A model generated the notes under the pieces. That model was not told the origin of the DNA, made no database searches, and worked only from the letters and a program-made list of their open reading frames with translations. Shown here one piece after another: positions 1-64,000 of a stretch of 64,000 nt of DNA. Within the stretch, counting starts at the first letter, position 1, and the number at the start of each line of letters is the position of its first letter. Source of the DNA: Cupriavidus basilensis (lineage in GTDB: Bacteria > Pseudomonadota > Gammaproteobacteria > Burkholderiales > Burkholderiaceae); contig NZ_CP062803.1 of the NCBI RefSeq assembly GCF_008801925.2, positions 186,001-250,000 of the forward strand. Reading direction: 5' to 3'. Both the position numbers and the translations under genes were made by a program.

Positions 1-831
1 GTGGAGAATGCCCAGCAGCGCGCCGTGGTGTTTCCGGTGACCTGCCCGTGGCAGGCGGTGCATGCGCACAGCACGCAGATCGAGCCGCCGCCGTCGCACC
101 AGCATGCGGACATCGACGCCTTCGGCAACAACGTGCTGTACTTCACCATCGACGTGCCGCACGACTACATGCAGCTCGCCTGCGAGAGCACAGTCAGCGT
201 CACGCCGCGCTGGGCGTCGCTCGACCCCGCCGCCAGCATGCCGTGGGAGACGGCCGTCGCCGCGCTGCGCTTTCGCGCCGGGCAGCCCTTCCTGCCGGAA
301 AGCGAGTTCTGCTTCGCCTCGCCCAACGTGGCGCTGCATCCCGATCTCAAGGCCTACGCGCTCGCCAGCTTCGCGCCCGGCGTGCCCGTGGTGGCCGGCG
401 CCATCGACCTGATGCATCGCGTGCACGCCGACTTCGAATACCAGACCACCGCCACCGAGGTCGATACCCCGGCGCTGCAAGCCTTCGGCCTGCGCAGCGG
501 CGTGTGCCAGGATTTCGCCCAGGTCATGATTGGCTGCCTGCGCTCGCTCGGCCTCGCGGCGCGCTACGTCAGCGGCTACCTGTGCACCGAGCCGCCACCC
601 GGCCAGCCCAGGCTGATCGGTGCCGACGCCTCGCATGCCTGGCTGTCGGTGTACTGCCCGCTGGCCGGCTGGGTCGACCTTGATCCCACCAACGACGTGC
701 TGGCCGACACCAGCCACGTCACGCTGGCGTTCGGGCGCGACTATAGCGATGTCTCGCTGCTGCGCGGCGTCATCGTGGGCGGCGGCGCGCACGATGTGGA
801 AGTGGAGGTCAGCGTGCTGCCGGTCGAGTAG
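1..831 (+). CDS. Transglutaminase-like cysteine protease family protein, 5'-truncated by the window edge
   Basis: Bacterial transglutaminase-like protein, a papain-fold family. The Cys-His-Asp triad is visible: Cys169 in GVCQDFAQ, His212 in ASHAW and Asp228 in DLDPTND (numbered from base 1). The family normally opens with a beta-rich domain starting some 20-30 residues before what is seen here, so the GTG at base 1 is probably an internal codon and the true start lies upstream. It is followed after 78 bp by an alpha-E gene. Those two families usually travel with a circularly permuted ATP-grasp protein in peptide-ligase/peptidase loci, and that partner would be expected just outside the window. 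The substrate is unknown. Confidence 0.85.
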   Translation: MENAQQRAVVFPVTCPWQAVHAHSTQIEPPPSHQHADIDAFGNNVLYFTIDVPHDYMQLACESTVSVTPRWASLDPAASMPWETAVAALRFRAGQPFLPESEFCFASPNVALHPDLKAYALASFAPGVPVVAGAIDLMHRVHADFEYQTTATEVDTPALQAFGLRSGVCQDFAQVMIGCLRSLGLAARYVSGYLCTEPPPGQPRLIGADASHAWLSVYCPLAGWVDLDPTNDVLADTSHVTLAFGRDYSDVSLLRGVIVGGGAHDVEVEVSVLPVE

Positions 832-909
832 GCACCGCGCCGCGGTCAGCGGCTGGCAAGCCAATTGCTTGCCAGTAGCCTGGGTTTGCCGAGAAAAGGG
901 GGAATCACC

Positions 910-1848
910 ATGCTAAGCCGCACCGCCGACCACCTGTTCTGGATGGCCCGCTACACCGAGCGCGCGGAAAACACCGCCCGCATGCTCGACGTCAACTACC
1001 AGGCTTCGATGCTGCCGCAATCGCCCGACGTGGCGCAGCAAGGCTGGCTGGCGATGCTCGACGTGACGGAGCTCACGCCGGTATTCGCCGCGCACCACGG
1101 CGCGGTCGTGCACGAGGAAGTGATCGATTTCATGGTGCGCGACCTGAGCCACCCGGCGTCGATCATGTCCTGCCTGCGCGCCGCCCGCGAAAACGCCCGC
1201 GCCGTGCGCGGCGCACTCACCACGCCGCTGTGGGAGACCATCAACACCACCTGGCTCGATGTCCAGCAGATGGTGGCCGACGGCATCCTGCGCCACGATC
1301 CGGCGCAGTTCTTCGAGTGGGTCAAGTTCCGCTCCCACTTAACGCGTGGCGTGGAAGCCGGCACCATGCTCAAGGACGAAGCCTACTGCTTCATGCGGCT
1401 GGGCACCTTCCTGGAGCGCGCCGACAATACCGCCCGCATTCTCGACGTCAAGTTCCAGGCCACCGACCTCAGCCTGCAGCAAGACGACTTCTACCAATGG
1501 GCCGCGGTATTGCGCTCCGTGTCGGGGCTGGAGATGTATCGCAAGGTCTATCGCTCGGTGGTCACGCCGGAGCGCGTGGCCGAGTTGCTGATCGTCCATC
1601 CGGATATGCCGCGGTCGCTGGCAGCCAGTTTGCGGGAGGTGGTTTCGTTGCTGGCGCAGGTGCGCAATGCGCGCTCAGTGGAGACGGAGCGACGGGCGGG
1701 GAAACTGCATGCCGAGCTTAAATTCACTCGGATCGAGGATATTTTTTCTGTCGGGATTCATGGGTGGCTTAGCGATTTTCTTCGCAGGATCCATGAGCTT
1801 GGGGGTGGGGTTAGTCGGGATTTTTTGATGAAGGGGGTGGGGGGGTAG
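910..1848 (+). CDS. Alpha-E domain protein (DUF403 family)
   Basis: 312-residue all-alpha protein of the alpha-E/DUF403 family, full length for the family. It opens MLSRTADHLFWMARYTERAE, the usual family start. The ATG at 910 is preferred over an upstream in-frame start at 865 because an AAAAGGGGGA Shine-Dalgarno lies just before it. Biochemical function is not established; it is genomically tied to transglutaminase-like and ATP-grasp partners, and the transglutaminase is directly upstream. The last 65 or so codons depart sharply from the gene's normal codon use: wobble C disappears and G and T dominate (only one C in bases 1801-1860). The reading frame stays open and the protein remains family-like, so this looks mutational rather than a frameshift. 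Confidence 0.85.
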   Translation: MLSRTADHLFWMARYTERAENTARMLDVNYQASMLPQSPDVAQQGWLAMLDVTELTPVFAAHHGAVVHEEVIDFMVRDLSHPASIMSCLRAARENARAVRGALTTPLWETINTTWLDVQQMVADGILRHDPAQFFEWVKFRSHLTRGVEAGTMLKDEAYCFMRLGTFLERADNTARILDVKFQATDLSLQQDDFYQWAAVLRSVSGLEMYRKVYRSVVTPERVAELLIVHPDMPRSLAASLREVVSLLAQVRNARSVETERRAGKLHAELKFTRIEDIFSVGIHGWLSDFLRRIHELGGGVSRDFLMKGVGG

Positions 1849-2538
1849 GGGGGGAGGGGGTAGGGTGTAGGGGCTTTTGGGGGGCTTTCGCTGTTTATTT
1901 CGTCGGCGTTGGTTTTTGCACCCAAGAGCCATACGACATCCCCCTGCGGGGGCTGCCGGTCACTCTTCTTTGCGTCGGCAAAGAAGACTAACGAGAAGAA
2001 AGCCGACCCTGCCGGGGGCAGAGCAATCGCGGGTGCTAGGGGCGCTGGTTTCGTCGTAGGGCCAGCGGTTCTGCTCGCTTCTGCCGGTACCGGTTTGACC
2101 GGCCACGAATCTGCCAGCCTCCGGGATTCGTGGTGAGGCCCCCGGTAGCAGACACCACTTGCTTCAAGCCGTCTGTCGCTCGCGGCGCGGCCGGCCACGA
2201 AGTTGCAGGCGCACCGGTTCCGTCGTGGGCGCGGTGGCACCGCCTTGATTAGCCCGAGACCCTGACCACCGCGCCCGCCCCACCACGAAACCATTGGCAG
2301 ACGATGTGTCGTGATGGTCCGCGCCGGTAACGGCAGATGGTCGAACGCTCACCGGGCAAAGCGATCAGGGGCACCACCACGTGACCATTGGGTAATGCAG
2401 TTACGATGGCCTTTGCGCCGGTAAGGCAAAGGCCAGCTAACACTCCGGGCCGTACGACGAAACCACCAATATTCGAAAGCCTTATTGCTCTGCCCCCGGC
2501 AGGGTCGGCTTTCTTCTCGTTAGTCTTCTTTGCCGACG

Positions 2539-3819
2539 TGTATAGACCGGGGACATAGGTGACGGGTGTGCGAGGACATGGTTGACACTTTCGGGCAATG
2601 AATCTGCCCGGAATCCGACCATGCCTTGGAGCACGCGCGACACCATGAGCCTTCGTCAAGAATTCATCCTTCTGGCCCAGCAAGAGGGCAGCAATCGCCG
2701 CGAGTTATGCCGGCGCTTCAGCATCAGTCCCCAGACTGCCTACAAATGGCTCGCGCGCTATGCCGAGCAAGGCGAGGCCGGTCTGGTCGACCGCTCTCGG
2801 CGGCCCAGTCGCAGCCCGGAACAGACCCACGCCGACCTTGAACAGGCCGTGATCGCGCTTCGCCAGCAGCATCCTGCCTGGGGCGGGCGCAAGATCAGCC
2901 GCCGCTTGCAGGACCTGGGGCATACCGAGGCGCCGGCTCCCAGCACTGTCACCTCGATCCTGCATCGCCACGGGCTAATTACGCCGGAGGCCTCGGCCAA
3001 ATCGGTGGCATGGCAGCGTTTCGAGCATCCCGAGCCCAACCATCTCTGGCAGATGGACTACAAGGGCTGGTTTGCCACCCGAGACGGCATGCCGTGTTAC
3101 CCACTGACGGTGCTGGACGACCATTCCCGCTTCAATATCCTGCTCACGGCCTGCACCAGGACCCAGACTGCAGTGGTGCAGCGCCATCTGCGCGAGGCTT
3201 TCCGTCGTTATGGGCTGCCGCTGCGCATCAACGCCGACAACGGTGCGCCCTGGGGCAGCCCTTCCCAACCCGGCCAGCTCACGGCTCTGGCGATCTGGTT
3301 GATTCGCCTGGGCGTGCGCTTGAGCCATAGCCGCCCCGCGCACCCACAAACCAATGGCAAGGATGAGCGGTTCCACCGCACCTTTAAGGCCGAGGTGCTC
3401 ACCGGCAACGACTTTGCTTCCTGCCGTTATGCGCAGCGCGCATTCGATCGCTGGCGCGATGTCTACAACCAGCAGCGACCTCACGAAGCCCTTGGCCTGG
3501 CGACGCCCGTCACGCGGTATCGGCCCAGCCCGAGGCCATATCCGGAGCAGTTGCCGCCCATCGAATACGGCCCTGACGACACCGTAGTGCAGGTCAAATG
3601 GCACGGCGAGCTCTGTTTCCAGGGACGTCGCTTCAAGGTTTCGAATGCCCTAGCCAAGCTGCACGTGGCGCTGCGCCCTGACGCCAGACACAGCGGCAAA
3701 TACGCCCTTTACTTTGCACATCATCGCTTCGGAAGCATCGACCTAAACGACCCGAATGCCGCTTAAAATGTGTCAACCATGTCCTCGCACATGTGTCACC
3801 CATGTCCCCGGTCTATACA
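2539..3819 (+). mobile_element. Complete IS481-family insertion sequence, 1281 bp
   Basis: Ends are 50-bp imperfect inverted repeats (2539-2588 and 3770-3819, four mismatches), beginning TGTATAGACC at both tips. A 6-bp target duplication, CCGACG, flanks it (2533-2538 and 3820-3825). It carries one transposase gene. The insertion splits the right arm of repeat element A exactly at the apex of an arm hairpin. The uninterrupted site is preserved in element B at 17409-17414, which confirms the boundaries. The intact ends and open reading frame suggest a recent, possibly still active copy. Confidence 0.93.
2621..3766 (+). CDS. IS481-family transposase
   Basis: 381-residue DDE transposase. The N-terminus has a helix-turn-helix (about residues 10-60, ELCRRFSISPQTAYKWLARY) followed by an rve/integrase-core domain. 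The catalytic triad is intact: Asp146 (WQMDYKG), Asp206 (NADNGAP) and Glu249 (GKDERFHRTF). The ATG at 2621, giving MPWSTRDTMSLRQEF, resembles starts of other IS481 transposases and is preferred over the in-frame TTG at 2582, which lies inside the left terminal repeat. It is the only gene of the element and would catalyse its cut-and-paste or copy movement. Confidence 0.92.
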   Translation: MPWSTRDTMSLRQEFILLAQQEGSNRRELCRRFSISPQTAYKWLARYAEQGEAGLVDRSRRPSRSPEQTHADLEQAVIALRQQHPAWGGRKISRRLQDLGHTEAPAPSTVTSILHRHGLITPEASAKSVAWQRFEHPEPNHLWQMDYKGWFATRDGMPCYPLTVLDDHSRFNILLTACTRTQTAVVQRHLREAFRRYGLPLRINADNGAPWGSPSQPGQLTALAIWLIRLGVRLSHSRPAHPQTNGKDERFHRTFKAEVLTGNDFASCRYAQRAFDRWRDVYNQQRPHEALGLATPVTRYRPSPRPYPEQLPPIEYGPDDTVVQVKWHGELCFQGRRFKVSNALAKLHVALRPDARHSGKYALYFAHHRFGSIDLNDPNAA

Positions 3820-4007
3820 CCGACGCAAAGAAGAGTGACCGGCAGCCCCCGCAGGGGGATGTCGTATGGCTGTTGGGTGCAAGATGCCACCGCCGACGAA
3901 ATAAACAGCGACCGCCCCCGCAGGGGGATGCCGTACGGCTGTTGGGGGCAAAGGCCATCGCCGCTCAAAGAAACAGCGACCAACACCTCATGGCCGCTAC
4001 CCAACCC

Positions 4008-4775
4008 CTATCCCACCAACTCCCGATGCAACGCCAAATACTCCAACGCCAACTTATGCCTCGGATCCAGGTGAATCATCGGCATCGCATGCTGATGCGA
4101 CTCCCGGATCTTCACCGACGACGACAACCGTGAATTCAACACCGGCAACCCTTCGCCGACCAGTTCCTCCACCAGTTGCAACGGCAAGGTGGCGCGCGGC
4201 TGGAACTGGTTGATCACGATCCCTTCGACTTCCAGGTCCGCGTTGTGGTCGTGCTGGATCTCTTTCACGTTGTCGAGCAGCGTGTAGAGCGCGCGGCGGG
4301 AGAAGTCGTCGCAGTCGAAGGGAATCAGGCAGCGCTGGACCGCAATCAGCGCGGAGCGGGTGTAGAAGTTCAGCGCGGGCGGGGTGTCGATATAGATGGC
4401 GTCGTACGCGTCTTCCAGCTCGATCAGCGCGTCGCGCAGCTTGTAGATCTTGTAGCGGGATTCGAGCTTGCCGTGCAGCGTATCGAGCTCGGGATGGGCG
4501 GGCATCACGTCGAGGTTTTCGAACGGCGTGGCGTGGATGAACGCGGTGACATCCAGCGGCTTGAAGCTGTATGTGAGCGCGGTCTCGAAGAAGTCGGCCA
4601 CCGTCGGGGTGGCCTCGGCGGCGTGCGCGCCGAGCAGGTACTGGCTGGAGTTGCCTTGCGCATCGAGGTCGATGACCAGGGTGCGCAGGCCTTCGCTGGC
4701 ACTGATGGCCGCCAGGTTGCAGACGATGGTCGACTTGCCGACTCCGCCCTTCTGATTAAATACGACGCGCCGCAT
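4008..4775 (-). CDS. Orphan ParA/MinD-type ATPase
   Basis: 255-residue deviant-Walker ATPase. The Walker A motif KGGVGKST has the two lysines of the ParA/MinD class (Lys9 and Lys14); the A' region LVIDLDAQGNSS and the Walker B-like IYIDTPP follow. The start at 4775 (MRRVVFNQKGG) is preceded by AAGGG; an upstream in-frame ATG would add nine non-conserved residues. ParA ATPases position DNA, plasmids or protein clusters using the nucleoid as a track. No parB or centromere-like array adjoins it, so it is an orphan. It lies 82 bp downstream of rodA on the same strand and could be co-transcribed with the elongation cluster, though its cargo is unknown. Its 3' end borders element A and is biased in base composition. 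Confidence 0.85.
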   Translation of the reverse strand: MRRVVFNQKGGVGKSTIVCNLAAISASEGLRTLVIDLDAQGNSSQYLLGAHAAEATPTVADFFETALTYSFKPLDVTAFIHATPFENLDVMPAHPELDTLHGKLESRYKIYKLRDALIELEDAYDAIYIDTPPALNFYTRSALIAVQRCLIPFDCDDFSRRALYTLLDNVKEIQHDHNADLEVEGIVINQFQPRATLPLQLVEELVGEGLPVLNSRLSSSVKIRESHQHAMPMIHLDPRHKLALEYLALHRELVG

Positions 4776-4857
4776 TTGAGCCCTTGGAGGTGAACGTTCC
4801 AAAGGACAGAGGATACCTTAGCCAGGTGTCATTTCAGCGGCCAAATCGCATGCCAGG

Positions 4858-6000
4858 CTATGTTTGTATCAGCCGCTTTTGCCGCGAGATACTCATCAGG
4901 ATCCCGATGCCCATGCCCAGCGTCACCAGCGCCGTTCCCCCATAGCTCAACAGCGGCAACGGCACGCCCACCACGGGCAGGATGCCGCTCACCATGCCCA
5001 TGTTCACAAAGGCATAGGTGAAGAAGATCAGCGTGATCGACCCCGCCAGCAGCCGCGAGAACAGTGTCGGCGCGTTGGCCGCGATGTATAGCCCGCGGAA
5101 GATCAGCAGCAGGTAGAGCACCAGCAGCACGGCGTTGCCGATCAGTCCGAACTCTTCGGAGAACACGGCGAAGATGAAGTCGGTGTGCTTCTCGGGGATG
5201 AACTCGAGGTGCGTCTGCGTGCCCTTGAGCCAGCCTTTGCCGAACACGCCGCCGGAGCCGATGGCGATGATGGACTGGATGGTGTGGAAGCCCTTGCCGA
5301 GCGGGTCGGTGGTGGGGTCCAGCAGCGTGCAGATGCGGTGTTGCTGGTAGTCGTGCAGGATCGGCCAGTTCACGCCGGGGGCGCAGATATCGTGCTCGAA
5401 GCTGACCAGCGCGGTGATGGCGACCACCGCGATGGCAAGCAGCGGCAGGATGATCTTCCACGACAGGCCGGCGAAATAGATCACATATAGGCCGGCGGCC
5501 ATCACCAGCAGGCCGGTGCCGAGGTCGGGCTGCTTGGCGATCAGGCCCACGGGCACGCCGAGCAGCACCAGCGCCAGCACAAAGTCGAACCACCTGACCG
5601 AGCCCTCCCGTTTCTGGAAGTACCACGCCAGCATCAGCGGCATGGCAATCTTCATGATCTCCGAGGGCTGGATCACCATGCCGACGTAGAGCCAGCGCCG
5701 CGCGCCCTTGCGGATCAGGCCGAACATGGCCACCGCCACCAGCAGGGCCACGCCGACCGTATAGAGCGGCACCGCCACCCGCATCAGCGTCTGGGTTGGC
5801 AGGTAAGCGATGACCCACATCACCAGGTAGGACAGCAGGATGTTGCGCAACTGGTCCTCGACCCGGCCGGGCATGTCGATGGCGGCGGAGTAGAGCGCCA
5901 CGATGCCGGTGGCGAACAGCAGGAAGACGATAAGCGCGAGTGGCTTGTCAAAGCCGGTCAGGGCCGTCTTGATGAACGATAGGACGCGGCGGCGATCCAT
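4858..6000 (-). CDS. rodA: Rod-shape peptidoglycan glycosyltransferase RodA (MrdB)
   Basis: 380-residue SEDS-family polymerase with about ten membrane helices. It polymerises lipid II into glycan strands in the elongasome, in complex with PBP2. The family signature KHTDFIFAVFSEEFG contains the catalytic Asp, and the C-terminal LPLLSYGGTALV motif is present. Length and topology are standard. It lies 12 bp downstream of mrdA, consistent with an mreB-mreC-mreD-mrdA-rodA transcription unit on the minus strand. No anomalies seen. Confidence 0.96.
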   Translation of the reverse strand: MDRRRVLSFIKTALTGFDKPLALIVFLLFATGIVALYSAAIDMPGRVEDQLRNILLSYLVMWVIAYLPTQTLMRVAVPLYTVGVALLVAVAMFGLIRKGARRWLYVGMVIQPSEIMKIAMPLMLAWYFQKREGSVRWFDFVLALVLLGVPVGLIAKQPDLGTGLLVMAAGLYVIYFAGLSWKIILPLLAIAVVAITALVSFEHDICAPGVNWPILHDYQQHRICTLLDPTTDPLGKGFHTIQSIIAIGSGGVFGKGWLKGTQTHLEFIPEKHTDFIFAVFSEEFGLIGNAVLLVLYLLLIFRGLYIAANAPTLFSRLLAGSITLIFFTYAFVNMGMVSGILPVVGVPLPLLSYGGTALVTLGMGIGILMSISRQKRLIQT

Positions 6001-6012
6001 GGCGCGTCTCCT

Positions 6013-8331
6013 TCAGCGTGAAGCGTTGCCGCCGGCCGCGGCGGGCGCGGTTGCCGGCTTGGCGCGGGGTTTCGAACTGGCGGGCGCCATGACGGGCGAC
6101 GCGGCCGGCGCGGGGGGCGGCGCCGGGCGGCTGTGGCCGAGGGCCTGCGCCATGCGCTGGTCCAGCGTCTGCACTGCCGAGGCGGGCGGGATGGCGGCGG
6201 GGTCGATCACCGGCGCCATCACGGCAGAGGCGGCCGTGGCGGAGGCGCCGGCGCGGGCTGCCACCCGCGCCGCCGGCACGCTGGCGCCTTCGCTGGTGGC
6301 GGCGGCTTCGCTCGCGCCCATGACGGTGGCGCTGGCGATGCTGGCGGTGTGGCCGGTGGTAAACACGCTGGGCGTATCCACGGGCGGCTTGCCGCCGGCG
6401 CGTTCGGACGCGGGCGGGGCGATGTTCGCCAGCTCTTCCGGCCACTTGCCCGTCAGATAGTAATCCATCACCTTGCGTGCGATCGGCGCGGCCACGGCAC
6501 CGCCGAAGCCGGCGTTTTCCACGATCATCGCCAGCGCGATCTTCGGGTTGTCGGCGGGAGCGAATGCGGTATAGAGCGCGTGGTCGCGCTTGCGCTCGTC
6601 CAGCGCGTGGTGGTTGTACTTCTCGTTCTTGCCCATGGTGAAGGTCTGCGCCGTCCCGGTCTTGCCGGCGGACTCATAGGCGGCGCCGGCGAACGCGCGG
6701 GCGGCGGTGCCCGAGTGCGTCACACCGACCATGGCGCGCTTGATCACGTCGATATCCGACTGCTTGAGCGGCAGGCGATAGCTTTCCTTGGGCACGGTGA
6801 GCTCGCGCTCGCGGCTGACCGAATCCTCCACCGCTTTGACCAGGTGGGGCTTCATCGCGATGCCGTTGTTGACCAGGATGGAGGTGGCGTTGGCCAGCTG
6901 CAGGATGGTGAAGCTGTTGTAGCCCTGGCCGATCCCCAGCGAGATGGTTTCGCCGTCATACCATTTCTGCTGCTCGGGCTTGCGGTAGGCGCGGCGCTTC
7001 CAGTCGGTGGAGGGCAGGATGCCGCGGCTCTCGCCTTCGATGTCGATGCCGGTGATCTGGCCGAAGCCCAGCGGCTTCATGAAGTCGTGGATGGCGTTGA
7101 CGCCCATGTCGCGCGCCAGCATGTAGTAATAGGTGTCGCACGACTGCACGATGGAGGCGTTCATGTCCACCCAGCCGTGGCCGCCTGGCTTGTCGTCGCG
7201 GAAGGTGTGGTTGCCCAGCGTGAACGAGCCCGGATCGTGGAAGCCCCAGGCTGCGGTGCGCTTGCCGGTGGTGAGTGCCGCCAGCGCCATGAACGGCTTG
7301 TAGGTGGAGCCGGGCGGGTAGGTGCCGCGCAGCGGGCGGTTCAGCAGTGGCTTGTCGGGCGAGCCGTTGAGCTCGTTCCAGGTATTGGTGTCGATGCCTT
7401 CGACGAACAGGTTGGGGTCGTAGGTCGGCTTGGAGACAAAGGCCAGGATGTCGCCCGTGGCCGGCTCGATCGCCACCAGCGCGCCGCGCTTGTCGCCAAA
7501 CAGCGCCTCGGCCAGTTGCTGCAGGCGGATGTCGAGCGACAGGATCAGGTTGTTGCCGGGCGTGGCGGGGGAGGTGGACAGCGTGCGGATGGGGCGTCCG
7601 CCCGCGCTCACTTCCACTTCCTCGAACCCGGTCAGGCCGTGCAACTCGGTTTCGTAGCTTTGCTCGATGCCGATCTTGCCGATGTAGTTGGAGCCCTTGT
7701 AGTTGTCGGCGTCCTTGCGCGGATCGTATTTGGCGCCTTCGGCGCTGTTGGCCTCGTCCATGGCCTCGATGCGTTCCTGGTCGCGCTGGGAGATGCGGCC
7801 CAGGTAGCCGATCACGTGCGAGGCGGACTCGCCCAGCGGGTACTGGCGGAACAGCCGGGCACGCACGTCCACACCCGGAAAGCGGAAGCGCTGGGCGGAG
7901 AAGCGCGCCACTTCCTCGTCGGTGAGCTGGCTGCGGATCGGCAGGCTCTCGAAGCTGCGCGACTCCTCCATCAGGCGCTTGAAGCGGCGGCGGTCGCGCG
8001 GCTGGATGTCGATCAGCTGGGCCAGTTCCTCGATGGTGTTGTCGAGCGTGTCGGACAGCTTGGACGGGGTGATTTCCAGCGTGTAGGCGGAATAGTTGCG
8101 CGCCAGCACCACGCCGTTGCGGTCCATGATGATGCCGCGGTTGGGCTCGATCGGCGCCACCGAGATGCGGTTGTCCTCGGCCTTGGCCGAGTACTGGTCA
8201 TGCTTGTACCACTGCAGCCACAGGAAACGGCTGAACAGCAGGCCGAAGCAGATCACGGCAAACAGGCCCGCCGCCGCTACGCGGATGCGGAAGCGGCCGA
8301 GCTCCTGTTCGACATTGCGTATTTCGGTCAT
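6013..8331 (-). CDS. mrdA: Penicillin-binding protein 2 (elongation transpeptidase)
   Basis: 772-residue class B PBP, the transpeptidase partner of RodA. One N-terminal membrane anchor (about residues 15-37) is followed by the PBP dimer domain and the transpeptidase domain with the active-site motif STYK (Ser342), SCD (SxN-type) and KTGTAQ. The family usually ends some 15-25 residues after the last conserved block; here a further Ala/Pro/Ser-rich low-complexity tail of about 130 residues follows YYLTGKW. The tail is probably periplasmic and disordered. The gene lies downstream of mreD, separated by a GC-rich hairpin. Confidence 0.95.
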   Translation of the reverse strand: MTEIRNVEQELGRFRIRVAAAGLFAVICFGLLFSRFLWLQWYKHDQYSAKAEDNRISVAPIEPNRGIIMDRNGVVLARNYSAYTLEITPSKLSDTLDNTIEELAQLIDIQPRDRRRFKRLMEESRSFESLPIRSQLTDEEVARFSAQRFRFPGVDVRARLFRQYPLGESASHVIGYLGRISQRDQERIEAMDEANSAEGAKYDPRKDADNYKGSNYIGKIGIEQSYETELHGLTGFEEVEVSAGGRPIRTLSTSPATPGNNLILSLDIRLQQLAEALFGDKRGALVAIEPATGDILAFVSKPTYDPNLFVEGIDTNTWNELNGSPDKPLLNRPLRGTYPPGSTYKPFMALAALTTGKRTAAWGFHDPGSFTLGNHTFRDDKPGGHGWVDMNASIVQSCDTYYYMLARDMGVNAIHDFMKPLGFGQITGIDIEGESRGILPSTDWKRRAYRKPEQQKWYDGETISLGIGQGYNSFTILQLANATSILVNNGIAMKPHLVKAVEDSVSRERELTVPKESYRLPLKQSDIDVIKRAMVGVTHSGTAARAFAGAAYESAGKTGTAQTFTMGKNEKYNHHALDERKRDHALYTAFAPADNPKIALAMIVENAGFGGAVAAPIARKVMDYYLTGKWPEELANIAPPASERAGGKPPVDTPSVFTTGHTASIASATVMGASEAAATSEGASVPAARVAARAGASATAASAVMAPVIDPAAIPPASAVQTLDQRMAQALGHSRPAPPPAPAASPVMAPASSKPRAKPATAPAAAGGNASR

Positions 8332-8355
8332 GGTACTGCGTCAGCCTTGCGGTTT

Positions 8356-8380
8356 GCCGCGCCCCCCAAGGGGGCGCGGC
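8356..8380. promoter_or_regulatory. Perfect GC-rich hairpin between mreD and mrdA
   Basis: An 11-bp perfect inverted repeat (8356-8366 with 8370-8380, GCCGCGCCCCC) with a 3-nt loop sits in the 72-bp gap between mreD and mrdA. On the minus-strand transcript it is not followed by a U-run, so it is more likely a stability or attenuation element than a full terminator. It could set the ratio of mre to mrd-rod products. Confidence 0.5.
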
Positions 8381-8403
8381 GGGACTTCGGTTGGGGTAAA
8401 GCG

Positions 8404-8916
8404 TCAGATCGGCCGGGTTTCGTCCACGTCGGCGCTGCGGCGCTGCGGCGCCAGCAGCATGCCGGTGGCCAGCGGCCACAGCAGCGCTTCGATGCCCGGC
8501 GCCAGCAGCAATTGCCAGCCGGGCAGCGGCGCGCCCATGGCCAGGCGGATCAGCACCGGCACAGCGTGGGCGATAAACAGCAGCGGCAGCACGTGCAGCG
8601 CCTGGGTATAGACCGTGAACCACAGCACGCGGCGATGGATGGTGATGGCGAAGTACGCCAGCAGCGAGTAGGCCATGGCGTGCTCGCCCAGCAGGCGCGC
8701 GTCATGCACGTCCATCAGCAGGCCGAGCGCGAAGGCCACACCCATGCCGACCTTGCGCGGCTGGTGGATGTTCCAGAACACCAGCACCAGCGCCACCATG
8801 TCGGGCACCCACAGCGTGGTGCCCCAGGGCATCAGGTTGAACAGGAAGGCCAGCACGAAACTCAGCGCAATAAACGCGGGGTTGACCGGGCGCAGCAGAT
8901 ATTGGGGATTGGTCAA
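8404..8916 (-). CDS. mreD: Rod shape-determining protein MreD
   Basis: 170-residue polytopic inner-membrane protein of the elongasome with five or six predicted helices. It starts with TTG, overlapping the mreC stop codon by four bases (TTGA), so translation is probably coupled. The order mreC-mreD-mrdA is the canonical one. MreD links MreC to the membrane complex. Length is normal for the family. Confidence 0.93.
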   Translation of the reverse strand: MTNPQYLLRPVNPAFIALSFVLAFLFNLMPWGTTLWVPDMVALVLVFWNIHQPRKVGMGVAFALGLLMDVHDARLLGEHAMAYSLLAYFAITIHRRVLWFTVYTQALHVLPLLFIAHAVPVLIRLAMGAPLPGWQLLLAPGIEALLWPLATGMLLAPQRRSADVDETRPI

Positions 8917-9965
8917 CGCTTGGGCTCCTTGGCCGCGGCGGGCTTGTCTGCGGGCTTTTCCGCCGGCTTGTCAGCAGGCTTTGCGGCAGGCTTCTCCGCG
9001 GGCTTGTCGGCGGGCTTGTCGGCCGGCCGCTCTCCTGAGCGTTCGGCATCCCGCACGCCCGGGCGGTTCGCCCTGACGCTGCGCGCTTCCTTGGCGTCGC
9101 GTGGGCCGTCGATGGACTCGCGCGGCGGCAACTGCGCTTCGTAGCGGATCACCAGCAACTGGCGGTGCGAACGCACGCCGGCCACCGGTTCGCAGTACAC
9201 GCGCGAGAAGGCGGTATCGGCCTTGCGCTCGATCTGGACGATCTTGGCCACCGGCAGGCCTGGCGGGTAGGTGCCGTCCAGGCCGGAGGTCACCAGCAGG
9301 TCGCCCTGCTGCAGGTCGGCCGAGGCGGCCATGAAGCGCAGGTCGAGCAGGCCGGCGCGGGCACCGCCAAAGGCCACGCTGCGCAAGCCGTTGCGCACTA
9401 CCTGCACGGGAATGGCCTGCTCCTTGTCGGTCAGCAGCGTGACTTCCGACTGGAACGGCGAAACCCGGGTGATCTGGCCGATCACGCCGCGTTCGTCGAT
9501 CACGGGGTAGCCCGCGCGCAGGCCATGCTGGCTGCCGCGGTCGATCACGATGCGTTGGCTATAGGGGTCGCGGGCGTCGTACAGGATCTCGGCCGCCGTC
9601 ACCGGCGTGGCCGACTGCTGCACCAGGCCAAGCAGCTTGCGCAGCTGGTTGTTCTCGGCCTCGAGCTGGGACTGGCGCACCGCCCCCTCGGCCTCGGTCA
9701 CCATGCGGCGCTTGAGGTCGCGGTTCTCGCTGGCGAGGGCGGCGGAAGACTGGGCGTAGTCGAAGGTGGCGCGCAGCGCGTCGCGCGGCACCAGCACCGT
9801 GCGCTCCACCGGCATCAGCACGGTGGCGGCAACCTGGCGCACCACGCGTAGGGCGTCAAAGCGCGCATCAACGATGAGCAGCGCCAGCGCGATCGTCACA
9901 TAGAAGACGAGGCGCGCAACGGCGGAAGTGCCCTGCTTGAAGAGCGGCGGCGGAGTGTAATCCAT
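8913..9965 (-). CDS. mreC: Rod shape-determining protein MreC
   Basis: 350-residue bitopic protein. A membrane helix (about residues 16-35) is followed by a coiled coil (about 70-115) and the two beta-barrels of the MreC periplasmic domain (for example VIDERGVIGQITRVSPFQSE and YPPGLPVAKI). The C-terminus carries a low-complexity tail of about 40 residues built from repeating KPADKPAEKPA units, not needed for the family fold. MreC organises the elongasome and activates PBP2. It lies 202 bp downstream of mreB. That gap holds no gene and no recognisable terminator. Confidence 0.95.
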   Translation of the reverse strand: MDYTPPPLFKQGTSAVARLVFYVTIALALLIVDARFDALRVVRQVAATVLMPVERTVLVPRDALRATFDYAQSSAALASENRDLKRRMVTEAEGAVRQSQLEAENNQLRKLLGLVQQSATPVTAAEILYDARDPYSQRIVIDRGSQHGLRAGYPVIDERGVIGQITRVSPFQSEVTLLTDKEQAIPVQVVRNGLRSVAFGGARAGLLDLRFMAASADLQQGDLLVTSGLDGTYPPGLPVAKIVQIERKADTAFSRVYCEPVAGVRSHRQLLVIRYEAQLPPRESIDGPRDAKEARSVRANRPGVRDAERSGERPADKPADKPAEKPAAKPADKPAEKPADKPAAAKEPKR

Positions 9966-10167
9966 TTACCCGTGCGCTGGCAGAAAGGTCCCCCGGTGCC
10001 GCAGGCACGACTGCACCGCGGCACGCCAGCCGGAGTGGCTGGGGCGTCGCGGCGCGGTGTGGTGCACCGGGACTGGCCGGGTCGGGAGGGTAGCGCGGCA
10101 AGGCGCTGCCCCGACCAGGTAGTCCGGCAGGCCGCGTCGCGCCACGTGCGAATCCTCTGCTTACGCT

Positions 10168-11850
<1,683 letters not shown>

Positions 11851-12150
11851 ATGGCTCTCGACCTATCCGACGTCAAGCGCATCGCCCACCTTGCCCGCAT
11901 CGAAATCAACGATGACGAGGCTGGGCAGACGCTTGTGCAGCTCAATCAATTCTTCTCCCTGGTCGAACAGATGCAGGCGGTCGACACCACCGGCATCGTG
12001 CCGCTGGCCCACCCGCTGTCCGCGGTGCGCGAGATGTCGCAGCGGCTGCGCGACGACGTGGTCACCGAGCCCAGCCGCCGCGAGGACTACCAGCGTCCCG
12101 CCCCGGCCACCGAAGGCGGCCTCTACCTGGTGCCCAAGGTCATCGAATAA
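11851..12150 (+). CDS. gatC: Asp/Glu-tRNA amidotransferase subunit C
   Basis: 99-residue GatC, the small belt-like subunit that wraps GatA and GatB in the GatCAB complex, which converts mischarged Glu-tRNA(Gln) and Asp-tRNA(Asn) to the correct amides. The start [19 protein letters not shown] is typical, and the upstream ATG-less extension to 11767 is rejected. The C-terminal YLVPKVIE is the family ending. It is the first gene of the operon, 95 bp before gatA. Confidence 0.95.
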
Positions 12151-12245
12151 AGGTCAGACGCACCCCGGCCCTCGACCCAGCGGCTGCGCCGCGCCGCCTA
12201 CAGGCTGCGCCGGCAGCCATCACCTGCCAAGCCAAACCGACCGAC

Positions 12246-13751
12246 ATGCCCTTTTCCGCAACTTCCGTGACCTCCCTGCGCGAGCTTTCCGATGCGCTGG
12301 CGGCCCGCTCCGTCTCCGCCGAAGAACTGGCGCGTGATTACCTGGCCCGCATCGAGCAGGCTGGCGCGCTCAACGCCTTTGTCGACGTCAACCCCGAACT
12401 CACCCTGGCGCAGGCCCGCGCCGCCGACGCGCGGCGTGCGCGCGGCGAAGCCGGCCCGCTGACCGGCGTGCCGATCGCCCACAAGGATGTGTTCGTCACC
12501 CGTGGCTGGCGCGCCACGGCGGGCTCGCGCATGCTGGCCAACTACGAAAGCCCGTTCGACGCGGCCGTGGTCGAGCGCCTCGGCGCCGCCGGCATGGTGA
12601 CGCTGGGCAAGACCAATATGGACGAGTTCGCGATGGGCTCGTCCAACGAGAACTCGCACTTCGGCCCGGTCAGGAACCCCTGGGACGCCAGCCGCGTGCC
12701 GGGTGGCTCCTCGGGCGGCTCCGCCGCCGCCGTGGCCGCCGGCCTGGCGCCTGCCGCCACCGGCACCGACACCGGGGGCTCGATCCGCCAGCCGGCCTCG
12801 TTCTCCGGCATCACCGGCATCAAGCCTACCTATGGCCGCGTGTCGCGCTACGGCATGATCGCCTTCGCCTCCTCGCTCGACCAGGGCGGCCCGATGGCGC
12901 ATACCGCCGAGGATTGCGCCATGCTGCTGGGTGGCATGGCCGGCTTCGACGAGCGTGACTCCACCAGCGTTGCGCCCGCCCTGGGCGGCGTCGACGAGGA
13001 CTACACCCGCCTGCTGGGCCAGGCGCGGGCGGGCGCCAGCGCCGGCAAGCCGCTGTCAGGGCTGCGCATCGGCCTGCCCAAGGAGTATTTCGGCAAGGGC
13101 CTGGCAGCGGACGTGGAGCAAGCCGTGCGCGTGGCGCTTGCCGAGTACGAAAAGCTGGGCGCCACGCTGGTCGAGGTGTCGCTGCCCAAGACCGAGCTGT
13201 CGATCCCCGTTTACTACGTGATCGCGCCGGCCGAGGCATCGTCCAACCTGTCGCGCTTTGACGGCGTGCGCTTTGGCCATCGCGCCGCCGAGTACCGCGA
13301 CCTGATGGACATGTACAAGAAGACCCGCGCCGAAGGCTTCGGCCCGGAGGTCAAGCGCCGCATCATGGTGGGCGCCTATGTGCTGTCGCACGGCTACTAC
13401 GACGCCTATTACCTGCAGGCACAAAAGATTCGCCGCATCATTGCTGACGATTTCCAGCGCGCCTTCACCCAGTGCGACGTGATCATGGGCCCGGTGGCGC
13501 CCACGGTGGCGTGGAAGCTCGGCGAGAAGAGCGCGGACCCGGTGCAGATGTACCTGGCCGACATCTTCACGCTGTCGACCAGCCTGGCCGGCCTGCCCGG
13601 CATGAGCGTGCCCTGCGGGCTGGGCGAGGGCGGCATGCCGGTTGGCCTGCAGCTGATCGGCAACTACTTTGGCGAGGCCGAGCTGCTGCAAACGGCGCAC
13701 GCCTTCCAGCAGGCAACGGACTGGCATCTGCGCCGGCCCGCGCAGGCATGA
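12246..13751 (+). CDS. gatA: Asp/Glu-tRNA amidotransferase subunit A (amidase)
   Basis: 501-residue amidase-signature enzyme that hydrolyses glutamine to supply ammonia to GatB. The Ser-cisSer-Lys triad is intact: Lys80 (AHKD), Ser155 (GGSSGGS) and Ser179 (DTGGS). Length is slightly above the usual 485-490. Its stop overlaps the start of the next gene by an ATGA junction, so the downstream lipoprotein gene is probably translated by coupling. Confidence 0.97.
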
Positions 13752-14215
13752 TCGCAGCGCGCTGGCTGTCGCGCATTGTGCTCGGCATCGGGCTGGCCGC
13801 TGCATTGGCGGCCTGCATCCCGCTGCCGCGCTTTGGCGGCAAGCCCCCGCCCATTGCCAGCCGCGACATCGACCTCGCCGGCGATTGCCGCCGCACCGAG
13901 GAAGACGGCTTTCGCGAGGATGCGCAGGTGCGCGTGGCGGACAACACCGTGCAGCAGTTGTCGTGGAAGCTGTGGGTGGGCAAGCGCGGCTCGTGCAGCT
14001 TCAACCTGGCCGAATTCCGCCAGACCCAGAAGAAGCCGCATATCGAGCTGCGCGCCAACGACGGCAGCGCCTGCAAGCTGATGATCTGGCAGGATCCGCG
14101 CCGGGTCACGCTCGCGCATGCCAATTGCGAGGCACGTTGCTCGCCGGGCATCTACGAAGAAGCCTGGCCGGTGATGTTCGAGCCTGGCGGCGGTGGCTGC
14201 GCGCAGACCCGATGA
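13748..14215 (+). CDS. Small predicted outer-membrane lipoprotein of unknown function
   Basis: 155 residues. The N-terminus has a positively charged start, a hydrophobic stretch and a lipobox LAAC ([12 protein letters not shown]), so it should be lipidated and exported. The mature part has several cysteines ([29 protein letters not shown]), suggesting disulfides in the periplasm. I do not recognise a domain. It starts inside the gatA stop (ATGA) and its own stop overlaps the next start the same way, so it is locked into the gat operon despite no evident link to tRNA amidation. Confidence 0.75.
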
Positions 14216-15183
14216 ACCCGCTCAACGCCATGTCCAGAACCGCCCACGGTTGCATCGCCGCTCGCCTGAAGGCCTTCAGCCTGGGCGCGTGCGCCTTGCT
14301 GCTGGCAAGCCACGCCGTGCTGGTGCGGGCCGTGGTTCCAGCGGCCGGCGAGCGCGCCATGCCGGCGGCGCAGGCGGTGCGTTTCCCGGGCGCCGACGGC
14401 GGCCAGCCGCTCAGCGGCTACTGGTTCGTGCCGCAGCGCGGCGCCGCGGCCCCGGTCCCGGCCGTACGCGTGGTGATTGCGCTGCACGGCTGCGGCGGCC
14501 TGCACCGCAGTGGCGGCGCGGATGCCGCGGCGCTCCAGAGCCGTTACCGCGAGTACGTGCAGTGGCTGACCGCGCGCGGCTACGCGGTGCTGCTGCCCGA
14601 CAGTTTCGGCCCGCGCGGCAAGCCGGACGGCATCTGTACCGAACGCCTGGACAGCCGCAACATCGACGACGCCACGCGGCGCGGCGATGTGCTGGCCGCA
14701 TTGCAGTGGCTCGCGCGGCAGCCCGGCGTGGACACAGCGCATATCGTGCTGCTGGGCTGGTCCAACGGCGCGCAGGCGGTGCTTAGCACCATCGACGCCA
14801 GCCGCGACTGGCCGGCGGGCGCACCGGCGATCGAGCGCGCCGTGGCTTTTTACCCGGGCTGCAAGAGCGCGGTGCAGCGGCATGAGTACCGCCTGCGCAC
14901 GCCCCTGCTGCTGCTGACCGGCGGCGCCGACGACTGGACCCCCGCCACCCGCTGCGCCATGCTGCGCGAGGCGGTCGCGGCGCGCCAGCCGGACGCGCGC
15001 TTTCGCCTGGAGATCTACCCCGGCGCGTATCACGGCTTTGACGGCACCGAGCTGCTGCGGGTGCGGCGCGATGTGCCCAACGGCGCGCGTCAAGGCCAGG
15101 GCGTGACCGTGGGCGGCGACCCGATCTCGCGCGATGCGGCGCTGGCGCAACTGGATTCATGGCTGGCCAGCCCGAATCCGTGA
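14212..15183 (+). CDS. Dienelactone hydrolase-family alpha/beta-hydrolase, secreted
   Basis: 323-residue alpha/beta-hydrolase. An N-terminal signal-like segment (about residues 20-43) predicts export. The catalytic triad is visible: Ser184 (GWSNG), Asp240/241 (GADDW) and His274 (YHGFDG), with an HGCGG oxyanion-hole motif. The fold resembles dienelactone hydrolases; the substrate is unknown. It starts in the preceding stop (ATGA). A second in-frame ATG at 14230 is also possible. It lies between the lipoprotein and gatB, so it is transcribed with gatCAB. Confidence 0.8.
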   Translation: MNPLNAMSRTAHGCIAARLKAFSLGACALLLASHAVLVRAVVPAAGERAMPAAQAVRFPGADGGQPLSGYWFVPQRGAAAPVPAVRVVIALHGCGGLHRSGGADAAALQSRYREYVQWLTARGYAVLLPDSFGPRGKPDGICTERLDSRNIDDATRRGDVLAALQWLARQPGVDTAHIVLLGWSNGAQAVLSTIDASRDWPAGAPAIERAVAFYPGCKSAVQRHEYRLRTPLLLLTGGADDWTPATRCAMLREAVAARQPDARFRLEIYPGAYHGFDGTELLRVRRDVPNGARQGQGVTVGGDPISRDAALAQLDSWLASPNP

Positions 15184-15269
15184 CAGAACACGTAGCAGTA
15201 CATAGCCACACGTAGGCACACGTAGCAAACAAGTAGCAACACATACAGCACACGAACAGGAATACCGCC

Positions 15270-16730
15270 ATGCAATGGGAAGTGGTGATCGGCCTCGAGA
15301 CGCACACGCAGTTGTCGACGGCCTCCAAGATTTTTTCCGGTGCCTCCACCGCCTTCGGCGCGGCGCCCAACACGCAAGCCTCGCCGGTTGACCTGGCGCT
15401 GCCCGGCGTGTTGCCGGTGCTTAACCGCGGCGCGGTCGAGCGCGCCATCCAGTTCGGCCTGGCGATCGGCGCCACCATCGCGCCGCGCAGCATCTTCGCG
15501 CGCAAGAATTACTTCTACCCCGACCTGCCCAAGGGCTACCAGATCAGCCAGTACGAGCTGCCGGTGGTGCAGGGCGGCAGCATCAGCATCCAGGTCGAAG
15601 GCAAGAAGGGCGAAACCTACGAAAAGACCGTGCAGCTCACGCGCGCCCACCTCGAGGAAGACGCCGGCAAGTCGCTGCACGAAGATTTCGCCGGCATGAC
15701 CGGCATCGACCTGAACCGCGCCGGCACGCCGCTGCTGGAGATCGTCACCGAGCCCGACATGCGCAGTTCGGCCGAGGCCGTGGCCTACGCCAAGGCCCTG
15801 CACGCGCTGGTGATGTGGCTGGGCATCTGCGACGGCAACATGCAGGAAGGCAGCTTCCGCTGCGACGCCAACGTGTCGGTGCGCCCCTACGGCAGCCCCA
15901 AGCTGGGCACGCGCCGCGAGATCAAGAACCTGAACTCGTTCCGCTTCCTGCAGCAGGCCATCGACTACGAAGTCCAGTGGCAGATCGCCGAGATCGAGGA
16001 TGGCCGCGAAATCCAGCAGGCCACCGTGCTGTTCGACCCGGACACCGGCGAGACGCGCGCCATGCGCACCAAGGAAGACGCGCACGACTACCGCTACTTC
16101 CCCGACCCCGACCTGCTGCCGCTGGAGATCGACGCCGCCTGGATCGCGCGCGTGAAGTCCGAGCTGCCGGAGCTGCCGGTGGCGATGCAAGCGCGCCTGG
16201 TGTCGCAATACGGCCTGTCTGCCTACGACGCCAGCGTGCTGACCGCCTCCAAGTCGCTCGCGAACTATTTCGAGGCGGTGGTCGCCGAAGCCGGCGCGGC
16301 CAATGCCAAGCCAGCTGCCAACTGGCTGATGGGCGACGTGTCGTCGCTGCTCAACCGCGAAGGCATCGCGCTGGAAGCCGCCCCGGTCAAGCCGGCACAG
16401 CTGGCCAAGCTGCTGGTGCGCATTGCCGACGGCACGGTGTCCAACAACACGGCCAAGAAGGATGTCTTCCCGGCCATGTGGGCGGGTGAGGAAGGCGCCG
16501 ACGCCGACGCCATCATCGCGGCCAAGGGCCTCAAGCAGATGTCCGACTCGGGCGAGCTGGAAAAGATCATCGACGACGTGCTGGCTGCCAATGCGAAGTC
16601 GGTGGAAGAGTTCCGCGCTGGCAAGGAGAAGGCGTTCAATGCGCTGGTTGGCCAAGCCATGAAGGCCACCAAGGGTAAGGGGAATCCTGCTCAGGTGAAT
16701 GAGTTGTTGAAGAGGAAGTTGGGGGCGTAG
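15270..16730 (+). CDS. gatB: Asp/Glu-tRNA amidotransferase subunit B
   Basis: 486-residue GatB, the kinase-amidotransferase subunit that phosphorylates the mischarged aminoacyl-tRNA and transfers ammonia. The family signature [18 protein letters not shown] is present, as are the C-terminal helical YqeY-like domain and the [12 protein letters not shown] ending. An 86-bp gap of short ACACGTAG-like direct repeats separates it from the hydrolase. The last 35 codons shift to G/T wobble (6 C against 27 G in 16681-16740) as the gene approaches repeat element B. Confidence 0.97.
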
Positions 16731-16764
16731 CGTGTAGGGGGTGTAGGGGCTTTTGGGGGGCTTT

Positions 16765-17490
16765 CGCTGTTTATTTCATCGGCGGTGGCATCTTGCACCC
16801 AACAGCCATACGACATCCCCCTGCGGGGGCTGCCGGTCACTCTTCTTTGCGTCGGCAAAGAAGACTAACGAGAAGAAAGCCGACCCTGCCGGGAGCAGAG
16901 CAATCAGGCTTATGTGGGGCGGTGGTTGCGTGGTACGGCCCGGAGTGTTGGCTGGCGGATCCTACTGGCCCATAGGGCATCGCTACTGCATTACCCAATG
17001 GTCACGTGGTGGTGCCCCTGATCGCTTTGCGCGGTGAGCGTTCGACCATCTGCCGTTACCGGCACGGACCATCACGACACATCGCCCGTCAATGGTCTCG
17101 TGGTGGGGCGGGCGCGGTGGTGAAGGTCTTGGGCTAATCAAGGCGGTGCCACCGCGCCCACGACGGAACCGGTGCGCTTGCAACTTCGTGGCCGGCCACG
17201 CCGCGAGCGACAGACGGCTTGAAGCAAGTGGTGTCCGCTACCGGGGGCCTCACCACGAATCCCGGAAGCCGGCAGGTTCGTGGCCAGTCAAGCCAGTACC
17301 GGCAGAAGCCCGCCGGCACTCCGGGCCGTACGACGCAACCACCGAGGCCCATGAGCCTTATTGCTCTGCTCCCGGCAGGGTCGGCTTTCTTCTCGTTAGT
17401 CTTCTTTGCCGACGCAAAGAAGAGTGACCGGCAGCCCCCGCAGGGGGATGTCGTACGGCTTTTGGGTGCAAAAGCCAACGCCGATAGAAA
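16765..17490. repeat. Palindromic intergenic repeat, element B (uninterrupted copy)
   Basis: Second copy of the family seen as element A, with its interior in the opposite orientation. Left arm 16795-16904 and right arm 17360-17470 are about 110 bp each and near-perfect inverted repeats. The arm hairpin TCTTCTTTGC/GCAAAGAAGA with loop CGAC is at 17400-17423, the site hit by the IS in copy A. The interior (16905-17360) holds CACGAA-type boxes but no credible reading frame. Short hypothetical proteins can be translated from the arms in several frames; these are artefacts of the repeat. The remaining gap to 17595 is C/A-rich. Confidence 0.88.
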
Positions 17491-17595
17491 CGAACCAACG
17501 AGCCCACACATCCAAGCAGCCAACGCCAACCACTCCCCCAAAATTTCCCCTTAACCATTTGCTACACTGCCCCCCAAACAATCCGGTTGAAGCCA

Positions 17596-18264
17596 ATGAA
17601 CGCCCAAGAAGTTGCCTCCTACCTGCAGACCAATCCCCAGTTCTTCGAAGACAACGCCGAACTGCTGGCCGCGGTGCAACTCACCAGCCCGCACAGCCAC
17701 CGCGCGGTGTCGCTGCAGGAGCGCCAGATGGAAATCCTGCGCGAGAAAAACAAAGGCCTGGAGCTGAAGCTGGCGGACCTGGTTCGCCACGGCCATGACA
17801 ACGACCGCACCCAGCAGCGCATGCACGCCTGGCAGTTGCGCCTGCTGGCCGAGGTGGACTCGCACGCGCTGCCGTATGCGGTGCAGGACGGCTTGCAGCA
17901 GGTGTTCGACGTGCCTGGCGTGGCCCTCAAGCTGTGGAATGTGGCGCAGAGCTACGCGCACATGGAAGTGGCGCAGGGCGCGAGCGAAGACGTCCGCCTG
18001 TTTGCCGAGGGCCTGCGCGCGCCGTATTGCGGCGCCAACAGTGGCTTCGAGGCCGCGGCCTGGCTGGAGCGCGACGACATCGCCTCGCTGGCCATGGTGA
18101 CGCTGCGCGTGCCCACGCGCGACGCCGGCACGCTCGGCGCGGCATTTGGCCTGCTGGTGCTGGGCTCGCCCGAGCCGCGGCGCTTCCATGAGGGCATGGG
18201 CACGGCCTATCTGGCGCAGATCGGCGAAGTGGCCGGTGCCGCGCTGAACCGCCTGCGCGACTGA
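17596..18264 (+). CDS. DUF484 family protein, xerC partner
   Basis: 222-residue DUF484 protein. The N-terminal motif VASYLQTNPQFFEDNAELLA and the coiled-coil stretch at residues 45-75 are family features, followed by a GAF-like region. ATG at 17596 is used rather than the TTG at 17587. DUF484 genes are very often directly upstream of xerC, as here, where the stop and the xerC start overlap by one base (TGATG). Function is unknown; the linkage suggests chromosome segregation or recombinase control. Confidence 0.88.
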   Translation: MNAQEVASYLQTNPQFFEDNAELLAAVQLTSPHSHRAVSLQERQMEILREKNKGLELKLADLVRHGHDNDRTQQRMHAWQLRLLAEVDSHALPYAVQDGLQQVFDVPGVALKLWNVAQSYAHMEVAQGASEDVRLFAEGLRAPYCGANSGFEAAAWLERDDIASLAMVTLRVPTRDAGTLGAAFGLLVLGSPEPRRFHEGMGTAYLAQIGEVAGAALNRLRD

Positions 18265-19412
18265 TGGAGCCGAGCCGCGCGCGCAAGGCCGCTTCGCCTT
18301 CGGCGAAGAAGCCGGTCGCGCGCAAGCAAGCCGCCGAGGCGGCGCTCGACAAGCCGCTGCCCGACCCGGTCGTTGTGCGCTATCTGGAGTGGCTCGCCAG
18401 CAGCCGCAAGCTGGCTGTCCATACGCTGACCAACTACGCCCGCGACCTGTCCGTGCTGCAAGCGCACGCCGCGCGCCATGCGCCGGGCATTGCGCTGTTG
18501 TCGCTGCAGACCCACCATATCCGCGCCTTTGCCGCGCGCATGCACGGCGGCGGCCTGGCCGGCACCAGCATTGCCCGCACGCTGTCGGCGTGGCGCGGCT
18601 TCTTCCTGTGGGCCGCGCGCCATGGCCTGGGCGTGCAGGCCAACCCGGTGGACGGCGTGCGCGCGCCAAAATCCGGGCACAGGCTGCCCAAGGCCTTGTC
18701 GGTGGAGCACGCGGTGGCGCTGGTCTCGCACAACGCGGGCGACGGCGCCGAGGGCCGGCGCGACCAGGCTGTCTACGAGTTGTTCTATTCCAGCGGGCTG
18801 CGCGTGTCGGAGCTGGTGCAGCTGGACGCGCGCTATGCCGAGGATGGGGAATACCGCTCCGCCGGCTGGATCGACATGGACGGCGCCGAGGTCACGGTGA
18901 TCGGCAAGGGCTCGCGGCGGCGTACCGTGCCTGTCGGCAGCAAGGCCATGGAAGCGCTGCGCGCGTGGCTGGCGGTGCGCCCGGAGCTGCTGCGCCCCGG
19001 CGCGCTGCCGGATGATGCGCATGCGCTGTTCCTGAGCGCGCGCGGGCGGCGCTTGCCGGCACGTACGGTGCAGTTGCGCATCAAGCAGCAGGCGATCCGG
19101 GCCGGCGTGCCGACCGACGTGCATCCGCACATGCTGCGGCACTCCTTCGCCACCCACGTGCTGCAATCCTCGGGCGACCTGCGCGCGGTGCAGGAGATGC
19201 TCGGGCACGCCAGCGTGGCCACCACCCAGATCTATACCGCGCTGGATTTCCAGCACCTGGCCAAGGTCTACGACAAGGCGCACCCGCGCGCGGGCAGGGC
19301 GCACGCAGGGCCGGCGCCGGCGGTTGCCCCGGTAGTTGCTCCGGTGGCCGCGCCGAAGGCCGTGGATGAGGGCAAAGCTGCCGAAGATGCCGAATCCGGG
19401 AAGGACGGCTAA
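18264..19412 (+). CDS. xerC: Site-specific tyrosine recombinase XerC
   Basis: 382-residue tyrosine recombinase that with XerD resolves chromosome dimers at dif. The catalytic set is complete: Arg180, Lys215, His289, Arg292, His315 and nucleophile Tyr324 (QIYTALD). The N-terminal SAM-like domain (about 30-120) is present. XerC proteins are typically near 300 residues; this one has an N-terminal extension of about 30 residues and a Pro/Ala/Val-rich tail of about 45 after the catalytic domain. Its stop overlaps the convergent LysR-gene stop by four bases. Confidence 0.93.
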   Translation: MEPSRARKAASPSAKKPVARKQAAEAALDKPLPDPVVVRYLEWLASSRKLAVHTLTNYARDLSVLQAHAARHAPGIALLSLQTHHIRAFAARMHGGGLAGTSIARTLSAWRGFFLWAARHGLGVQANPVDGVRAPKSGHRLPKALSVEHAVALVSHNAGDGAEGRRDQAVYELFYSSGLRVSELVQLDARYAEDGEYRSAGWIDMDGAEVTVIGKGSRRRTVPVGSKAMEALRAWLAVRPELLRPGALPDDAHALFLSARGRRLPARTVQLRIKQQAIRAGVPTDVHPHMLRHSFATHVLQSSGDLRAVQEMLGHASVATTQIYTALDFQHLAKVYDKAHPRAGRAHAGPAPAVAPVVAPVAAPKAVDEGKAAEDAESGKDG

Positions 19413-20371
19413 CCTTCCCACTGCGCCAGGATGCCCCGGAAGGCTTCCATCTCCGGCAGCAGCCAGGCGCGAAAGGCCTTCACCTTGGGTGCTTCCAGCA
19501 TGCCGGCCGAGCAGACGAAGTAGAGCAGCCACGGGCAGGTAATGCTTACATCGAAGAGCCGCACCACGCGCCCCGACAGCAGGTCGTTATAGGCCAGCGA
19601 CGAGCGGATCAGCGCAATGCCCTGGCCCGCTGCTGCTGCCTGCAGCAGCAGCGAGGAGTCCTCCAGCAGCAGGCCCTTGCGTGGCTCCGGCCAGTCCAGG
19701 CCGGCCGCTTCGAACCACGGCTTCCACGGATCGCCCTCGCCGCGCAGCAGCGACATGCCTTTCATGTCCTGCGGTCGTGCCGGCAGCTTGCCGCCGTTGA
19801 AGGCCGGGCTGCAGACCGGGAAGAACACGTCGTCCAGCAGCTTTTCCACATACAGGCCGGGATAGTCGCCGCTGCCCATGCGCAACGCGATGTCGACTTC
19901 CTCGCGCCCGAAATCCACCAGCGTGTTGGACGACAGCAGCTCCACGTCCAGCTCGGGGTGCTGCTCGATAAAGCTGCCGATGCGGGGTGTGAGCCAGCGC
20001 GCGGCAAACGACGGCATGGTGCTGATGGTGAGGCGCTTGTCGCGGTTGCCGGCCTGCAGCGCACGGGTGGCATCGGCGATCTCCAGCAGGGCTTCGCGCA
20101 CGCGCCCGGCGTAGGCCCGGCCACCGGGTGTCAGGGTCACACGCTTGCCGTTGCGTTCGAACAGCGCCTGGCCCAGCTCTTCCTCCAGCGCGCGGATCTG
20201 GTGGCTGACCGCGCCGTGGGTGACGAACAACTCGGTGGCCGCGCGCGAAAAGCTCTCGTGGCGGGCAGCCGCCTCGAACGCGCGCAGCGCGGTCAGCCCC
20301 GGCAGACGCGGCAGCTCGCGGTGCCAGCTACGTGGCAAATCTCTCTCCCATGCTCCCTTCAGCGCCATCAT
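19409..20371 (-). CDS. LysR-type transcriptional regulator (GcvA-like)
   Basis: 320 residues. Winged helix-turn-helix at about 25-85 (ALRAFEAAARHESFSRAATEL followed by VTHGAVSHQIRALEEELG), then the two-lobe LysR effector domain. The sequence is closest in style to the GcvA subgroup. It diverges from the DUF2917 gene across 227 bp, the usual geometry for a LysR regulator and its target, so control of that gene is likely but inferred. The effector is unknown. Confidence 0.88.
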   Translation of the reverse strand: MMALKGAWERDLPRSWHRELPRLPGLTALRAFEAAARHESFSRAATELFVTHGAVSHQIRALEEELGQALFERNGKRVTLTPGGRAYAGRVREALLEIADATRALQAGNRDKRLTISTMPSFAARWLTPRIGSFIEQHPELDVELLSSNTLVDFGREEVDIALRMGSGDYPGLYVEKLLDDVFFPVCSPAFNGGKLPARPQDMKGMSLLRGEGDPWKPWFEAAGLDWPEPRKGLLLEDSSLLLQAAAAGQGIALIRSSLAYNDLLSGRVVRLFDVSITCPWLLYFVCSAGMLEAPKVKAFRAWLLPEMEAFRGILAQWEG

Positions 20372-20598
20372 CCACCTCGTCTTATGTGAGCTTACCTAAC
20401 AAGAACAAGGAAAATATATCGTTTTGGAAGAGGACCGGCAATCACTAGAATGCAATGCATCGGGGCGCTACCCGCACCGGTGCCGATCCAGTACCAGGCA
20501 AGACCAAGCATAAGCCCGCCAGGGCTGAGCCGATCGGCGGCCGCCCATTCCGGGCAAGCGGGCGAGGCAGCCGGCGATGTCAGCGAAGGATGCCCAAC

Positions 20599-20958
20599 AT
20601 GAAAACATTGCTCACAACGACCCTGTTCACCCTGAGCCCGGGCGAAGTTACCTCCCTCTCCATCCACGCCGCCCAGCGCCTGCGCGTGGAAGAGGCCACG
20701 GGGACCGACGTGTGGGTCACCCGCGAAGGCGATTCGGAAGATTACTGGCTGCGTTGCGGCGGCAGCCTGCTGCTCGACAGCGGCGACGAAATCACGCTGA
20801 GCGTGGACCCGCGCGCGGCCGAGCCGGTACGCCTGGCCCTGATCGCCGAAGCCCGCCGGCCGGCAACCAACGTGTCGCACCTGGTGGCGCGCATGGCACG
20901 GCGTTTGGTTCGAGGCACCGAGTGGACGCCTAACCAGGACCAGGTCACGGCCTCCTGA
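20599..20958 (+). CDS. DUF2917 domain protein
   Basis: 119 residues. The central DUF2917 domain (about 10-75) has the pattern SIHAAQRLRVEEATGTDVWVTREGD and SGDEITL, a compact beta fold. ATG at 20599 is chosen because GAAGGA lies eight bases upstream; an upstream extension to 20455 is not supported. Function is unknown. It is frequent in Burkholderiales beside a LysR gene, as here. Confidence 0.8.
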   Translation: MKTLLTTTLFTLSPGEVTSLSIHAAQRLRVEEATGTDVWVTREGDSEDYWLRCGGSLLLDSGDEITLSVDPRAAEPVRLALIAEARRPATNVSHLVARMARRLVRGTEWTPNQDQVTAS

Positions 20959-21074
20959 GCCAGCGGATACCGATGCGGCCGGCCGCGCGCGCGGCCATCT
21001 GCGGCTGGTCCATTCCAGGCCGGCGAGCGGGGATGCAACGCCAACGTCATAAAGACACACCGAAAGACACGCGA

Positions 21075-21111
21075 GAAAAGGGGCGGCCTCCTGTGAGATC
21101 CGCCCCTTTTC
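21075..21111. terminator. Bidirectional terminator between the DUF2917 gene and lipB
   Basis: A 12-bp perfect stem GAAAAGGGGCGG (21075-21086) pairs with 21100-21111 around a 13-nt loop. The stem carries its own A4/T4 ends, so it can work on either strand. It lies 15 bp before the lipB start and probably ends DUF2917 transcription. Confidence 0.75.
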
Positions 21112-21125
21112 GCTAAACTGCCGGG

Positions 21126-21857
21126 ATGCAATCGATACAAGTCATCGAACGGGGCCGGCAAGAGTACGAACCCTGTTTCGACGCGATGCGCGCCTTTACC
21201 GCCGCACGCACCCCCGACACTCCCGACCAGATCTGGCTGGTCGAGCATCCCCCGGTCTATACCCTCGGCCAGGCGGGAGATCCCGCGCATGTGCTGGCCC
21301 CTGACGATGCGATCCCCATCGTGCGGATCGATCGTGGCGGTCAGGTCACTTATCACGGTCCCGGCCAGGTCGTGGCCTATCTGTTGCTCGACCTGCGCCG
21401 CCGCCACCTGATGGTGCGCGAGCTCGTCCATGCGATCGAGCAGGCCGTGCTGGATACGCTCGCGGCGTATAATCTCGCAGCCGAACGCAAGCCCGGCGCG
21501 CCTGGTATCTACCTTTCCGAAGGCCAGCACCAGGGCGCCAAGATCGCCGCGCTCGGACTCAAGATCCGCAATGGCTGCAGCTATCACGGCGTCAGCCTCA
21601 ACGTGCAGATGGACCTCGCGCCCTTCCTGCGCATCAACCCCTGCGGCTATGCCGGCCTGGAAACGGTCGACATGGCAACGGCGGGCGCCACCTTCGCGGT
21701 GGCCGATGCGGTGGGTGCGCCCCGCTTGCCCGTGACCGCGGCACAACAAGCCGATATCGCGCGGCGCCTTGCGGCGGCGCTGTGTGATGTGCTGGCCGAG
21801 GCGCAAGAGCGCGCCCTGGCGGCCCAACGGAATACCGCCGCGGCCCTGGCCACTTAG
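21126..21857 (+). CDS. lipB: Lipoyl(octanoyl) transferase LipB
   Basis: 243 residues. It transfers octanoyl groups from acyl carrier protein to the lipoyl domains of 2-oxoacid dehydrogenases and GcvH. The family motif [12 protein letters not shown] is present, and the catalytic residues are Lys146 (GLKIRN) and Cys173 (NPCGY). It precedes lipA by 43 bp in the usual order, giving an octanoyl-transfer plus sulfur-insertion operon. Confidence 0.96.
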
Positions 21858-21900
21858 TCATCCAGCCGAATATGCACGCACCGCGCGTGCGGAGAACACT

Positions 21901-22896
21901 ATGAGCGACGCCCTGATCGCCACTTCCAGCGAAGCCCCGCAACCCCAGGCGGAGCAGTACGACCCGACCCGCAAGCAGAAGTCGGCGGACAAGACCGCGC
22001 GCATCCCCATCAAGATCGTGCCGGCCGAGAAGCTCAAGAAGCCCGAGTGGATCCGCGTCAAGGCGGCCACCGGCAGCTCGCGCTTCTATGAGATCAAGGA
22101 CATCCTGCGCGCCAACAACCTGGTGACGGTATGTGAGGAAGCCAGCTGCCCGAACATCGGCGAGTGCTTCGGCAAGGGCACCGCCACGTTCATGATCATG
22201 GGCGACAAGTGCACCCGCCGCTGCCCGTTCTGCGACGTGGGCCACGGCCGTCCCGATCCGCTGGATGTCAATGAGCCGGGCAACCTGGCCCGCACCATCG
22301 CCCAGCTCAAGCTGAACTATGTGGTGATCACCAGCGTTGACCGCGACGACCTGCGCGACGGTGGCGCCCAGCATTTTGTCGATTGCATCACGCTGACCCG
22401 CGAGCTGTCGCCGGCCACCCGCATCGAAGTGCTGGTGCCGGACTTCCGCGGCCGCCTGGACAAGGCGCTGGATATCCTGCAGGCCGGCCCGCCTGACGTG
22501 ATGAACCACAACATGGAAACCGTGCCCCGCCTGTACAAGCAGGCTCGCCCGGGCGCCGACTACGCGCACTCGCTCAAGCTGCTGCAAGAGTTCAAGCGCC
22601 GCAACCCGGCCGTGGCCACCAAGTCCGGCCTGATGGTGGGCCTGGGCGAGACCGACGAGGAAATCCTCGAAGTCATGCGCGACATGCGCGCCCACGACAT
22701 CGACATGCTGACCATCGGCCAGTACCTGGCGCCGTCGGGCCACCACCTGCCGGTGATGCGCTACGTGCATCCGGACACCTTCAAGATGTTCGAGGCCGAG
22801 GCCTACAAGATGGGCTTCACCCATGCCGCTGTGGGCGCCATGGTGCGCAGCTCCTACCACGCGGACGAGCAGGCGCATAAGGCCGGGTTCGCCTGA
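21901..22896 (+). CDS. lipA: Lipoyl synthase LipA
   Basis: 331-residue radical SAM enzyme that inserts two sulfurs into protein-bound octanoyl chains. Both iron-sulfur sites are intact: auxiliary cluster Cys78, Cys83, Cys89 ([12 protein letters not shown]) and radical-SAM cluster Cys104, Cys108, Cys111 (CTRRCPFC). The closing Arg-Ser-Ser-Tyr motif needed for the auxiliary cluster is present (RSSYHAD). It is second in the lipB-lipA unit and is followed by a strong terminator. Confidence 0.97.
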
Positions 22897-22953
22897 GGCC
22901 GAACGGGCCAAAACCCCGCGCCATGACGACGGCAGTCGCTCCCTCTCCCCCGC

Positions 22954-22979
22954 CCCCTCTCCCGCAAGCGGGAGAGGGG
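22954..22979. repeat. REP-like palindrome
   Basis: CCCCTCTCCCGC-AA-GCGGGAGAGGGG, a perfect 12-bp stem with a 2-nt loop. The motif (CCCTCTCCCGCAAGCGGGAGAGGG) is a common dispersed palindrome in proteobacterial intergenic DNA. Only one copy is seen in this window. Confidence 0.7.
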
Positions 22980-23019
22980 AGGCCACCCAGCGCAAGGTCG
23001 ACCCAGTGAGCAGTTAGAT

Positions 23020-23046
23020 CGGCCGGCATCCATCCGGCCGTTTTTT
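23020..23046 (+). terminator. Rho-independent terminator of lipB-lipA
   Basis: Stem CGGCCGG (23020-23026) pairs with CCGGCCG (23034-23040) around a 7-nt loop and is followed directly by six T residues. It lies 124 bp after the lipA stop. Confidence 0.85.
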
Positions 23047-23340
23047 CGCCTGCGGCACCCCGCTGCGGGCCCACCTGGCGTTGCATGCACGCCACGGCCA
23101 GCCAAGTTTTCCTGAAATCTTTCCTCCCCCGCAAGTCCGGGTCGGTGTGTCTTCGCGCACCCATATCGAGCAGGGCCGATGCGACGCAAGCGCCGCCCCG
23201 GGCGCTCCTGCACCGGATCCAATCGCCGCGTCCGGCACCCGCACCGAGGCGGTGCGCCAACGCTATCCCGCATGAAGACGTAGCGCCGCGTGCCTAGGGT
23301 CAACACCTAGCCACAGCATCTTCTTGTTTGGTTATTATGA

Positions 23341-23354
23341 ATTTATCGATAAAT
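23341..23354. promoter_or_regulatory. Perfect 14-bp palindrome upstream of the 5-oxoproline operon
   Basis: ATTTATCGATAAAT is exactly self-complementary and sits in the only AT-rich stretch of the gap, about 110 bp before pxpB. A weak promoter can be drawn through it (TTGTTT at 23324-23329 and GATAAA at 23348-23353, 18-bp spacer), which would place the palindrome over the -10, as expected for a repressor site. No regulator gene adjoins, so the binding protein is unknown. Confidence 0.5.
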
Positions 23355-23465
23355 CGTCGATGAAATAGCGATCTCACTTCCGGACCCGTCGCAGCCGGCA
23401 CCGTGCCTGACTAGTACAGCGCGTCCGCCTACACTGCAAGACAGGTCCCCCCGCTGGTGCCGCCC

Positions 23466-24116
23466 ATGACCCGATGTTCCGTTCACCGCCTGGCCGAGCA
23501 AGCACTGCTGTGCAGCGTGCCGCCGCCGGCCTCGCTAGATGTACAGCGACGTATCTGGGCCATGGCCCAGCGCGCCGCCGAGTGGCGCGGCGTGGTCGAT
23601 GCGGTGCCGGGCATGAACAATCTCACCGTGGTGTTCGACCGCGAAGCCGATCCCGAAGCGCTGGAACGCAACCTGAAGCTCGCCTGGGCTTCCGGCGAAG
23701 CACGTGCCGCCACCGGCAAGCTGGTCGAGATCCCGGTGCGCTACGGCGGCGAGCATGGCCCCGACCTGGCCGAAGTCGCGGCGCATACGGGCCTCACGGC
23801 GCAGGAAGTGGTACGCCGCCACAGCGCGGGCGAGTACGTCGTCTACTTCCTCGGCTTCCAGCCCGGCTTTGCCTATATGGGCGGCCTGGACCCGGCGCTG
23901 GCCACGCCGCGCCGGCGCGAGCCGCGTTTGTCCGTGCCCGCGGGCGCGGTCGGCATCGGCGGCGAGCAGACCGGCATCTACCCGGCAGCCGCCCCCGGCG
24001 GCTGGCAATTGATCGGGCAAACCACCAGCCAACTCTTCCTGGCAGACCGCGATCCGCCTTCCCTGTTTGCGCCCGGGGATACCGTGCGCTTTGTCGTCGA
24101 GGCGCTGCTGCCATGA
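23466..24116 (+). CDS. pxpB: 5-oxoprolinase subunit PxpB (KipI family)
   Basis: 216 residues. Subunit of the ATP-dependent bacterial 5-oxoprolinase PxpABC, which opens pyroglutamate (5-oxoproline) to glutamate. Family motifs GMNNLTVVFD, YFLGFQPGFAYMGGLD and GSVGIGGxQTGIYP-type sequence are present. ATG at 23466 is preferred; a GTG nine bases upstream is possible. The stop overlaps the pxpC start (ATGA). It is the first gene of a six-gene operon. Confidence 0.93.
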   Translation: MTRCSVHRLAEQALLCSVPPPASLDVQRRIWAMAQRAAEWRGVVDAVPGMNNLTVVFDREADPEALERNLKLAWASGEARAATGKLVEIPVRYGGEHGPDLAEVAAHTGLTAQEVVRRHSAGEYVVYFLGFQPGFAYMGGLDPALATPRRREPRLSVPAGAVGIGGEQTGIYPAAAPGGWQLIGQTTSQLFLADRDPPSLFAPGDTVRFVVEALLP

Positions 24117-25135
24117 TCGAAATCACCCGACCCGGCGCGCTGGCCTCGGTCCAGGACCTTGGCCGTCCCGGCTTTCGCCGCTTTGGCGTGGGCACCGCGG
24201 GCGCGCTCGATACCGTCGCGCTCACCATCGGCAACCGCGTGCTGGGCAATCCCGCGGGCGACGCCGCCATCGAATTCACGCTGGGCCGCGCCGCCGTGCG
24301 TTTCCACGCCGACATGCGCGTGGCGCTGACCGGCGCCGAATGCCGGGCCAACCTGGACGGCGTGCCGGTCTGGTCGTGGCATGCTTTTGACGTGCGCCGC
24401 GGCGAAACGCTGACGCTGTCGGCGGCGCAGGGCGGCACCCGAACCTATCTGTGCGTGGCGGGCGGCATCGCTGTCGCGCCAGTGATGGGCTCGCGCAGCA
24501 CCGACCTCAAAGCCGGCTTTGGCGGCCTGGGTGGCCGCGCGCTGCATGAAGGCGACCGTCTCGACGCGGGCCGGCCCGGCGTGGCCGAGGACAGCGACTG
24601 GCTGGGCGTGCAGGCGCCATCCTGGGCGCTGCCGGTGAAAAAGCTCGGCGACGCGATGCCGATCCGCATGTTGCCTGGCATCGAGTACGAGGATTTCGAC
24701 GCCGCCGCGCGCGAAGCGCTGTGGCAGTCCGACTGGATCGTCACCCCCAACAGCAACCGCATGGGCTTGCGCCTGCAAGGCCCGGCCCTGGCGCGCCAGC
24801 CCGAGCGCGCGGCCGACCTGCTCTCGCATGGCGTGCTGCCGGGCGTGGTCCAGGTGCCGCCGGCCGGCCAGCCCATCGTGCTGATGGCCGACGCGCAGAC
24901 CACCGGCGGCTATCCCAAGATCGGCGTGGTGATCGGCGCCGACCTGTGGCGGCTGGCGCAGGTGCCGCTGGGGGCGCCGGTGCGCTTCGTGCGCGTCACG
25001 CTGGATGAGGCCGCGGCCGCGCAGGCCGAGCTGGACCGGTACCTGCAGCAACTGGACCAGGCGCTGCAGTGGCAGGGCGACGGCATGGCGATCGCCTCGC
25101 GGCGGCGCACGCGCACCCGCGCTGCCGTGGCCTGA
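24113..25135 (+). CDS. pxpC: 5-oxoprolinase subunit PxpC
   Basis: 340 residues, biotin-dependent-carboxyltransferase-like (AHS2) fold but used in 5-oxoprolinase, where PxpB and PxpC form the phosphorylating complex. Motifs [19 protein letters not shown] and [12 protein letters not shown] are typical. Translationally coupled to pxpB by an ATGA overlap. Length is normal for the family, with a short basic C-terminus. Confidence 0.93.
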
Positions 25136-25214
25136 GCCGCCAAGCGAACAACGACAGCACGGCAGCAACCCCAAAACCTCAACACAAGCCGCAAGACCGG
25201 TGAGGAGCAACGCA

Positions 25215-25955
25215 ATGCATATCGACCTGAACGCCGACCTCGGCGAAGGCTGCGGCAACGACCGCGAATTGCTAGGGCTGATCAGCTCGGCCAACGTGGC
25301 CTGCGGGTGGCACGCCGGCGACGCCGCCACCATGCTGCAGACCGTGAAGTGGGCGCTGGAGCAGGGCGTCGCCATCGGCGCGCATCCGAGCTACCCCGAC
25401 CGCGAGAACTTTGGCCGCACCGAGATGCAGCTCGATCCCGAGGTGGTGTACGCGAACACGCTCTACCAGATCGGCGCGCTGGCCGCGCTGGTGCGTGCGC
25501 AGGGCGGCCAGCTGGCCCACGTGAAGGCGCATGGCGCGCTCTACAACCAGGCCGCCAAGGATCCCAAGCTGGCCGACGCCATCGTGCGCGCGGTGCGCGA
25601 CTTCGACTCCGACCTGGTCTTCTTCGGCCTGGCCGGCAGCGTCATGGTGAAGGTGGCGCGCGAAGCCGGCCTGAAGGTCAAGGAAGAAGTCTTCGCCGAC
25701 CGCGGCTACAACCCCGACGGCTCGCTGGTCAAGCGCGGCACGCCCGGCGCGCTGCATGAAGACGAGAACGTGGCACTGGGCCAGACGCTGGACATGGTGC
25801 GCGAGCAGCGCGTGCGCGCCATCGACGGCACCTATGTAGCGATTCGCGCCGAAACCGTGTGTCTGCACGGCGACGGCGCACACGCGCTTGCCTTTGCGCG
25901 CCGCATCCGCGAGCGGCTCGGCGCCGAAGGCATCGCAATCCGCGCCGGAGTCTGA
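25215..25955 (+). CDS. pxpA: 5-oxoprolinase subunit PxpA (LamB/YcsF family)
   Basis: 246 residues. PxpA is the TIM-barrel-like subunit that completes ring opening of 5-oxoproline. The N-terminus [16 protein letters not shown] and motifs [15 protein letters not shown] and VKAHGALYN are family hallmarks. GAGGAG about eight bases upstream fixes the start. It follows pxpC by 79 bp, which lacks any terminator. Confidence 0.95.
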
Positions 25956-26079
25956 GGGGCACGCCACACCTAACGGATGCGCCCCCAGGCTTCCGGCTTT
26001 CACTGTGCCCCGCGCGGGTGTCGAGCAGCATGACGCGACGCGGGGCACTCGCCTCCATCACACTCTATTGGTGTCTCTC

Positions 26080-26817
26080 ATGGAACAGGCAGTCAACCTC
26101 TGGCCCCTAGTTGGGGTCGGCATCATCATCCTTGGCTTCGTGCTGCGCTTCAATCCCATGATGGTGGTGGCGCTTGCCGCCATCGCCACCGGGCTGGCGG
26201 CAACCATGCCGGTCATGCAGATCTTCACGGCGATCGGCACCGCCTTCGTCAAGACGCGCAACCTGCCGCTCATCATCCTGCTGCCGCTGGCGGTGATCGG
26301 CCTGCTCGAGCGCCACGGGCTGCGCGAGCACGCGCAGGCGTGGATCTCGCGCATCGCGTCGGCCACCGTGGGACGCCTGCTGATCGTCTACCTAGGCGTG
26401 CGCGAGCTTACCGCCGCGGTGGGCCTGACCAGCCTCGGCGGCCATCCGCAGATGGTGCGCCCGCTGCTGGCCCCGATGGCCGAAGGCGCGGCTGAGACCC
26501 GCTTCGGCAAGCTGCCCGAGCCGATCCGCCAGCGCGTGCTGGCCTTCTGCGCGGCCACCGATAACGTCGGCCTGTTCTTCGGCGAAGACATCTTCGTGGC
26601 CTTCGGCGCCATCGCGCTGATGCACACCTTCCTGCTGTCGTCCAACATCGACGTGGAACCGCTGCATATCGCCGTGTGGGGCATCCCTACCGCGATTTGC
26701 GCCTTCCTGATCCACGCCGTGCGCCTCAAGCGCCTGGATATGTGGCTGGAGCGCGAAGTGGGCGGCAAGTCCGCCGCAACGGCTGGCGCTGCCTCGGCAG
26801 CCAAGAGCGGGGAGTAA
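26080..26817 (+). CDS. DUF969 subunit of the predicted 5-oxoproline transporter
   Basis: 245 residues with about six membrane helices (first at residues 5-25) and a hydrophilic C-terminal tail. DUF969 family. The start at 26080 (MEQAVNLWPLVGVGIIILGF) gives the expected topology. DUF969 and DUF979 always occur side by side. My recollection is that mutant-fitness studies tie the pair to growth on 5-oxoproline; I cannot check that here. Its place inside a pxp-pcp operon independently supports uptake of pyroglutamate. Confidence 0.85.
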   Translation: MEQAVNLWPLVGVGIIILGFVLRFNPMMVVALAAIATGLAATMPVMQIFTAIGTAFVKTRNLPLIILLPLAVIGLLERHGLREHAQAWISRIASATVGRLLIVYLGVRELTAAVGLTSLGGHPQMVRPLLAPMAEGAAETRFGKLPEPIRQRVLAFCAATDNVGLFFGEDIFVAFGAIALMHTFLLSSNIDVEPLHIAVWGIPTAICAFLIHAVRLKRLDMWLEREVGGKSAATAGAASAAKSGE

Positions 26818-26820
26818 GCC

Positions 26821-27771
26821 ATGATCATTTCCATCGACTATCTCTACTGGCTCGCCGGACTGGTGCTGGCCATCACGGCGTTGATGACCTTCGCCGACCG
26901 CGACCATCCGCGCCGGCTCAGCACGGGTTTGTTCTGGGCGCTGTACGCGCTGGTCTTCCTGATCGGCGACAAGCTGCCGCCGGCCATCGTCGGCATCGGC
27001 GCCGTGGTGATGGCGCTGATCGCGGGCTTTGGCGGCGTGGGCCACGGCAAGCACGGCACGCTGCCGGAGGCCGAGCGCCGCGCCTCGGCCAAGCGCCTGG
27101 GCAACAAGCTGTTCATCCCGGCGCTGCTGATTCCCGTGGTGACCGTGATCGGCACGCTGTTGTTCAAGGACGTGAAGGTCGCCGGCCTGGCGCTGCTCGA
27201 TCCCAAGAACGTCACCTTCGTCTCGCTCGGCATCGGTTGCCTGGCGGCGCTGGGCGTGGCGTGCTGGCTCACCCGCGACACGGTGGTGCAGGGCGTGCGC
27301 GAATCGCGCCGGCTGACCGAGTCGCTGGGCTGGGCGCTGGTGCTGCCGCAGATGCTGGCCATGCTGGGCCTGGTGTTCGCCGATGCCGGCGTGGGCAAGG
27401 CGGTGGCGCACCTGACCACGGCCTATATCAACATGGACTACAAGCTCGTGGCCGTGGTGGTGTACTGCGTGGGCATGGCGCTCTTTACCGTGATCATGGG
27501 CAATGGCTTTGCCGCCTTCCCGGTGATGACCGGCGGCATCGGCGTGCCCATCCTGGTGAACATGTTCCACGGCAACCCGGCGGTGATGGCGGCTATCGGC
27601 ATGTTCTCCGGCTACTGCGGCACGCTGATGACGCCGATGGCGGCCAACTTCAACATCGTGCCGGCCGCGCTGCTGGAGCTCGATGACAAGAACGCCGTGA
27701 TCCGGGCGCAGGTGCCGACCGCGTTGATGATCCTGGTGGCCAATATCGTGCTGTTGTATTTCCTGATGTAA
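26821..27771 (+). CDS. DUF979 subunit of the predicted 5-oxoproline transporter
   Basis: 316 residues with eight or nine membrane helices. DUF979 family. It starts three bases after the DUF969 stop. The motif MGNGFAAFPVMTGGIGVPIL and the helix pair that follows resemble re-entrant or substrate-binding segments of ion-coupled transporters. Presumably forms a heteromeric carrier with the DUF969 protein in the inner membrane. Confidence 0.85.
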   Translation: MIISIDYLYWLAGLVLAITALMTFADRDHPRRLSTGLFWALYALVFLIGDKLPPAIVGIGAVVMALIAGFGGVGHGKHGTLPEAERRASAKRLGNKLFIPALLIPVVTVIGTLLFKDVKVAGLALLDPKNVTFVSLGIGCLAALGVACWLTRDTVVQGVRESRRLTESLGWALVLPQMLAMLGLVFADAGVGKAVAHLTTAYINMDYKLVAVVVYCVGMALFTVIMGNGFAAFPVMTGGIGVPILVNMFHGNPAVMAAIGMFSGYCGTLMTPMAANFNIVPAALLELDDKNAVIRAQVPTALMILVANIVLLYFLM

Positions 27772-27842
27772 GAACGCGGCCCCGCCGCGAATGATTGGCC
27801 AGAGGCCCCGGGCAACCGGGCTTCCGGCCGGGAGTCCCTGCC

Positions 27843-28517
27843 ATGCGTACCGTGCTGCTGACCGGCTTCGAGCCGTTCGAGAGCGAGCCCATCAATCCTT
27901 CCTGGGAAGCGGTGCGCGCGCTTGATGGCGTGCGCATCGGCAACGGGCCCGACGACCTGGACGCCGCGATCATCGTCGCGCGCCAGTTGCCCTGCGTGTT
28001 CGGCGCGGCCAACGATGCGCTGGCTGACCTCGTCGACGCAATCAATCCCGTGCTGGTGATCGCGGTGGGGCAGGCGGGCGGGCGCCCCGAGATGTCGGTG
28101 GAGCGCGTGGCGATCAATGTCGACGATGCGCGCATCGCCGACAACGCCGGCGCGCAACCCGTCGACACCCGCATCGCCGAGGAAGGCCCGGCGGCGTATT
28201 TCTCCAGCTTGCCGATCAAGGCCATCGTGCGCGACATGCGCGCCGCGGGCGTGCCCGCATCGGTGTCGCAGACCGCAGGCACCTTCGTCTGCAACCATGT
28301 GTTCTACGGCTTGATGCACCTGCTTGCCACGCAAGGCGTGCCGGCCGGGGTCCGTGGCGGCTTCATCCATATTCCCTATTTGCCTGAGCAGGCGGCGCGC
28401 CATCCTGGGCAGCCCAGCCTGTCGCTGGCGTTGATGATCGAAGGCATCCGCTGCGCGGTGACCACGGCGCTTGCCACCACCAACGATATCCGCGAGCAGG
28501 GCGGCCAGACGCACTGA
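27843..28517 (+). CDS. pcp: Pyroglutamyl-peptidase I
   Basis: 224-residue cysteine peptidase (family C15) that removes N-terminal pyroglutamate from peptides. The triad is complete: Glu87 (VERVAIN), Cys150 (GTFVCNH) and His176 (FIHIPY). It closes the operon, so peptide trimming, uptake and hydrolysis of 5-oxoproline are encoded together. It ends 8 bp from the convergent VanZ-like gene. Confidence 0.95.
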
Positions 28518-28525
28518 GGCGCCGC

Positions 28526-29800
28526 TCAGGCGCCCGGTGGCGTGGCATCCTCCCGATTGTTGCCATCGCCGCCGCCATCGCTTGCGCGCGCCGCCAGCCG
28601 CTTCGCCTTGCGGCGCGCACGCCGCAGGCTGCGGCGATCCAGCTGGAATTGCTCGAAGCGCCAGATCAGGTAGCACAGCGCCACGAACGGCCACATCCAC
28701 CCCAGCCATTGCGACAGGCTGTTGAAGTGGATGAATCGGCCCAGCCGCCAGCCCTGCTCCGAGATCCAGGAATACGGGTTGGCGGGCAGCAGGTTGGACA
28801 GCATCACCAGCAACATCAGCGTGGCGAGCGCCAGCGCGCCGCGCAGCCAGCGCGGCAGCCGCAGCAGCAAAACCAGCATCAACGACCCCGTCAACAGGGC
28901 AAAGCGGCCGCCCTCGGACAGCCAGTTGAAGGCGTTGTCGTCCGGGAACTGCATCTCGGCCACCACCGCCTTGAGCAGCAGCGCGCTGGCCAGCAAGGCC
29001 GCCAGGATGCGCAGCATCGGCGCCTGCCTGCGCATGGCGATCGAGGCAAACAGCCCGGTGCCCACCCAGCCGCATCCGGTGACGAGTGACTCCAGCAACT
29101 GCTGGCCTTGCACGTCATCCGGCCGCAGCAGGCTGATGTTCTCGATCAGGTCGGGCAGCCCCGGGAATACGCCTTGCAGCCACTGCACGGGCCATGAGTC
29201 GGGGTCGGTCAGCCACTCGCGCACGATCGCGCCCATGCCGAACAGGTGATCCTGCGGGAAGATCTGCGCGAACGGCCACAGCAGGATCAGGATGATGGCG
29301 AAGCTGGCGTGCGGCTCGAACCACGCCAAGCGCAACTGGCGCAGCGAGCCGCGGTCGATCAGCGCGGCCGAGAAGGGCGCCACCGCGGCACCGCCCAGCA
29401 GGGCGCCCAGCGCATTGGTCATCAGGTCGATATTGGACGAGACGCGGTTGGGCAGCCAGGTCTGTAGCGCCTCCATGGTGCCCGACAGCAGCGTGCCCGC
29501 CACCAGCGCCAGCAGTACGGCGCGCACGCCGGAGATGCGCGGGTGCAGGGATAGCACCACCAGCGCGCCAAGCGGGCAGTAGCCCAGCACGTTGGTGATG
29601 AGATCGAACCCGGTCAGGTAGCGGGGCTTGGGTGCGGTGAGGAAGGCCAGCGCGGAGATGCCGTTGTCGGTCCAGCCCGTGAACGGGTACAAGCTGCCAT
29701 AGACCACCAGCAGGGCGAAGCACAGCAGCCCCACCCGCGCCAGCGGCGAGTGGCGCGGTGGCGCTGGCGGGGGAACGAGCGGCGCGGGAGCCGATGCCAT
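28526..29800 (-). CDS. VanZ family membrane protein
   Basis: 424 residues with about eleven hydrophobic segments. The N-terminal third matches the VanZ-like domain (SLYPFTGW, TNVLGYCPLGALV, EALQTWLPNRVSSNIDLMTNALGALLG). The remainder is a long hydrophobic region with an ArgLys-rich cytoplasmic C-terminus. VanZ is named for teicoplanin resistance, but most family members have no proven role. It is the last gene of the minus-strand MCE unit, 11 bp after the lipoprotein gene. Confidence 0.85.
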   Translation of the reverse strand: MASAPAPLVPPPAPPRHSPLARVGLLCFALLVVYGSLYPFTGWTDNGISALAFLTAPKPRYLTGFDLITNVLGYCPLGALVVLSLHPRISGVRAVLLALVAGTLLSGTMEALQTWLPNRVSSNIDLMTNALGALLGGAAVAPFSAALIDRGSLRQLRLAWFEPHASFAIILILLWPFAQIFPQDHLFGMGAIVREWLTDPDSWPVQWLQGVFPGLPDLIENISLLRPDDVQGQQLLESLVTGCGWVGTGLFASIAMRRQAPMLRILAALLASALLLKAVVAEMQFPDDNAFNWLSEGGRFALLTGSLMLVLLLRLPRWLRGALALATLMLLVMLSNLLPANPYSWISEQGWRLGRFIHFNSLSQWLGWMWPFVALCYLIWRFEQFQLDRRSLRRARRKAKRLAARASDGGGDGNNREDATPPGA

Positions 29801-29811
29801 GCGCGTCCCGC

Positions 29812-30453
29812 TTACTGCAGCGGCAGCGTTGCCACCCAGTCCAGGATCGCCGCAATGGCGGCATCGCTGCCGGTGGCAAGTGCCTTGACGCCGCCGGCGC
29901 CATCGGCCGTGGCGGCGGGCTGCGCCACGACGAAGGTCTTCTGCCCGATCAGCCCGCTGCGAAATACCGTGGCACGCACGCGGATCACGCCGCGGCTGGC
30001 GTTGGCGCTGTCGAACACCTGCTCGAACTCCAGTACGTCGATCTTGAGCGCCGGCGCGGCTGTGTCGCCGAACCAGGTCAGTGCGCCGCGCGAGGCCACG
30101 GCTTCGCGCAGGCGGTCGTCGAACAGGCGCACCGGCGACATCACCCAGCGCTGCGTGGCATAGGGCTGCAGGCGCTCCGCCTGGGCGTAGTGCAGCCGGT
30201 AGTACAGCGAGTTGCCGTCCAGCCAGGTGGGGCCATCGGTCTGCGCCACGCGCATCTTGGGCAGATGCGCGGCATCAGGTGCGGCTCCCGCCGGCGGGCC
30301 CAGATCGTAGGTGATGGTGGGCGTGGAAGGCGTCAGGGCACAACCGCCCAGCAGCAGGCAGGCCAGCGCGACGCCGGCGGCCAGCCGGCGCGGCAGGGCG
30401 AAGGTGCCGGGCGTGTCGCGTCCGTCCGGCCGGGTTTGGGCATTGCGCATCAT
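29812..30453 (-). CDS. ABC-type transport auxiliary lipoprotein (PqiC/DUF330-like)
   Basis: 213 residues. The signal sequence ends in a lipobox LGGC (ACLLLGGCALTP), followed by the ABC_trans_aux domain typical of lipoproteins that pair with MCE transporters. The start at 30453 has AAGG six bases upstream; ATG at 30450 is equally possible. It probably bridges the MCE ring to the outer membrane. Next in order after the MlaD-like gene. Confidence 0.83.
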   Translation of the reverse strand: MMRNAQTRPDGRDTPGTFALPRRLAAGVALACLLLGGCALTPSTPTITYDLGPPAGAAPDAAHLPKMRVAQTDGPTWLDGNSLYYRLHYAQAERLQPYATQRWVMSPVRLFDDRLREAVASRGALTWFGDTAAPALKIDVLEFEQVFDSANASRGVIRVRATVFRSGLIGQKTFVVAQPAATADGAGGVKALATGSDAAIAAILDWVATLPLQ

Positions 30454-30560
30454 GATGTGCCTTGGTTTGCTCGAAGGATTCGCAGCGCCAGCCTGGCGGG
30501 CCAGGCGTGGCGTGCGTGCGGCGAGTGCGTAGGTGCGCGGCATGAGGCTTGCGGTCCGCG

Positions 30561-31502
30561 TCAGGGGGCCTGGAAGCCCGGCTCGCCCGGGCCCGGCACG
30601 GCGGCGGGGCCGCCAAACAGCACGCTGCGCGGGCTGTCGTTGAACTGGCTGGCGGCGCGGTCGATGCTGCGCATGGTCTGGCGCGCATCGCGCGCGAGCC
30701 CGTTGATCTGCGGCAGCGTGTCTTGCGAGACACCGCCAGCGGCCGACTGCACGGAGTCGGCGGCACCCTGCAGGTCGCGCCCGACGCGGTCGACGGTGCG
30801 CATCACGGTACCGTCGGGGCTGGCCAGCTCCTGGGTGAGGCGCCGCGTGGAGGCCAGCGTGGCGTTGAGGTTCTCGGTCACCTGCGGCAGCTGGCGCACG
30901 GCCGGCGCGATCGAGCTGGCCAGTTGCGAGTAGTCGTCGGCGGTTTTGTGCACCGAGCGGATCGCCTCCATCAGGTCACGCCGGTTGTCGGCCTGGAACA
31001 TGTCGTTGAGCGACCCCATGATCGTTTCCAGTTGCGTGAGCAAGCTGTCGCCACGCTTTTCCAGCTCTTCGAAGAAGCCGGCCCGCATGACGATGCGCGC
31101 CACCGACTTGGAGGAGGTGGCCAGGTGCGGCGACGGCGTGCCGCCTTCCTGCGCGGTGGTGTCGTCGAGCTGCACGTAGCCGATCCCGGTCACGCCCTGG
31201 AAGCCGAGCGTGGCATAGGTGGTGTGGGTGATCGGGGTGTCCTGGTTGACGCTGATGCGCACGATGATCTGGCCCGGCACGGTCGGATCGAAGCGAATCG
31301 ACACCACCTTGCCCACGTCCAGCCCGCGGTACTTGACGTCGGCCTGCGGCCCCAGCCCGTTGACGGTGGAGCGGGTGATCAGGTCATACGGCACGCGCAC
31401 CGCGTGGTCGCTGCTGAACCAGAAGATGGCGAACAGCACCAGGATGGCGAGTCCGATCGTGAACACGCCGGCCAGGAAGGCGTGTGACTTGTTTTCCATC
31501 AT
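30561..31502 (-). CDS. MlaD-family MCE protein
   Basis: 313 residues. One N-terminal membrane helix (about 8-30) is followed by a single MCE domain (about 40-120, STVNGLGPQADVKYRGLDVG) and a long helical region, suited to forming a hexameric lipid channel in the periplasm. The gene overlaps the ATPase stop by ATGA. Single-MCE proteins with long helical tails can form needle-like bridges; whether this one does is inference. Confidence 0.9.
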   Translation of the reverse strand: MMENKSHAFLAGVFTIGLAILVLFAIFWFSSDHAVRVPYDLITRSTVNGLGPQADVKYRGLDVGKVVSIRFDPTVPGQIIVRISVNQDTPITHTTYATLGFQGVTGIGYVQLDDTTAQEGGTPSPHLATSSKSVARIVMRAGFFEELEKRGDSLLTQLETIMGSLNDMFQADNRRDLMEAIRSVHKTADDYSQLASSIAPAVRQLPQVTENLNATLASTRRLTQELASPDGTVMRTVDRVGRDLQGAADSVQSAAGGVSQDTLPQINGLARDARQTMRSIDRAASQFNDSPRSVLFGGPAAVPGPGEPGFQAP

Positions 31503-32392
31503 GCTTCTCCAGATTGCGGGCCTGCGGGGGTGGCCGCATGCGTTGCCGCGCGTGCCGCGTCCGGCAAGGCCGGGAGCGCCTGCATGGCGCGCTGCCCGCG
31601 CTCGCCCAGGAAATATTCGTGGATGAACGGGTGGTCAATATGCACCAGTTCCCGGATCGGCAGCGCGGCGAGTACCTTGTGGTCCGCCAGTACCGCGACG
31701 CGGTCGGACAGCGCGACCAGGGTGTCGAGGTCGTGGGTCACCATCACCACGGTCAGGCCCAGCTCGCGGCGCAGTTCGCGGATCAGCGCCACGTAGTCGT
31801 CCGAGGCCATTGGGTCCAGCCCGGCGGTGGGCTCGTCCAGAAACACCAGTTCCGGTTCCAGGGCCAGGGCACGCGCGAGCGCCACGCGCTTGATCATGCC
31901 GCCGGACAGGTCGGACGGCATCTTGTCCGCGTCCCGCGCCGATAGCCCCACCAGTTGCAGCTTGAGCAGCGACGCCGCGCAGATGAGATCGTCGGGCAGG
32001 GTGCGAAGTTCACGCAGCGGCAGCGCGATGTTGTCGATCACCGACAGCGCGGAGAACAGCGCGCCGCGCTGGAACTGCAGGCCCCAGCGGTTGCGCAGGG
32101 CTTGCAGCCGGGCCGCGTCGAGCTTGGTCAGGTCCTCGCCGAACACACGGATGCTGCCGGAGGTGGGCCGCTCCAGCCCCACGATCTGGCGCAGCAGCAC
32201 GGTCTTGCCGCTGCCCGAGCCACCGACGATGGACAGCACTTCGCCCCGGTACACATCGAGGTTGAGGTGGTCGTGCACAACCGCCTCGCCAAAGCGCTTG
32301 ACCAGGTCGCGTACCTCGATCACGGTGGTGCGCGGGGCGTGCTGCACGGTGCCCGAAGGCGGCGTTGCGATATCGGTCGTGGCGGTAGTCAT
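31499..32392 (-). CDS. MlaF-like ABC transporter ATPase
   Basis: 297 residues. ABC ATPase with Walker A GGSGSGKT, signature LSGGM and Walker B ELVFLDEPTAGLDP. It energises the lipid transporter with the permease upstream. The start overlaps the permease stop by ATGA. An Ala/Pro-rich tail of about 25 residues follows the nucleotide-binding domain. A much longer frame through the permease gene on the same strand is a shadow. Confidence 0.92.
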   Translation of the reverse strand: MTTATTDIATPPSGTVQHAPRTTVIEVRDLVKRFGEAVVHDHLNLDVYRGEVLSIVGGSGSGKTVLLRQIVGLERPTSGSIRVFGEDLTKLDAARLQALRNRWGLQFQRGALFSALSVIDNIALPLRELRTLPDDLICAASLLKLQLVGLSARDADKMPSDLSGGMIKRVALARALALEPELVFLDEPTAGLDPMASDDYVALIRELRRELGLTVVMVTHDLDTLVALSDRVAVLADHKVLAALPIRELVHIDHPFIHEYFLGERGQRAMQALPALPDAARAATHAATPAGPQSGEA

Positions 32393-33534
32393 AAGCCGAT
32401 GTCCTTGAACAGGATGGCGAAGATGGCATCGGCCACGATCACGACGGTGATCGAGGTCACCACCGAGGCGGTGGTGCCTTCGCCCAGGCTGCGGGTGTTG
32501 GGCTCGATGCGCAAGCCGAAATGGCAGGCGGTAAGTGCGATCAGGATGCCGAACACCACGCCCTTGCCCAGGCCCATCCACAGGTTGGCCACCGGCACCG
32601 CATCGGGCAGCGCTCGCAGGAAGAAGGCCGCACTGATATCCAGCTGGAAGTGCGCGGCCAGCATGCCGCCGGTAAGCGCCAGCACGTCGGTCCAGGCTAC
32701 CAGCAGCGGCATGGCGATGGCCAGCGCGATCACGCGCGGCATGATCAGCCGGAAGCCGTGCGAGATGCCCATCACGCGCATCGCGTCGAGCTCCTCGGTG
32801 ACCCGCATCACGCCGATCTGCGCGGTGATGGCCGAGCCGGAGCGCCCGGCAATCAGGATGGCCGCCAGCACCGGGCCCAGCTCGCGGATCACCGCCATGC
32901 CGAGGATGTTGACGATAAAGATGCTCGCGCCAAAGGTGCGTAGCTGGTTGGCCGACAGGTACGACAACACGATGCCAATCAAAAAGCCAACCAGCGCCGT
33001 GATGCCGAGCGCCTTGTAGCCGACGTTGTAGATATTGGCGGAGATCTCGCGCCAGGGGCCGCGCTGCGGCGCGCGCGCCAGGCGCAGCAGGTCGAAGGCC
33101 AGCTGGCCCAGCATGGACACGCCATTGCCGAGCTGCGAGAACATCGACAGGATCGAGGCACCGAACAGGGTCACCGGATTGAACCGGTCCACCATATGTT
33201 TCTTCCAGTTCTCGCGGCGCAGCCCGGCGATGCGGGTAAAGACGCGGCGCTGGGCCTCGTTGGCTTCCAGCTTCTCGGGCAGCTTGCCGCCCCAGGCCTG
33301 CCACATCAGCTGTGCGCCGATGTGATCGAGCCGGGCGAGGCTTGCCAGCGACCAGTGCGCGTCCGCGGCGATCGAGTGCAGCTCGTTGCGCAGCGCGCGG
33401 GCGCGGTGGCAATCGGACAGCGCAAGCGCTGTCCAGTCGCCGCGCAGTTGCACGGTTTGCGCTCCGTCCGCGCGCGTCACTTCTATGGCTGGCGTGGTAG
33501 GGCTTTCCAAAGGAGGGGGAGAAGTGATGGGCAA
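32389..33534 (-). CDS. MlaE-type lipid ABC permease with N-terminal STAS domain
   Basis: 381 residues. The first 100 or so form a STAS-like domain (EVTRADGAQTVQLRGDWTAL), and the rest is the MlaE permease with five or six helices (motif GRSGSAITAQIGVMRVTEELDAM). In the classical Mla system the STAS protein MlaB is separate; here it is fused. The first usable start is TTG at 33534, preceded by an in-frame TAG four codons upstream; a later start is possible. It heads the operon and diverges from birA. Confidence 0.9.
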   Translation of the reverse strand: MPITSPPPLESPTTPAIEVTRADGAQTVQLRGDWTALALSDCHRARALRNELHSIAADAHWSLASLARLDHIGAQLMWQAWGGKLPEKLEANEAQRRVFTRIAGLRRENWKKHMVDRFNPVTLFGASILSMFSQLGNGVSMLGQLAFDLLRLARAPQRGPWREISANIYNVGYKALGITALVGFLIGIVLSYLSANQLRTFGASIFIVNILGMAVIRELGPVLAAILIAGRSGSAITAQIGVMRVTEELDAMRVMGISHGFRLIMPRVIALAIAMPLLVAWTDVLALTGGMLAAHFQLDISAAFFLRALPDAVPVANLWMGLGKGVVFGILIALTACHFGLRIEPNTRSLGEGTTASVVTSITVVIVADAIFAILFKDIGL

Positions 33535-33602
33535 GTCCCGATTCTATGCCACCCGCAGCGTCAGCGGGCGTGCGCAGCGCCTCGGCCGTGGATTCGCACG
33601 GC

Positions 33603-33608
33603 TACAAT
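33603..33608 (+). promoter_or_regulatory. -10 box of birA
   Basis: TACAAT, 44 bp before the birA ATG and in the 117-bp gap shared with the divergent MCE operon. No clear -35 at 16-18 bp. Confidence 0.4.
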
Positions 33609-33651
33609 GCGTAGCTGCTTGTGCCCTTTGTGTTGTCCATCGTCGAAACGC

Positions 33652-34554
33652 ATGTCCGCTGACAAATCCTTGCCCACGCCAGACCCGCTCCCTGGGCCCG
33701 CCGCTCCCGCGCAAGCCTGGCGCATCGACCCCGACCGCCTGCGCGCCGCGCTCACCGGCCCCGCGCGCGGCTGGACCCTCGGCGTGGTCGACGAGACCGG
33801 CTCCACCAACGCCGACCTGACGCTGGCCTGCCGCAGCGCGCCGTGGACCGAGTCCGCCACGCTGCGCCTGGCCTATCGGCAGACCGCCGGGCGGGGCCGC
33901 CAGGGGCGTCCCTGGCAAGGCCAGGCGGGGCTGACGTTTTCGGTGGCGCTGCCCCTGCCGCTGGCGCCCTCGCAGTTGAGCGGGCTGAGCCTGGCGGTGG
34001 GGCTGGCGCTGGCCGAGGCGCTGGGCGACTGCGACGCGCGCCTTGGCGCCGCCGTTGGCCTGAAGTGGCCTAACGACCTGCAGATCGACGGCCGCAAGCT
34101 GGCCGGCATCCTGATCGAGTCGGTGCCGGCGGGGCCACAGCGAGTCTGGGCGGTGGTCGGCATTGGCCTGAACCTGGTGCGCGATGCGCAGATGGAAGCC
34201 GCGCTCGGGCGCAGCCTGGCTGGTGTGACCGAATTCCTGCCGGGCTGCGATCCCACAGCGCTGCTGGCGGCGGTGCTGAACCGGCTCGCGGTGATGCGCG
34301 AGGATTTCCTGGCGCAGGGCTTCGCACCGATGGCGCCCCGCTGGTCCGCGCGCGACGCCTATCGCGACCAGCCGGTGCGCCTGCTGCACGACGGCCGCGT
34401 GCAGGCCGAAGGCCTGGCGCGCGGCGTTGACGGCGACGGCCACTTGCTGCTGGAAACGCCCTCGGGCCTGGAGCGCATTGCCAGCGGCGAAGTGTCGCTG
34501 CGCTTGGCGGAAAAAGCGGCGGACAAAGCGGCGGACAGAGGGGCGGGCGCATGA
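33652..34554 (+). CDS. birA: Biotin--[acetyl-CoA-carboxylase] ligase BirA
   Basis: 300 residues. Attaches biotin to carboxyl-carrier proteins. Family motifs [23 protein letters not shown] and [20 protein letters not shown] are present, the last holding the catalytic Lys. No N-terminal winged-helix domain is visible, so it is a monofunctional ligase rather than a repressor. It overlaps coaX by ATGA, the usual birA-coaX pairing in this group. Confidence 0.94.
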
Positions 34555-35393
34555 GCGGCACCAGCGCCGGCATGCCGCGAGTTCCGCAACTGCTGATCGA
34601 TATCGGCAACACCCGCCTGAAATGGGCCTGGTGCGACGAGGCCTGGTCCGGCGCCGTGCTGCACGAGACGCCGTTGCCCACGCCCTGGCCGCACGGCGGC
34701 GCGGTGGCCCACGGTGAACTGGCCACGCTGGTGGCGCAATGGGCGTCGCTGCGCGCGGCCGGCGCGCAGCCGCTGGTGTGGGTCAGCAACGTGGCCGGCA
34801 CGGCCATCGCGGCCAGCCTGCAAGCCACGCTCGACACCGTGTTCGGCCCTGGCATCGGCGTGAACTGGGTACGCTCGGGCTCGCGCTTCGGCGGCCTCGT
34901 CAACGGCTACCGCGAGCCCACGCAACTCGGCGTCGACCGCTGGATCGGCAGCATCGGCGCGCGCTGCTACCGCCCCGAGGGCGCTTTGCTGATCGTCACC
35001 GCCGGCACCGCCACCACGCTCGACGTGGTGAGCGCGCAGGACCGTTTCGAAGGCGGCCTGATCCTGCCTGGCCTGGACCTGATGCTGGGCGCGCTGGCGC
35101 GCAACACAGCGCAATTGCCGTCCCTGGACGTGAGCGATGCCGGGTTGGCCACGCCCTGGGCCGACAACACCCGCGACGCCATCGCCGCCGGCTGCCTGGC
35201 GGCCCAGGCCGGTGCCGTGGAGCGCACCTGGCGCGCGCTGCAAGAGCGCGGGCCGGTGCGCTGCCTGCTCTCCGGCGGCGCCCGCCATGTGCTGGCAAAC
35301 GCGCTCTCCATGCCGTTCGAGATGCACGATAATCTCGTGCTGCTCGGCCTGCATGTGATGGCCTCGCAAAGCCCGGTCGGCACTGCGGGCTGA
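34551..35393 (+). CDS. coaX: Type III pantothenate kinase CoaX
   Basis: 280 residues. First enzyme of coenzyme A synthesis, of the actin-like ASKHA fold. Motifs [12 protein letters not shown] (phosphate binding), [12 protein letters not shown] (catalytic Asp) and [12 protein letters not shown] are present. Coupled to birA by a 4-bp overlap; the biotin ligase and CoA supply are a common pair. Confidence 0.94.
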
Positions 35394-35461
35394 ACCGCAT
35401 CACACCGCATTGCGCCGCATCGCCTTCTTCACCCGTCGCTCCACCCCCTGCATCGCCCCCA

Positions 35462-36178
35462 ATGCTCCAACGAAGCCTCCTAATCCTGCTGGTCCTGGTC
35501 AATGCACTGCTGCTGGCTGCCGTGCTGGGCGCGTTCGGCCCACAACCGCTGGCCGGCTGGCTGGAAAGCGCGCGAGAGCCCGAACGCGCTGCCCAGCAGA
35601 TGCGCGCCGAACGCTTCCGCCAGATGCCGCAGGCAAGCGGCAGGCGGGCGGCATCGGAGCCCACCACTGCGGCAGCCACAACCACAGCCGCAGCCACGCC
35701 CGAAGCCGGCGCACCAGCCATGGCTTGCGTCGAGATCGGTGGTTTCAACGGGGAACTGGTGCGCAAGGTGGCCGATGAGCTGGCCGGCGCGCCGCCCGGC
35801 GCCTGGCGCGTGGAACAGTTCGAGCGGCAGGAGCAGGCGCGCTGGTGGGTCCACCTGCCGCCGCAGGCCTCGCGCGAGAACCTGCAGCGCAAGCTCGGCG
35901 AGTTGCGCCGGCGCAATATCACCGACGTATCGGTGGTCAGCGCCGGCTCGCCGGAAACCTATACGGTGTCGCTGGGCTTGTTCCAGGAGCGCGAGCATGC
36001 CGAGCATTTCCTCGACAACCTGCGCGAGCACGGCGTGCGCACTGCGGTGCTGACCGATACGCCACATCCGTTGACGCGCCAGTGGCTGCGCGTGCACAAC
36101 GCCGACGCGGCACTGCGCACGCGGCTGGACGAGATGCGCCAGCGCTACGGCGCGCAGGACTTGCTGACCTGCACCTGA
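35462..36178 (+). CDS. SPOR-domain membrane protein
   Basis: 238 residues. An N-terminal membrane helix (about 5-25) is followed by a charged, Ala/Thr-rich linker and a C-terminal SPOR domain (about 155-225, YTVSLGLFQEREHAEHFLDNLREHG). SPOR domains bind denuded glycan at division sites. It follows birA-coaX and ends 27 bp from the convergent rfaE2. Specific role unknown. Confidence 0.82.
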   Translation: MLQRSLLILLVLVNALLLAAVLGAFGPQPLAGWLESAREPERAAQQMRAERFRQMPQASGRRAASEPTTAAATTTAAATPEAGAPAMACVEIGGFNGELVRKVADELAGAPPGAWRVEQFERQEQARWWVHLPPQASRENLQRKLGELRRRNITDVSVVSAGSPETYTVSLGLFQEREHAEHFLDNLREHGVRTAVLTDTPHPLTRQWLRVHNADAALRTRLDEMRQRYGAQDLLTCT

Positions 36179-36205
36179 GCCATGCGTCAGCGCTTGCTGC
36201 TCCGC

Positions 36206-36700
36206 TCAGCTGCCCTGGCGTACCTTGGACAGCAGCTTGGTGGTGGAGCGGTCGTGCAGGAACGCGATGGCATGCGCCTGGCCGCCCCAGCTGCGCACCA
36301 GGCGGGTTTCTTCCAGCGTATCGATGTCGTAGTCGCCGCCCTTGACATAGATGTCCGGGCGCACCAGCCGGATCAGCTCGACCGGCGTTTTCTCGCGGAA
36401 CATCACGACCAGATCCACCGATGCCAGCGCCGCGATCAGCGCCATGCGATCCGATTCGTGGTTCAGGGGACGGTCGTCACCCTTGCCGAGCATGCGCACT
36501 GAGGCGTCGCTGTTGACACCGACTACCAGGCTGGCGCCCAGGGCCTTGGCCTGCGCCAGGTAGGTGGCGTGGCCGCGGTGGAGGATGTCGAAGACGCCGT
36601 TAGTGAAGACTAGCGGGCGGGGGAGGGTGGCTAGTTTTTCTGCTAGCGCGGTTGGGTTGTCGGGGGGGACTAGTTTGGATTCGAAGGTTGGGGGGGGCAT
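36206..36700 (-). CDS. rfaE2: D-glycero-beta-D-manno-heptose 1-phosphate adenylyltransferase
   Basis: 164 residues. Nucleotidyltransferase for ADP-heptose, a precursor of lipopolysaccharide inner core. Motifs TNGVFDILHRGHATYL (HxGH) and VKGGDYD are present. The ATG at 36700 gives MPPPTFESK, a usual family start; the in-frame TTG further up is rejected. There is no clear Shine-Dalgarno. The first 35 codons are markedly T- and A-ended on the coding strand, in line with the flank bias of element C next to it. Confidence 0.93.
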   Translation of the reverse strand: MPPPTFESKLVPPDNPTALAEKLATLPRPLVFTNGVFDILHRGHATYLAQAKALGASLVVGVNSDASVRMLGKGDDRPLNHESDRMALIAALASVDLVVMFREKTPVELIRLVRPDIYVKGGDYDIDTLEETRLVRSWGGQAHAIAFLHDRSTTKLLSKVRQGS

Positions 36701-36902
36701 GATGGAGGTGTTGGGGTAGCCGGTGGGTTCTGCGATTGTCTTCGTGTGAGGGCGCAACTTCAATGTCAACTGTTTAACTGCAACGGCTTAACGTCAAAGG
36801 CTGAAAGTCAAAGGCAGTTTCACCTCCCCTGCGGGGAGGCGACCTACTTTCTTGTCTCGCCAAGAAAGTAGGCAAAGAAGCGACCCGGATGGGGCGACCC
36901 CC

Positions 36903-37008
36903 CCTCGTCGGCAGGCAAAAAGAGCGGCCGGGGGCCAAACTCACATCGCCTTAGGGCGATGCTCAGACATGGCCCCCTCTTTTCCGCTCTTTTTGCCTGC
37001 CGACGAGG
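36903..37008. repeat. Left triple-nested hairpin of element C
   Basis: A 25-bp perfect inverted repeat (36903-36927 with 36984-37008) encloses an 8-bp one (GGGGGCCA at 36930-36937 with 36970-36977) and a 7-bp one (CATCGCC at 36944-36950 with 36955-36961). All share one centre, so the strand can fold as a single long interrupted stem or extrude as a cruciform. Confidence 0.85.
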
Positions 37009-37220
37009 CGCCCCATAACGGGAGATGAAAACCCAGACGGCTCGCTGCGCATCGCGGGGAGGTGATTGCCGCCTGGGGGCGGAAATCACGTCTACACCGC
37101 ATGGTGATTTGACGACATCGCTCTCGCGCTGGGTCAGCCGTGTTTCCCGCCTGGGGGCGGGAAACACAGGAGCGCGATGCGAAGCGAGCCGTGAAGGTGT
37201 GCCAAGGCCGTATGGGGCGC

Positions 37221-37324
37221 CTCGGGATTTCACGAAAAGAGCGGAGAAGAGGGACCCATGTCTGAGTATCGCCTTAAGGCGATGCGAGTTTGGGTCCCGG
37301 CCGCTCTTTTCGTGAAATCCCGAG
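37221..37324. repeat. Right triple-nested hairpin of element C
   Basis: A 24-bp perfect inverted repeat (37221-37244 with 37301-37324) encloses GGGACCCA (37251-37258 with 37291-37298) and the 16-bp perfect palindrome ATCGCCTTAAGGCGAT (37268-37283). The plan is the same as the left hairpin, with different outer sequence. Confidence 0.85.
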
Positions 37325-37534
37325 GGGGTGTCGCCCCATCCGGCGCGCCTTCTTTGCCTACTTTCTTGGCAAGACAAGAAAGTAGGTCGCCGCGCCGCAG
37401 GCGTGGTGAAACTGCAGTTGAAGTTAAGCCGTTGCAGCCACAACCCAACACCCCAAAAAAACAAAACCCCATCAACCGATGGGGCCCGTCCCGCCGAAGG
37501 CGCCAAAACGACACCCCCAGCCAAAAAACCAACC

Positions 37535-38398
37535 TTATGCCTGCGCCGGCTGCGCACCACCCGCCGCCTGCAACCGCACATTCAACTCCTTCCGATACCG
37601 GTTCAAATCCTGCACGGTCTCGAAAGTGCGCTCGAACAGCAGCGACATATTGTGCAGGATCCGCTCGATCACCTTCTTCTCCCAGCCTTCGTCGAAGCGG
37701 ATCTGCTCGTCGAGCCAGTGCTCGAGCCAGTCCGGGTCCGGCAGGCGCGACTGGATGGTGTCGTTGGGGAACAACGCCTTGTTGACGTGCAGGTTGGTCG
37801 GGTGCAGCGGCTTTTCAGTGCGGCGGGCGGAGGCCATCAGCACGCCGATCTTGGCGAAGGCCGAGCGGGCGCTGTCGCCGAACTGGTTCAGGTATTTCTT
37901 CATGTAGCGCAGGTAGGCGCCGCCGTGGCGGGCTTCATCCTGCGACAGGGTGCGGTAGATCTGCTTGATCACCGGCTCGGTGTGCCATTCGGCGGCACGG
38001 CGGTACCAGTGGTTGAGGCGGATCTCGCCGCAGAAATGCAGCATCAGGGTTTCCAGCGGCGGGGCCGGGTCGAACTCGAAGCGCACGGCGTGCAGCTCTT
38101 CTTCGGTCGGCACCAGGTCCGGGCGGAAGCGGCGCAGGTATTCCATCAACACCAGCGAATGCTTCTGCTCTTCAAAGAACCAGATGCTCATGAAGGCCGA
38201 AAAGTCGGAATCGTGGCGGTTGTCGCGCAGGAACATCTCGGTGGCGGGCAGGGCCGACCATTCCGTGATGGCATTCATGCGGATCGTCTTGGCCTGGTCG
38301 TCAGTGAGCAGGCTCGGGTCGAAGGAATCCCAGGGGATGTCCTTGTCCATGTGCCAACGTACCGCTTCCAGCGATTTGAACAGTTCGGGGTAGAGCAT
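37535..38398 (-). CDS. Ferritin-like di-iron protein
   Basis: 287-residue four-helix-bundle protein. Two ExxH metal motifs are visible, FEEQKHS and QDEARHG, with extra acidic residues in the paired helices, as in ferritin-like and acyl-desaturase-like families. No signal peptide, so cytoplasmic. Typical of Cupriavidus but without an assigned reaction. Its 3' end lies against element C and shows wobble bias. A possible Fur-type site overlaps its promoter. Confidence 0.75.
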   Translation of the reverse strand: MLYPELFKSLEAVRWHMDKDIPWDSFDPSLLTDDQAKTIRMNAITEWSALPATEMFLRDNRHDSDFSAFMSIWFFEEQKHSLVLMEYLRRFRPDLVPTEEELHAVRFEFDPAPPLETLMLHFCGEIRLNHWYRRAAEWHTEPVIKQIYRTLSQDEARHGGAYLRYMKKYLNQFGDSARSAFAKIGVLMASARRTEKPLHPTNLHVNKALFPNDTIQSRLPDPDWLEHWLDEQIRFDEGWEKKVIERILHNMSLLFERTFETVQDLNRYRKELNVRLQAAGGAQPAQA

Positions 38399-38423
38399 GG
38401 TAAGCCTTTGAAATTACGGGCAG

Positions 38424-38453
38424 ATTCTACCAGATGCGAATTATTCCCAATGC
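38424..38453 (-). promoter_or_regulatory. Candidate promoter with Fur-like box for the ferritin-like gene
   Basis: Reading the minus strand, TAGAAT (38424-38429) is a 5/6 -10 and TTGGGA (38445-38450) a weak -35 with 15-bp spacing. The plus-strand segment ATGCGAATTATTCCCAATGC (38434-38453) resembles beta-proteobacterial Fur boxes and covers the -35 region. Match judged by eye only. Confidence 0.4.
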
Positions 38454-38617
38454 CCTTTTTAAGCGCAAAGGAAGGGGGTGTTTGCGGCTGAACCTGCTCG
38501 ATGCCCAATTTATGGGCGAATATCGCGCCTTTTCTTGCTTTTACTGGTGCGAAAAAGAGCGGTATGCGTTGCTCTGCGCCAAGTCCGACGATGCGGCAAG
38601 CCCGTTGTGCCCTTAAG

Positions 38618-39859
38618 TCAGGCCGTCACACCGGCGGGTGGTTCGATATCAAGTGTAACCGTCCGTGCGGGCGTTGCGTTCGTGTCGTCGCCATCATCGG
38701 GCGGGATGACATCATAGAGGAACGCCGCGAGTTCGTGCTGTTGCGCCAGGGCGTCTTTCTCGCCCAGGTCGATCAGGGCCTGGGTGAACTCGGGCTCGAA
38801 CAGCAGGTAGCTGGCAAAGGCCGCGCCGCGCGCTTCGGTGCCGCCCAACGGTGTCAGCAGGGCGCGCACGGTGCGGGGCAGCTGCTGCACATGCGTCGCG
38901 GCAATGGATTCGATGGGCTCGCTGGGCGAGATCGTCATCACCTGCACCGGGCGCCAGCCTTCGCGGTCGTTGGCGATCTCCGGCACGCGCGAGAGCAGGC
39001 TGTTGATGTGCTGCAGCCGTTCCAGGTCAGCGCTTAGCCCGTCGAGGAAGATGCTGGCCAGGGCCTGGCCGCCCACCTGCGCCAGTGACGGGTAGCCGCC
39101 GGCAGGCACGGTGTCGAACCAGCCCGGGCGCTGGCGGGAGGCCGCGCCGATGGCCAGGATGCGGGACGCGCCCAGGTGGATGGCCGGCGACAGGGGCGAC
39201 ATCTGGCGCATGGTGCCGTCGCCGAACCACTCATGGTGGCCTTCGAGCTCCAGCGGCAGCGCGGGGAACAGGAAGGGGATGGAGGACGACGCCAGGAGGT
39301 GGTCCACGCCGATCCTGGCTTCCACGGCCAGCCGCTGGCTGCGGCGCCACGGATGGATGCGGCGGTGCGACTGGTAGAACGTGACGTGGCGCCCGGTGGT
39401 ATAGGACAGCGCCGTCACGGCAAAGGCCTGGAGGTCGCCGGCGTCCAGGCTGGCCTGCACCCGCTCGGGGTCGAACAGCTCGCTGAGCAGGCCGCCCAGC
39501 GGCGCGTTGTCGAACAGCGCCCGCGGCGCGCGCCGGATGGCCCAGCCGAAAGCCAGCGCGGAGAGCCACCGCGCGCCGGACGCACCCACGCCGACGATGC
39601 CGGTGCGGTAAACATCCTCGGCATGGATGCCGCTCCACAGCGCGGCCAGGCTATCGGCCGCGACGTGGAAGTTGGCCGCGTTGATCGCCATGCCGGCGCC
39701 GTTGATGGCGCCGGCCGAGGTGCCGCAAATGATGTCGAAGGGAATGCGGCCGCTAGCGCGGCCGTGCTGCGCGGCGATGCGCGCGAGGCCGCGTAGCACA
39801 CCGGCCTGGTAGGCGGCGCGGGCGCCGCCGCCCATCATGATCAGCGAGGTGGTCTTCAC
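38618..39859 (-). CDS. Patatin-like phospholipase
   Basis: 413 residues from a GTG start (VKTTSLIMMGGGARAAYQAGV). The patatin signature is complete: glycine-rich oxyanion loop GGGARA, nucleophile Ser48 in GTSAG and catalytic Asp214 in FGDGT. Patatins are lipid acyl hydrolases. It is preceded on the same strand by phaM, 70 bp upstream. A longer frame reaching 40681 is a shadow of phaM. An ATG eight codons in is an alternative start. Confidence 0.88.
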   Translation of the reverse strand: MKTTSLIMMGGGARAAYQAGVLRGLARIAAQHGRASGRIPFDIICGTSAGAINGAGMAINAANFHVAADSLAALWSGIHAEDVYRTGIVGVGASGARWLSALAFGWAIRRAPRALFDNAPLGGLLSELFDPERVQASLDAGDLQAFAVTALSYTTGRHVTFYQSHRRIHPWRRSQRLAVEARIGVDHLLASSSIPFLFPALPLELEGHHEWFGDGTMRQMSPLSPAIHLGASRILAIGAASRQRPGWFDTVPAGGYPSLAQVGGQALASIFLDGLSADLERLQHINSLLSRVPEIANDREGWRPVQVMTISPSEPIESIAATHVQQLPRTVRALLTPLGGTEARGAAFASYLLFEPEFTQALIDLGEKDALAQQHELAAFLYDVIPPDDGDDTNATPARTVTLDIEPPAGVTA

Positions 39860-39929
39860 TGCTGGCGTCCGCTCCGAAATTGGATCACGGGGTTCCCCTG
39901 GCGTTGCGGGACTCAGGTGCGGCTGAGGT

Positions 39930-40829
39930 TCAGGAGGGCTCGCCGGAAGTATCGGCCGAGCCGTTGGCACTGCCTTGTGGCTCGGCGGGCTTGGCCGCCG
40001 CGGATTTCTTGCTGGCCGGGCGTGTGGCCTTGGGCGCGGGTTTGGCGGCCGGCTTGGCCCCGGCCTTGGTGCCCGCTGCCTTGCTGGCTGGCTTGTGCGC
40101 CGGCCTGGCCTTGCTGGCAGGCGCCTTGCCTTCCGGCCTGGCGGTGGGCGCGGGGGCGGTTTCGGGCGTGGCCGTGCCGGGCATGCCAGGCATGCCAAAG
40201 CCGCCCAGGTTACCGAGATTTCCAAACGGCGACATGCTGGCGGTGGCGGCGCTGCTGGCGATCTGGTTGAATTGCTGCTGCAGCACATCCCACCACAGGC
40301 TGGCATCCGGCGGGGTGGCGTCACCCGGGCCGCCAGCGTGGCCGGCAGTGTGGCCAGATGCCGCGGCCGGCTCTGGCGCCTGGCCAGCTTCGGGCGCATC
40401 GGGGCCGTTGTCTTCCTCGTCCTCGTTTTCCTCGACCGTGGGCTCGGGCCAGACGCGCCGGGCCGCAGGGGGCTCGGCGGGTTGCTGGTAGGGCGCCGCG
40501 CTGGGCGAGTTGGCCGCGCGCGCCACGTTTTCCATCGCGCTTTGCATCGCCTCCGGCGAGAGCGCGGTGCCGATGGTCTGCAACGCCACCAGCGTGGCGC
40601 GCTGCACTTCCAGGCCCTGGATGGTGGTGCGCAGCAGGTTGGTATTGAGCTGCAGCCAGCCTTCCACGGCCTTGAGGTCATGGATGCGCTTGTCGACGTC
40701 CTCCAGGTTCATCGGTGGGGTCATGGCCTGCAGGCCGGGCATCAGCCCGCCCGGCATGCCGGCGGCACTGCCCCACATCTTGCGGAGGAACTCGAAGCCG
40801 TTGGTGAAATCTGGAATCTGGCCGAACAT
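39930..40829 (-). CDS. phaM: PhaM-family PHB granule regulatory protein
   Basis: 299 residues. The N-terminal half ([20 protein letters not shown] and [22 protein letters not shown]) matches the PhaM family; the C-terminal part is a lysine/alanine/proline tail (about 225-299) of the kind that binds DNA. In C. necator H16, PhaM binds the PHB synthase PhaC1 and attaches granules to the nucleoid. GGAGG nine bases before the ATG fixes the start. The middle is Glu/Pro-rich and low complexity. Longer than the H16 protein as I recall it. Confidence 0.85.
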
Positions 40830-40898
40830 GGTCTCGCCTCCGGGGGTCGGCAGCCGGCGGTGCCGGCTGCGGAACTGCATTGATCGGAACTACCTGCG

Positions 40899-41783
40899 TT
40901 ACTCGAACTGCGGCGGCCGCTTTTGCCGCAGGCTGGCTACGCCTTCCTGCACATCGGGGCCGGCAAAGCCCATGAATTCCAGCGCCAGCGAGGCATCGAA
41001 CGAGGGGCCCGCCATGCGCAGCCAGTTATTCAGCGCGTACTTGGTCCAGCGGATCGCCGTCTGCGACCCGGCGGCCAGCCGGCGCGCCACGTCGAAGGCG
41101 CGCTCGACCAGTTCCTCTTCGTCCACGGTCAGCGACACCAGCCCGATGCGCTCGGCCTCTTCGCCGCTCACCGACTCGCACAGCATCAGATAGTACTTGG
41201 CCTTGGCCATCCCGCACAGCAGAGGCCACACGATTGCGGCATGGTCCCCGGCCGCCACACCCAGGCGTGTATGGCCATCGACGATGCGCGCGGTCCTGGC
41301 CGCGATCGAGATATCGGCCAGCAGGCCAGCCACCAGCCCGGCGCCGACCGCCGGGCCGTGCATGGCGGACACGATCGGCTTGTCGCAATTGATCACGTTG
41401 TAGACCAGGTCCCGGGCCTCGTGCCACACGCGGGTGCGGGTGGCGAAATCGTTGGCCATGTCTTCCACCAGGGACAGGTCGCCGCCGGCCGAAAAGCCTT
41501 TGCCTTCGCCGCGGATCAGCGCCACGCGCACGTCCGGATCGGCCGACACGTCGCGCCAGATCTCCGCCAGCTCGCGGTGCATATTGGCATCGGCTGTGGC
41601 CAGCTTGCGGTTGGCGGACTGTTGCGCACCCATCACGATCTCGAGGATGGGGCCATGCCGGCGCAGGGTCAGTGCCTGGTAGCGGTCGTAGCGTGGCGAC
41701 AACGGCGCGTCGTCAACGTTGTCCGTGCCGGACGCTAGCGGGGTGGAAGAAAGCGTGGGCGCTTGCGGAGGGATTGCGGTCAT
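40899..41783 (-). CDS. Enoyl-CoA hydratase/isomerase family protein
   Basis: 294 residues of the crotonase fold. The oxyanion-hole motifs are [13 protein letters not shown] and [18 protein letters not shown]. The catalytic glutamates of classical hydratases are not obvious, so hydratase, isomerase or hydrolase activity cannot be told apart. First ATG at 41783 adds a short Ser/Thr-rich N-terminus. It lies near the FAH-hydrolase and solute-receptor genes on the same strand, suggesting degradation of an organic acid via a CoA thioester. Confidence 0.85.
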
Positions 41784-41976
41784 GGGGCAGCGATGGCCGG
41801 GGCCATTCCTTGGTGACGCGTGGGGGCCGGGCCGCGAAAACGGCCCGGGTCGCCGCCGGTGGCTGCCTGGCGCAGTCGACGGCAATTAGCCAACCGTTCG
41901 GTCGGTCAATTATAAGCACTCCCATCGCCGCGCGGCCAGCGGCGAACAGCCTGGCCCGCGGCACTCCCGTTTAGCC

Positions 41977-42960
41977 TCAGCCCTTGGCCGACACCAGCTG
42001 GTCGATCGCGCCGAACACCGAGCGGCCCTGCGCATCGAACATCTCGATCTTGACCGCGTCGCCGAACTTCATGAAGCCGGTGACCGGCTGGCCGCCGTCG
42101 ATGATCTCCAGCATGCGCTTCTCGGCGATGCAGCAGTAGCCCTTGCTGCGGTCGACGTTGGAGATGGTGCCTGAGCCGACGATGCTGCCGGCGCGCACAT
42201 TGCGCGTCTTGCAGATATGGGCGATGAGCTGGCCGAAATCGAACACCATGTCGGTGCCGCAGTCGGGCGCGCCCACCTGCTTGCTGTTCCAGTGGACGGT
42301 CATCGGCAGGTGCACGCGACGCTCGCGCCAGGCTTCGCCCAGTTCGTCGGGCGTGACCGCCACCGGCGAGAAGGCGGTGGCCGGCTTGCTCTGGAAGAAG
42401 CCGAAGCCCTTGCCCAGCTCGGCGGGGATCAGGTTGCGCAGGGAGACATCGTTGGCCAGCATGATCAGCCGGATGGCGTCGGCGGCCTGCTCGGGCTTGG
42501 CGCCCATCTTCACGTCGCCGGTGATGACGGCGACCTCGGCCTCGAAGTCGATGCCGAAGGCTTCGCTGGCGCACACGATATCGTCATGCGGGCCGATCAT
42601 GTCGTCGGAGCCGCCCTGGTACATGAGCGGATCGGTCCAGAACTCCGGCGGCATCTCGGCGCCGCGCGCGCGGCGCACCAGTTCCACGTGGTTGACGTAG
42701 GCGGAGCCGTCGGCCCACTGGTAGGCGCGCGGCAGCGGCGCCATGCATGCCCTGGGGTCGAAGGCGAAGGGGTGGCGCGCGCGGCCCGCGTTCAGGGCAT
42801 CGTAGACGTCCTGCAGCTGCGGTGCGTAGAAATTCCAGTCATCCAGCACGGTCTGGAGCTTGCCGGCGACATCGTTGACGTAGTGGGCGGTCTTCAGGTC
42901 GCGCGAGACAACCACGAGCTGGCCGTCGCGCGAGCCGTCCTTGAGGGTGGCGAGTTTCAT
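41977..42960 (-). CDS. Fumarylacetoacetate hydrolase family protein
   Basis: 327 residues. The FAH-family catalytic region is present with metal-binding acidic residues (GIDFEAEVAVITGDV) and motifs NDVSLRNLIPAELGKGFGFFQSKPATAFSP-like and VGSGTISN. These enzymes cleave C-C bonds in acylpyruvates and related catabolites. It follows the solute-receptor gene on the same strand. Confidence 0.9.
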   Translation of the reverse strand: MKLATLKDGSRDGQLVVVSRDLKTAHYVNDVAGKLQTVLDDWNFYAPQLQDVYDALNAGRARHPFAFDPRACMAPLPRAYQWADGSAYVNHVELVRRARGAEMPPEFWTDPLMYQGGSDDMIGPHDDIVCASEAFGIDFEAEVAVITGDVKMGAKPEQAADAIRLIMLANDVSLRNLIPAELGKGFGFFQSKPATAFSPVAVTPDELGEAWRERRVHLPMTVHWNSKQVGAPDCGTDMVFDFGQLIAHICKTRNVRAGSIVGSGTISNVDRSKGYCCIAEKRMLEIIDGGQPVTGFMKFGDAVKIEMFDAQGRSVFGAIDQLVSAKG

Positions 42961-43043
42961 GTATGCGGTGCGATAGGAAAAAAGCAGATCAAGCGGAAAT
43001 CGCGGAAATAGCTGAAAAGCTGAAAAGCTGAATAAGCAGCCCG

Positions 43044-44066
43044 CTAGTCTACCGTGATGCCCTTGGCCTTGATCAGCTTGCCCCAGCGCTCGGCCTCGGC
43101 ATGCGCGTACTGTGCGAATTCCTCGGGCGTGCTGGAGACCGGCTCCACGCCGATGCCTTCGAAGCGTTTCTGCACGTCGGCGCTCTTGAGCGCCTTCACC
43201 AGCTCGGCGTTCAGGCGGGTCACCACCGGCTTGGGGGTGCCGGCCGGCGCCACCACGCCTTGCCAGGCATAGGCTTCGAAGCCGGGCACGCCGGCTTCGG
43301 CCACCGTCGGCACCGCGGGTAGCGCCGTCAGGCGCTTGGGCGTGGCCACGCCCAGCGCGCGCACCTTCCCGGCCGCCACGTTCTGCTGGCCGGAGGCGAG
43401 GTCAAGGAACATCAGTTCGACCTGGCCGGCGAGCAGGTCCTGCACCGCCGGCGCGGCGCCCTTGTAGGGCACGTGGGTCATCCTGGTCTTGGTCTGGTCC
43501 ATGAACAGCTCCATGGCCAGGTGGTGCGGGCTGCCCGCGCCCGGCGAGGCGAAATTCACCTTGCCGGGATTCTTCTGCACATATTCAATGGCTTCCTTGA
43601 GCGTGCGCGCCGGGAAGTTCGGCGTTGCCACCAGGATCAGCGGAAAGCGCGCCACCATCCCCACGTGCACGAAGTCCTTGTCGGCGTTGTAAGGCAGCTT
43701 CTTGTACAGCGACGGATTGGCCGCCAGGGTGGCGGTATCGGCGGTCAGCAGCGTGTAGCCATCGGGCTTGCCATGCGCCACGGCGTCGGCGCCGACAATG
43801 GTGGCCGCGCCCGGGCGGTTATCGATCACCACCTGCTGGCCTAGCGCCGGCGTGATGGCCTGGCCCAGCGTGCGCGCCACGACGTCGGTGCCGCCTCCCG
43901 CCGGATAGGGCACGACCCAGCGGATCGGCTGGGCGGGCCAGTTGTCGGCGGCACAGGCAGGCTGGAACGCGGCGGCGCCCAGCGTCAGCGCGGCTAGCAG
44001 CGGCGCAGCGCAGGCGCGCCATGCTTGCAGGGCGGGGCGATGGCCGAAGGGGAAAAGGCGGGTCAT
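43044..44066 (-). CDS. Bug-family (TTT) periplasmic solute-binding receptor
   Basis: 340 residues. An N-terminal signal peptide ends near ACAADNWP; the mature protein shows Bug motifs PIRWVVPYPAGGGTDVVAR and AGSPHHLAMELF. Bug receptors bind carboxylates for tripartite tricarboxylate transporters or signalling; the membrane subunits are not adjacent. AGGAG eight bases before the ATG fixes the start. Divergent from the IclR gene, which probably controls it. Confidence 0.93.
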   Translation of the reverse strand: MTRLFPFGHRPALQAWRACAAPLLAALTLGAAAFQPACAADNWPAQPIRWVVPYPAGGGTDVVARTLGQAITPALGQQVVIDNRPGAATIVGADAVAHGKPDGYTLLTADTATLAANPSLYKKLPYNADKDFVHVGMVARFPLILVATPNFPARTLKEAIEYVQKNPGKVNFASPGAGSPHHLAMELFMDQTKTRMTHVPYKGAAPAVQDLLAGQVELMFLDLASGQQNVAAGKVRALGVATPKRLTALPAVPTVAEAGVPGFEAYAWQGVVAPAGTPKPVVTRLNAELVKALKSADVQKRFEGIGVEPVSSTPEEFAQYAHAEAERWGKLIKAKGITVD

Positions 44067-44177
44067 TTTCGTCTCCTGTAGAAAGCGGCCGCGCCGCGCC
44101 ATCAGGATTGCATGGCGGCATGCCCGCGCCGGTATTGGCCGGTGCCGAAGATATCGATTCGCCCCGACCTGTGTATG

Positions 44178-44243
44178 TGCGCTCAAAGGTGCGCTCAAAG
44201 TCTACCGACGGTTTAAAAATTGGTAAATCGATTTCGCTATAGT
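44178..44243. promoter_or_regulatory. Operator-like sites between the Bug receptor and iclR genes
   Basis: Within the 273-bp divergent gap: an 11-bp direct repeat TGCGCTCAAAG (44178-44188 and 44190-44200), a perfect 10-bp palindrome AAATCGATTT (44225-44234) and a TATAGT -10-like box (44238-44243). The cluster is AT-rich against its surroundings and is the likely binding place of the IclR protein. Confidence 0.45.
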
Positions 44244-44339
44244 AAATTCATGGGCCGGGCGGCATGATTGCTTTGCATGCGCGCAGCCGGTGTGTGTGAC
44301 TGATGCATTTCTTTTTCGATTTCTTGCCCCCGTTGCCGC

Positions 44340-45176
44340 ATGACCGAACCTGAAGAAGACGATTCCAAACTGCGTTCCGGCATCCAGTCGATCGAGGTTG
44401 GCTTCAAGCTGCTGCAGGCGCTGGCGGCATCGCCGCGCGCCATGATGCTGCGCGACCTTGCCGCCGCCGCCGACATGAATCCGGCCAAGGCGCATCGCTA
44501 CCTGGTCAGCTTCCAGCGGCTCGGCGTGGTGGTGCAGGACCCGGTTGGCGGGCGCTACGATCTCGGGCCGTTCGCGCTGCAACTGGGCCTCGCCGGCCTC
44601 AATCGGCTCGACCCGGTCAAGAAGGCCCGCCCGATCCTGTCGCAATTGCGCGACGAGATGGACCAGACCATTGGCATCGCCGTCTGGGGCAACCACGGCC
44701 CGACCATCGTGCACTGGGAGGAATCCAGCCACCCGGTCACGGTCAGCCTGCGCCTGGGCGACGTGATGCCCATGCTCAACTCCGCCACCGGCAGGCTGTA
44801 CGGCGCCTACCTGCCGAAACAACAGACGCGGCCGCTGGTCGAACGGGAACTGGCGGAGCGTGGCCATGACGATATTCCCGACCTGCCGCGCTCGCTGGCC
44901 GACTATGACGTGGTCTGCGAAGACGTTCGCGCCCACGGCGCGGCGCGTGTGAAGGGCGGCGTGCTGCCGGGCATCAATGCGTTTTCGATGCCGGTGTTCG
45001 ATGCCAATGGCCACGTGGCGATGGCGCTGATCGTGCTGGGCGCGCAGAGCGTATTCGATGCAGAATGGGGCGGGACGGTCGACCGTCATGTGCGCGATAT
45101 TGCCCGGCAGATTTCTTCGGAGCTTGGTTACCTTGGTGGCAGCCCGACGAGCGGGCCGAACGGCCCTCACCCGTAA
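44340..45176 (+). CDS. IclR-family transcriptional regulator
   Basis: 278 residues. N-terminal winged helix-turn-helix (about 15-70, LRDLAAAADMNPAKAHRYLVSF) and C-terminal IclR effector-binding domain (about 90-260). IclR proteins sense small organic acids and usually control a divergent catabolic operon, here Bug receptor-FAH hydrolase-enoyl-CoA hydratase. Its 3' end overlaps the next gene by about 41 bp in another frame. Confidence 0.92.
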   Translation: MTEPEEDDSKLRSGIQSIEVGFKLLQALAASPRAMMLRDLAAAADMNPAKAHRYLVSFQRLGVVVQDPVGGRYDLGPFALQLGLAGLNRLDPVKKARPILSQLRDEMDQTIGIAVWGNHGPTIVHWEESSHPVTVSLRLGDVMPMLNSATGRLYGAYLPKQQTRPLVERELAERGHDDIPDLPRSLADYDVVCEDVRAHGAARVKGGVLPGINAFSMPVFDANGHVAMALIVLGAQSVFDAEWGGTVDRHVRDIARQISSELGYLGGSPTSGPNGPHP

Positions 45177-46227
45177 GCCGACCTCGCGCCGCCTGCGCTG
45201 GGCGGTGGCGCTTGCGCTGGTGCTGGCTGCCCACTTGCTGGCGGTGCTGGGCCTGCTGCATATGCCCGGGCTGCCGCGGGACCCGACCGCGCCGCCGCCG
45301 CTCGAAGCCATCCTGCTGCCGCCGCCGGCGCCACCGGCACCCGCAGCGCCGCCACGCCCGGCCCCGGCCGCACCAAAGCGGCCTCCGGCGGCGCGCGTGG
45401 AGCCCACGCCCACGCCCACGCCTGCGCCCCCGGTTGAAGCCCCCGCCGCCCCTGAGGCGCCAGCGCTGCTTGCCACGCCTGGCGCCGGCCCTTCCATGGC
45501 GAGCGCCGCTGGCAGCGCCGGGAGCAGTGCGGCGCCCGCGTCCGCGCCGGCGGCCACGCAGGCTGCGGCGCCCCCTGACAACGTCCGCTACGCGGCGCCC
45601 CCATCCACGCTGCTGCACTACGCCAGCTTCGTCAATGGCGTGCAGAACCCGGATGGCCTGATCCGCTGGCAGCACGACGGCGCGCACTACCAGCTCGCTG
45701 TGGAGACACGGGTGCTGTGGTTCCGCTTCGCCTTTCACAGCACCGGCGCGCTCAATGAGCGCGGCCTCGCGCCCGAGCGCTATGAGGAGAGCCGCCGTAA
45801 CCGCGTCGAGGCGGCACGCTTCGATCGCGCTGCCGGCACGCTCGTCTTCGAGGGGCGCGGCAAGCAGGAGCCGCTGCCGGCCGCGGGCCAGGACCGTTTC
45901 AGCGTGTTCCTGCAACTGGTGGGGCTGGTGCGGGGCAATCCGCAGCGCTACGCCACGCCGGGCGTGACGGAAACCTTCGATGTGGCGGATACGCGTGACC
46001 TGGAGCCCATGCAGGTGCAGTATGTGGGGGACGAGGAGGTGGATACTGGCCATGGCTCGGTGCGGGCCAAGCACTTCGTGCGGCTGCCGCGCCATGCCAA
46101 TGATCGCCGGCGCGTGGAAGTGTGGCTGGCGCAGTCGCTGCAGTGGATGCCAGTGAAGCTGCAGCAGACGGAGCCCGACGGCACGCAGATCGAACTCGTT
46201 TATCGCGATAGCGAACCGCTGCGCTGA
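45136..46227 (+). CDS. DUF3108 domain protein with N-terminal anchor and proline-rich linker
   Basis: 363 residues from GTG at 45136 (VAARRAGRTALTRKP); the start is uncertain because the frame is open back to 45058. A membrane helix (about 22-45) is followed by a Pro/Ala-rich linker of about 110 residues, as in TonB-like proteins, and a C-terminal DUF3108 domain (about 155-360). The topology suggests an inner-membrane anchor with a periplasm-spanning arm. DUF3108 function is unknown. It overlaps the end of iclR out of frame. Confidence 0.75.
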   Translation: MAARRAGRTALTRKPTSRRLRWAVALALVLAAHLLAVLGLLHMPGLPRDPTAPPPLEAILLPPPAPPAPAAPPRPAPAAPKRPPAARVEPTPTPTPAPPVEAPAAPEAPALLATPGAGPSMASAAGSAGSSAAPASAPAATQAAAPPDNVRYAAPPSTLLHYASFVNGVQNPDGLIRWQHDGAHYQLAVETRVLWFRFAFHSTGALNERGLAPERYEESRRNRVEAARFDRAAGTLVFEGRGKQEPLPAAGQDRFSVFLQLVGLVRGNPQRYATPGVTETFDVADTRDLEPMQVQYVGDEEVDTGHGSVRAKHFVRLPRHANDRRRVEVWLAQSLQWMPVKLQQTEPDGTQIELVYRDSEPLR

Positions 46228-46327
46228 GCCTGCAAGCTGCTTTCAGGCCGACTCAAGCCATCCGCAAGCTGCGGCCTCGGCCGCCGCTGTGGTTCACCGT
46301 GTTTTCACCAACATCCGGAGACCCGTC

Positions 46328-47170
46328 ATGAGCGCCACCCTGCCACCATCCGAGACCCGCCGCGTGCGCGTGGGCGATATCAGCCTGCACGTGCGCATCG
46401 ACGGGGGCGACGGCCCCTGGGTGGTCCTGGCGCATGCACTGGGCGCCAACCACGCCTTGTGGGATGCCACGGCGCGCCACCTGGCACCGCGTTATCGCGT
46501 GCTGCGCTACGACCTGCGCGGGCACGGCCAGAGCGATGCGCCGATCGGCGCCTACTCGATGATCCGCCTGGCCGACGACGTGGCCTGCCTGATGGATGTG
46601 CTGGAGGTGCCGGCTGCGCATTTCGTCGGCGTCTCGGTCGGCGGCATGATTGGCCAGACCGCGGCCGTGCGCCATCCCGAGCGTTTGTTGTCACTGACCC
46701 TGGTCGCGACCGTCAACCGCACGCCGCTGGATGTCCACCCGATGTGGCATGAGCGCATCGGCCAGGTGGAAGCACATGGCATGGCAGGCGTTGCCGACAG
46801 CACCATGCAGCGCTGGTTCAGCGCGGCATTCCGGGGCGCGCATCCGCAGGAGGTGGCCCGCGTGCGCGAGATGCTGCTGGCCACGCCCGTGCACGGATAC
46901 GTCGGAACCTGCCAGGCCATCATGGCATTTGACCTGGCCGGGGCGATTTCGCGGATTCATTGTCCTACTCTGGTAGTGGCCGGCGAGGAGGACCTGGGGG
47001 CGCCGCCGGCGATGGCCCGCGAGATTGCCGCCGCCATTCCCGGTGCCCGGCTCGAAATCCTGCCTCACGCCGCGCATCTTGCCCATATCGAGCAGGCGGA
47101 CCGCTTTCATGCCGTGCTGGATGCTTTCCTTGGTAATGCGGCTTGCGGCGCACAGTGCGATGTACCCTGA
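46328..47170 (+). CDS. Alpha/beta-hydrolase, 3-oxoadipate enol-lactonase-like
   Basis: 280 residues. Catalytic triad: Ser103 (GVSVGG), Asp in GEEDLGAP and His250 (HAAHLAHIEQ). The sequence style is that of PcaD/esterase subfamilies (YDLRGHGQSDAPIGAYSM). No other protocatechuate genes are adjacent, so the enol-lactonase name is only a family guess. ATG at 46328 is chosen over an upstream start at 46289. Confidence 0.8.
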   Translation: MSATLPPSETRRVRVGDISLHVRIDGGDGPWVVLAHALGANHALWDATARHLAPRYRVLRYDLRGHGQSDAPIGAYSMIRLADDVACLMDVLEVPAAHFVGVSVGGMIGQTAAVRHPERLLSLTLVATVNRTPLDVHPMWHERIGQVEAHGMAGVADSTMQRWFSAAFRGAHPQEVARVREMLLATPVHGYVGTCQAIMAFDLAGAISRIHCPTLVVAGEEDLGAPPAMAREIAAAIPGARLEILPHAAHLAHIEQADRFHAVLDAFLGNAACGAQCDVP

Positions 47171-47431
47171 GGCGAACCTTGGCGCTCAAGGCAGAACTAG
47201 GCAGAACAGCGGGCGGTAGCTTTCCCACCAAACTCAAGAACTTGCTGGGATGGCCGTTGCCCAATGTAGTGAGGGAACGCTTATAACCTGCGGTTTGCCG
47301 AAACAGAACTTGAAAACACGGCAAACACCCTCAGCTAGGAGGTGAAATCGCGGAGGGCAACCGGCCAGTGTGCCGGTTATCGAAATAATCAGTCGCCCGC
47401 CGCTTGACCCATGACAGCCAGGAGGTATGCC

Positions 47432-47689
47432 ATGCAAATGATCTACAACAGCGACAATTACTGCATTGTCGAGTTTGGTGCGGATGTCGAGCATGCGCCT
47501 CTTGCCTCTGGCGGCTATGAAATCGTGGACAAGAACCTGAAACGCGAGATTTTCCTCGGTGGCCGGATGGCCGAGAGCTTTCGCGCGGACGTGACGCGTC
47601 TGATCGAAAGCGAGCCGTCGGTGGAAGAGGTGGATGATTTCCTTGGCAAGTTCGATACAGTGATGATTCACCCGCTAGTGATGCACTAG
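47432..47689 (+). CDS. DUF3567 small protein
   Basis: 85 residues, cytoplasmic, acidic. [15 protein letters not shown] and [18 protein letters not shown] match DUF3567, a Burkholderiales-restricted family of unknown function. AGGAGG six bases before the ATG at 47432 decides the start against 47411. The 261-bp upstream gap holds a 7-bp stem (AACCGGC/GCCGGTT, about 47360-47380) and a TATAAC -10-like box (47282-47287). Confidence 0.85.
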
Positions 47690-47756
47690 GCTCCGCGGTT
47701 GCCTTTGCCAGCTTTGCGTCGCGAGACGGGCCGGCAAGCCAAGCCATGGAGGAAAT

Positions 47757-47794
47757 AGCAAGAAGCCCGCGCACAGCGCGGGCTTCTTGCTTTC
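47757..47794. terminator. Bidirectional terminator between the DUF3567 and rhodanese genes
   Basis: A 16-bp perfect stem AGCAAGAAGCCCGCGC (47757-47772) pairs with 47776-47791 around a 3-nt loop. It lies between convergent genes and should serve both. Confidence 0.85.
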
Positions 47795-47846
47795 AGGCTC
47801 TGTTCCCTGCCTCCGTTCCCGGCCAGCTTCCGGTCATGCCATATCG

Positions 47847-48239
47847 TTAATACTGTTCCCAGGGCAGCCCGGCATGGCGCCAGCCATTGAGTGTATTGCG
47901 GTGGCGCTCGGCGTCGAGGTCGCCCTCGAAGCCATGCAGCACGTTGTAGACGGTAGAAAACCCGGCACCCTCCAGGGCCCGCGCGGCGGCTGTCGAGCGG
48001 TTGCCGCTGCGGCAGATCAGCAGCACCGGGCGCGCCGATGCCTGGCCGGCGAGCTTCTTCACCGACTGCACGAAATGCGGGTTCACCTCCCAGTCGGGGC
48101 CATCGTTCCAGGGCACGTTGTGTGCCCCCTTGGGATGCCCGACGAAGAGGTACTCCATTTCGCTGCGGCAATCGATGAAGAGCGCATCGGGCGACTCGCT
48201 GAGGAGCGTTTGCGCGTCGCCGGGGCTGAGGTGTTGCAT
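47847..48239 (-). CDS. Single-domain rhodanese-like sulfurtransferase
   Basis: 130 residues. Rhodanese fold with active Cys76 in the loop CRSGNRS. It could carry persulfide sulfur; partner unknown. It diverges from the metH pair across 177 bp. Confidence 0.88.
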
Positions 48240-48376
48240 GGGCTAGGCTTTCCGTTGATGGGAATGAGGGCGAATGTGCCCCAGTGTAGGGCCGGGCGGT
48301 GCCGCGCGGCAACCCGCGAGCGCCGCTGGCTGCACCGCCCGGATGCTGCCGTTATTCCGCAAACCATTGATGTAAC

Positions 48377-48385
48377 TGATAAAAT
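48377..48385 (+). promoter_or_regulatory. Extended -10 promoter of the metH genes
   Basis: TG-A-TAAAAT is an extended -10 element 32 bp before the first metH ATG. The same CTGATAAAAT string precedes argS. No -35 match at normal spacing, as is common with extended -10 promoters. I saw no cobalamin or SAM riboswitch. Confidence 0.5.
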
Positions 48386-48416
48386 CGCAGTCTTTTCTCT
48401 TGCTGTCGAGCCCCAC

Positions 48417-49484
48417 ATGAGCGCCGCCCCACGTTCCGCCTCGCTTTCTCCCGCGCGCCCCTACACCCGGGCGGCCAACCTGCCGGCCCTGCTGCGCGAG
48501 CGCATCCTGATCCTGGATGGTGCCATGGGCACCATGATCCAGCGCTACAAGCTGACCGAGGCGGATTACCGCGGCGAGCGTTTTGCCGGGCACCATGTCG
48601 ACGTCAAGGGCAACAACGAACTGCTGCTGCTGAGCCGCCCGCAGGTCATCAGCGAGATCCACGAGCAATACCTGGCCGCCGGCGCCGACCTGATCGAAAC
48701 CAATACATTTGGTGCGACGGGCGTGGCCCAGGAAGACTACAAGATGGCGGACCTGGCGTACGAGATGAACGTCGTTGCCGCCCGGCTGGCGCGCGAGGCC
48801 TGCGACAAGTACAGCACGCCCGACAAGCCGCGCTTTGTGGCCGGCGCCTTCGGCCCCACGCCCAAGACCGCGAGCATCTCGCCGGACGTGAACGACCCGG
48901 GCGCGCGCAACGTGACCTTCGAAGAGCTGCGCCACTCGTACTACGAGCAGGGCAAGGGCCTGCTGGAAGGCGGTGCCGACGTGTTCCTGGTGGAAACCAT
49001 CTTCGATACGCTCAATGCCAAGGCCGCGCTGTTCGCCATCGACCAGTTGTTCGAAGACACCGGCGAGCGCCTGCCCGTGATGATCTCCGGCACGGTCACC
49101 GACGCCTCCGGGCGCATTCTCTCCGGCCAGACGGTGGAAGCCTTCTGGAACAGCCTGCGCCACGCCCGCCCGATCACCTTCGGGCTGAACTGCGCGCTCG
49201 GCGCCACGTTGATGCGCCCCTACATTGCCGAGCTGGCCAAGATCTGCGACGCGGCTGTGTCGTGCTATCCGAACGCCGGCCTGCCCAACCCGATGAGCGA
49301 TACCGGCTTCGACGAAACCCCGGAGGTCACGTCGTCGCTGGTAGAGGAGTTTGCCGCGTCCGGCCTGGTGAACCTGGTGGGCGGCTGCTGCGGCACCACG
49401 CCCGAGCACATCGCCGCCATTGCCAAGCGCGTGGCCAGCAAGAAGCCGCGCACCTGGCCCGGCCAGTACCGCGACGCCGCCTGA
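48417..49484 (+). CDS. metH: Methionine synthase, homocysteine-binding part (split MetH, N-terminal gene)
   Basis: 355 residues covering only the Hcy-binding domain of cobalamin-dependent methionine synthase. Zinc-ligand cysteines are visible in GLNCALG and [10 protein letters not shown]. In E. coli this domain is the first quarter of a single polypeptide; here it is a separate gene followed 35 bp later by the rest, an arrangement known in several Burkholderiales. The start [12 protein letters not shown] is set by the promoter position. Confidence 0.93.
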
Positions 49485-49519
49485 ACTCGCATCGCGAGCC
49501 CACAGAACAAGATCAAGCC

Positions 49520-52267
<2,748 letters not shown>

Positions 52268-52365
52268 CCACTTGCGTGCCGGCGCGGCGGCGTTTTGCGC
52301 CGCCGCGTCATCGCAAGCCATTGGGCCAGCAGGGAAAAGCCTCTTTAGGCGCATCCATGTGCCTT

Positions 52366-52390
52366 TGTAAGTTCTTCACTACTCCTTACA
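52366..52390. promoter_or_regulatory. TGTAAG ... CTTACA inverted repeat upstream of the Ala/Lys-rich protein gene
   Basis: TGTAAG (52366-52371) and CTTACA (52385-52390) face each other with 13 bp between. The half-sites are identical to those of GacA/UvrY boxes (TGTAAG-N6-CTTACA), but the spacing is wider. Confidence 0.4.
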
Positions 52391-52505
52391 AGGCATTACA
52401 TCTCCTAACAGACCGCGCCGGTCTGCGTCCCTAGACTGAGGGCTCACATCAAGTGAATACCGCAGCGAATGTTTCGCAGCGGCGCAAACTGCTAGGAGCC
52501 ACTCC

Positions 52506-52871
52506 ATGAACAAACTGCTGATCTCCCTTTCCGCTCTCTCGATCGCTGCCGCTTCCTCGCTGGCCATGGCACAAGGAACCGGCGTTGATGCGAAGGCTGG
52601 CGCCACCGGCGCCAAGGCGGCGCCCGCGATCAGCGCGCCCGCCGACAAGGGTGCAGCCGCCAGCGCAGGTGTGAACGCTGGCCTGGGCGCTTCGGCCAGC
52701 GCCGACAAGGGCGTGGACGCCAAGGCTGGCGCCGATGCCACCGCCGGCACGCACGCCAAGTCGAGCGCCAAGACCAAGAAGCACAGCAGCCACGCCAAGA
52801 CCAAGAAGGGCGAGGCAGCAACGGAAACCAGCGCGGCCGCCGACACCGGCGCGGCGACCAAGGCCCAGTAA
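52506..52871 (+). CDS. Small exported Ala/Lys-rich protein of unknown function
   Basis: 121 residues. A clear signal peptide (cleavage after SLAMA, residue 22) precedes a low-complexity mature chain rich in Ala, Lys, Gly and Thr, with two GVDAKAGA repeats and a basic block TKKHSSHAKTKKG. No domain is recognised. Such composition suggests a disordered periplasmic or surface protein. It has its own terminator and precedes a response-regulator gene that shares TGTAAG sites. Confidence 0.75.
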   Translation: MNKLLISLSALSIAAASSLAMAQGTGVDAKAGATGAKAAPAISAPADKGAAASAGVNAGLGASASADKGVDAKAGADATAGTHAKSSAKTKKHSSHAKTKKGEAATETSAAADTGAATKAQ

Positions 52872-52890
52872 GCCTGGCATGCTGGAGCAC

Positions 52891-52917
52891 AGGGACGGGT
52901 TCACCCCGTCCCTTTTT
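52891..52917 (+). terminator. Rho-independent terminator of the Ala/Lys-rich protein gene
   Basis: Stem AGGGACGGG (52891-52899) pairs with CCCGTCCCT (52905-52913) and runs into T5. Confidence 0.85.
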
Positions 52918-52948
52918 CATTGGCGCGGCCAGCTGGGAGCCTGTCAGT

Positions 52949-52987
52949 CTTACACCGACAGTCGGGTGGTTTTGTAAGCACTACAAT
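52949..52987. promoter_or_regulatory. CTTACA ... TGTAAG pair and -10 box upstream of the LuxR-type regulator gene
   Basis: CTTACA (52949-52954) and TGTAAG (52973-52978) are arranged outward with an 18-bp spacer, followed by TACAAT (52982-52987), a -10 candidate 54 bp before the regulator ATG. This suggests the regulator, or a homologue, acts here. Confidence 0.4.
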
Positions 52988-53040
52988 GCATTAGCCCGGC
53001 CGCTCCTGAGCGCTGGTGCATCCATGCCCAGGGAGACATC

Positions 53041-53673
53041 ATGATTCGCGTTTTGATCGCCGACGATCACCAGATCGTGCGCGCCGGTCTGCGGCAGTTT
53101 ATTGCCGACGAGCCCGATATCCGGGTGGAGGGCGAGGCAGCCAGCGGCGACGAAGTCATGGTACGGCTGCGTGAGCTCGAGTTCGATGTGGTGGTGCTCG
53201 ATATCTCGATGCCCGACCGCAACGGCATCGACGTGCTCAAGCTGCTGCGCCAGCGCCATCCCGACCTGCCGGTGCTGATCCTCTCCACCTACCCGGAAGA
53301 CCAGTACGCCATCAACCTGATCCGCGCGGGCGCTTCCGGCTACCTGACCAAGGAAAGCGCGCCCGACGATCTCGTCAAGGCCATCCGCACCGTGGCCCAG
53401 GGCCGGCGCTATGTCAGCGCCAACGTGGCGGACCTGCTTATCGGCGGGCTCGACAAGCCCACCAACCAGCCGCTGCACCAGACCTTGTCCAAGCGCGAGT
53501 TCCAGATCTTCTGCAAGCTCTCGCGCGGGCAGTCGGTCTCGGTGATCGCCGAGGAGCTGTTCCTGAGCGTCAAGACGGTCAGCACCTATCGCTCGCGCAT
53601 CTTGGAAAAGATGGGCATGAAGACCAATGCCGACCTGACCTACTACGCGATCAAGAACGGCCTGGTGGAGTAG
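53041..53673 (+). CDS. LuxR/NarL-type response regulator
   Basis: 210 residues. Receiver domain with phospho-acceptor Asp54 (VVLDISMPD) and conserved Lys in GYLTKESA, then a LuxR-type helix-turn-helix (about 145-205, LSKREFQIFCKLSRGQSVSVI ... KTVSTYRSRI). The overall style resembles the GacA/UvrY group. AGGGAGAC precedes the ATG. The CHASE3 histidine kinase of the NarX/DegS class about 1 kb downstream is a reasonable partner, by proximity only. Confidence 0.92.
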   Translation: MIRVLIADDHQIVRAGLRQFIADEPDIRVEGEAASGDEVMVRLRELEFDVVVLDISMPDRNGIDVLKLLRQRHPDLPVLILSTYPEDQYAINLIRAGASGYLTKESAPDDLVKAIRTVAQGRRYVSANVADLLIGGLDKPTNQPLHQTLSKREFQIFCKLSRGQSVSVIAEELFLSVKTVSTYRSRILEKMGMKTNADLTYYAIKNGLVE

Positions 53674-53773
53674 GCGCCGCAAAGGCAAGGCGCATTCCAC
53701 GGCACTCTGCCGCGTTTGCCCGACGCTGCTGTAGGACGGACGCCGATGGTCTCTCCCTATACTCTGTTGCTAC

Positions 53774-53785
53774 CATGGAACCATG
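53774..53785. promoter_or_regulatory. CATGGAACCATG palindrome over the start codon of the receiver protein gene
   Basis: A 5-2-5 palindrome, preceded by TAC, overlaps the ATG at 53783. A near-identical TACCATGGTTCCATG lies at 56233-56247. Either a regulator site or a translation-level feature. Confidence 0.4.
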
Positions 53786-54190
53786 TTGGATCAAGCTGCG
53801 GCCCCCTCGTATCGCGCGCTGCGGGTCTTGCTAATCGAGGACTCAGCGGTACTGCGGGGTATGTTGCTTGAATACCTGAACGCGTTTCCGTTTATCGAAG
53901 TCGTGGATTGGGCGGATACCGAAAGCGCAGCGCTGCGCCTCTACGAGGCGGGCAGGTATGAGGTCGTCATTGTCGACCTGCAGTTGCGGCAGGGCAACGG
54001 GATCAACGTGCTGCGCGCCTTGCAGAAGACCGAGATGTCAGGCATCCGCATCGTTTACACCAATCATGCCCAGGTGCCTACCTACCGGCGGCAGTGCGCC
54101 GAGGCCGGCGCGGACTATTTCTTTGACAAGTCGCTTGAGCTCGAGCAGGTGTTCCGGGTGATCGAGGAGTACGCGCAGGCAGGTGGCTGA
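53783..54190 (+). CDS. Stand-alone receiver-domain response regulator
   Basis: 135 residues, a single CheY-like domain with phospho-acceptor Asp65 (VIVDLQLRQG) and conserved Lys in FFDKSLE, and no output domain. It could act by protein contact or as a phosphate sink for the neighbouring kinase. It has an unusual palindrome at its start codon and is followed by a 9-bp tandem repeat. Confidence 0.88.
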   Translation: MLDQAAAPSYRALRVLLIEDSAVLRGMLLEYLNAFPFIEVVDWADTESAALRLYEAGRYEVVIVDLQLRQGNGINVLRALQKTEMSGIRIVYTNHAQVPTYRRQCAEAGADYFFDKSLELEQVFRVIEEYAQAGG

Positions 54191-54197
54191 ATCCGTA

Positions 54198-54242
54198 TCG
54201 ACCATATTGACCATATCGAACATATCGACCGTATTGTCAGTA
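54198..54242. repeat. Degenerate 9-bp tandem repeat, five units
   Basis: Units TCGACCATA, TTGACCATA, TCGAACATA, TCGACCGTA and TTGTCAGTA run in series between the receiver gene and the entericidin gene. Possible multi-copy protein site or replication-slippage product. Confidence 0.75.
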
Positions 54243-54295
54243 CCAGCAGTTCCAATCGCGGCCATGCCGCGTCAACCTAGAGCAAGGAGAGAATC

Positions 54296-54439
54296 ATGAG
54301 AAAGCTGATGGCGCTGTGTGCCCTGGCAGGTGTGGTCCTGGTAACTGGTTGCAACACGATGGCCGGTGCCGGCAAGGACATCGAGAAGGGCGGCGAGAAG
54401 GTGCAAGGCGCCGCCGAGAGCACCAAGCAGAAGATGTAA
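54296..54439 (+). CDS. Entericidin-family small lipoprotein
   Basis: 47 residues: MRKLMALCALAGVVLVTGCN leader with lipobox VTGC, then a short Lys/Glu/Gly-rich mature peptide (GKDIEKGGEKVQGAAEST). Entericidins are small envelope lipoproteins induced by stress and stationary phase. A good AAGGAGAG Shine-Dalgarno precedes it. Too short for the usual ORF cut-off. Confidence 0.88.
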   Translation: MRKLMALCALAGVVLVTGCNTMAGAGKDIEKGGEKVQGAAESTKQKM

Positions 54440-54498
54440 GGTGCCCGCCGCCGTGCCATGTGCATGGCACCCGGGCAAGTGAACAGGTGGACAAGAGG

Positions 54499-54537
54499 AA
54501 TGGAAAAGGGGCTCCGCGGAGCCCCTTTTCCATTTTT
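54499..54537. terminator. Bidirectional terminator between the entericidin and kinase genes
   Basis: A perfect 36-bp palindrome (54499-54534) centred on CCGCGG, with A-rich and T-rich ends and a T5 run on the plus strand. The kinase stop codon lies at its edge, so it can end both convergent transcripts. Confidence 0.9.
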
Positions 54538-56006
54538 CACCGCCTGGCTGGCAAGTTGGCCGGCGGCGTGCCGGTGGGCTCGTCCTGTGGCTGCTCGCCG
54601 GGGTCCCCCAGGCCGTCGAGCTCGTCCTCATCGTCGCGCGGCGGCGCCACGATGGCATCGGTGAGCGGCACCACCACCCGGATGGTGACGCCGGCACCGG
54701 GTTCCGACTGGAGCTCCAGCGTGCCGCCCAGCGCGATCACGCGCTGCTCCATCCCCAGCAGGCCATGGTGCCCCACCGAGCGCCGCGATTCGAAGTCCTC
54801 CGGCAGACCGCGCCCGTTGTCGCTGATTGCCAGCGAGAGCACGCCGCCGGCGCAATCGAGCTGGATGGACACGCGCTGCGCTTGCGCGTACTTGCTGGCG
54901 TTGGTGAGCGACTCCTGCACGATACGGTAAAGGGCGATGGCCGCGTCGTCGCGCAGCGCAGGCACCGCCTCTGCCAGTTGCACATCCGCCTCCCACTGGT
55001 TGCGCGCCGCCACTTCCTCCACCAGCTGGCCGACGGCTTCCTTCAGGCCCAGGTTGAGCAGCACGGTGGGCCGCAGGTCCTCGATCAGGCGCCGTTTGAT
55101 CTGGATCCCCTGGTCCACGTGCAGCATCACGCGGGTGAGCTTTTCCGCCACATCCGGGTGGGTTTCCTGGACGCGGCGGCGCACCCAGTGCATATCAAGC
55201 TTGGTGGCGGTCAGGATGGCGCCCAGCTCGTCGTGCAACTCGCGCGCCAGCCGCGTCTTCTCGTCCTCGGTCACGCGTTGCAGGTGGGATGCCAGCGCCG
55301 ATAGCTGGCGTGTGCGCGAGCGCACCATGCCGTCCAGGCGCGCGCTTTCCTCCTCTAGCTCGTTGCGTTCGGCTTCCGATACCGCCATGCGGCGCGAATG
55401 CTGCAAGCCCACCACGATCAGCAGCACGATATTGATGGCGGTCAGCAGGCCGATGCCGTAGCGCGACAGAGCAAGGTCGCGGTCGGCGTACTCCAGGCTC
55501 TGCGACACCGATCTGGCCTCGCGTTGCAGCAAGGCCTCCAGTCCGCGCCGCGCGTTGTCCATCGTCTGCTTGCCGAAGTCCGTGCGCACCAGGTCGAGCG
55601 CCACTTCCACGTCGCGCTTGCCGTAGATCAGCGTCAGGTCCATCTCGGTGAGCTTGCGGCTGACGGCAGTGGAGGCCTCGGTGAACATCTTGAGCGCCTC
55701 CGGGTCGTCCGCGTAGCGGTTGCGCAGCGCGCTCATCAGCGCATTGATGCGCGGCACGGCCTGGTCGTAGGGTTGGAGGTAGCTTTCCTTGCCGGTCAGC
55801 AGGAAGCCACGCTGGCCGGCTTCGGCGGTGACCAGCTCGCCGAGCAGGGAGTTGATCTGGCCCTGTACCTGCTGCGACTGGATGACTTGCGTATAGCCCT
55901 GGCGCAAGCGGATGTTGCCCGCCTCGGAGGCGATCAGCACCACCACGGTAAGCACGATGCCGCCCGCCAGAAGCAAGGTCGAGCGCAGCAGTGACTGCTT
56001 GAACAT
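54537..56006 (-). CDS. CHASE3-domain sensor histidine kinase (HisKA_3 class)
   Basis: 489 residues. Membrane helix 1 (about 8-30), periplasmic CHASE3 sensor (about 38-180, GQRGFLLTGKESYLQPYDQA), membrane helix 2 (about 195-215), then HisKA_3 with phospho-acceptor His258 (ARELHDELGA) and an HATPase_c domain (NGRGLPEDF, HHGLLGM). This is the NarX/DegS class that pairs with LuxR-type regulators such as the one at 53041. The acidic Pro-rich tail is non-conserved. ATG at 56006 is used; the long upstream extension is not. Confidence 0.93.
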   Translation of the reverse strand: MFKQSLLRSTLLLAGGIVLTVVVLIASEAGNIRLRQGYTQVIQSQQVQGQINSLLGELVTAEAGQRGFLLTGKESYLQPYDQAVPRINALMSALRNRYADDPEALKMFTEASTAVSRKLTEMDLTLIYGKRDVEVALDLVRTDFGKQTMDNARRGLEALLQREARSVSQSLEYADRDLALSRYGIGLLTAINIVLLIVVGLQHSRRMAVSEAERNELEEESARLDGMVRSRTRQLSALASHLQRVTEDEKTRLARELHDELGAILTATKLDMHWVRRRVQETHPDVAEKLTRVMLHVDQGIQIKRRLIEDLRPTVLLNLGLKEAVGQLVEEVAARNQWEADVQLAEAVPALRDDAAIALYRIVQESLTNASKYAQAQRVSIQLDCAGGVLSLAISDNGRGLPEDFESRRSVGHHGLLGMEQRVIALGGTLELQSEPGAGVTIRVVVPLTDAIVAPPRDDEDELDGLGDPGEQPQDEPTGTPPANLPARR

Positions 56007-56235
56007 GTTCGTTTCCCGATGTCGGGCGCCTGGCCGGCGCGGCGTCTTCCGCACCATGCGGCGCCGCGCCTGGCCTGCACCTTGTCTGCGACGATGGAAG
56101 CACATCGACGGTCTGCGGTCAACCTGCCGCGTCGCCGGTGCTGCCCGCGAGGCCGCACCGGCGCTTGGACTGTAGGAATTGGCTGACAAGCGAATCGGTG
56201 CGGCTGCGGTGTCAGCGCAGAGGTCTGATTTCTAC

Positions 56236-56247
56236 CATGGTTCCATG
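56236..56247. promoter_or_regulatory. CATGGTTCCATG palindrome between the kinase and DUF1328 genes
   Basis: Matches the palindrome at 53774-53785 apart from the central dinucleotide, including the preceding TAC. It lies 51 bp before the first DUF1328 gene and 230 bp from the divergent kinase start. Confidence 0.4.
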
Positions 56248-56297
56248 AGCTTGCGCACCCTGCGTCAAGCCAGCCTGGGAAGAGAGGGAGAACGTCA

Positions 56298-56471
56298 ATG
56301 CTGAAATGGGCGCTGATTTTTGCAGTGGTTTCCGTGGTCGCCGGCTTGCTGGGGTTCACAGGTATTGCTGCCGGTGCGGCCGGCATTGCCAAGATCCTGT
56401 TCTTCATCTTCCTGGTGCTGTTCGTGCTGTTCCTTGTCCTGGGCGTGACCGTGTTCAAGGCGGTGAAATAG
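56298..56471 (+). CDS. DUF1328 (YtjA-like) small membrane peptide, copy 1
   Basis: 57 residues with two hydrophobic helices ([20 protein letters not shown] and [20 protein letters not shown]). DUF1328 proteins are tiny inner-membrane peptides, often induced in stress. Below the usual ORF length limit. GAGGGAG lies upstream of the ATG. It is followed 83 bp later by a paralogue. Confidence 0.9.
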
Positions 56472-56554
56472 CCAACCGCAAGCGCCAGCCACCGTCACTT
56501 GCCAAGCACGCGCCTGCCGGCGCGGCAGCCCAATCCATTTAGGGAGCCATCACC

Positions 56555-56716
56555 ATGTTGCACTACGCACTCGTATTTTTTGTCATCGCCCTGATCGCCG
56601 CGGTATTCGGCTTTGGTGGCATCGCGGCTGGGGCGGTCGAGATTGCCAAGATCCTGTTCTTCATCTTCCTGGTGGTTGCGCTGGTGACGTTTGTGATCAG
56701 CCTGGTCAGGCGCTAG
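56555..56716 (+). CDS. DUF1328 (YtjA-like) small membrane peptide, copy 2
   Basis: 53 residues, clearly paralogous to the preceding peptide: both share GGIAAGA-like and [17 protein letters not shown] segments. AGGGAG precedes the ATG. Tandem duplication with divergence, so the two may form hetero-oligomers or differ in regulation. Confidence 0.9.
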
Positions 56717-56813
56717 GGGGTGCACTGCGCATGCAGATCCCACCTTCCCGATTTCCTGGCAGGCAGCACGAACCGCATCACGGTGCGTCATCAGACCAAA
56801 CGGAGATAAGCCG

Positions 56814-57230
56814 ATGTTGACCAACAATCCGAAGATCCGCAAAGAAGTGAATCACCTGGCCGACAGCGCCGAGAGCACGGTGCGCCAGATCCGGCATGCC
56901 GCGCGCGATACGCGCGGCGCCGCCCGCGAAGCCGCGGGACCCGTGGCCGGCGAGGTCAGCCGGCTGATCGCCCAGCTCGAGCAAACCATGGAAGTGCTGG
57001 GGCGCGAAGGCTCGTCCGAGGCGCAGCAAGCCGCACGCCGGTTGCAGGATCGTACGCGCGCCTTGCGGGATCACGTCGCAAGCCGTGCCCGCGAACGTGT
57101 CGACCATGCCGTGGATGGCGTGCAGCGGCGGGTGGCGGCGTCGCCGTTGAAAGCGATCGGTATGGCGGCGGCGGTAGGCGCTTTCGTCGGCTTGCTGATG
57201 GCAGCGAATAGCCGCAGCCGCAACGGCTGA
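56814..57230 (+). CDS. DUF883 (ElaB/YqjD-like) membrane-anchored protein
   Basis: 138 residues: a long amphipathic helical region (about 1-105) and a C-terminal membrane helix (about 113-132, LKAIGMAAAVGAFVGLLMAA). ElaB/YqjD proteins anchor in the inner membrane in stationary phase, and YqjD of E. coli binds ribosomes. It lies in the stress cluster, 97 bp after the DUF1328 pair. Confidence 0.88.
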   Translation: MLTNNPKIRKEVNHLADSAESTVRQIRHAARDTRGAAREAAGPVAGEVSRLIAQLEQTMEVLGREGSSEAQQAARRLQDRTRALRDHVASRARERVDHAVDGVQRRVAASPLKAIGMAAAVGAFVGLLMAANSRSRNG

Positions 57231-57341
57231 CCGAGGCCAACGACTGACCGAGGCATTACGGCCAGCCTGATGAGACAGTGAAGCCGTGAAGCGGGCCTCT
57301 CAGCGGCCATCCCCCAAGATCCCCACAGGAGCATGACTGTC

Positions 57342-57944
57342 ATGGACACCCCCGTAAAAGAGAAGCCCACCGCCGGCAAGGGCAAGGATCAACAGGCCGG
57401 GAATAAGACAGGCGCGAGCGGGGGCTTCCTGTCGGACGTCAAGACGCTGCGCGAACGCGCCCGCAAGCACATCGAGGACGGCGCCGTCACCCAGGACTAC
57501 GACGCGGACAGGGCCACCGTGCTGAAGCTGCTCAACGAGGCCTTGGCCACGGAGCTGGTTTGCGTGCTGCGCTACCGGCGCCATTTCTTCATGGCAAAGG
57601 GCATCCACGCGGAACCGGTCGCTGCCGAGTTCAAGGTCCACTCCGACGAGGAGCAAGGGCACGCCGACCGCATTGCGGCACGCATCGTGCAACTGGGCGG
57701 GGCGCCGGACTTCTCGCCAGACACCCTGACCTCGCGCAGCCATGCCGAGTATGTCGAGGCCGGATCGCTGACCGACATGATCAAGGAAAACCTGGTGGCC
57801 GAACGGATAGCCATCGAGAGCTACCGCGAGATGGTGCAGTACCTGGGCGAGCGCGACCCGACCACCCGCCGCATGCTGGAGGAAATCCTGGCGGTCGAGG
57901 AAGAGCATGCAGACGAACTCGCGGACATGCTGGACAAGGGGTAG
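57342..57944 (+). CDS. Bacterioferritin-like protein
   Basis: 200 residues. A ferritin-like four-helix bundle with metal motifs ELVCVLRYRRH, DEEQGHADRI and VEEEHADEL, preceded by a Lys/Gly-rich N-terminus of about 40 residues. ATG at 57342 has AGGAG ten bases upstream; ATG at 57333 is only one base from it and is less likely. Probably stores or detoxifies iron under stress. A terminator follows. Confidence 0.82.
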   Translation: MDTPVKEKPTAGKGKDQQAGNKTGASGGFLSDVKTLRERARKHIEDGAVTQDYDADRATVLKLLNEALATELVCVLRYRRHFFMAKGIHAEPVAAEFKVHSDEEQGHADRIAARIVQLGGAPDFSPDTLTSRSHAEYVEAGSLTDMIKENLVAERIAIESYREMVQYLGERDPTTRRMLEEILAVEEEHADELADMLDKG

Positions 57945-58273
57945 CGTTCAGGCGCCAGCCAGGCTGGCTGTGCTTTATGCGCCTCATTTTCCGCGTAGAG
58001 CGCGCTCTCCCAACACAGTTCTTTCCCCCTTCCGGATCTCATTGCTGATCCGGCACGCCCGGCCCAAATCAGCGGCTGGGCTTTTTTTTGCCGGGCGCGT
58101 GAGCAAGCGCGAGAATGGAGAGCGGGTGGGGCGGGGCGTGGGGCCAGGAGGCGGGAGCCAGGAAGCAGGGACAGCAGGGAAAAGAAGCGGCGAGAGCAAG
58201 AGCAGGCAAGGTGGCCGGCTGGCGCCGGCTACCTTGTTGTCCGTCCAAGCCCGTGAGGGAATTGGCGCACTGC
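57945..58273. other. Intergenic region after the bacterioferritin-like gene, with terminators
   Basis: 329 bp. Contains a hairpin CCGGATC-8-GATCCGG (58034-58055) and a GCCCA...TGGGC stem running into a T8 run at about 58062-58091, both suited to ending the bacterioferritin transcript. The rest (58100-58250) is purine-rich, with no gene I can support. Confidence 0.65.
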
Positions 58274-58597
58274 CTACACCCCCCACATTACCTCGGTGTT
58301 CTCGCGCTGGGATGCGCGCAGCATATCGAGGAAGGGGTAGGCGCGCTGGCCCAGGTGCAGGGGCTCTTCCTCGTTGTCATCGTCATTCTTGCCGGGATGG
58401 ACCGACGATACGGCCGGGTGCACCTTCTTGGCGTCCGTCACGGCGGCTTCCAGTATATGGATGCAGCGTGGCAGTTCCTCGATGGTGATCACCCCGCGCT
58501 CCCCCAGGTGCTTGCCGATAATCCCCAGCAGTGTCACGGCGAGGTCTCTCATCATGATGAGGTCCTGCGACGCGTGGGATTTGAAGGTGATCAGCAT
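58274..58597 (-). CDS. DUF1840 small protein
   Basis: 107 residues, starting MLITFKSHASQDL, the DUF1840 signature. A cytoplasmic, mostly helical protein with an acidic middle (NDDDNEEEP). Function unknown; restricted to beta-proteobacteria. AAGGAAAGGA precedes the ATG at 58597, so the longer frame to 58645 is not used. Divergent from argS. Confidence 0.85.
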   Translation of the reverse strand: MLITFKSHASQDLIMMRDLAVTLLGIIGKHLGERGVITIEELPRCIHILEAAVTDAKKVHPAVSSVHPGKNDDDNEEEPLHLGQRAYPFLDMLRASQRENTEVMWGV

Positions 58598-58727
58598 GAT
58601 ATTTCCTTTCCTTGGCGTACAGCGAAGTACATGGGCGAAAACCATGGCCGCGCGGCTTGTCCCGGGACCGGGCAGGGGGGGCGCAACGGCCGGTTTTGGG
58701 CTTGCTGCATGATGTCAGCATAGCACC

Positions 58728-58736
58728 TGATAAAAT
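58728..58736 (+). promoter_or_regulatory. Extended -10 promoter of argS
   Basis: TG-A-TAAAAT, 122 bp before the argS ATG. Same extended -10 string as upstream of metH. No -35 match at standard distance. Confidence 0.5.
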
Positions 58737-58857
58737 TCTGCGTTCTGCAATTCATTGCCTGCCACGCGGCGCGGCCTCCACATGCCGCCCGTGACGGTGC
58801 CGCCGCGACAGAACCGCCGCGACGGCACCAGACAACCGCCTCAGGGCCACGACATCC

Positions 58858-60651
58858 ATGCTGCCAGTTCAGACCACCAATCTTGCCGCTGCGTTCAATG
58901 ACGCGGTGCGCGCAATCGCCCCGGCCGACGCCGCCCTGCCCGACGCCGTCTTCGAGCGTCCGAAGGTCGCCGCCCACGGCGACCTGGCCTGCAACCTCGC
59001 CATGCAGGTTGCCCGCGCGCTCAAGCGCAACCCGCGGGAACTGGCCCAGCAGATCGTCGACGCGGTCAAGGCCGACGCGCGTACCGCCGGGCTGGTGGCC
59101 GGCCTGGAAATCGCCGGCCCCGGCTTTATCAACCTGCGCCTGACGCCGGCCGCCAAGGCCGATGTGCTGCGCGCGGTGCTGGAGCAGGGCAACCGCTACG
59201 GCGCCAAGGCACAGGGCGTGCACGGCAAGGTGCTGGTCGAGTTTGTCTCCGCCAACCCGACCGGCCCGCTGCACGTCGGCCACGGCCGCCAGGCGGCACT
59301 GGGCGACGCGCTGGCCAACCTGCTGGACTGGCAGGGCTTTGCCGTGCATCGCGAGTTCTACTACAACGACGCCGGCGTGCAGATCCAGACCCTGGCCGTA
59401 TCGGTGCAGGCACGCGCCCGCGGCTTCAAGCCGGGCGATGCCGCGTGGCCGGAGTCGGCCTACAACGGCGACTACATCGCCGACATCGCTGCCGATTTCC
59501 TGGCCGGCAAGACCGTGCGCGCTTCCGACGGCGACGCGGTGACGGCCTCCGGCAACGTCGAAGACATCGAGTCGATCCGCAAGTTTGCCGTGGCCTACCT
59601 GCGCAACGAGCAGGACATCGACCTGCGCGCCTTCGGCGTCAAGTTCGACCGCTACTACCTGGAGTCCTCGCTGTACAGCGACGGCCGTGTCGAAGCTGCG
59701 GTGCAGTCGCTGGTGGCCAAGGGCAAGACCTACGAGAACGAAGGCGCCCTGTGGCTGCGCACCACCGACGAAGGCGACGACAAGGACCGCGTCATGCGCA
59801 AGACCGACGGCACCTATACCTACTTCGTGCCGGACGTGGCCTACCACACCAGCAAGTGGGAGCGCGGCTTCGCCAAGGTCATCAACGTGCAGGGCAGCGA
59901 CCACCACGGCACCATCGCCCGCGTGCGCGCCGGCCTGCAGGGGCTGGACATCGGCATCCCCAAAGGCTACCCCGACTACATCCTGCACAAGATGGTCACC
60001 GTCATGAAGAACGGCGAGGAGGTCAAGATCTCCAAGCGCGCCGGTTCCTACGTGACCGTGCGCGACCTGATCGAGTGGAGTAATGGCGCGGAAGGCGGCG
60101 AGACCATCCGCGGCTGCCTGGAAGCCGGCGTGGCCGACTGGCCCGAGCACTTCACCCGCGGGCGCGACGCGGTGCGCTTTTTCCTGCTGTCGCGCAAGGC
60201 CGATACGGAATTTATCTTCGACGTCGACCTGGCCCTCAAGCAGAACGACGAGAACCCGGTGTATTACGTGCAGTACGCCCATGCCCGCATCTGCTCGATC
60301 TTCGAATCCTGGGGCGGCGCGGACTGGGAGGCCAAGCTGCCGGCCCTGGCCGGCACCGACCTGGCCCCCGTGACCGGCGCCGACGCTACCCCGCAGGCGC
60401 TTGCGCTGGGCCAGCGCCTGGCCGATTTCCCGGACATGCTGGCGGCAGCGGCGGGTGAACTGGCGCCGCATGCGGTCGCCTTCTACCTGCGGGACCTGGC
60501 GGGCGATTTCCACGCCTTCTACAACTCCGACCGCGTGCTGGTGGACGACGAGACGGTCAAGCTGGCGCGCCTGGCGATGCTGGCCGCCACGCGCCAGGTG
60601 CTGCGCAACGGGCTGGCCGTCATCGGCGTCTCGGCGCCGCGGCGCATGTAA
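58858..60651 (+). CDS. argS: Arginyl-tRNA synthetase
   Basis: 597-residue class I synthetase. HIGH-type motif HVGHGRQ in [15 protein letters not shown]-equivalent KISKRAG and C-terminal anticodon-binding DALR domain are present, with an N-terminal additional domain 1. Length is normal. Followed by a small hairpin and a FtsN-like gene. Confidence 0.97.
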
Positions 60652-60664
60652 GCCAGGCCGGCGC

Positions 60665-60693
60665 CATGAAGGGGGGCAAGCCCCCCGTTCATG
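60665..60693. terminator. Terminator-like hairpin after argS
   Basis: CATGAA-GGGGGGC-AA-GCCCCCC-G-TTCATG, a 13-bp stem with one bulged base, 14 bp after the argS stop. No T-run on the plus strand, so termination may be partial. Confidence 0.5.
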
Positions 60694-60752
60694 ACGCGCC
60701 TTATCCGTATCGCCCTGACCACAGACAGTGATGCCGGGATCGGCGCAGGCTC

Positions 60753-60758
60753 TATAAT
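60753..60758 (+). promoter_or_regulatory. Consensus -10 box of the FtsN-like gene
   Basis: Perfect TATAAT 25 bp before the ATG; the transcript leader would be very short. AGAGG Shine-Dalgarno follows. No clear -35. Confidence 0.5.
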
Positions 60759-60782
60759 CGCGCCATCACGCTAGAGGAATTC

Positions 60783-61559
60783 ATGCAACAGCAACGCAAG
60801 CGCACCCCGCGCAATGCCAGCCGCGCCCCGCAGCGCGGAGGTACGTTCCTGGGACTGGTGCTGGGCCTGATCGTCGGCCTGGCGATCGCGGTAGTGGTCG
60901 CCCTGTACATCACCAAGTCGCCGGCGCCATTCCAGCAAAAGGGCACGCAAAAGCCGTCCGAGCCCGGCAATGTGGTCAGCAACCTGCCCGCTCCGGCGCA
61001 GGAAGCGCCAAGCGATCCGAACAAGCCGCTGTGGAGCAAGACGCCGGCCAAGCCGGTCGGGCCCGCCGCCGAGCCCGAGCAGCCTTCCGGCCCGGCGCCG
61101 ACCACGGTGAAGCCGCCCGAGCACCAGCCGCCGGTAGCCGTCACCCGGCCAGCCGACAAGCCCGCCGCCGAGAAGCCCGCGGACAAGCCTGCCGATCGGC
61201 CCGCCGCAGAGAAGCCGGCCGACAAGACTGCGCAGAAGCCGGCGGAAAAGCCTGCTGAAAAGCCGGCCGAGAAGCCAGTCGCCGACCCGATCGCCGAGAT
61301 CGCCCAGGCCGATGCCAACAAGGTAGGCTACCTGCTGCAGGTAGGCGCCTTCCGCTCGCAGGACGACGCCGACCGCCAGAAGGCCAACCTGGCCATGCAG
61401 GGGTTCGAAGCCAAGGTGACCGAGCGCGATGTCAATGGCGTCAAGCTCTATCGCGTGCGCCTGGGGCCGTTCAACAAGATCGACGACATGAACCGTTCGC
61501 GCGACAGGCTGCAGGCGTCGGGCTTCGAGGCTTCGGTCATCCGCTTTACCAAGCAGTAA
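60783..61559 (+). CDS. FtsN-like SPOR-domain division protein
   Basis: 258 residues. Cytoplasmic basic N-terminus, one membrane helix (about 22-43), a long Pro/Ala/Lys linker with KPADKPAEKPA-type repeats (about 120-172) and a C-terminal SPOR domain (about 182-258, YLLQVGAFRSQDDADRQKANLAMQG). Same layout as FtsN, which triggers septal synthesis. The linker repeats closely resemble the MreC tail in this window. Confidence 0.88.
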   Translation: MQQQRKRTPRNASRAPQRGGTFLGLVLGLIVGLAIAVVVALYITKSPAPFQQKGTQKPSEPGNVVSNLPAPAQEAPSDPNKPLWSKTPAKPVGPAAEPEQPSGPAPTTVKPPEHQPPVAVTRPADKPAAEKPADKPADRPAAEKPADKTAQKPAEKPAEKPAEKPVADPIAEIAQADANKVGYLLQVGAFRSQDDADRQKANLAMQGFEAKVTERDVNGVKLYRVRLGPFNKIDDMNRSRDRLQASGFEASVIRFTKQ

Positions 61560-61606
61560 CAAGCAGTAACGGTAACCCGGGGCGATCTGCTGAACCGGAT
61601 CGCCCC
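61551..61606. repeat. Tandem 10-bp duplication over the stop codon, and a downstream hairpin
   Basis: AAGCAGTAAC occurs twice in a row (61551-61560 and 61561-61570); the first copy contains the FtsN-like stop codon. A 9-bp stem GGGGCGATC (61579-61587 with 61598-61606) follows without a T-run. Confidence 0.8.
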
Positions 61607-61650
61607 GCCGCTGTCATACGCTCATTGCCCCTTCTCGAAAGCCGCGCCAC

Positions 61651-62289
61651 ATGAAGAAACTCGCCACCTTGTTTGCCACGCTGGTCGCTGTGACCGGTTT
61701 CCTGATGACCGCGCCCGCCCAGGCAGCCGCGCCCACCTCGGGCAAGGAATACCAGGTCCTGAAAGCGCCGCAGCCCGTCGCACCGGGCAAGATCGAAGTC
61801 ACCGAGTTCTTCTGGTACGGCTGCCCGCACTGCTTTGACTTCGAGCCTGAGCTGGAAGCCTGGGTAGGCAAGCAGGGCAAGGACGTGGTGTTCAAGCGCG
61901 TGCCGGTTGCCTTCCGCGACGACCTGCTGCCGCACACCAAGATCTTCTACGCGCTGGAAGCCATCGGCAAGCTGGACGCCATGCACACCAAGGTCTTCAA
62001 CGCCATCCACGTCGACCGCAAGCGCATGCTGGACCCCAACGAAATCGCCGACTTCATGGCCAAGAACGGCATCGACCGCAAGGCCTTCCTCGATGCTTAC
62101 AACTCGTTCTCGGTGACCACCAACTCGCAACGCGCCAATAAGATCGCCGACGCCTACAAGATCGACGGCGTGCCGACCATCGTGGTGCAGGGCAAGTACG
62201 TGACCTCGCCGTCCATCGCCGGCACCAAGGGCACGGCCATCCAGACCATGGATTACCTGGTCGGCCAGGTGCGCGACAAGAAGATGTAA
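61651..62289 (+). CDS. dsbA: Thiol:disulfide interchange protein DsbA
   Basis: 212 residues. Signal peptide (cleavage near APAQA, residue 25), thioredoxin-fold active site Cys58-Pro-His-Cys61 in FWYGCPHCF and the cis-proline motif DGVPTIVV. It introduces disulfides into exported proteins. Plausible substrates in this window include the Cys-rich lipoprotein at 13748. Confidence 0.95.
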   Translation: MKKLATLFATLVAVTGFLMTAPAQAAAPTSGKEYQVLKAPQPVAPGKIEVTEFFWYGCPHCFDFEPELEAWVGKQGKDVVFKRVPVAFRDDLLPHTKIFYALEAIGKLDAMHTKVFNAIHVDRKRMLDPNEIADFMAKNGIDRKAFLDAYNSFSVTTNSQRANKIADAYKIDGVPTIVVQGKYVTSPSIAGTKGTAIQTMDYLVGQVRDKKM

Positions 62290-62457
62290 TTCCCGGGCTG
62301 CGGCCGCCGGCCTTTGGGCTCGCCACGCGCGAGCCGGCTGATGGCCACCAGCGGTCGACCGGCACCGCCGGCGCCGGCGAGGCGCAGCGGCGTCCGGCGC
62401 GCGCCAGGGCGGGTCGGTCGGCATGAACCATGTTGCGCTTACCCCTGGACCCTCCCG

Positions 62458-63270
62458 ATGCGAGCACAGAAAGTCTTCCTTACCGGCGCGTCGAGCGGAC
62501 TCGGCCAGGCCCTGGCGCGCGAGTACGCCTCGCAAGGCGCCATCCTCGGCCTGGTTGGCCGGCGTGAAGAGGCGCTGCGTGAATTCGCGCTCACCCTGCC
62601 CAATCCCAATGCGGTGCGCGTCTATGGCGCGGATGTGCGCGATGCCGAGGCCATGCAGCGCGCCGCCCAGGACTTCCTCGATCATTTCGGTTGCCCCGAT
62701 GTGGTGATCGCCAATGCGGGGGTATCGGTTGGCACCGTTGCCAGCGAGCGCGAGGACCTCGAAGCCTTCCGCATGGTGATGGACACCAACTGGTTCGGCG
62801 TGCTCACCACCTTCCAGCCCTTCATGCAGCCCATGCGCGAACGCGATCCCGGCGCCGGCGGCTGGCGCGGCACGCTGGTCGGCATTGCCAGCGTGGCCGG
62901 CGTGCGCGGCCTGCCGGGCGGAGGGGCCTACAGCGCCTCCAAGTCCGCCGTGATCAAGCTGCTGGAGAGCCTGCGCCTGGAACAGCGTCGCGAGCGCATC
63001 CGCGTGGTCACCATCGCGCCTGGCTACATCCGCACGCCGATGACCGAGCACAATCCCTATCGCATGCCCTTCCTGATGGACGCCGACGTGTTCGCCCGCA
63101 AGGCGGTGCGTGCCATTGCCGCAGGGCGCCGCTTTGCCGTGGTGCCCTGGCAGATGGGCGTGGTCGCATCCATCCTGCACCTGATGCCGCGCTGGCTCTA
63201 CGACGCCATCTTCTCCCGCGCGCCGCGCAAGCCGCGCGCGCAGGGAGGTAGCCAGGACAAGCAGCCATGA
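62458..63270 (+). CDS. Short-chain dehydrogenase/reductase
   Basis: 270 residues. Rossmann motif TGASSGLG, NAG motif (VIANAGVS) and catalytic Ser-Tyr-Lys (SVAG ... YSASK). Substrate unknown. ATG at 62458 is used; the upstream extension is not supported. Its stop overlaps the next start by ATGA. Confidence 0.9.
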   Translation: MRAQKVFLTGASSGLGQALAREYASQGAILGLVGRREEALREFALTLPNPNAVRVYGADVRDAEAMQRAAQDFLDHFGCPDVVIANAGVSVGTVASEREDLEAFRMVMDTNWFGVLTTFQPFMQPMRERDPGAGGWRGTLVGIASVAGVRGLPGGGAYSASKSAVIKLLESLRLEQRRERIRVVTIAPGYIRTPMTEHNPYRMPFLMDADVFARKAVRAIAAGRRFAVVPWQMGVVASILHLMPRWLYDAIFSRAPRKPRAQGGSQDKQP

Positions 63271-64000
63271 GCTGGCAGGACGCAGCCGGCGTCCTGCACC
63301 GCCCCGCCACGGGCGAGGTGCGCATTGCCTCGCTGGTGCCGTCCGTTACCGAACTGCTGTTCGCCCTGGGGCTGGGGCCCCTGATGGTGGCGCGCACCGG
63401 CTTTTGCATCCATCCCGAACCCGCCGTGCGTGCCGTTGCCAAGGTGGGCGGCACCAAGGACGTCAATCTCGAGCGCCTGCGGGCGTTGGCGCCCACTCAC
63501 GTAGTGGTCAACATCGACGAGAACCGGCGCGAGACGGTGGACGAGATCCGCGCGTTTGTGCCGCATGTGATCGTCACCCACCCCTGTGCGCCCGCGGACA
63601 ACCTGGCGCTCTACCGGCTGCTTGGCGGCATCTTCGGCCGCCTTGCCGAAGCGGAATCGCTCTGCGCCGCCATGGCGTCCGAACTGGCGCAGGTAAGTGC
63701 CCGGCAGTGGCCCGCGCGCAAGGTCCTGTATGCGATCTGGCAGGACCCGTGGATGACGGTGTCGCGAGAAACCTATATCAGCCAGATGCTGGCGTTGGTG
63801 AACTGGCAGACGTGGCCTTCGGCTGACGCCATGCCCCAGGCTTGTGTTGACGGCGAGTGCAGCCGGCCCAATACGCCGCAGACGCGGTATCCGAGCTTCC
63901 GGTGGAGCGACGCGCTGGTGCGGGAGATTGACCTTGTCCTGCTCTCCAGCGAGCCCTATCGGTTTACCGAGGCGCATGTCGATGCGCTGGAGCGGCAGAT
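63267..64000 (+). CDS. Helical-backbone metal receptor (cobalamin-binding BtuF-like), 3'-truncated by window end
   Basis: 244 complete codons are visible before the window ends. MSWQDAAGVLHRPATGEVRIASLVPSVTELLFALGLG opens directly into the receptor fold (IASLVPSVTELLFALG), with TGFCIHP and GGTKDVNLERL following. It has no signal peptide, so although the fold is that of ABC substrate-binding proteins such as BtuF it is probably cytoplasmic. It is coupled to the dehydrogenase gene by ATGA. Confidence 0.82.
   Translation, partial: MSWQDAAGVLHRPATGEVRIASLVPSVTELLFALGLGPLMVARTGFCIHPEPAVRAVAKVGGTKDVNLERLRALAPTHVVVNIDENRRETVDEIRAFVPHVIVTHPCAPADNLALYRLLGGIFGRLAEAESLCAAMASELAQVSARQWPARKVLYAIWQDPWMTVSRETYISQMLALVNWQTWPSADAMPQACVDGECSRPNTPQTRYPSFRWSDALVREIDLVLLSSEPYRFTEAHVDALERQ

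Follow-up and report, generated by a model that had tools for sequence, protein, structure and literature searches.

The palindromic elements and their neighbouring genes

The window (i.e. the whole 64,000-nucleotide stretch of Cupriavidus basilensis DNA that was analysed) contains three giant palindromes, of which two belong to the same family (element A), while the third (element B) is unrelated to it; none of the three is assigned to a strand. Copy 1 of element A (1880..3987), delimited by its inverted repeats, its anchor matches and the setting of its edges, is a long quasi-palindrome with inverted end units of about 100 bp (1880-1978 and 3820-3919) and a second, diverged right unit that reaches position 3987. 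It is split by an IS481-type insertion sequence (2539..3819, + strand; rve, HTH and LZ_Tnp_IS481 matches, ends placed by eye), whose transposase ORF occupies 2621-3766; the insertion sequence is no part of the palindrome, and stretches related to it occur at nine other places. Copy 2 (16756..17507, 752 nt) is free of the insertion sequence, and its 164-nt arms (16793-16956 and 17308-17471) are 93% complementary; its DNA is predicted to fold at -314 kcal/mol (z = -30). The copy of element B (36749..37471) is built of nested inverted repeats. No Rfam family matches above its gathering score within positions 1-20000 of the window, and at loci L069, L210 and L177 the only such match is a group II intron in L069. 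Matches to Y1_Tnp, the transposase type that is linked to REP/BIME repeats and a possible mobiliser of the elements, number three in the genome.

Copy 1 is located between two genes whose 3' ends are directed towards it: an alpha-E domain gene (910..1848, + strand; Pfam PF04168) and a ParA/MinD-like ATPase gene (4008..4775, - strand; PF13614 and PF01656). The left flank (1640..1879), which takes in the end of the alpha-E gene, is depleted of cytosine on the + strand, and the right flank (3988..4200), which takes in the end of the ParA-like gene, is depleted of it on the - strand. The first-pass annotation had reported the base counts exactly: positions 1801-1860 contain 39 G, 13 T, 7 A and 1 C, positions 3961-4020 contain 28 C and 7 G, and positions 4021-4080 contain 21 C and 10 G. 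Its statement that wobble C disappears over the last 65 alpha-E codons holds as a depletion and not as a total loss, because nine of these 65 codons still end in C (4/32 in the last 32, compared with 119/247 in the remaining codons); in the ParA-like gene, codons ending in C amount to 2 of the last 40 and 116 of the other 215. We have placed the edges of copy 1 at 1880 and 3987; since positions 1863-1912 are common to the copy 1 region and to copy 2, the innermost 17 bp or so of the G-rich tract on the left may be element sequence rather than flank.

Strand skew across element copies

The same arrangement is seen at the other two palindromes, where cytosine is depleted on the + strand to the left (16600..16755 for copy 2; 36560..36748 for element B) and on the - strand to the right (17508..17680, the 5' end of a gene that points away, and 37472..37640). 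When GC skew is scanned in 6388 overlapping segments of 120 bp (step 10), the 25 highest and the 12 lowest values all occur beside the three palindromes, with segment starts at 1731-1821, 16641-16671 and 36561-36661 on the left and at 3951-3971, 17461-17531 and 37441 on the right; chance is ruled out as the source of the skew, as all of these extreme segments flank the palindromes.

The comparison of 25 family A copies (48 flanks) has revealed that, on the strand running 5' to 3' into the element, the proportion of C decreases from about 30% to 11-16% within 75 bp of the edge and is normal by about 175 bp; in the genes that face the element (n=36), wobble C drops from 0.51 to 0.02. Family B has the same profile of C loss (19+16 flanks). 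The two sides are similar (mean family A skew of 0.46 on the left and 0.41 on the right), and the skew exceeds 0.1 on both sides at 22/23 two-sided A copies and at 14/14 two-sided B loci, the latter drawn from two genomes. The mirror-symmetric skew that the first-pass annotation had predicted for other copies is present, decaying over about 175 bp, at nearly all copies of element A, and the changes of C are confined to one strand, with a strand switch across the central point.

The family A sample excludes six of the 29 loci fetched from the element-bearing genome (L047, L053-L055, L063 and L064), which have no end-unit match; among the 29 loci taken from the wider order (L231-L259), nine lack a local core match. 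The family B sample comprises, among the matches listed, 12 places of the element-bearing genome plus the copy in the window, and 8 places of a close relative, G023. Genes were called by a simple codon score, which assigned a gene 5' end to the right flank of L039, though this flank resembles a missed convergent gene.

Comparison with a close relative and outgroups

In G023, element A is gone at 23 of 24 flanks. Wobble C is higher there than in the element-bearing genome (G000) at 24 of 28 gene ends, equal at three and lower at one. Sites of G023 that are without a full element A are still skewed, which is half of what the first-pass annotation had named as evidence against its proposal (skew at orthologous sites lacking the element); this is offset by the closeness of the relative, by short element remnants at some of the sites and by the higher wobble C. 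The outgroup flanks are mostly normal: in three outgroups, wobble C is at least 0.28 in 56/77 gene ends orthologous to element sites, compared with 2/36 in G000 (ends differing in length by more than 40 bases were left out). It falls below 0.20 in 10/77, eight of which have no recognisable A or B element. The dependence of the skew on the element is seen comparatively, with these eight ends as exceptions.

Strand-specific substitutions

Within 150 bp of the element, sites with T in G000 and C in G023 outnumber the reverse by 59 to 9, while at 300-800 bp the counts are 56 and 64; no such bias occurs in the G/A differences between the two genomes, nor is there a bias towards T at the 12 flanks where both genomes keep element B (8 versus 11). 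When the changes on the recent branch are polarised (24 flanks), C>T has occurred at 22/482 near sites and 40/3977 far sites (p=1.9e-7), and the mirror change G>A at 7/1069 (p=7e-7). The further a site is from the central point, the lower the rate per C (0.106, 0.044, 0.036, 0.016 and 0.006 in successive bins; the flank bootstrap of the near/far ratio spans 2.0-8.3). A single flank, the left one of L046, holds 7 of the 22 near changes, and 13 of the 24 flanks hold none; without this flank, the near count is 15/451 (p=2.7e-4). In the divergent triple-aligned flanks, which are only five, it is 1/89.

At fourfold sites (outgroups with wobble C below 0.28 excluded from polarisation), ancestral C has been kept at 1/50 sites within 100 bp, compared with 0.77 of 531 sites at 400-760 bp. 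In the long run, it has mostly turned into G (C>G 0.72, C>T 0.20); recently, both changes are raised, at 9/96 and 4/96 versus 7/558 and 4/558. Long-term change is mostly C>G and recent change mostly C>T. The strand-specific C>T excess in the element-bearing strain that the first-pass annotation had expected from cytosine deamination is present, but deamination to T alone is rejected as the source of the composition, the long-term outcome at fourfold sites being mainly C>G.

In G023, T>C changes amount to 37/615 near and 16/1874 far. Parallel C>T changes in G000 and a further genome, G024, were considered as the origin of the 37 sites and rejected; because only about one such case is expected (16 CCT versus 420 CCC sites), we have kept these sites as reversions. 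Deeper outgroups are mixed at 21 of them that are coding (C 9, G 3, T 9); at 18 C>T sites of G000, they have C 14, T 2 and G 2.

No strong neighbour preference is found at fourfold wobble sites, where C retention is 0.28-0.40; the retention ratios after the three neighbours sampled (C, G and T) are 0.36, 0.31 and 0.31, values that describe standing composition rather than single events. At these sites, a deaminase with a strong context at ±1 is rejected, and the 5' T (TpC) preference of the APOBEC type does not occur.

Interpretation of the cytosine loss

On both sides of these palindromes, the strand that runs into the element loses cytosine, by C>T and by C>G, over about 150-200 bp, and the lineage that has retained the elements was still undergoing this loss. 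The most likely cause is recurrent exposure of single strands, as resected 3' tails after hairpin cleavage, although the breakage itself is something that we infer. The long quasi-palindrome would extrude a hairpin during replication, which may be cut by SbcCD (SbcD is encoded in the genome); 5' to 3' resection would then leave the strands running into the element as single-stranded 3' tails, on which cytosines would deaminate or be lost. Copying over uracil would give C>T, and C>G could arise when abasic sites are bypassed, with DnaE2-type polymerases, for which two genes match, as candidates; loss of the element would halt the process, and the flanks would drift back. To this explanation as a whole we assign a probability of about 0.6. 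Counting against it are the mismatch between long-term C>G and recent C>T, the concentration of the recent C>T changes in part of the flanks, the eight skewed outgroup ends that have no recognised element, and the action of RecBCD, which normally degrades up to Chi, so that tails starting at the break are not obviously given. A further point against it is that, according to PMC4213011, the repair of one break per replication cycle in E. coli has no detectable consequence on mutagenesis.

The same damage could fall on single strands that arise without a double-strand break, from stalled or reversed forks or from lagging-strand template gaps at the hairpin; this is rather improbable, for, although hairpins block replication forks and the affected strand matches the flank upstream of the fork, one-sided arrival of forks should mark mainly one flank, and both are skewed at nearly every two-sided locus. 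Exposure of the non-template strand of convergent genes, by pausing of RNA polymerase or by R-loops at the element, would suit the 36/48 A flanks that were classed as adjoining the 3' end of a gene, where the strand running into the element is the coding strand. Genes that point away, however, lose G from the coding strand, i.e. C from the template strand (wobble G 13/99 versus 425/1395 in controls, p=1.4e-4; 73/264 versus 1357/3720, p=0.004), as is also seen beside element B in the gene at 36209..36700 (- strand, simple ORF call), where the 39 codons after the start end in C 25, A 11, G 2 and T 1 times; this opposite bias leads us to reject transcription-coupled damage and to regard transcription as a very unlikely cause. 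A general bias of gene ends is rejected as well, as control genes that end at a distance from A elements still have a wobble C of 0.34-0.41 in their last 50 bp, a value that also speaks against transcription.

Selection, rather than mutation, could favour a G/T-rich, C-poor strand beside the hairpin, for example by avoiding pairing with it or by aiding repair. That G023 has regained C where it lost the element could then reflect relaxed selection, and amino-acid selection does filter the changes, since 8/9 recent C>T changes at codon positions 1 and 2 are silent CTG>TTG; but CTG>TTG and the fourfold changes run counter to the wobble-C-rich usage of the genome, and two unrelated families in either coding orientation have an identical profile, so we consider this explanation distinctly unlikely. 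That the elements insert into sequence that is already G/T-rich is scarcely credible: they are mostly located at gene ends, and a few outgroup ends are C-poor without a recognised element, but most outgroup ends are normal, which rejects such targets as the main cause, and the differences, being polarised by outgroups, postdate the divergence.

Relation to known systems

Strand-coordinated clusters of cytosine mutation (kataegis) occur at breaks and share with these flanks the loss of C on one strand, the strand switch at a central point, and both C>T and C>G; the cases known to us are eukaryotic, APOBEC-driven and in TpC context, whereas the elements described here are bacterial, chronic, fixed in site and without strong neighbour preference. 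Repeat-induced point mutation (RIP) of fungi also ties C>T to repeats, but there the repeats themselves are mutated, while here the unique flanking DNA changes, one strand per side. The palindromes cleaved by SbcCD in E. coli are engineered. That system, studied by the Leach laboratory, resembles the present one in its long palindrome and hairpin and in chronic, replication-linked breakage that is tolerated in growth (presumed in our case); it differs in that no local mutational footprint is known to us there; PMC4213011 reports no detectable effect on mutagenesis. REP, BIME and REPIN sequences are likewise interspersed palindromes that often adjoin gene 3' ends, but PMC3733652 gives REPs a length of 20-40 bp, a unit size far from the elements of about 750 bp described here (752 nt with 164-nt arms in copy 2). 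No prior report of the phenomenon was found in the open-licence PMC literature, among the matches listed.

Significance

We tentatively propose, at somewhat less than even odds, that giant palindromic repeat families across Burkholderiales are permanent, self-inflicted break sites, a bacterial and context-free counterpart of kataegis, with each copy rewriting C to T and G over about 150-200 bp on either side until it is lost. If this is true, strand skew could be read in any genome as a fossil trace of chronically exposed single strands: local skew would provide a base-resolution record of such exposure on bacterial chromosomes, from sequence only, and genomes could be used to test what the cleavage of hairpins and the processing of ends lead to in vivo in wild bacteria. 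The analysis also shows that a repeat shapes the codon use of adjacent genes; methods concerned with codon usage, horizontal transfer and phylogeny could misread this bias.

Strand skew beside the palindromes

The window holds three giant palindromes of two unrelated families: element A copy 1 (1880-3987), which is split by an IS481-type element at 2539-3819; element A copy 2 (16756-17507), which has no insertion and whose arms of 164 nt are 93% complementary at a spacing of 351 nt; and element B (36749-37471), a palindrome with nested inverted repeats that bears no relation to element A. As a single DNA strand, copy 2 folds at -314 kcal/mol vs -155 ± 5 in shuffles (n=20); no Rfam match to either element was found in the sequence scanned. 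The first-pass annotation had described a mirror-symmetric strand bias around element A, reading it as loss of C on resected 3' tails; its base counts around copy 1 are exact on recount, and among 6388 overlapping 120-bp segments, the 25 highest and the 12 lowest GC skews all adjoin the three palindromes, with positive values to the left of a palindrome and negative values to its right.

In the 8.94 Mb genome that carries the window, we have compared 25 element A loci with 48 flanks, six of the 29 own loci fetched, which had no end unit, having been dropped. On the into-strand, i.e. the strand that runs 5' to 3' into the element on either side, the C fraction in successive 25-bp bins is 0.163, 0.106, 0.138 and 0.194, with G at 0.40-0.46 and T at 0.24-0.29, against a background beyond 175 bp of about C 0.30, G 0.33 and T 0.18. 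In the 36 flanks scored where the 3' end of a gene faces the element, wobble C rises through 50-bp bins as 0.02, 0.06, 0.17, 0.30, 0.34 and 0.40, reaching 0.49-0.51 past 400 bp; in the last 50 bp of control gene ends, located more than 1500 bp away from element A, it is 0.34 where the neighbouring gene is convergent (24 ends) and 0.41 elsewhere (96 ends).

Element B, discovered through its occupation of an element A site in a 95%-identical genome, has the same profile: across 19 flanks in the window's genome and 16 in the close relative G023, some at orthologous sites, into-strand C is 0.10-0.19 within 100 bp and returns to background by about 225 bp. Of 300 Burkholderiales genomes, 48 match its core hairpin, and of 139 genera, 32, the own genome counted. 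At order level, where the core was placed in 20 of 29 fetched loci (22 flanks for the first bin and 21 for those farther out), the mean into-strand skew between 60 and 240 bp from the core is 0.21, 0.25 and 0.18 vs 0.02-0.07 farther, and 43-48% of flanks exceed 0.2 near vs 14-29% far; with no control set behind it, this is weaker than the within-genome replicate.

Direction and age of the substitutions

With the ancestral state taken from unskewed outgroups only, one of 50 fourfold ancestral Cs within 100 bp has been kept (C>G 0.72, C>T 0.20, C>A 0.06), and 0.77 of 531 at 400-760 bp. Recent changes were read from 24 flanks alignable in the window's genome (G000), G023 and a second close relative, G024; the search for A and B sequence finds no full element in G023 at 23 of them, B being present at the left flank of L052. 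On the G000 branch, C>T occurs at 22/482 sites within 150 bp vs 40/3977 at 300-800 bp (p=1.9e-7), its counts by increasing distance being 5/47, 8/182, 9/253, 5/317, 4/724, 19/1544 and 21/2433, while the mirror change G>A occurs at 7/1069 (p=7.1e-7 vs C>T); G>T, A>G and C>G on this branch are not significant over all sites of these flanks. Eleven of the 24 flanks carry at least one recent near C>T, the left flank of L046 alone having 7 of the 22 changes, and with that flank excluded near C>T is 15/451 (p=2.7e-4); bootstrapping over flanks gives ranges of 2.0-8.3 for near/far and 2.9-16.5 for C>T over G>A. At fourfold sites, recent C>T is 9/96 near vs 7/558 (p=1e-4) and C>G 4/96 vs 4/558 (p=0.02); at codon positions 1-2, eight of nine C>T are silent CTG>TTG. 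That C>G prevails in the long term and C>T recently may in part be because the Cs still present occupy twofold or leucine positions, at which T alone is silent.

The G023 branch has 3/482 near C>T, with T>C at 37/615 near vs 16/1874 far. Unpolarised, T in G000 with C in G023 stands to the reverse as 59 to 9 within 150 bp (p=4e-10) and 56 to 64 at 300-800 bp, and A in G000 with G in G023 as 14 to 19; in 12 flanks with element B in both genomes, the two directions of C/T difference number 8 and 11.

Relatives with and without the elements

The window's genome is close to Cupriavidus basilensis. Within the genus, 6 of 60 genomes contain matches to the element A end region. A 23-base core of the element gives nine exactly matching stretches in the named genome contigs, only in C. 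basilensis OR16 and 'Burkholderiaceae bacterium 16', in a scan that possibly did not cover the window's own genome. Over the alpha-E query, G023 (98%) has few element A matches and G024 (95%) many. Among 21 loci of G023, five hold only A remnants of 27-46 bp and 14 nothing, L092 being a 253-bp element A piece and L090 element B; A or B sequence occurs at 15 of 17 loci in G024 and B at 2 of 20 in the outgroup G021, and no A or B match was found in the outgroups G025 (19 loci) and G035 (18 loci).

Wobble C over the last 40 codons averages 0.11 in G000, being below 0.20 at 31 of 36 gene ends, 0.17 in both G023 (32 ends) and G024 (19 ends), and 0.39, 0.32 and 0.32 in G021, G025 and G035. It is higher in G023 than in G000 at 24 of 28 ends, equal at three and lower at one, L052 left, where G023 has element B; L052 right follows the usual direction. 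The 77 outgroup ends comprise 56 at 0.28 or more, 11 at 0.20-0.28 and ten below 0.20, two of which are in G021, both with B sequence. The other eight belong to G025 and G035 and match neither A nor B: they correspond to L042 (both sides), L052 left and L059 left, and to L044 left, L046 (both sides) and L066 right (outgroup loci L103, L104 and L113 in G035; L119, L126 and L128 in G025). These ends count against a strict element-skew rule; they may mark palindromes that have been lost or not yet described.

Origin of the footprint

Replacement of C by T and G is element-associated, strand-specific and distance-dependent. Transcription as its cause is opposed by genes whose start faces an element (13 examined, 11 independent). 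In these away-pointing genes, wobble G is 0.16 up to 100 bp from the edge, 0.26 at 100-200 bp and 0.42-0.46 farther, and wobble A is 0.21, 0.14 and about 0.04; compared with 155 control starts, codons 2-10 have wobble G at 13/99 vs 425/1395 (p=1.4e-4), and the 30-100 bp range has it at 73/264 vs 1357/3720 (p=0.004). The strength of the effect varies between genes: of the 11 starts, six lie at least 80 bp off the edge, and of the five closer ones, four keep G at 7-11 of their 39 early codons. It is clearest in the gene beside the window's element B (wobble C 25, A 11, G 2, T 1). Since it is the coding wobble G that these genes lose, C loss tracks polarity toward the element and not the coding strand. 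A one-directional fork effect is opposed by the left and right flanks, which are alike in skew.

We favour a process in which the into-strands would become exposed as single strands, probably through hairpin cleavage and 5' to 3' resection, and their cytosines would be deaminated, or lost as bases, and then bypassed. The genome encodes SbcD and two proteins exceeding the cut-off of family PRK05672, which we take to be the error-prone polymerase DnaE2. For the C>G part there is precedent in Caulobacter, where G:C to C:G transversions after UV require ImuB and ImuC (PMC3901139). Against the breakage mechanism counts the account of E. coli with one break per replication cycle, where an effect on mutagenesis was not detectable (PMC4213011), in an assay that may or may not register an effect spanning 150 bp. 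The ingredients of such a process are already known; in the open-licence literature searched, we found no report of natural bacterial palindromes bordered on both sides by a standing, element-associated mutational footprint.

Other features of the palindrome sites

Tandem diverged end units of ~70 bp are frequent at element A ends (L042, L045, L049-L052, L056, L065; window 3893-3979), which look as if they were growing outward. The IS481-type element has matching stretches at nine further places (89-99% identity; loci L041, L044, L048, L052, L058, L059, L061 and L066), which lie within or adjoin element A or its end units and suggest that it targets the palindrome. Telomere-like GGGGGTA/GGGGGTAA runs, their G-strand oriented 5' to 3' into the element, occur 3' of stop codons adjoining elements (flanks of L042, L057, L059 and L062; window 1836-1865), and at L090 more than 25 consecutive G separate a gene stop from element B.

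At the site of copy 1, by the alpha-E gene, G000 and a further relative, G047, carry element A and G024 carries element B; in G021 a B-like element begins there at the end of a contig, and G023 has a short remnant of a hairpin (loci L068, L069, L072 and L074 in the relatives). In G024, a group II intron match (RF01999, 109 bits; L069, 2749-2866) lies directly after or inside element B. From the sequences compared, palindromes of unrelated families appear to reuse the same sites.
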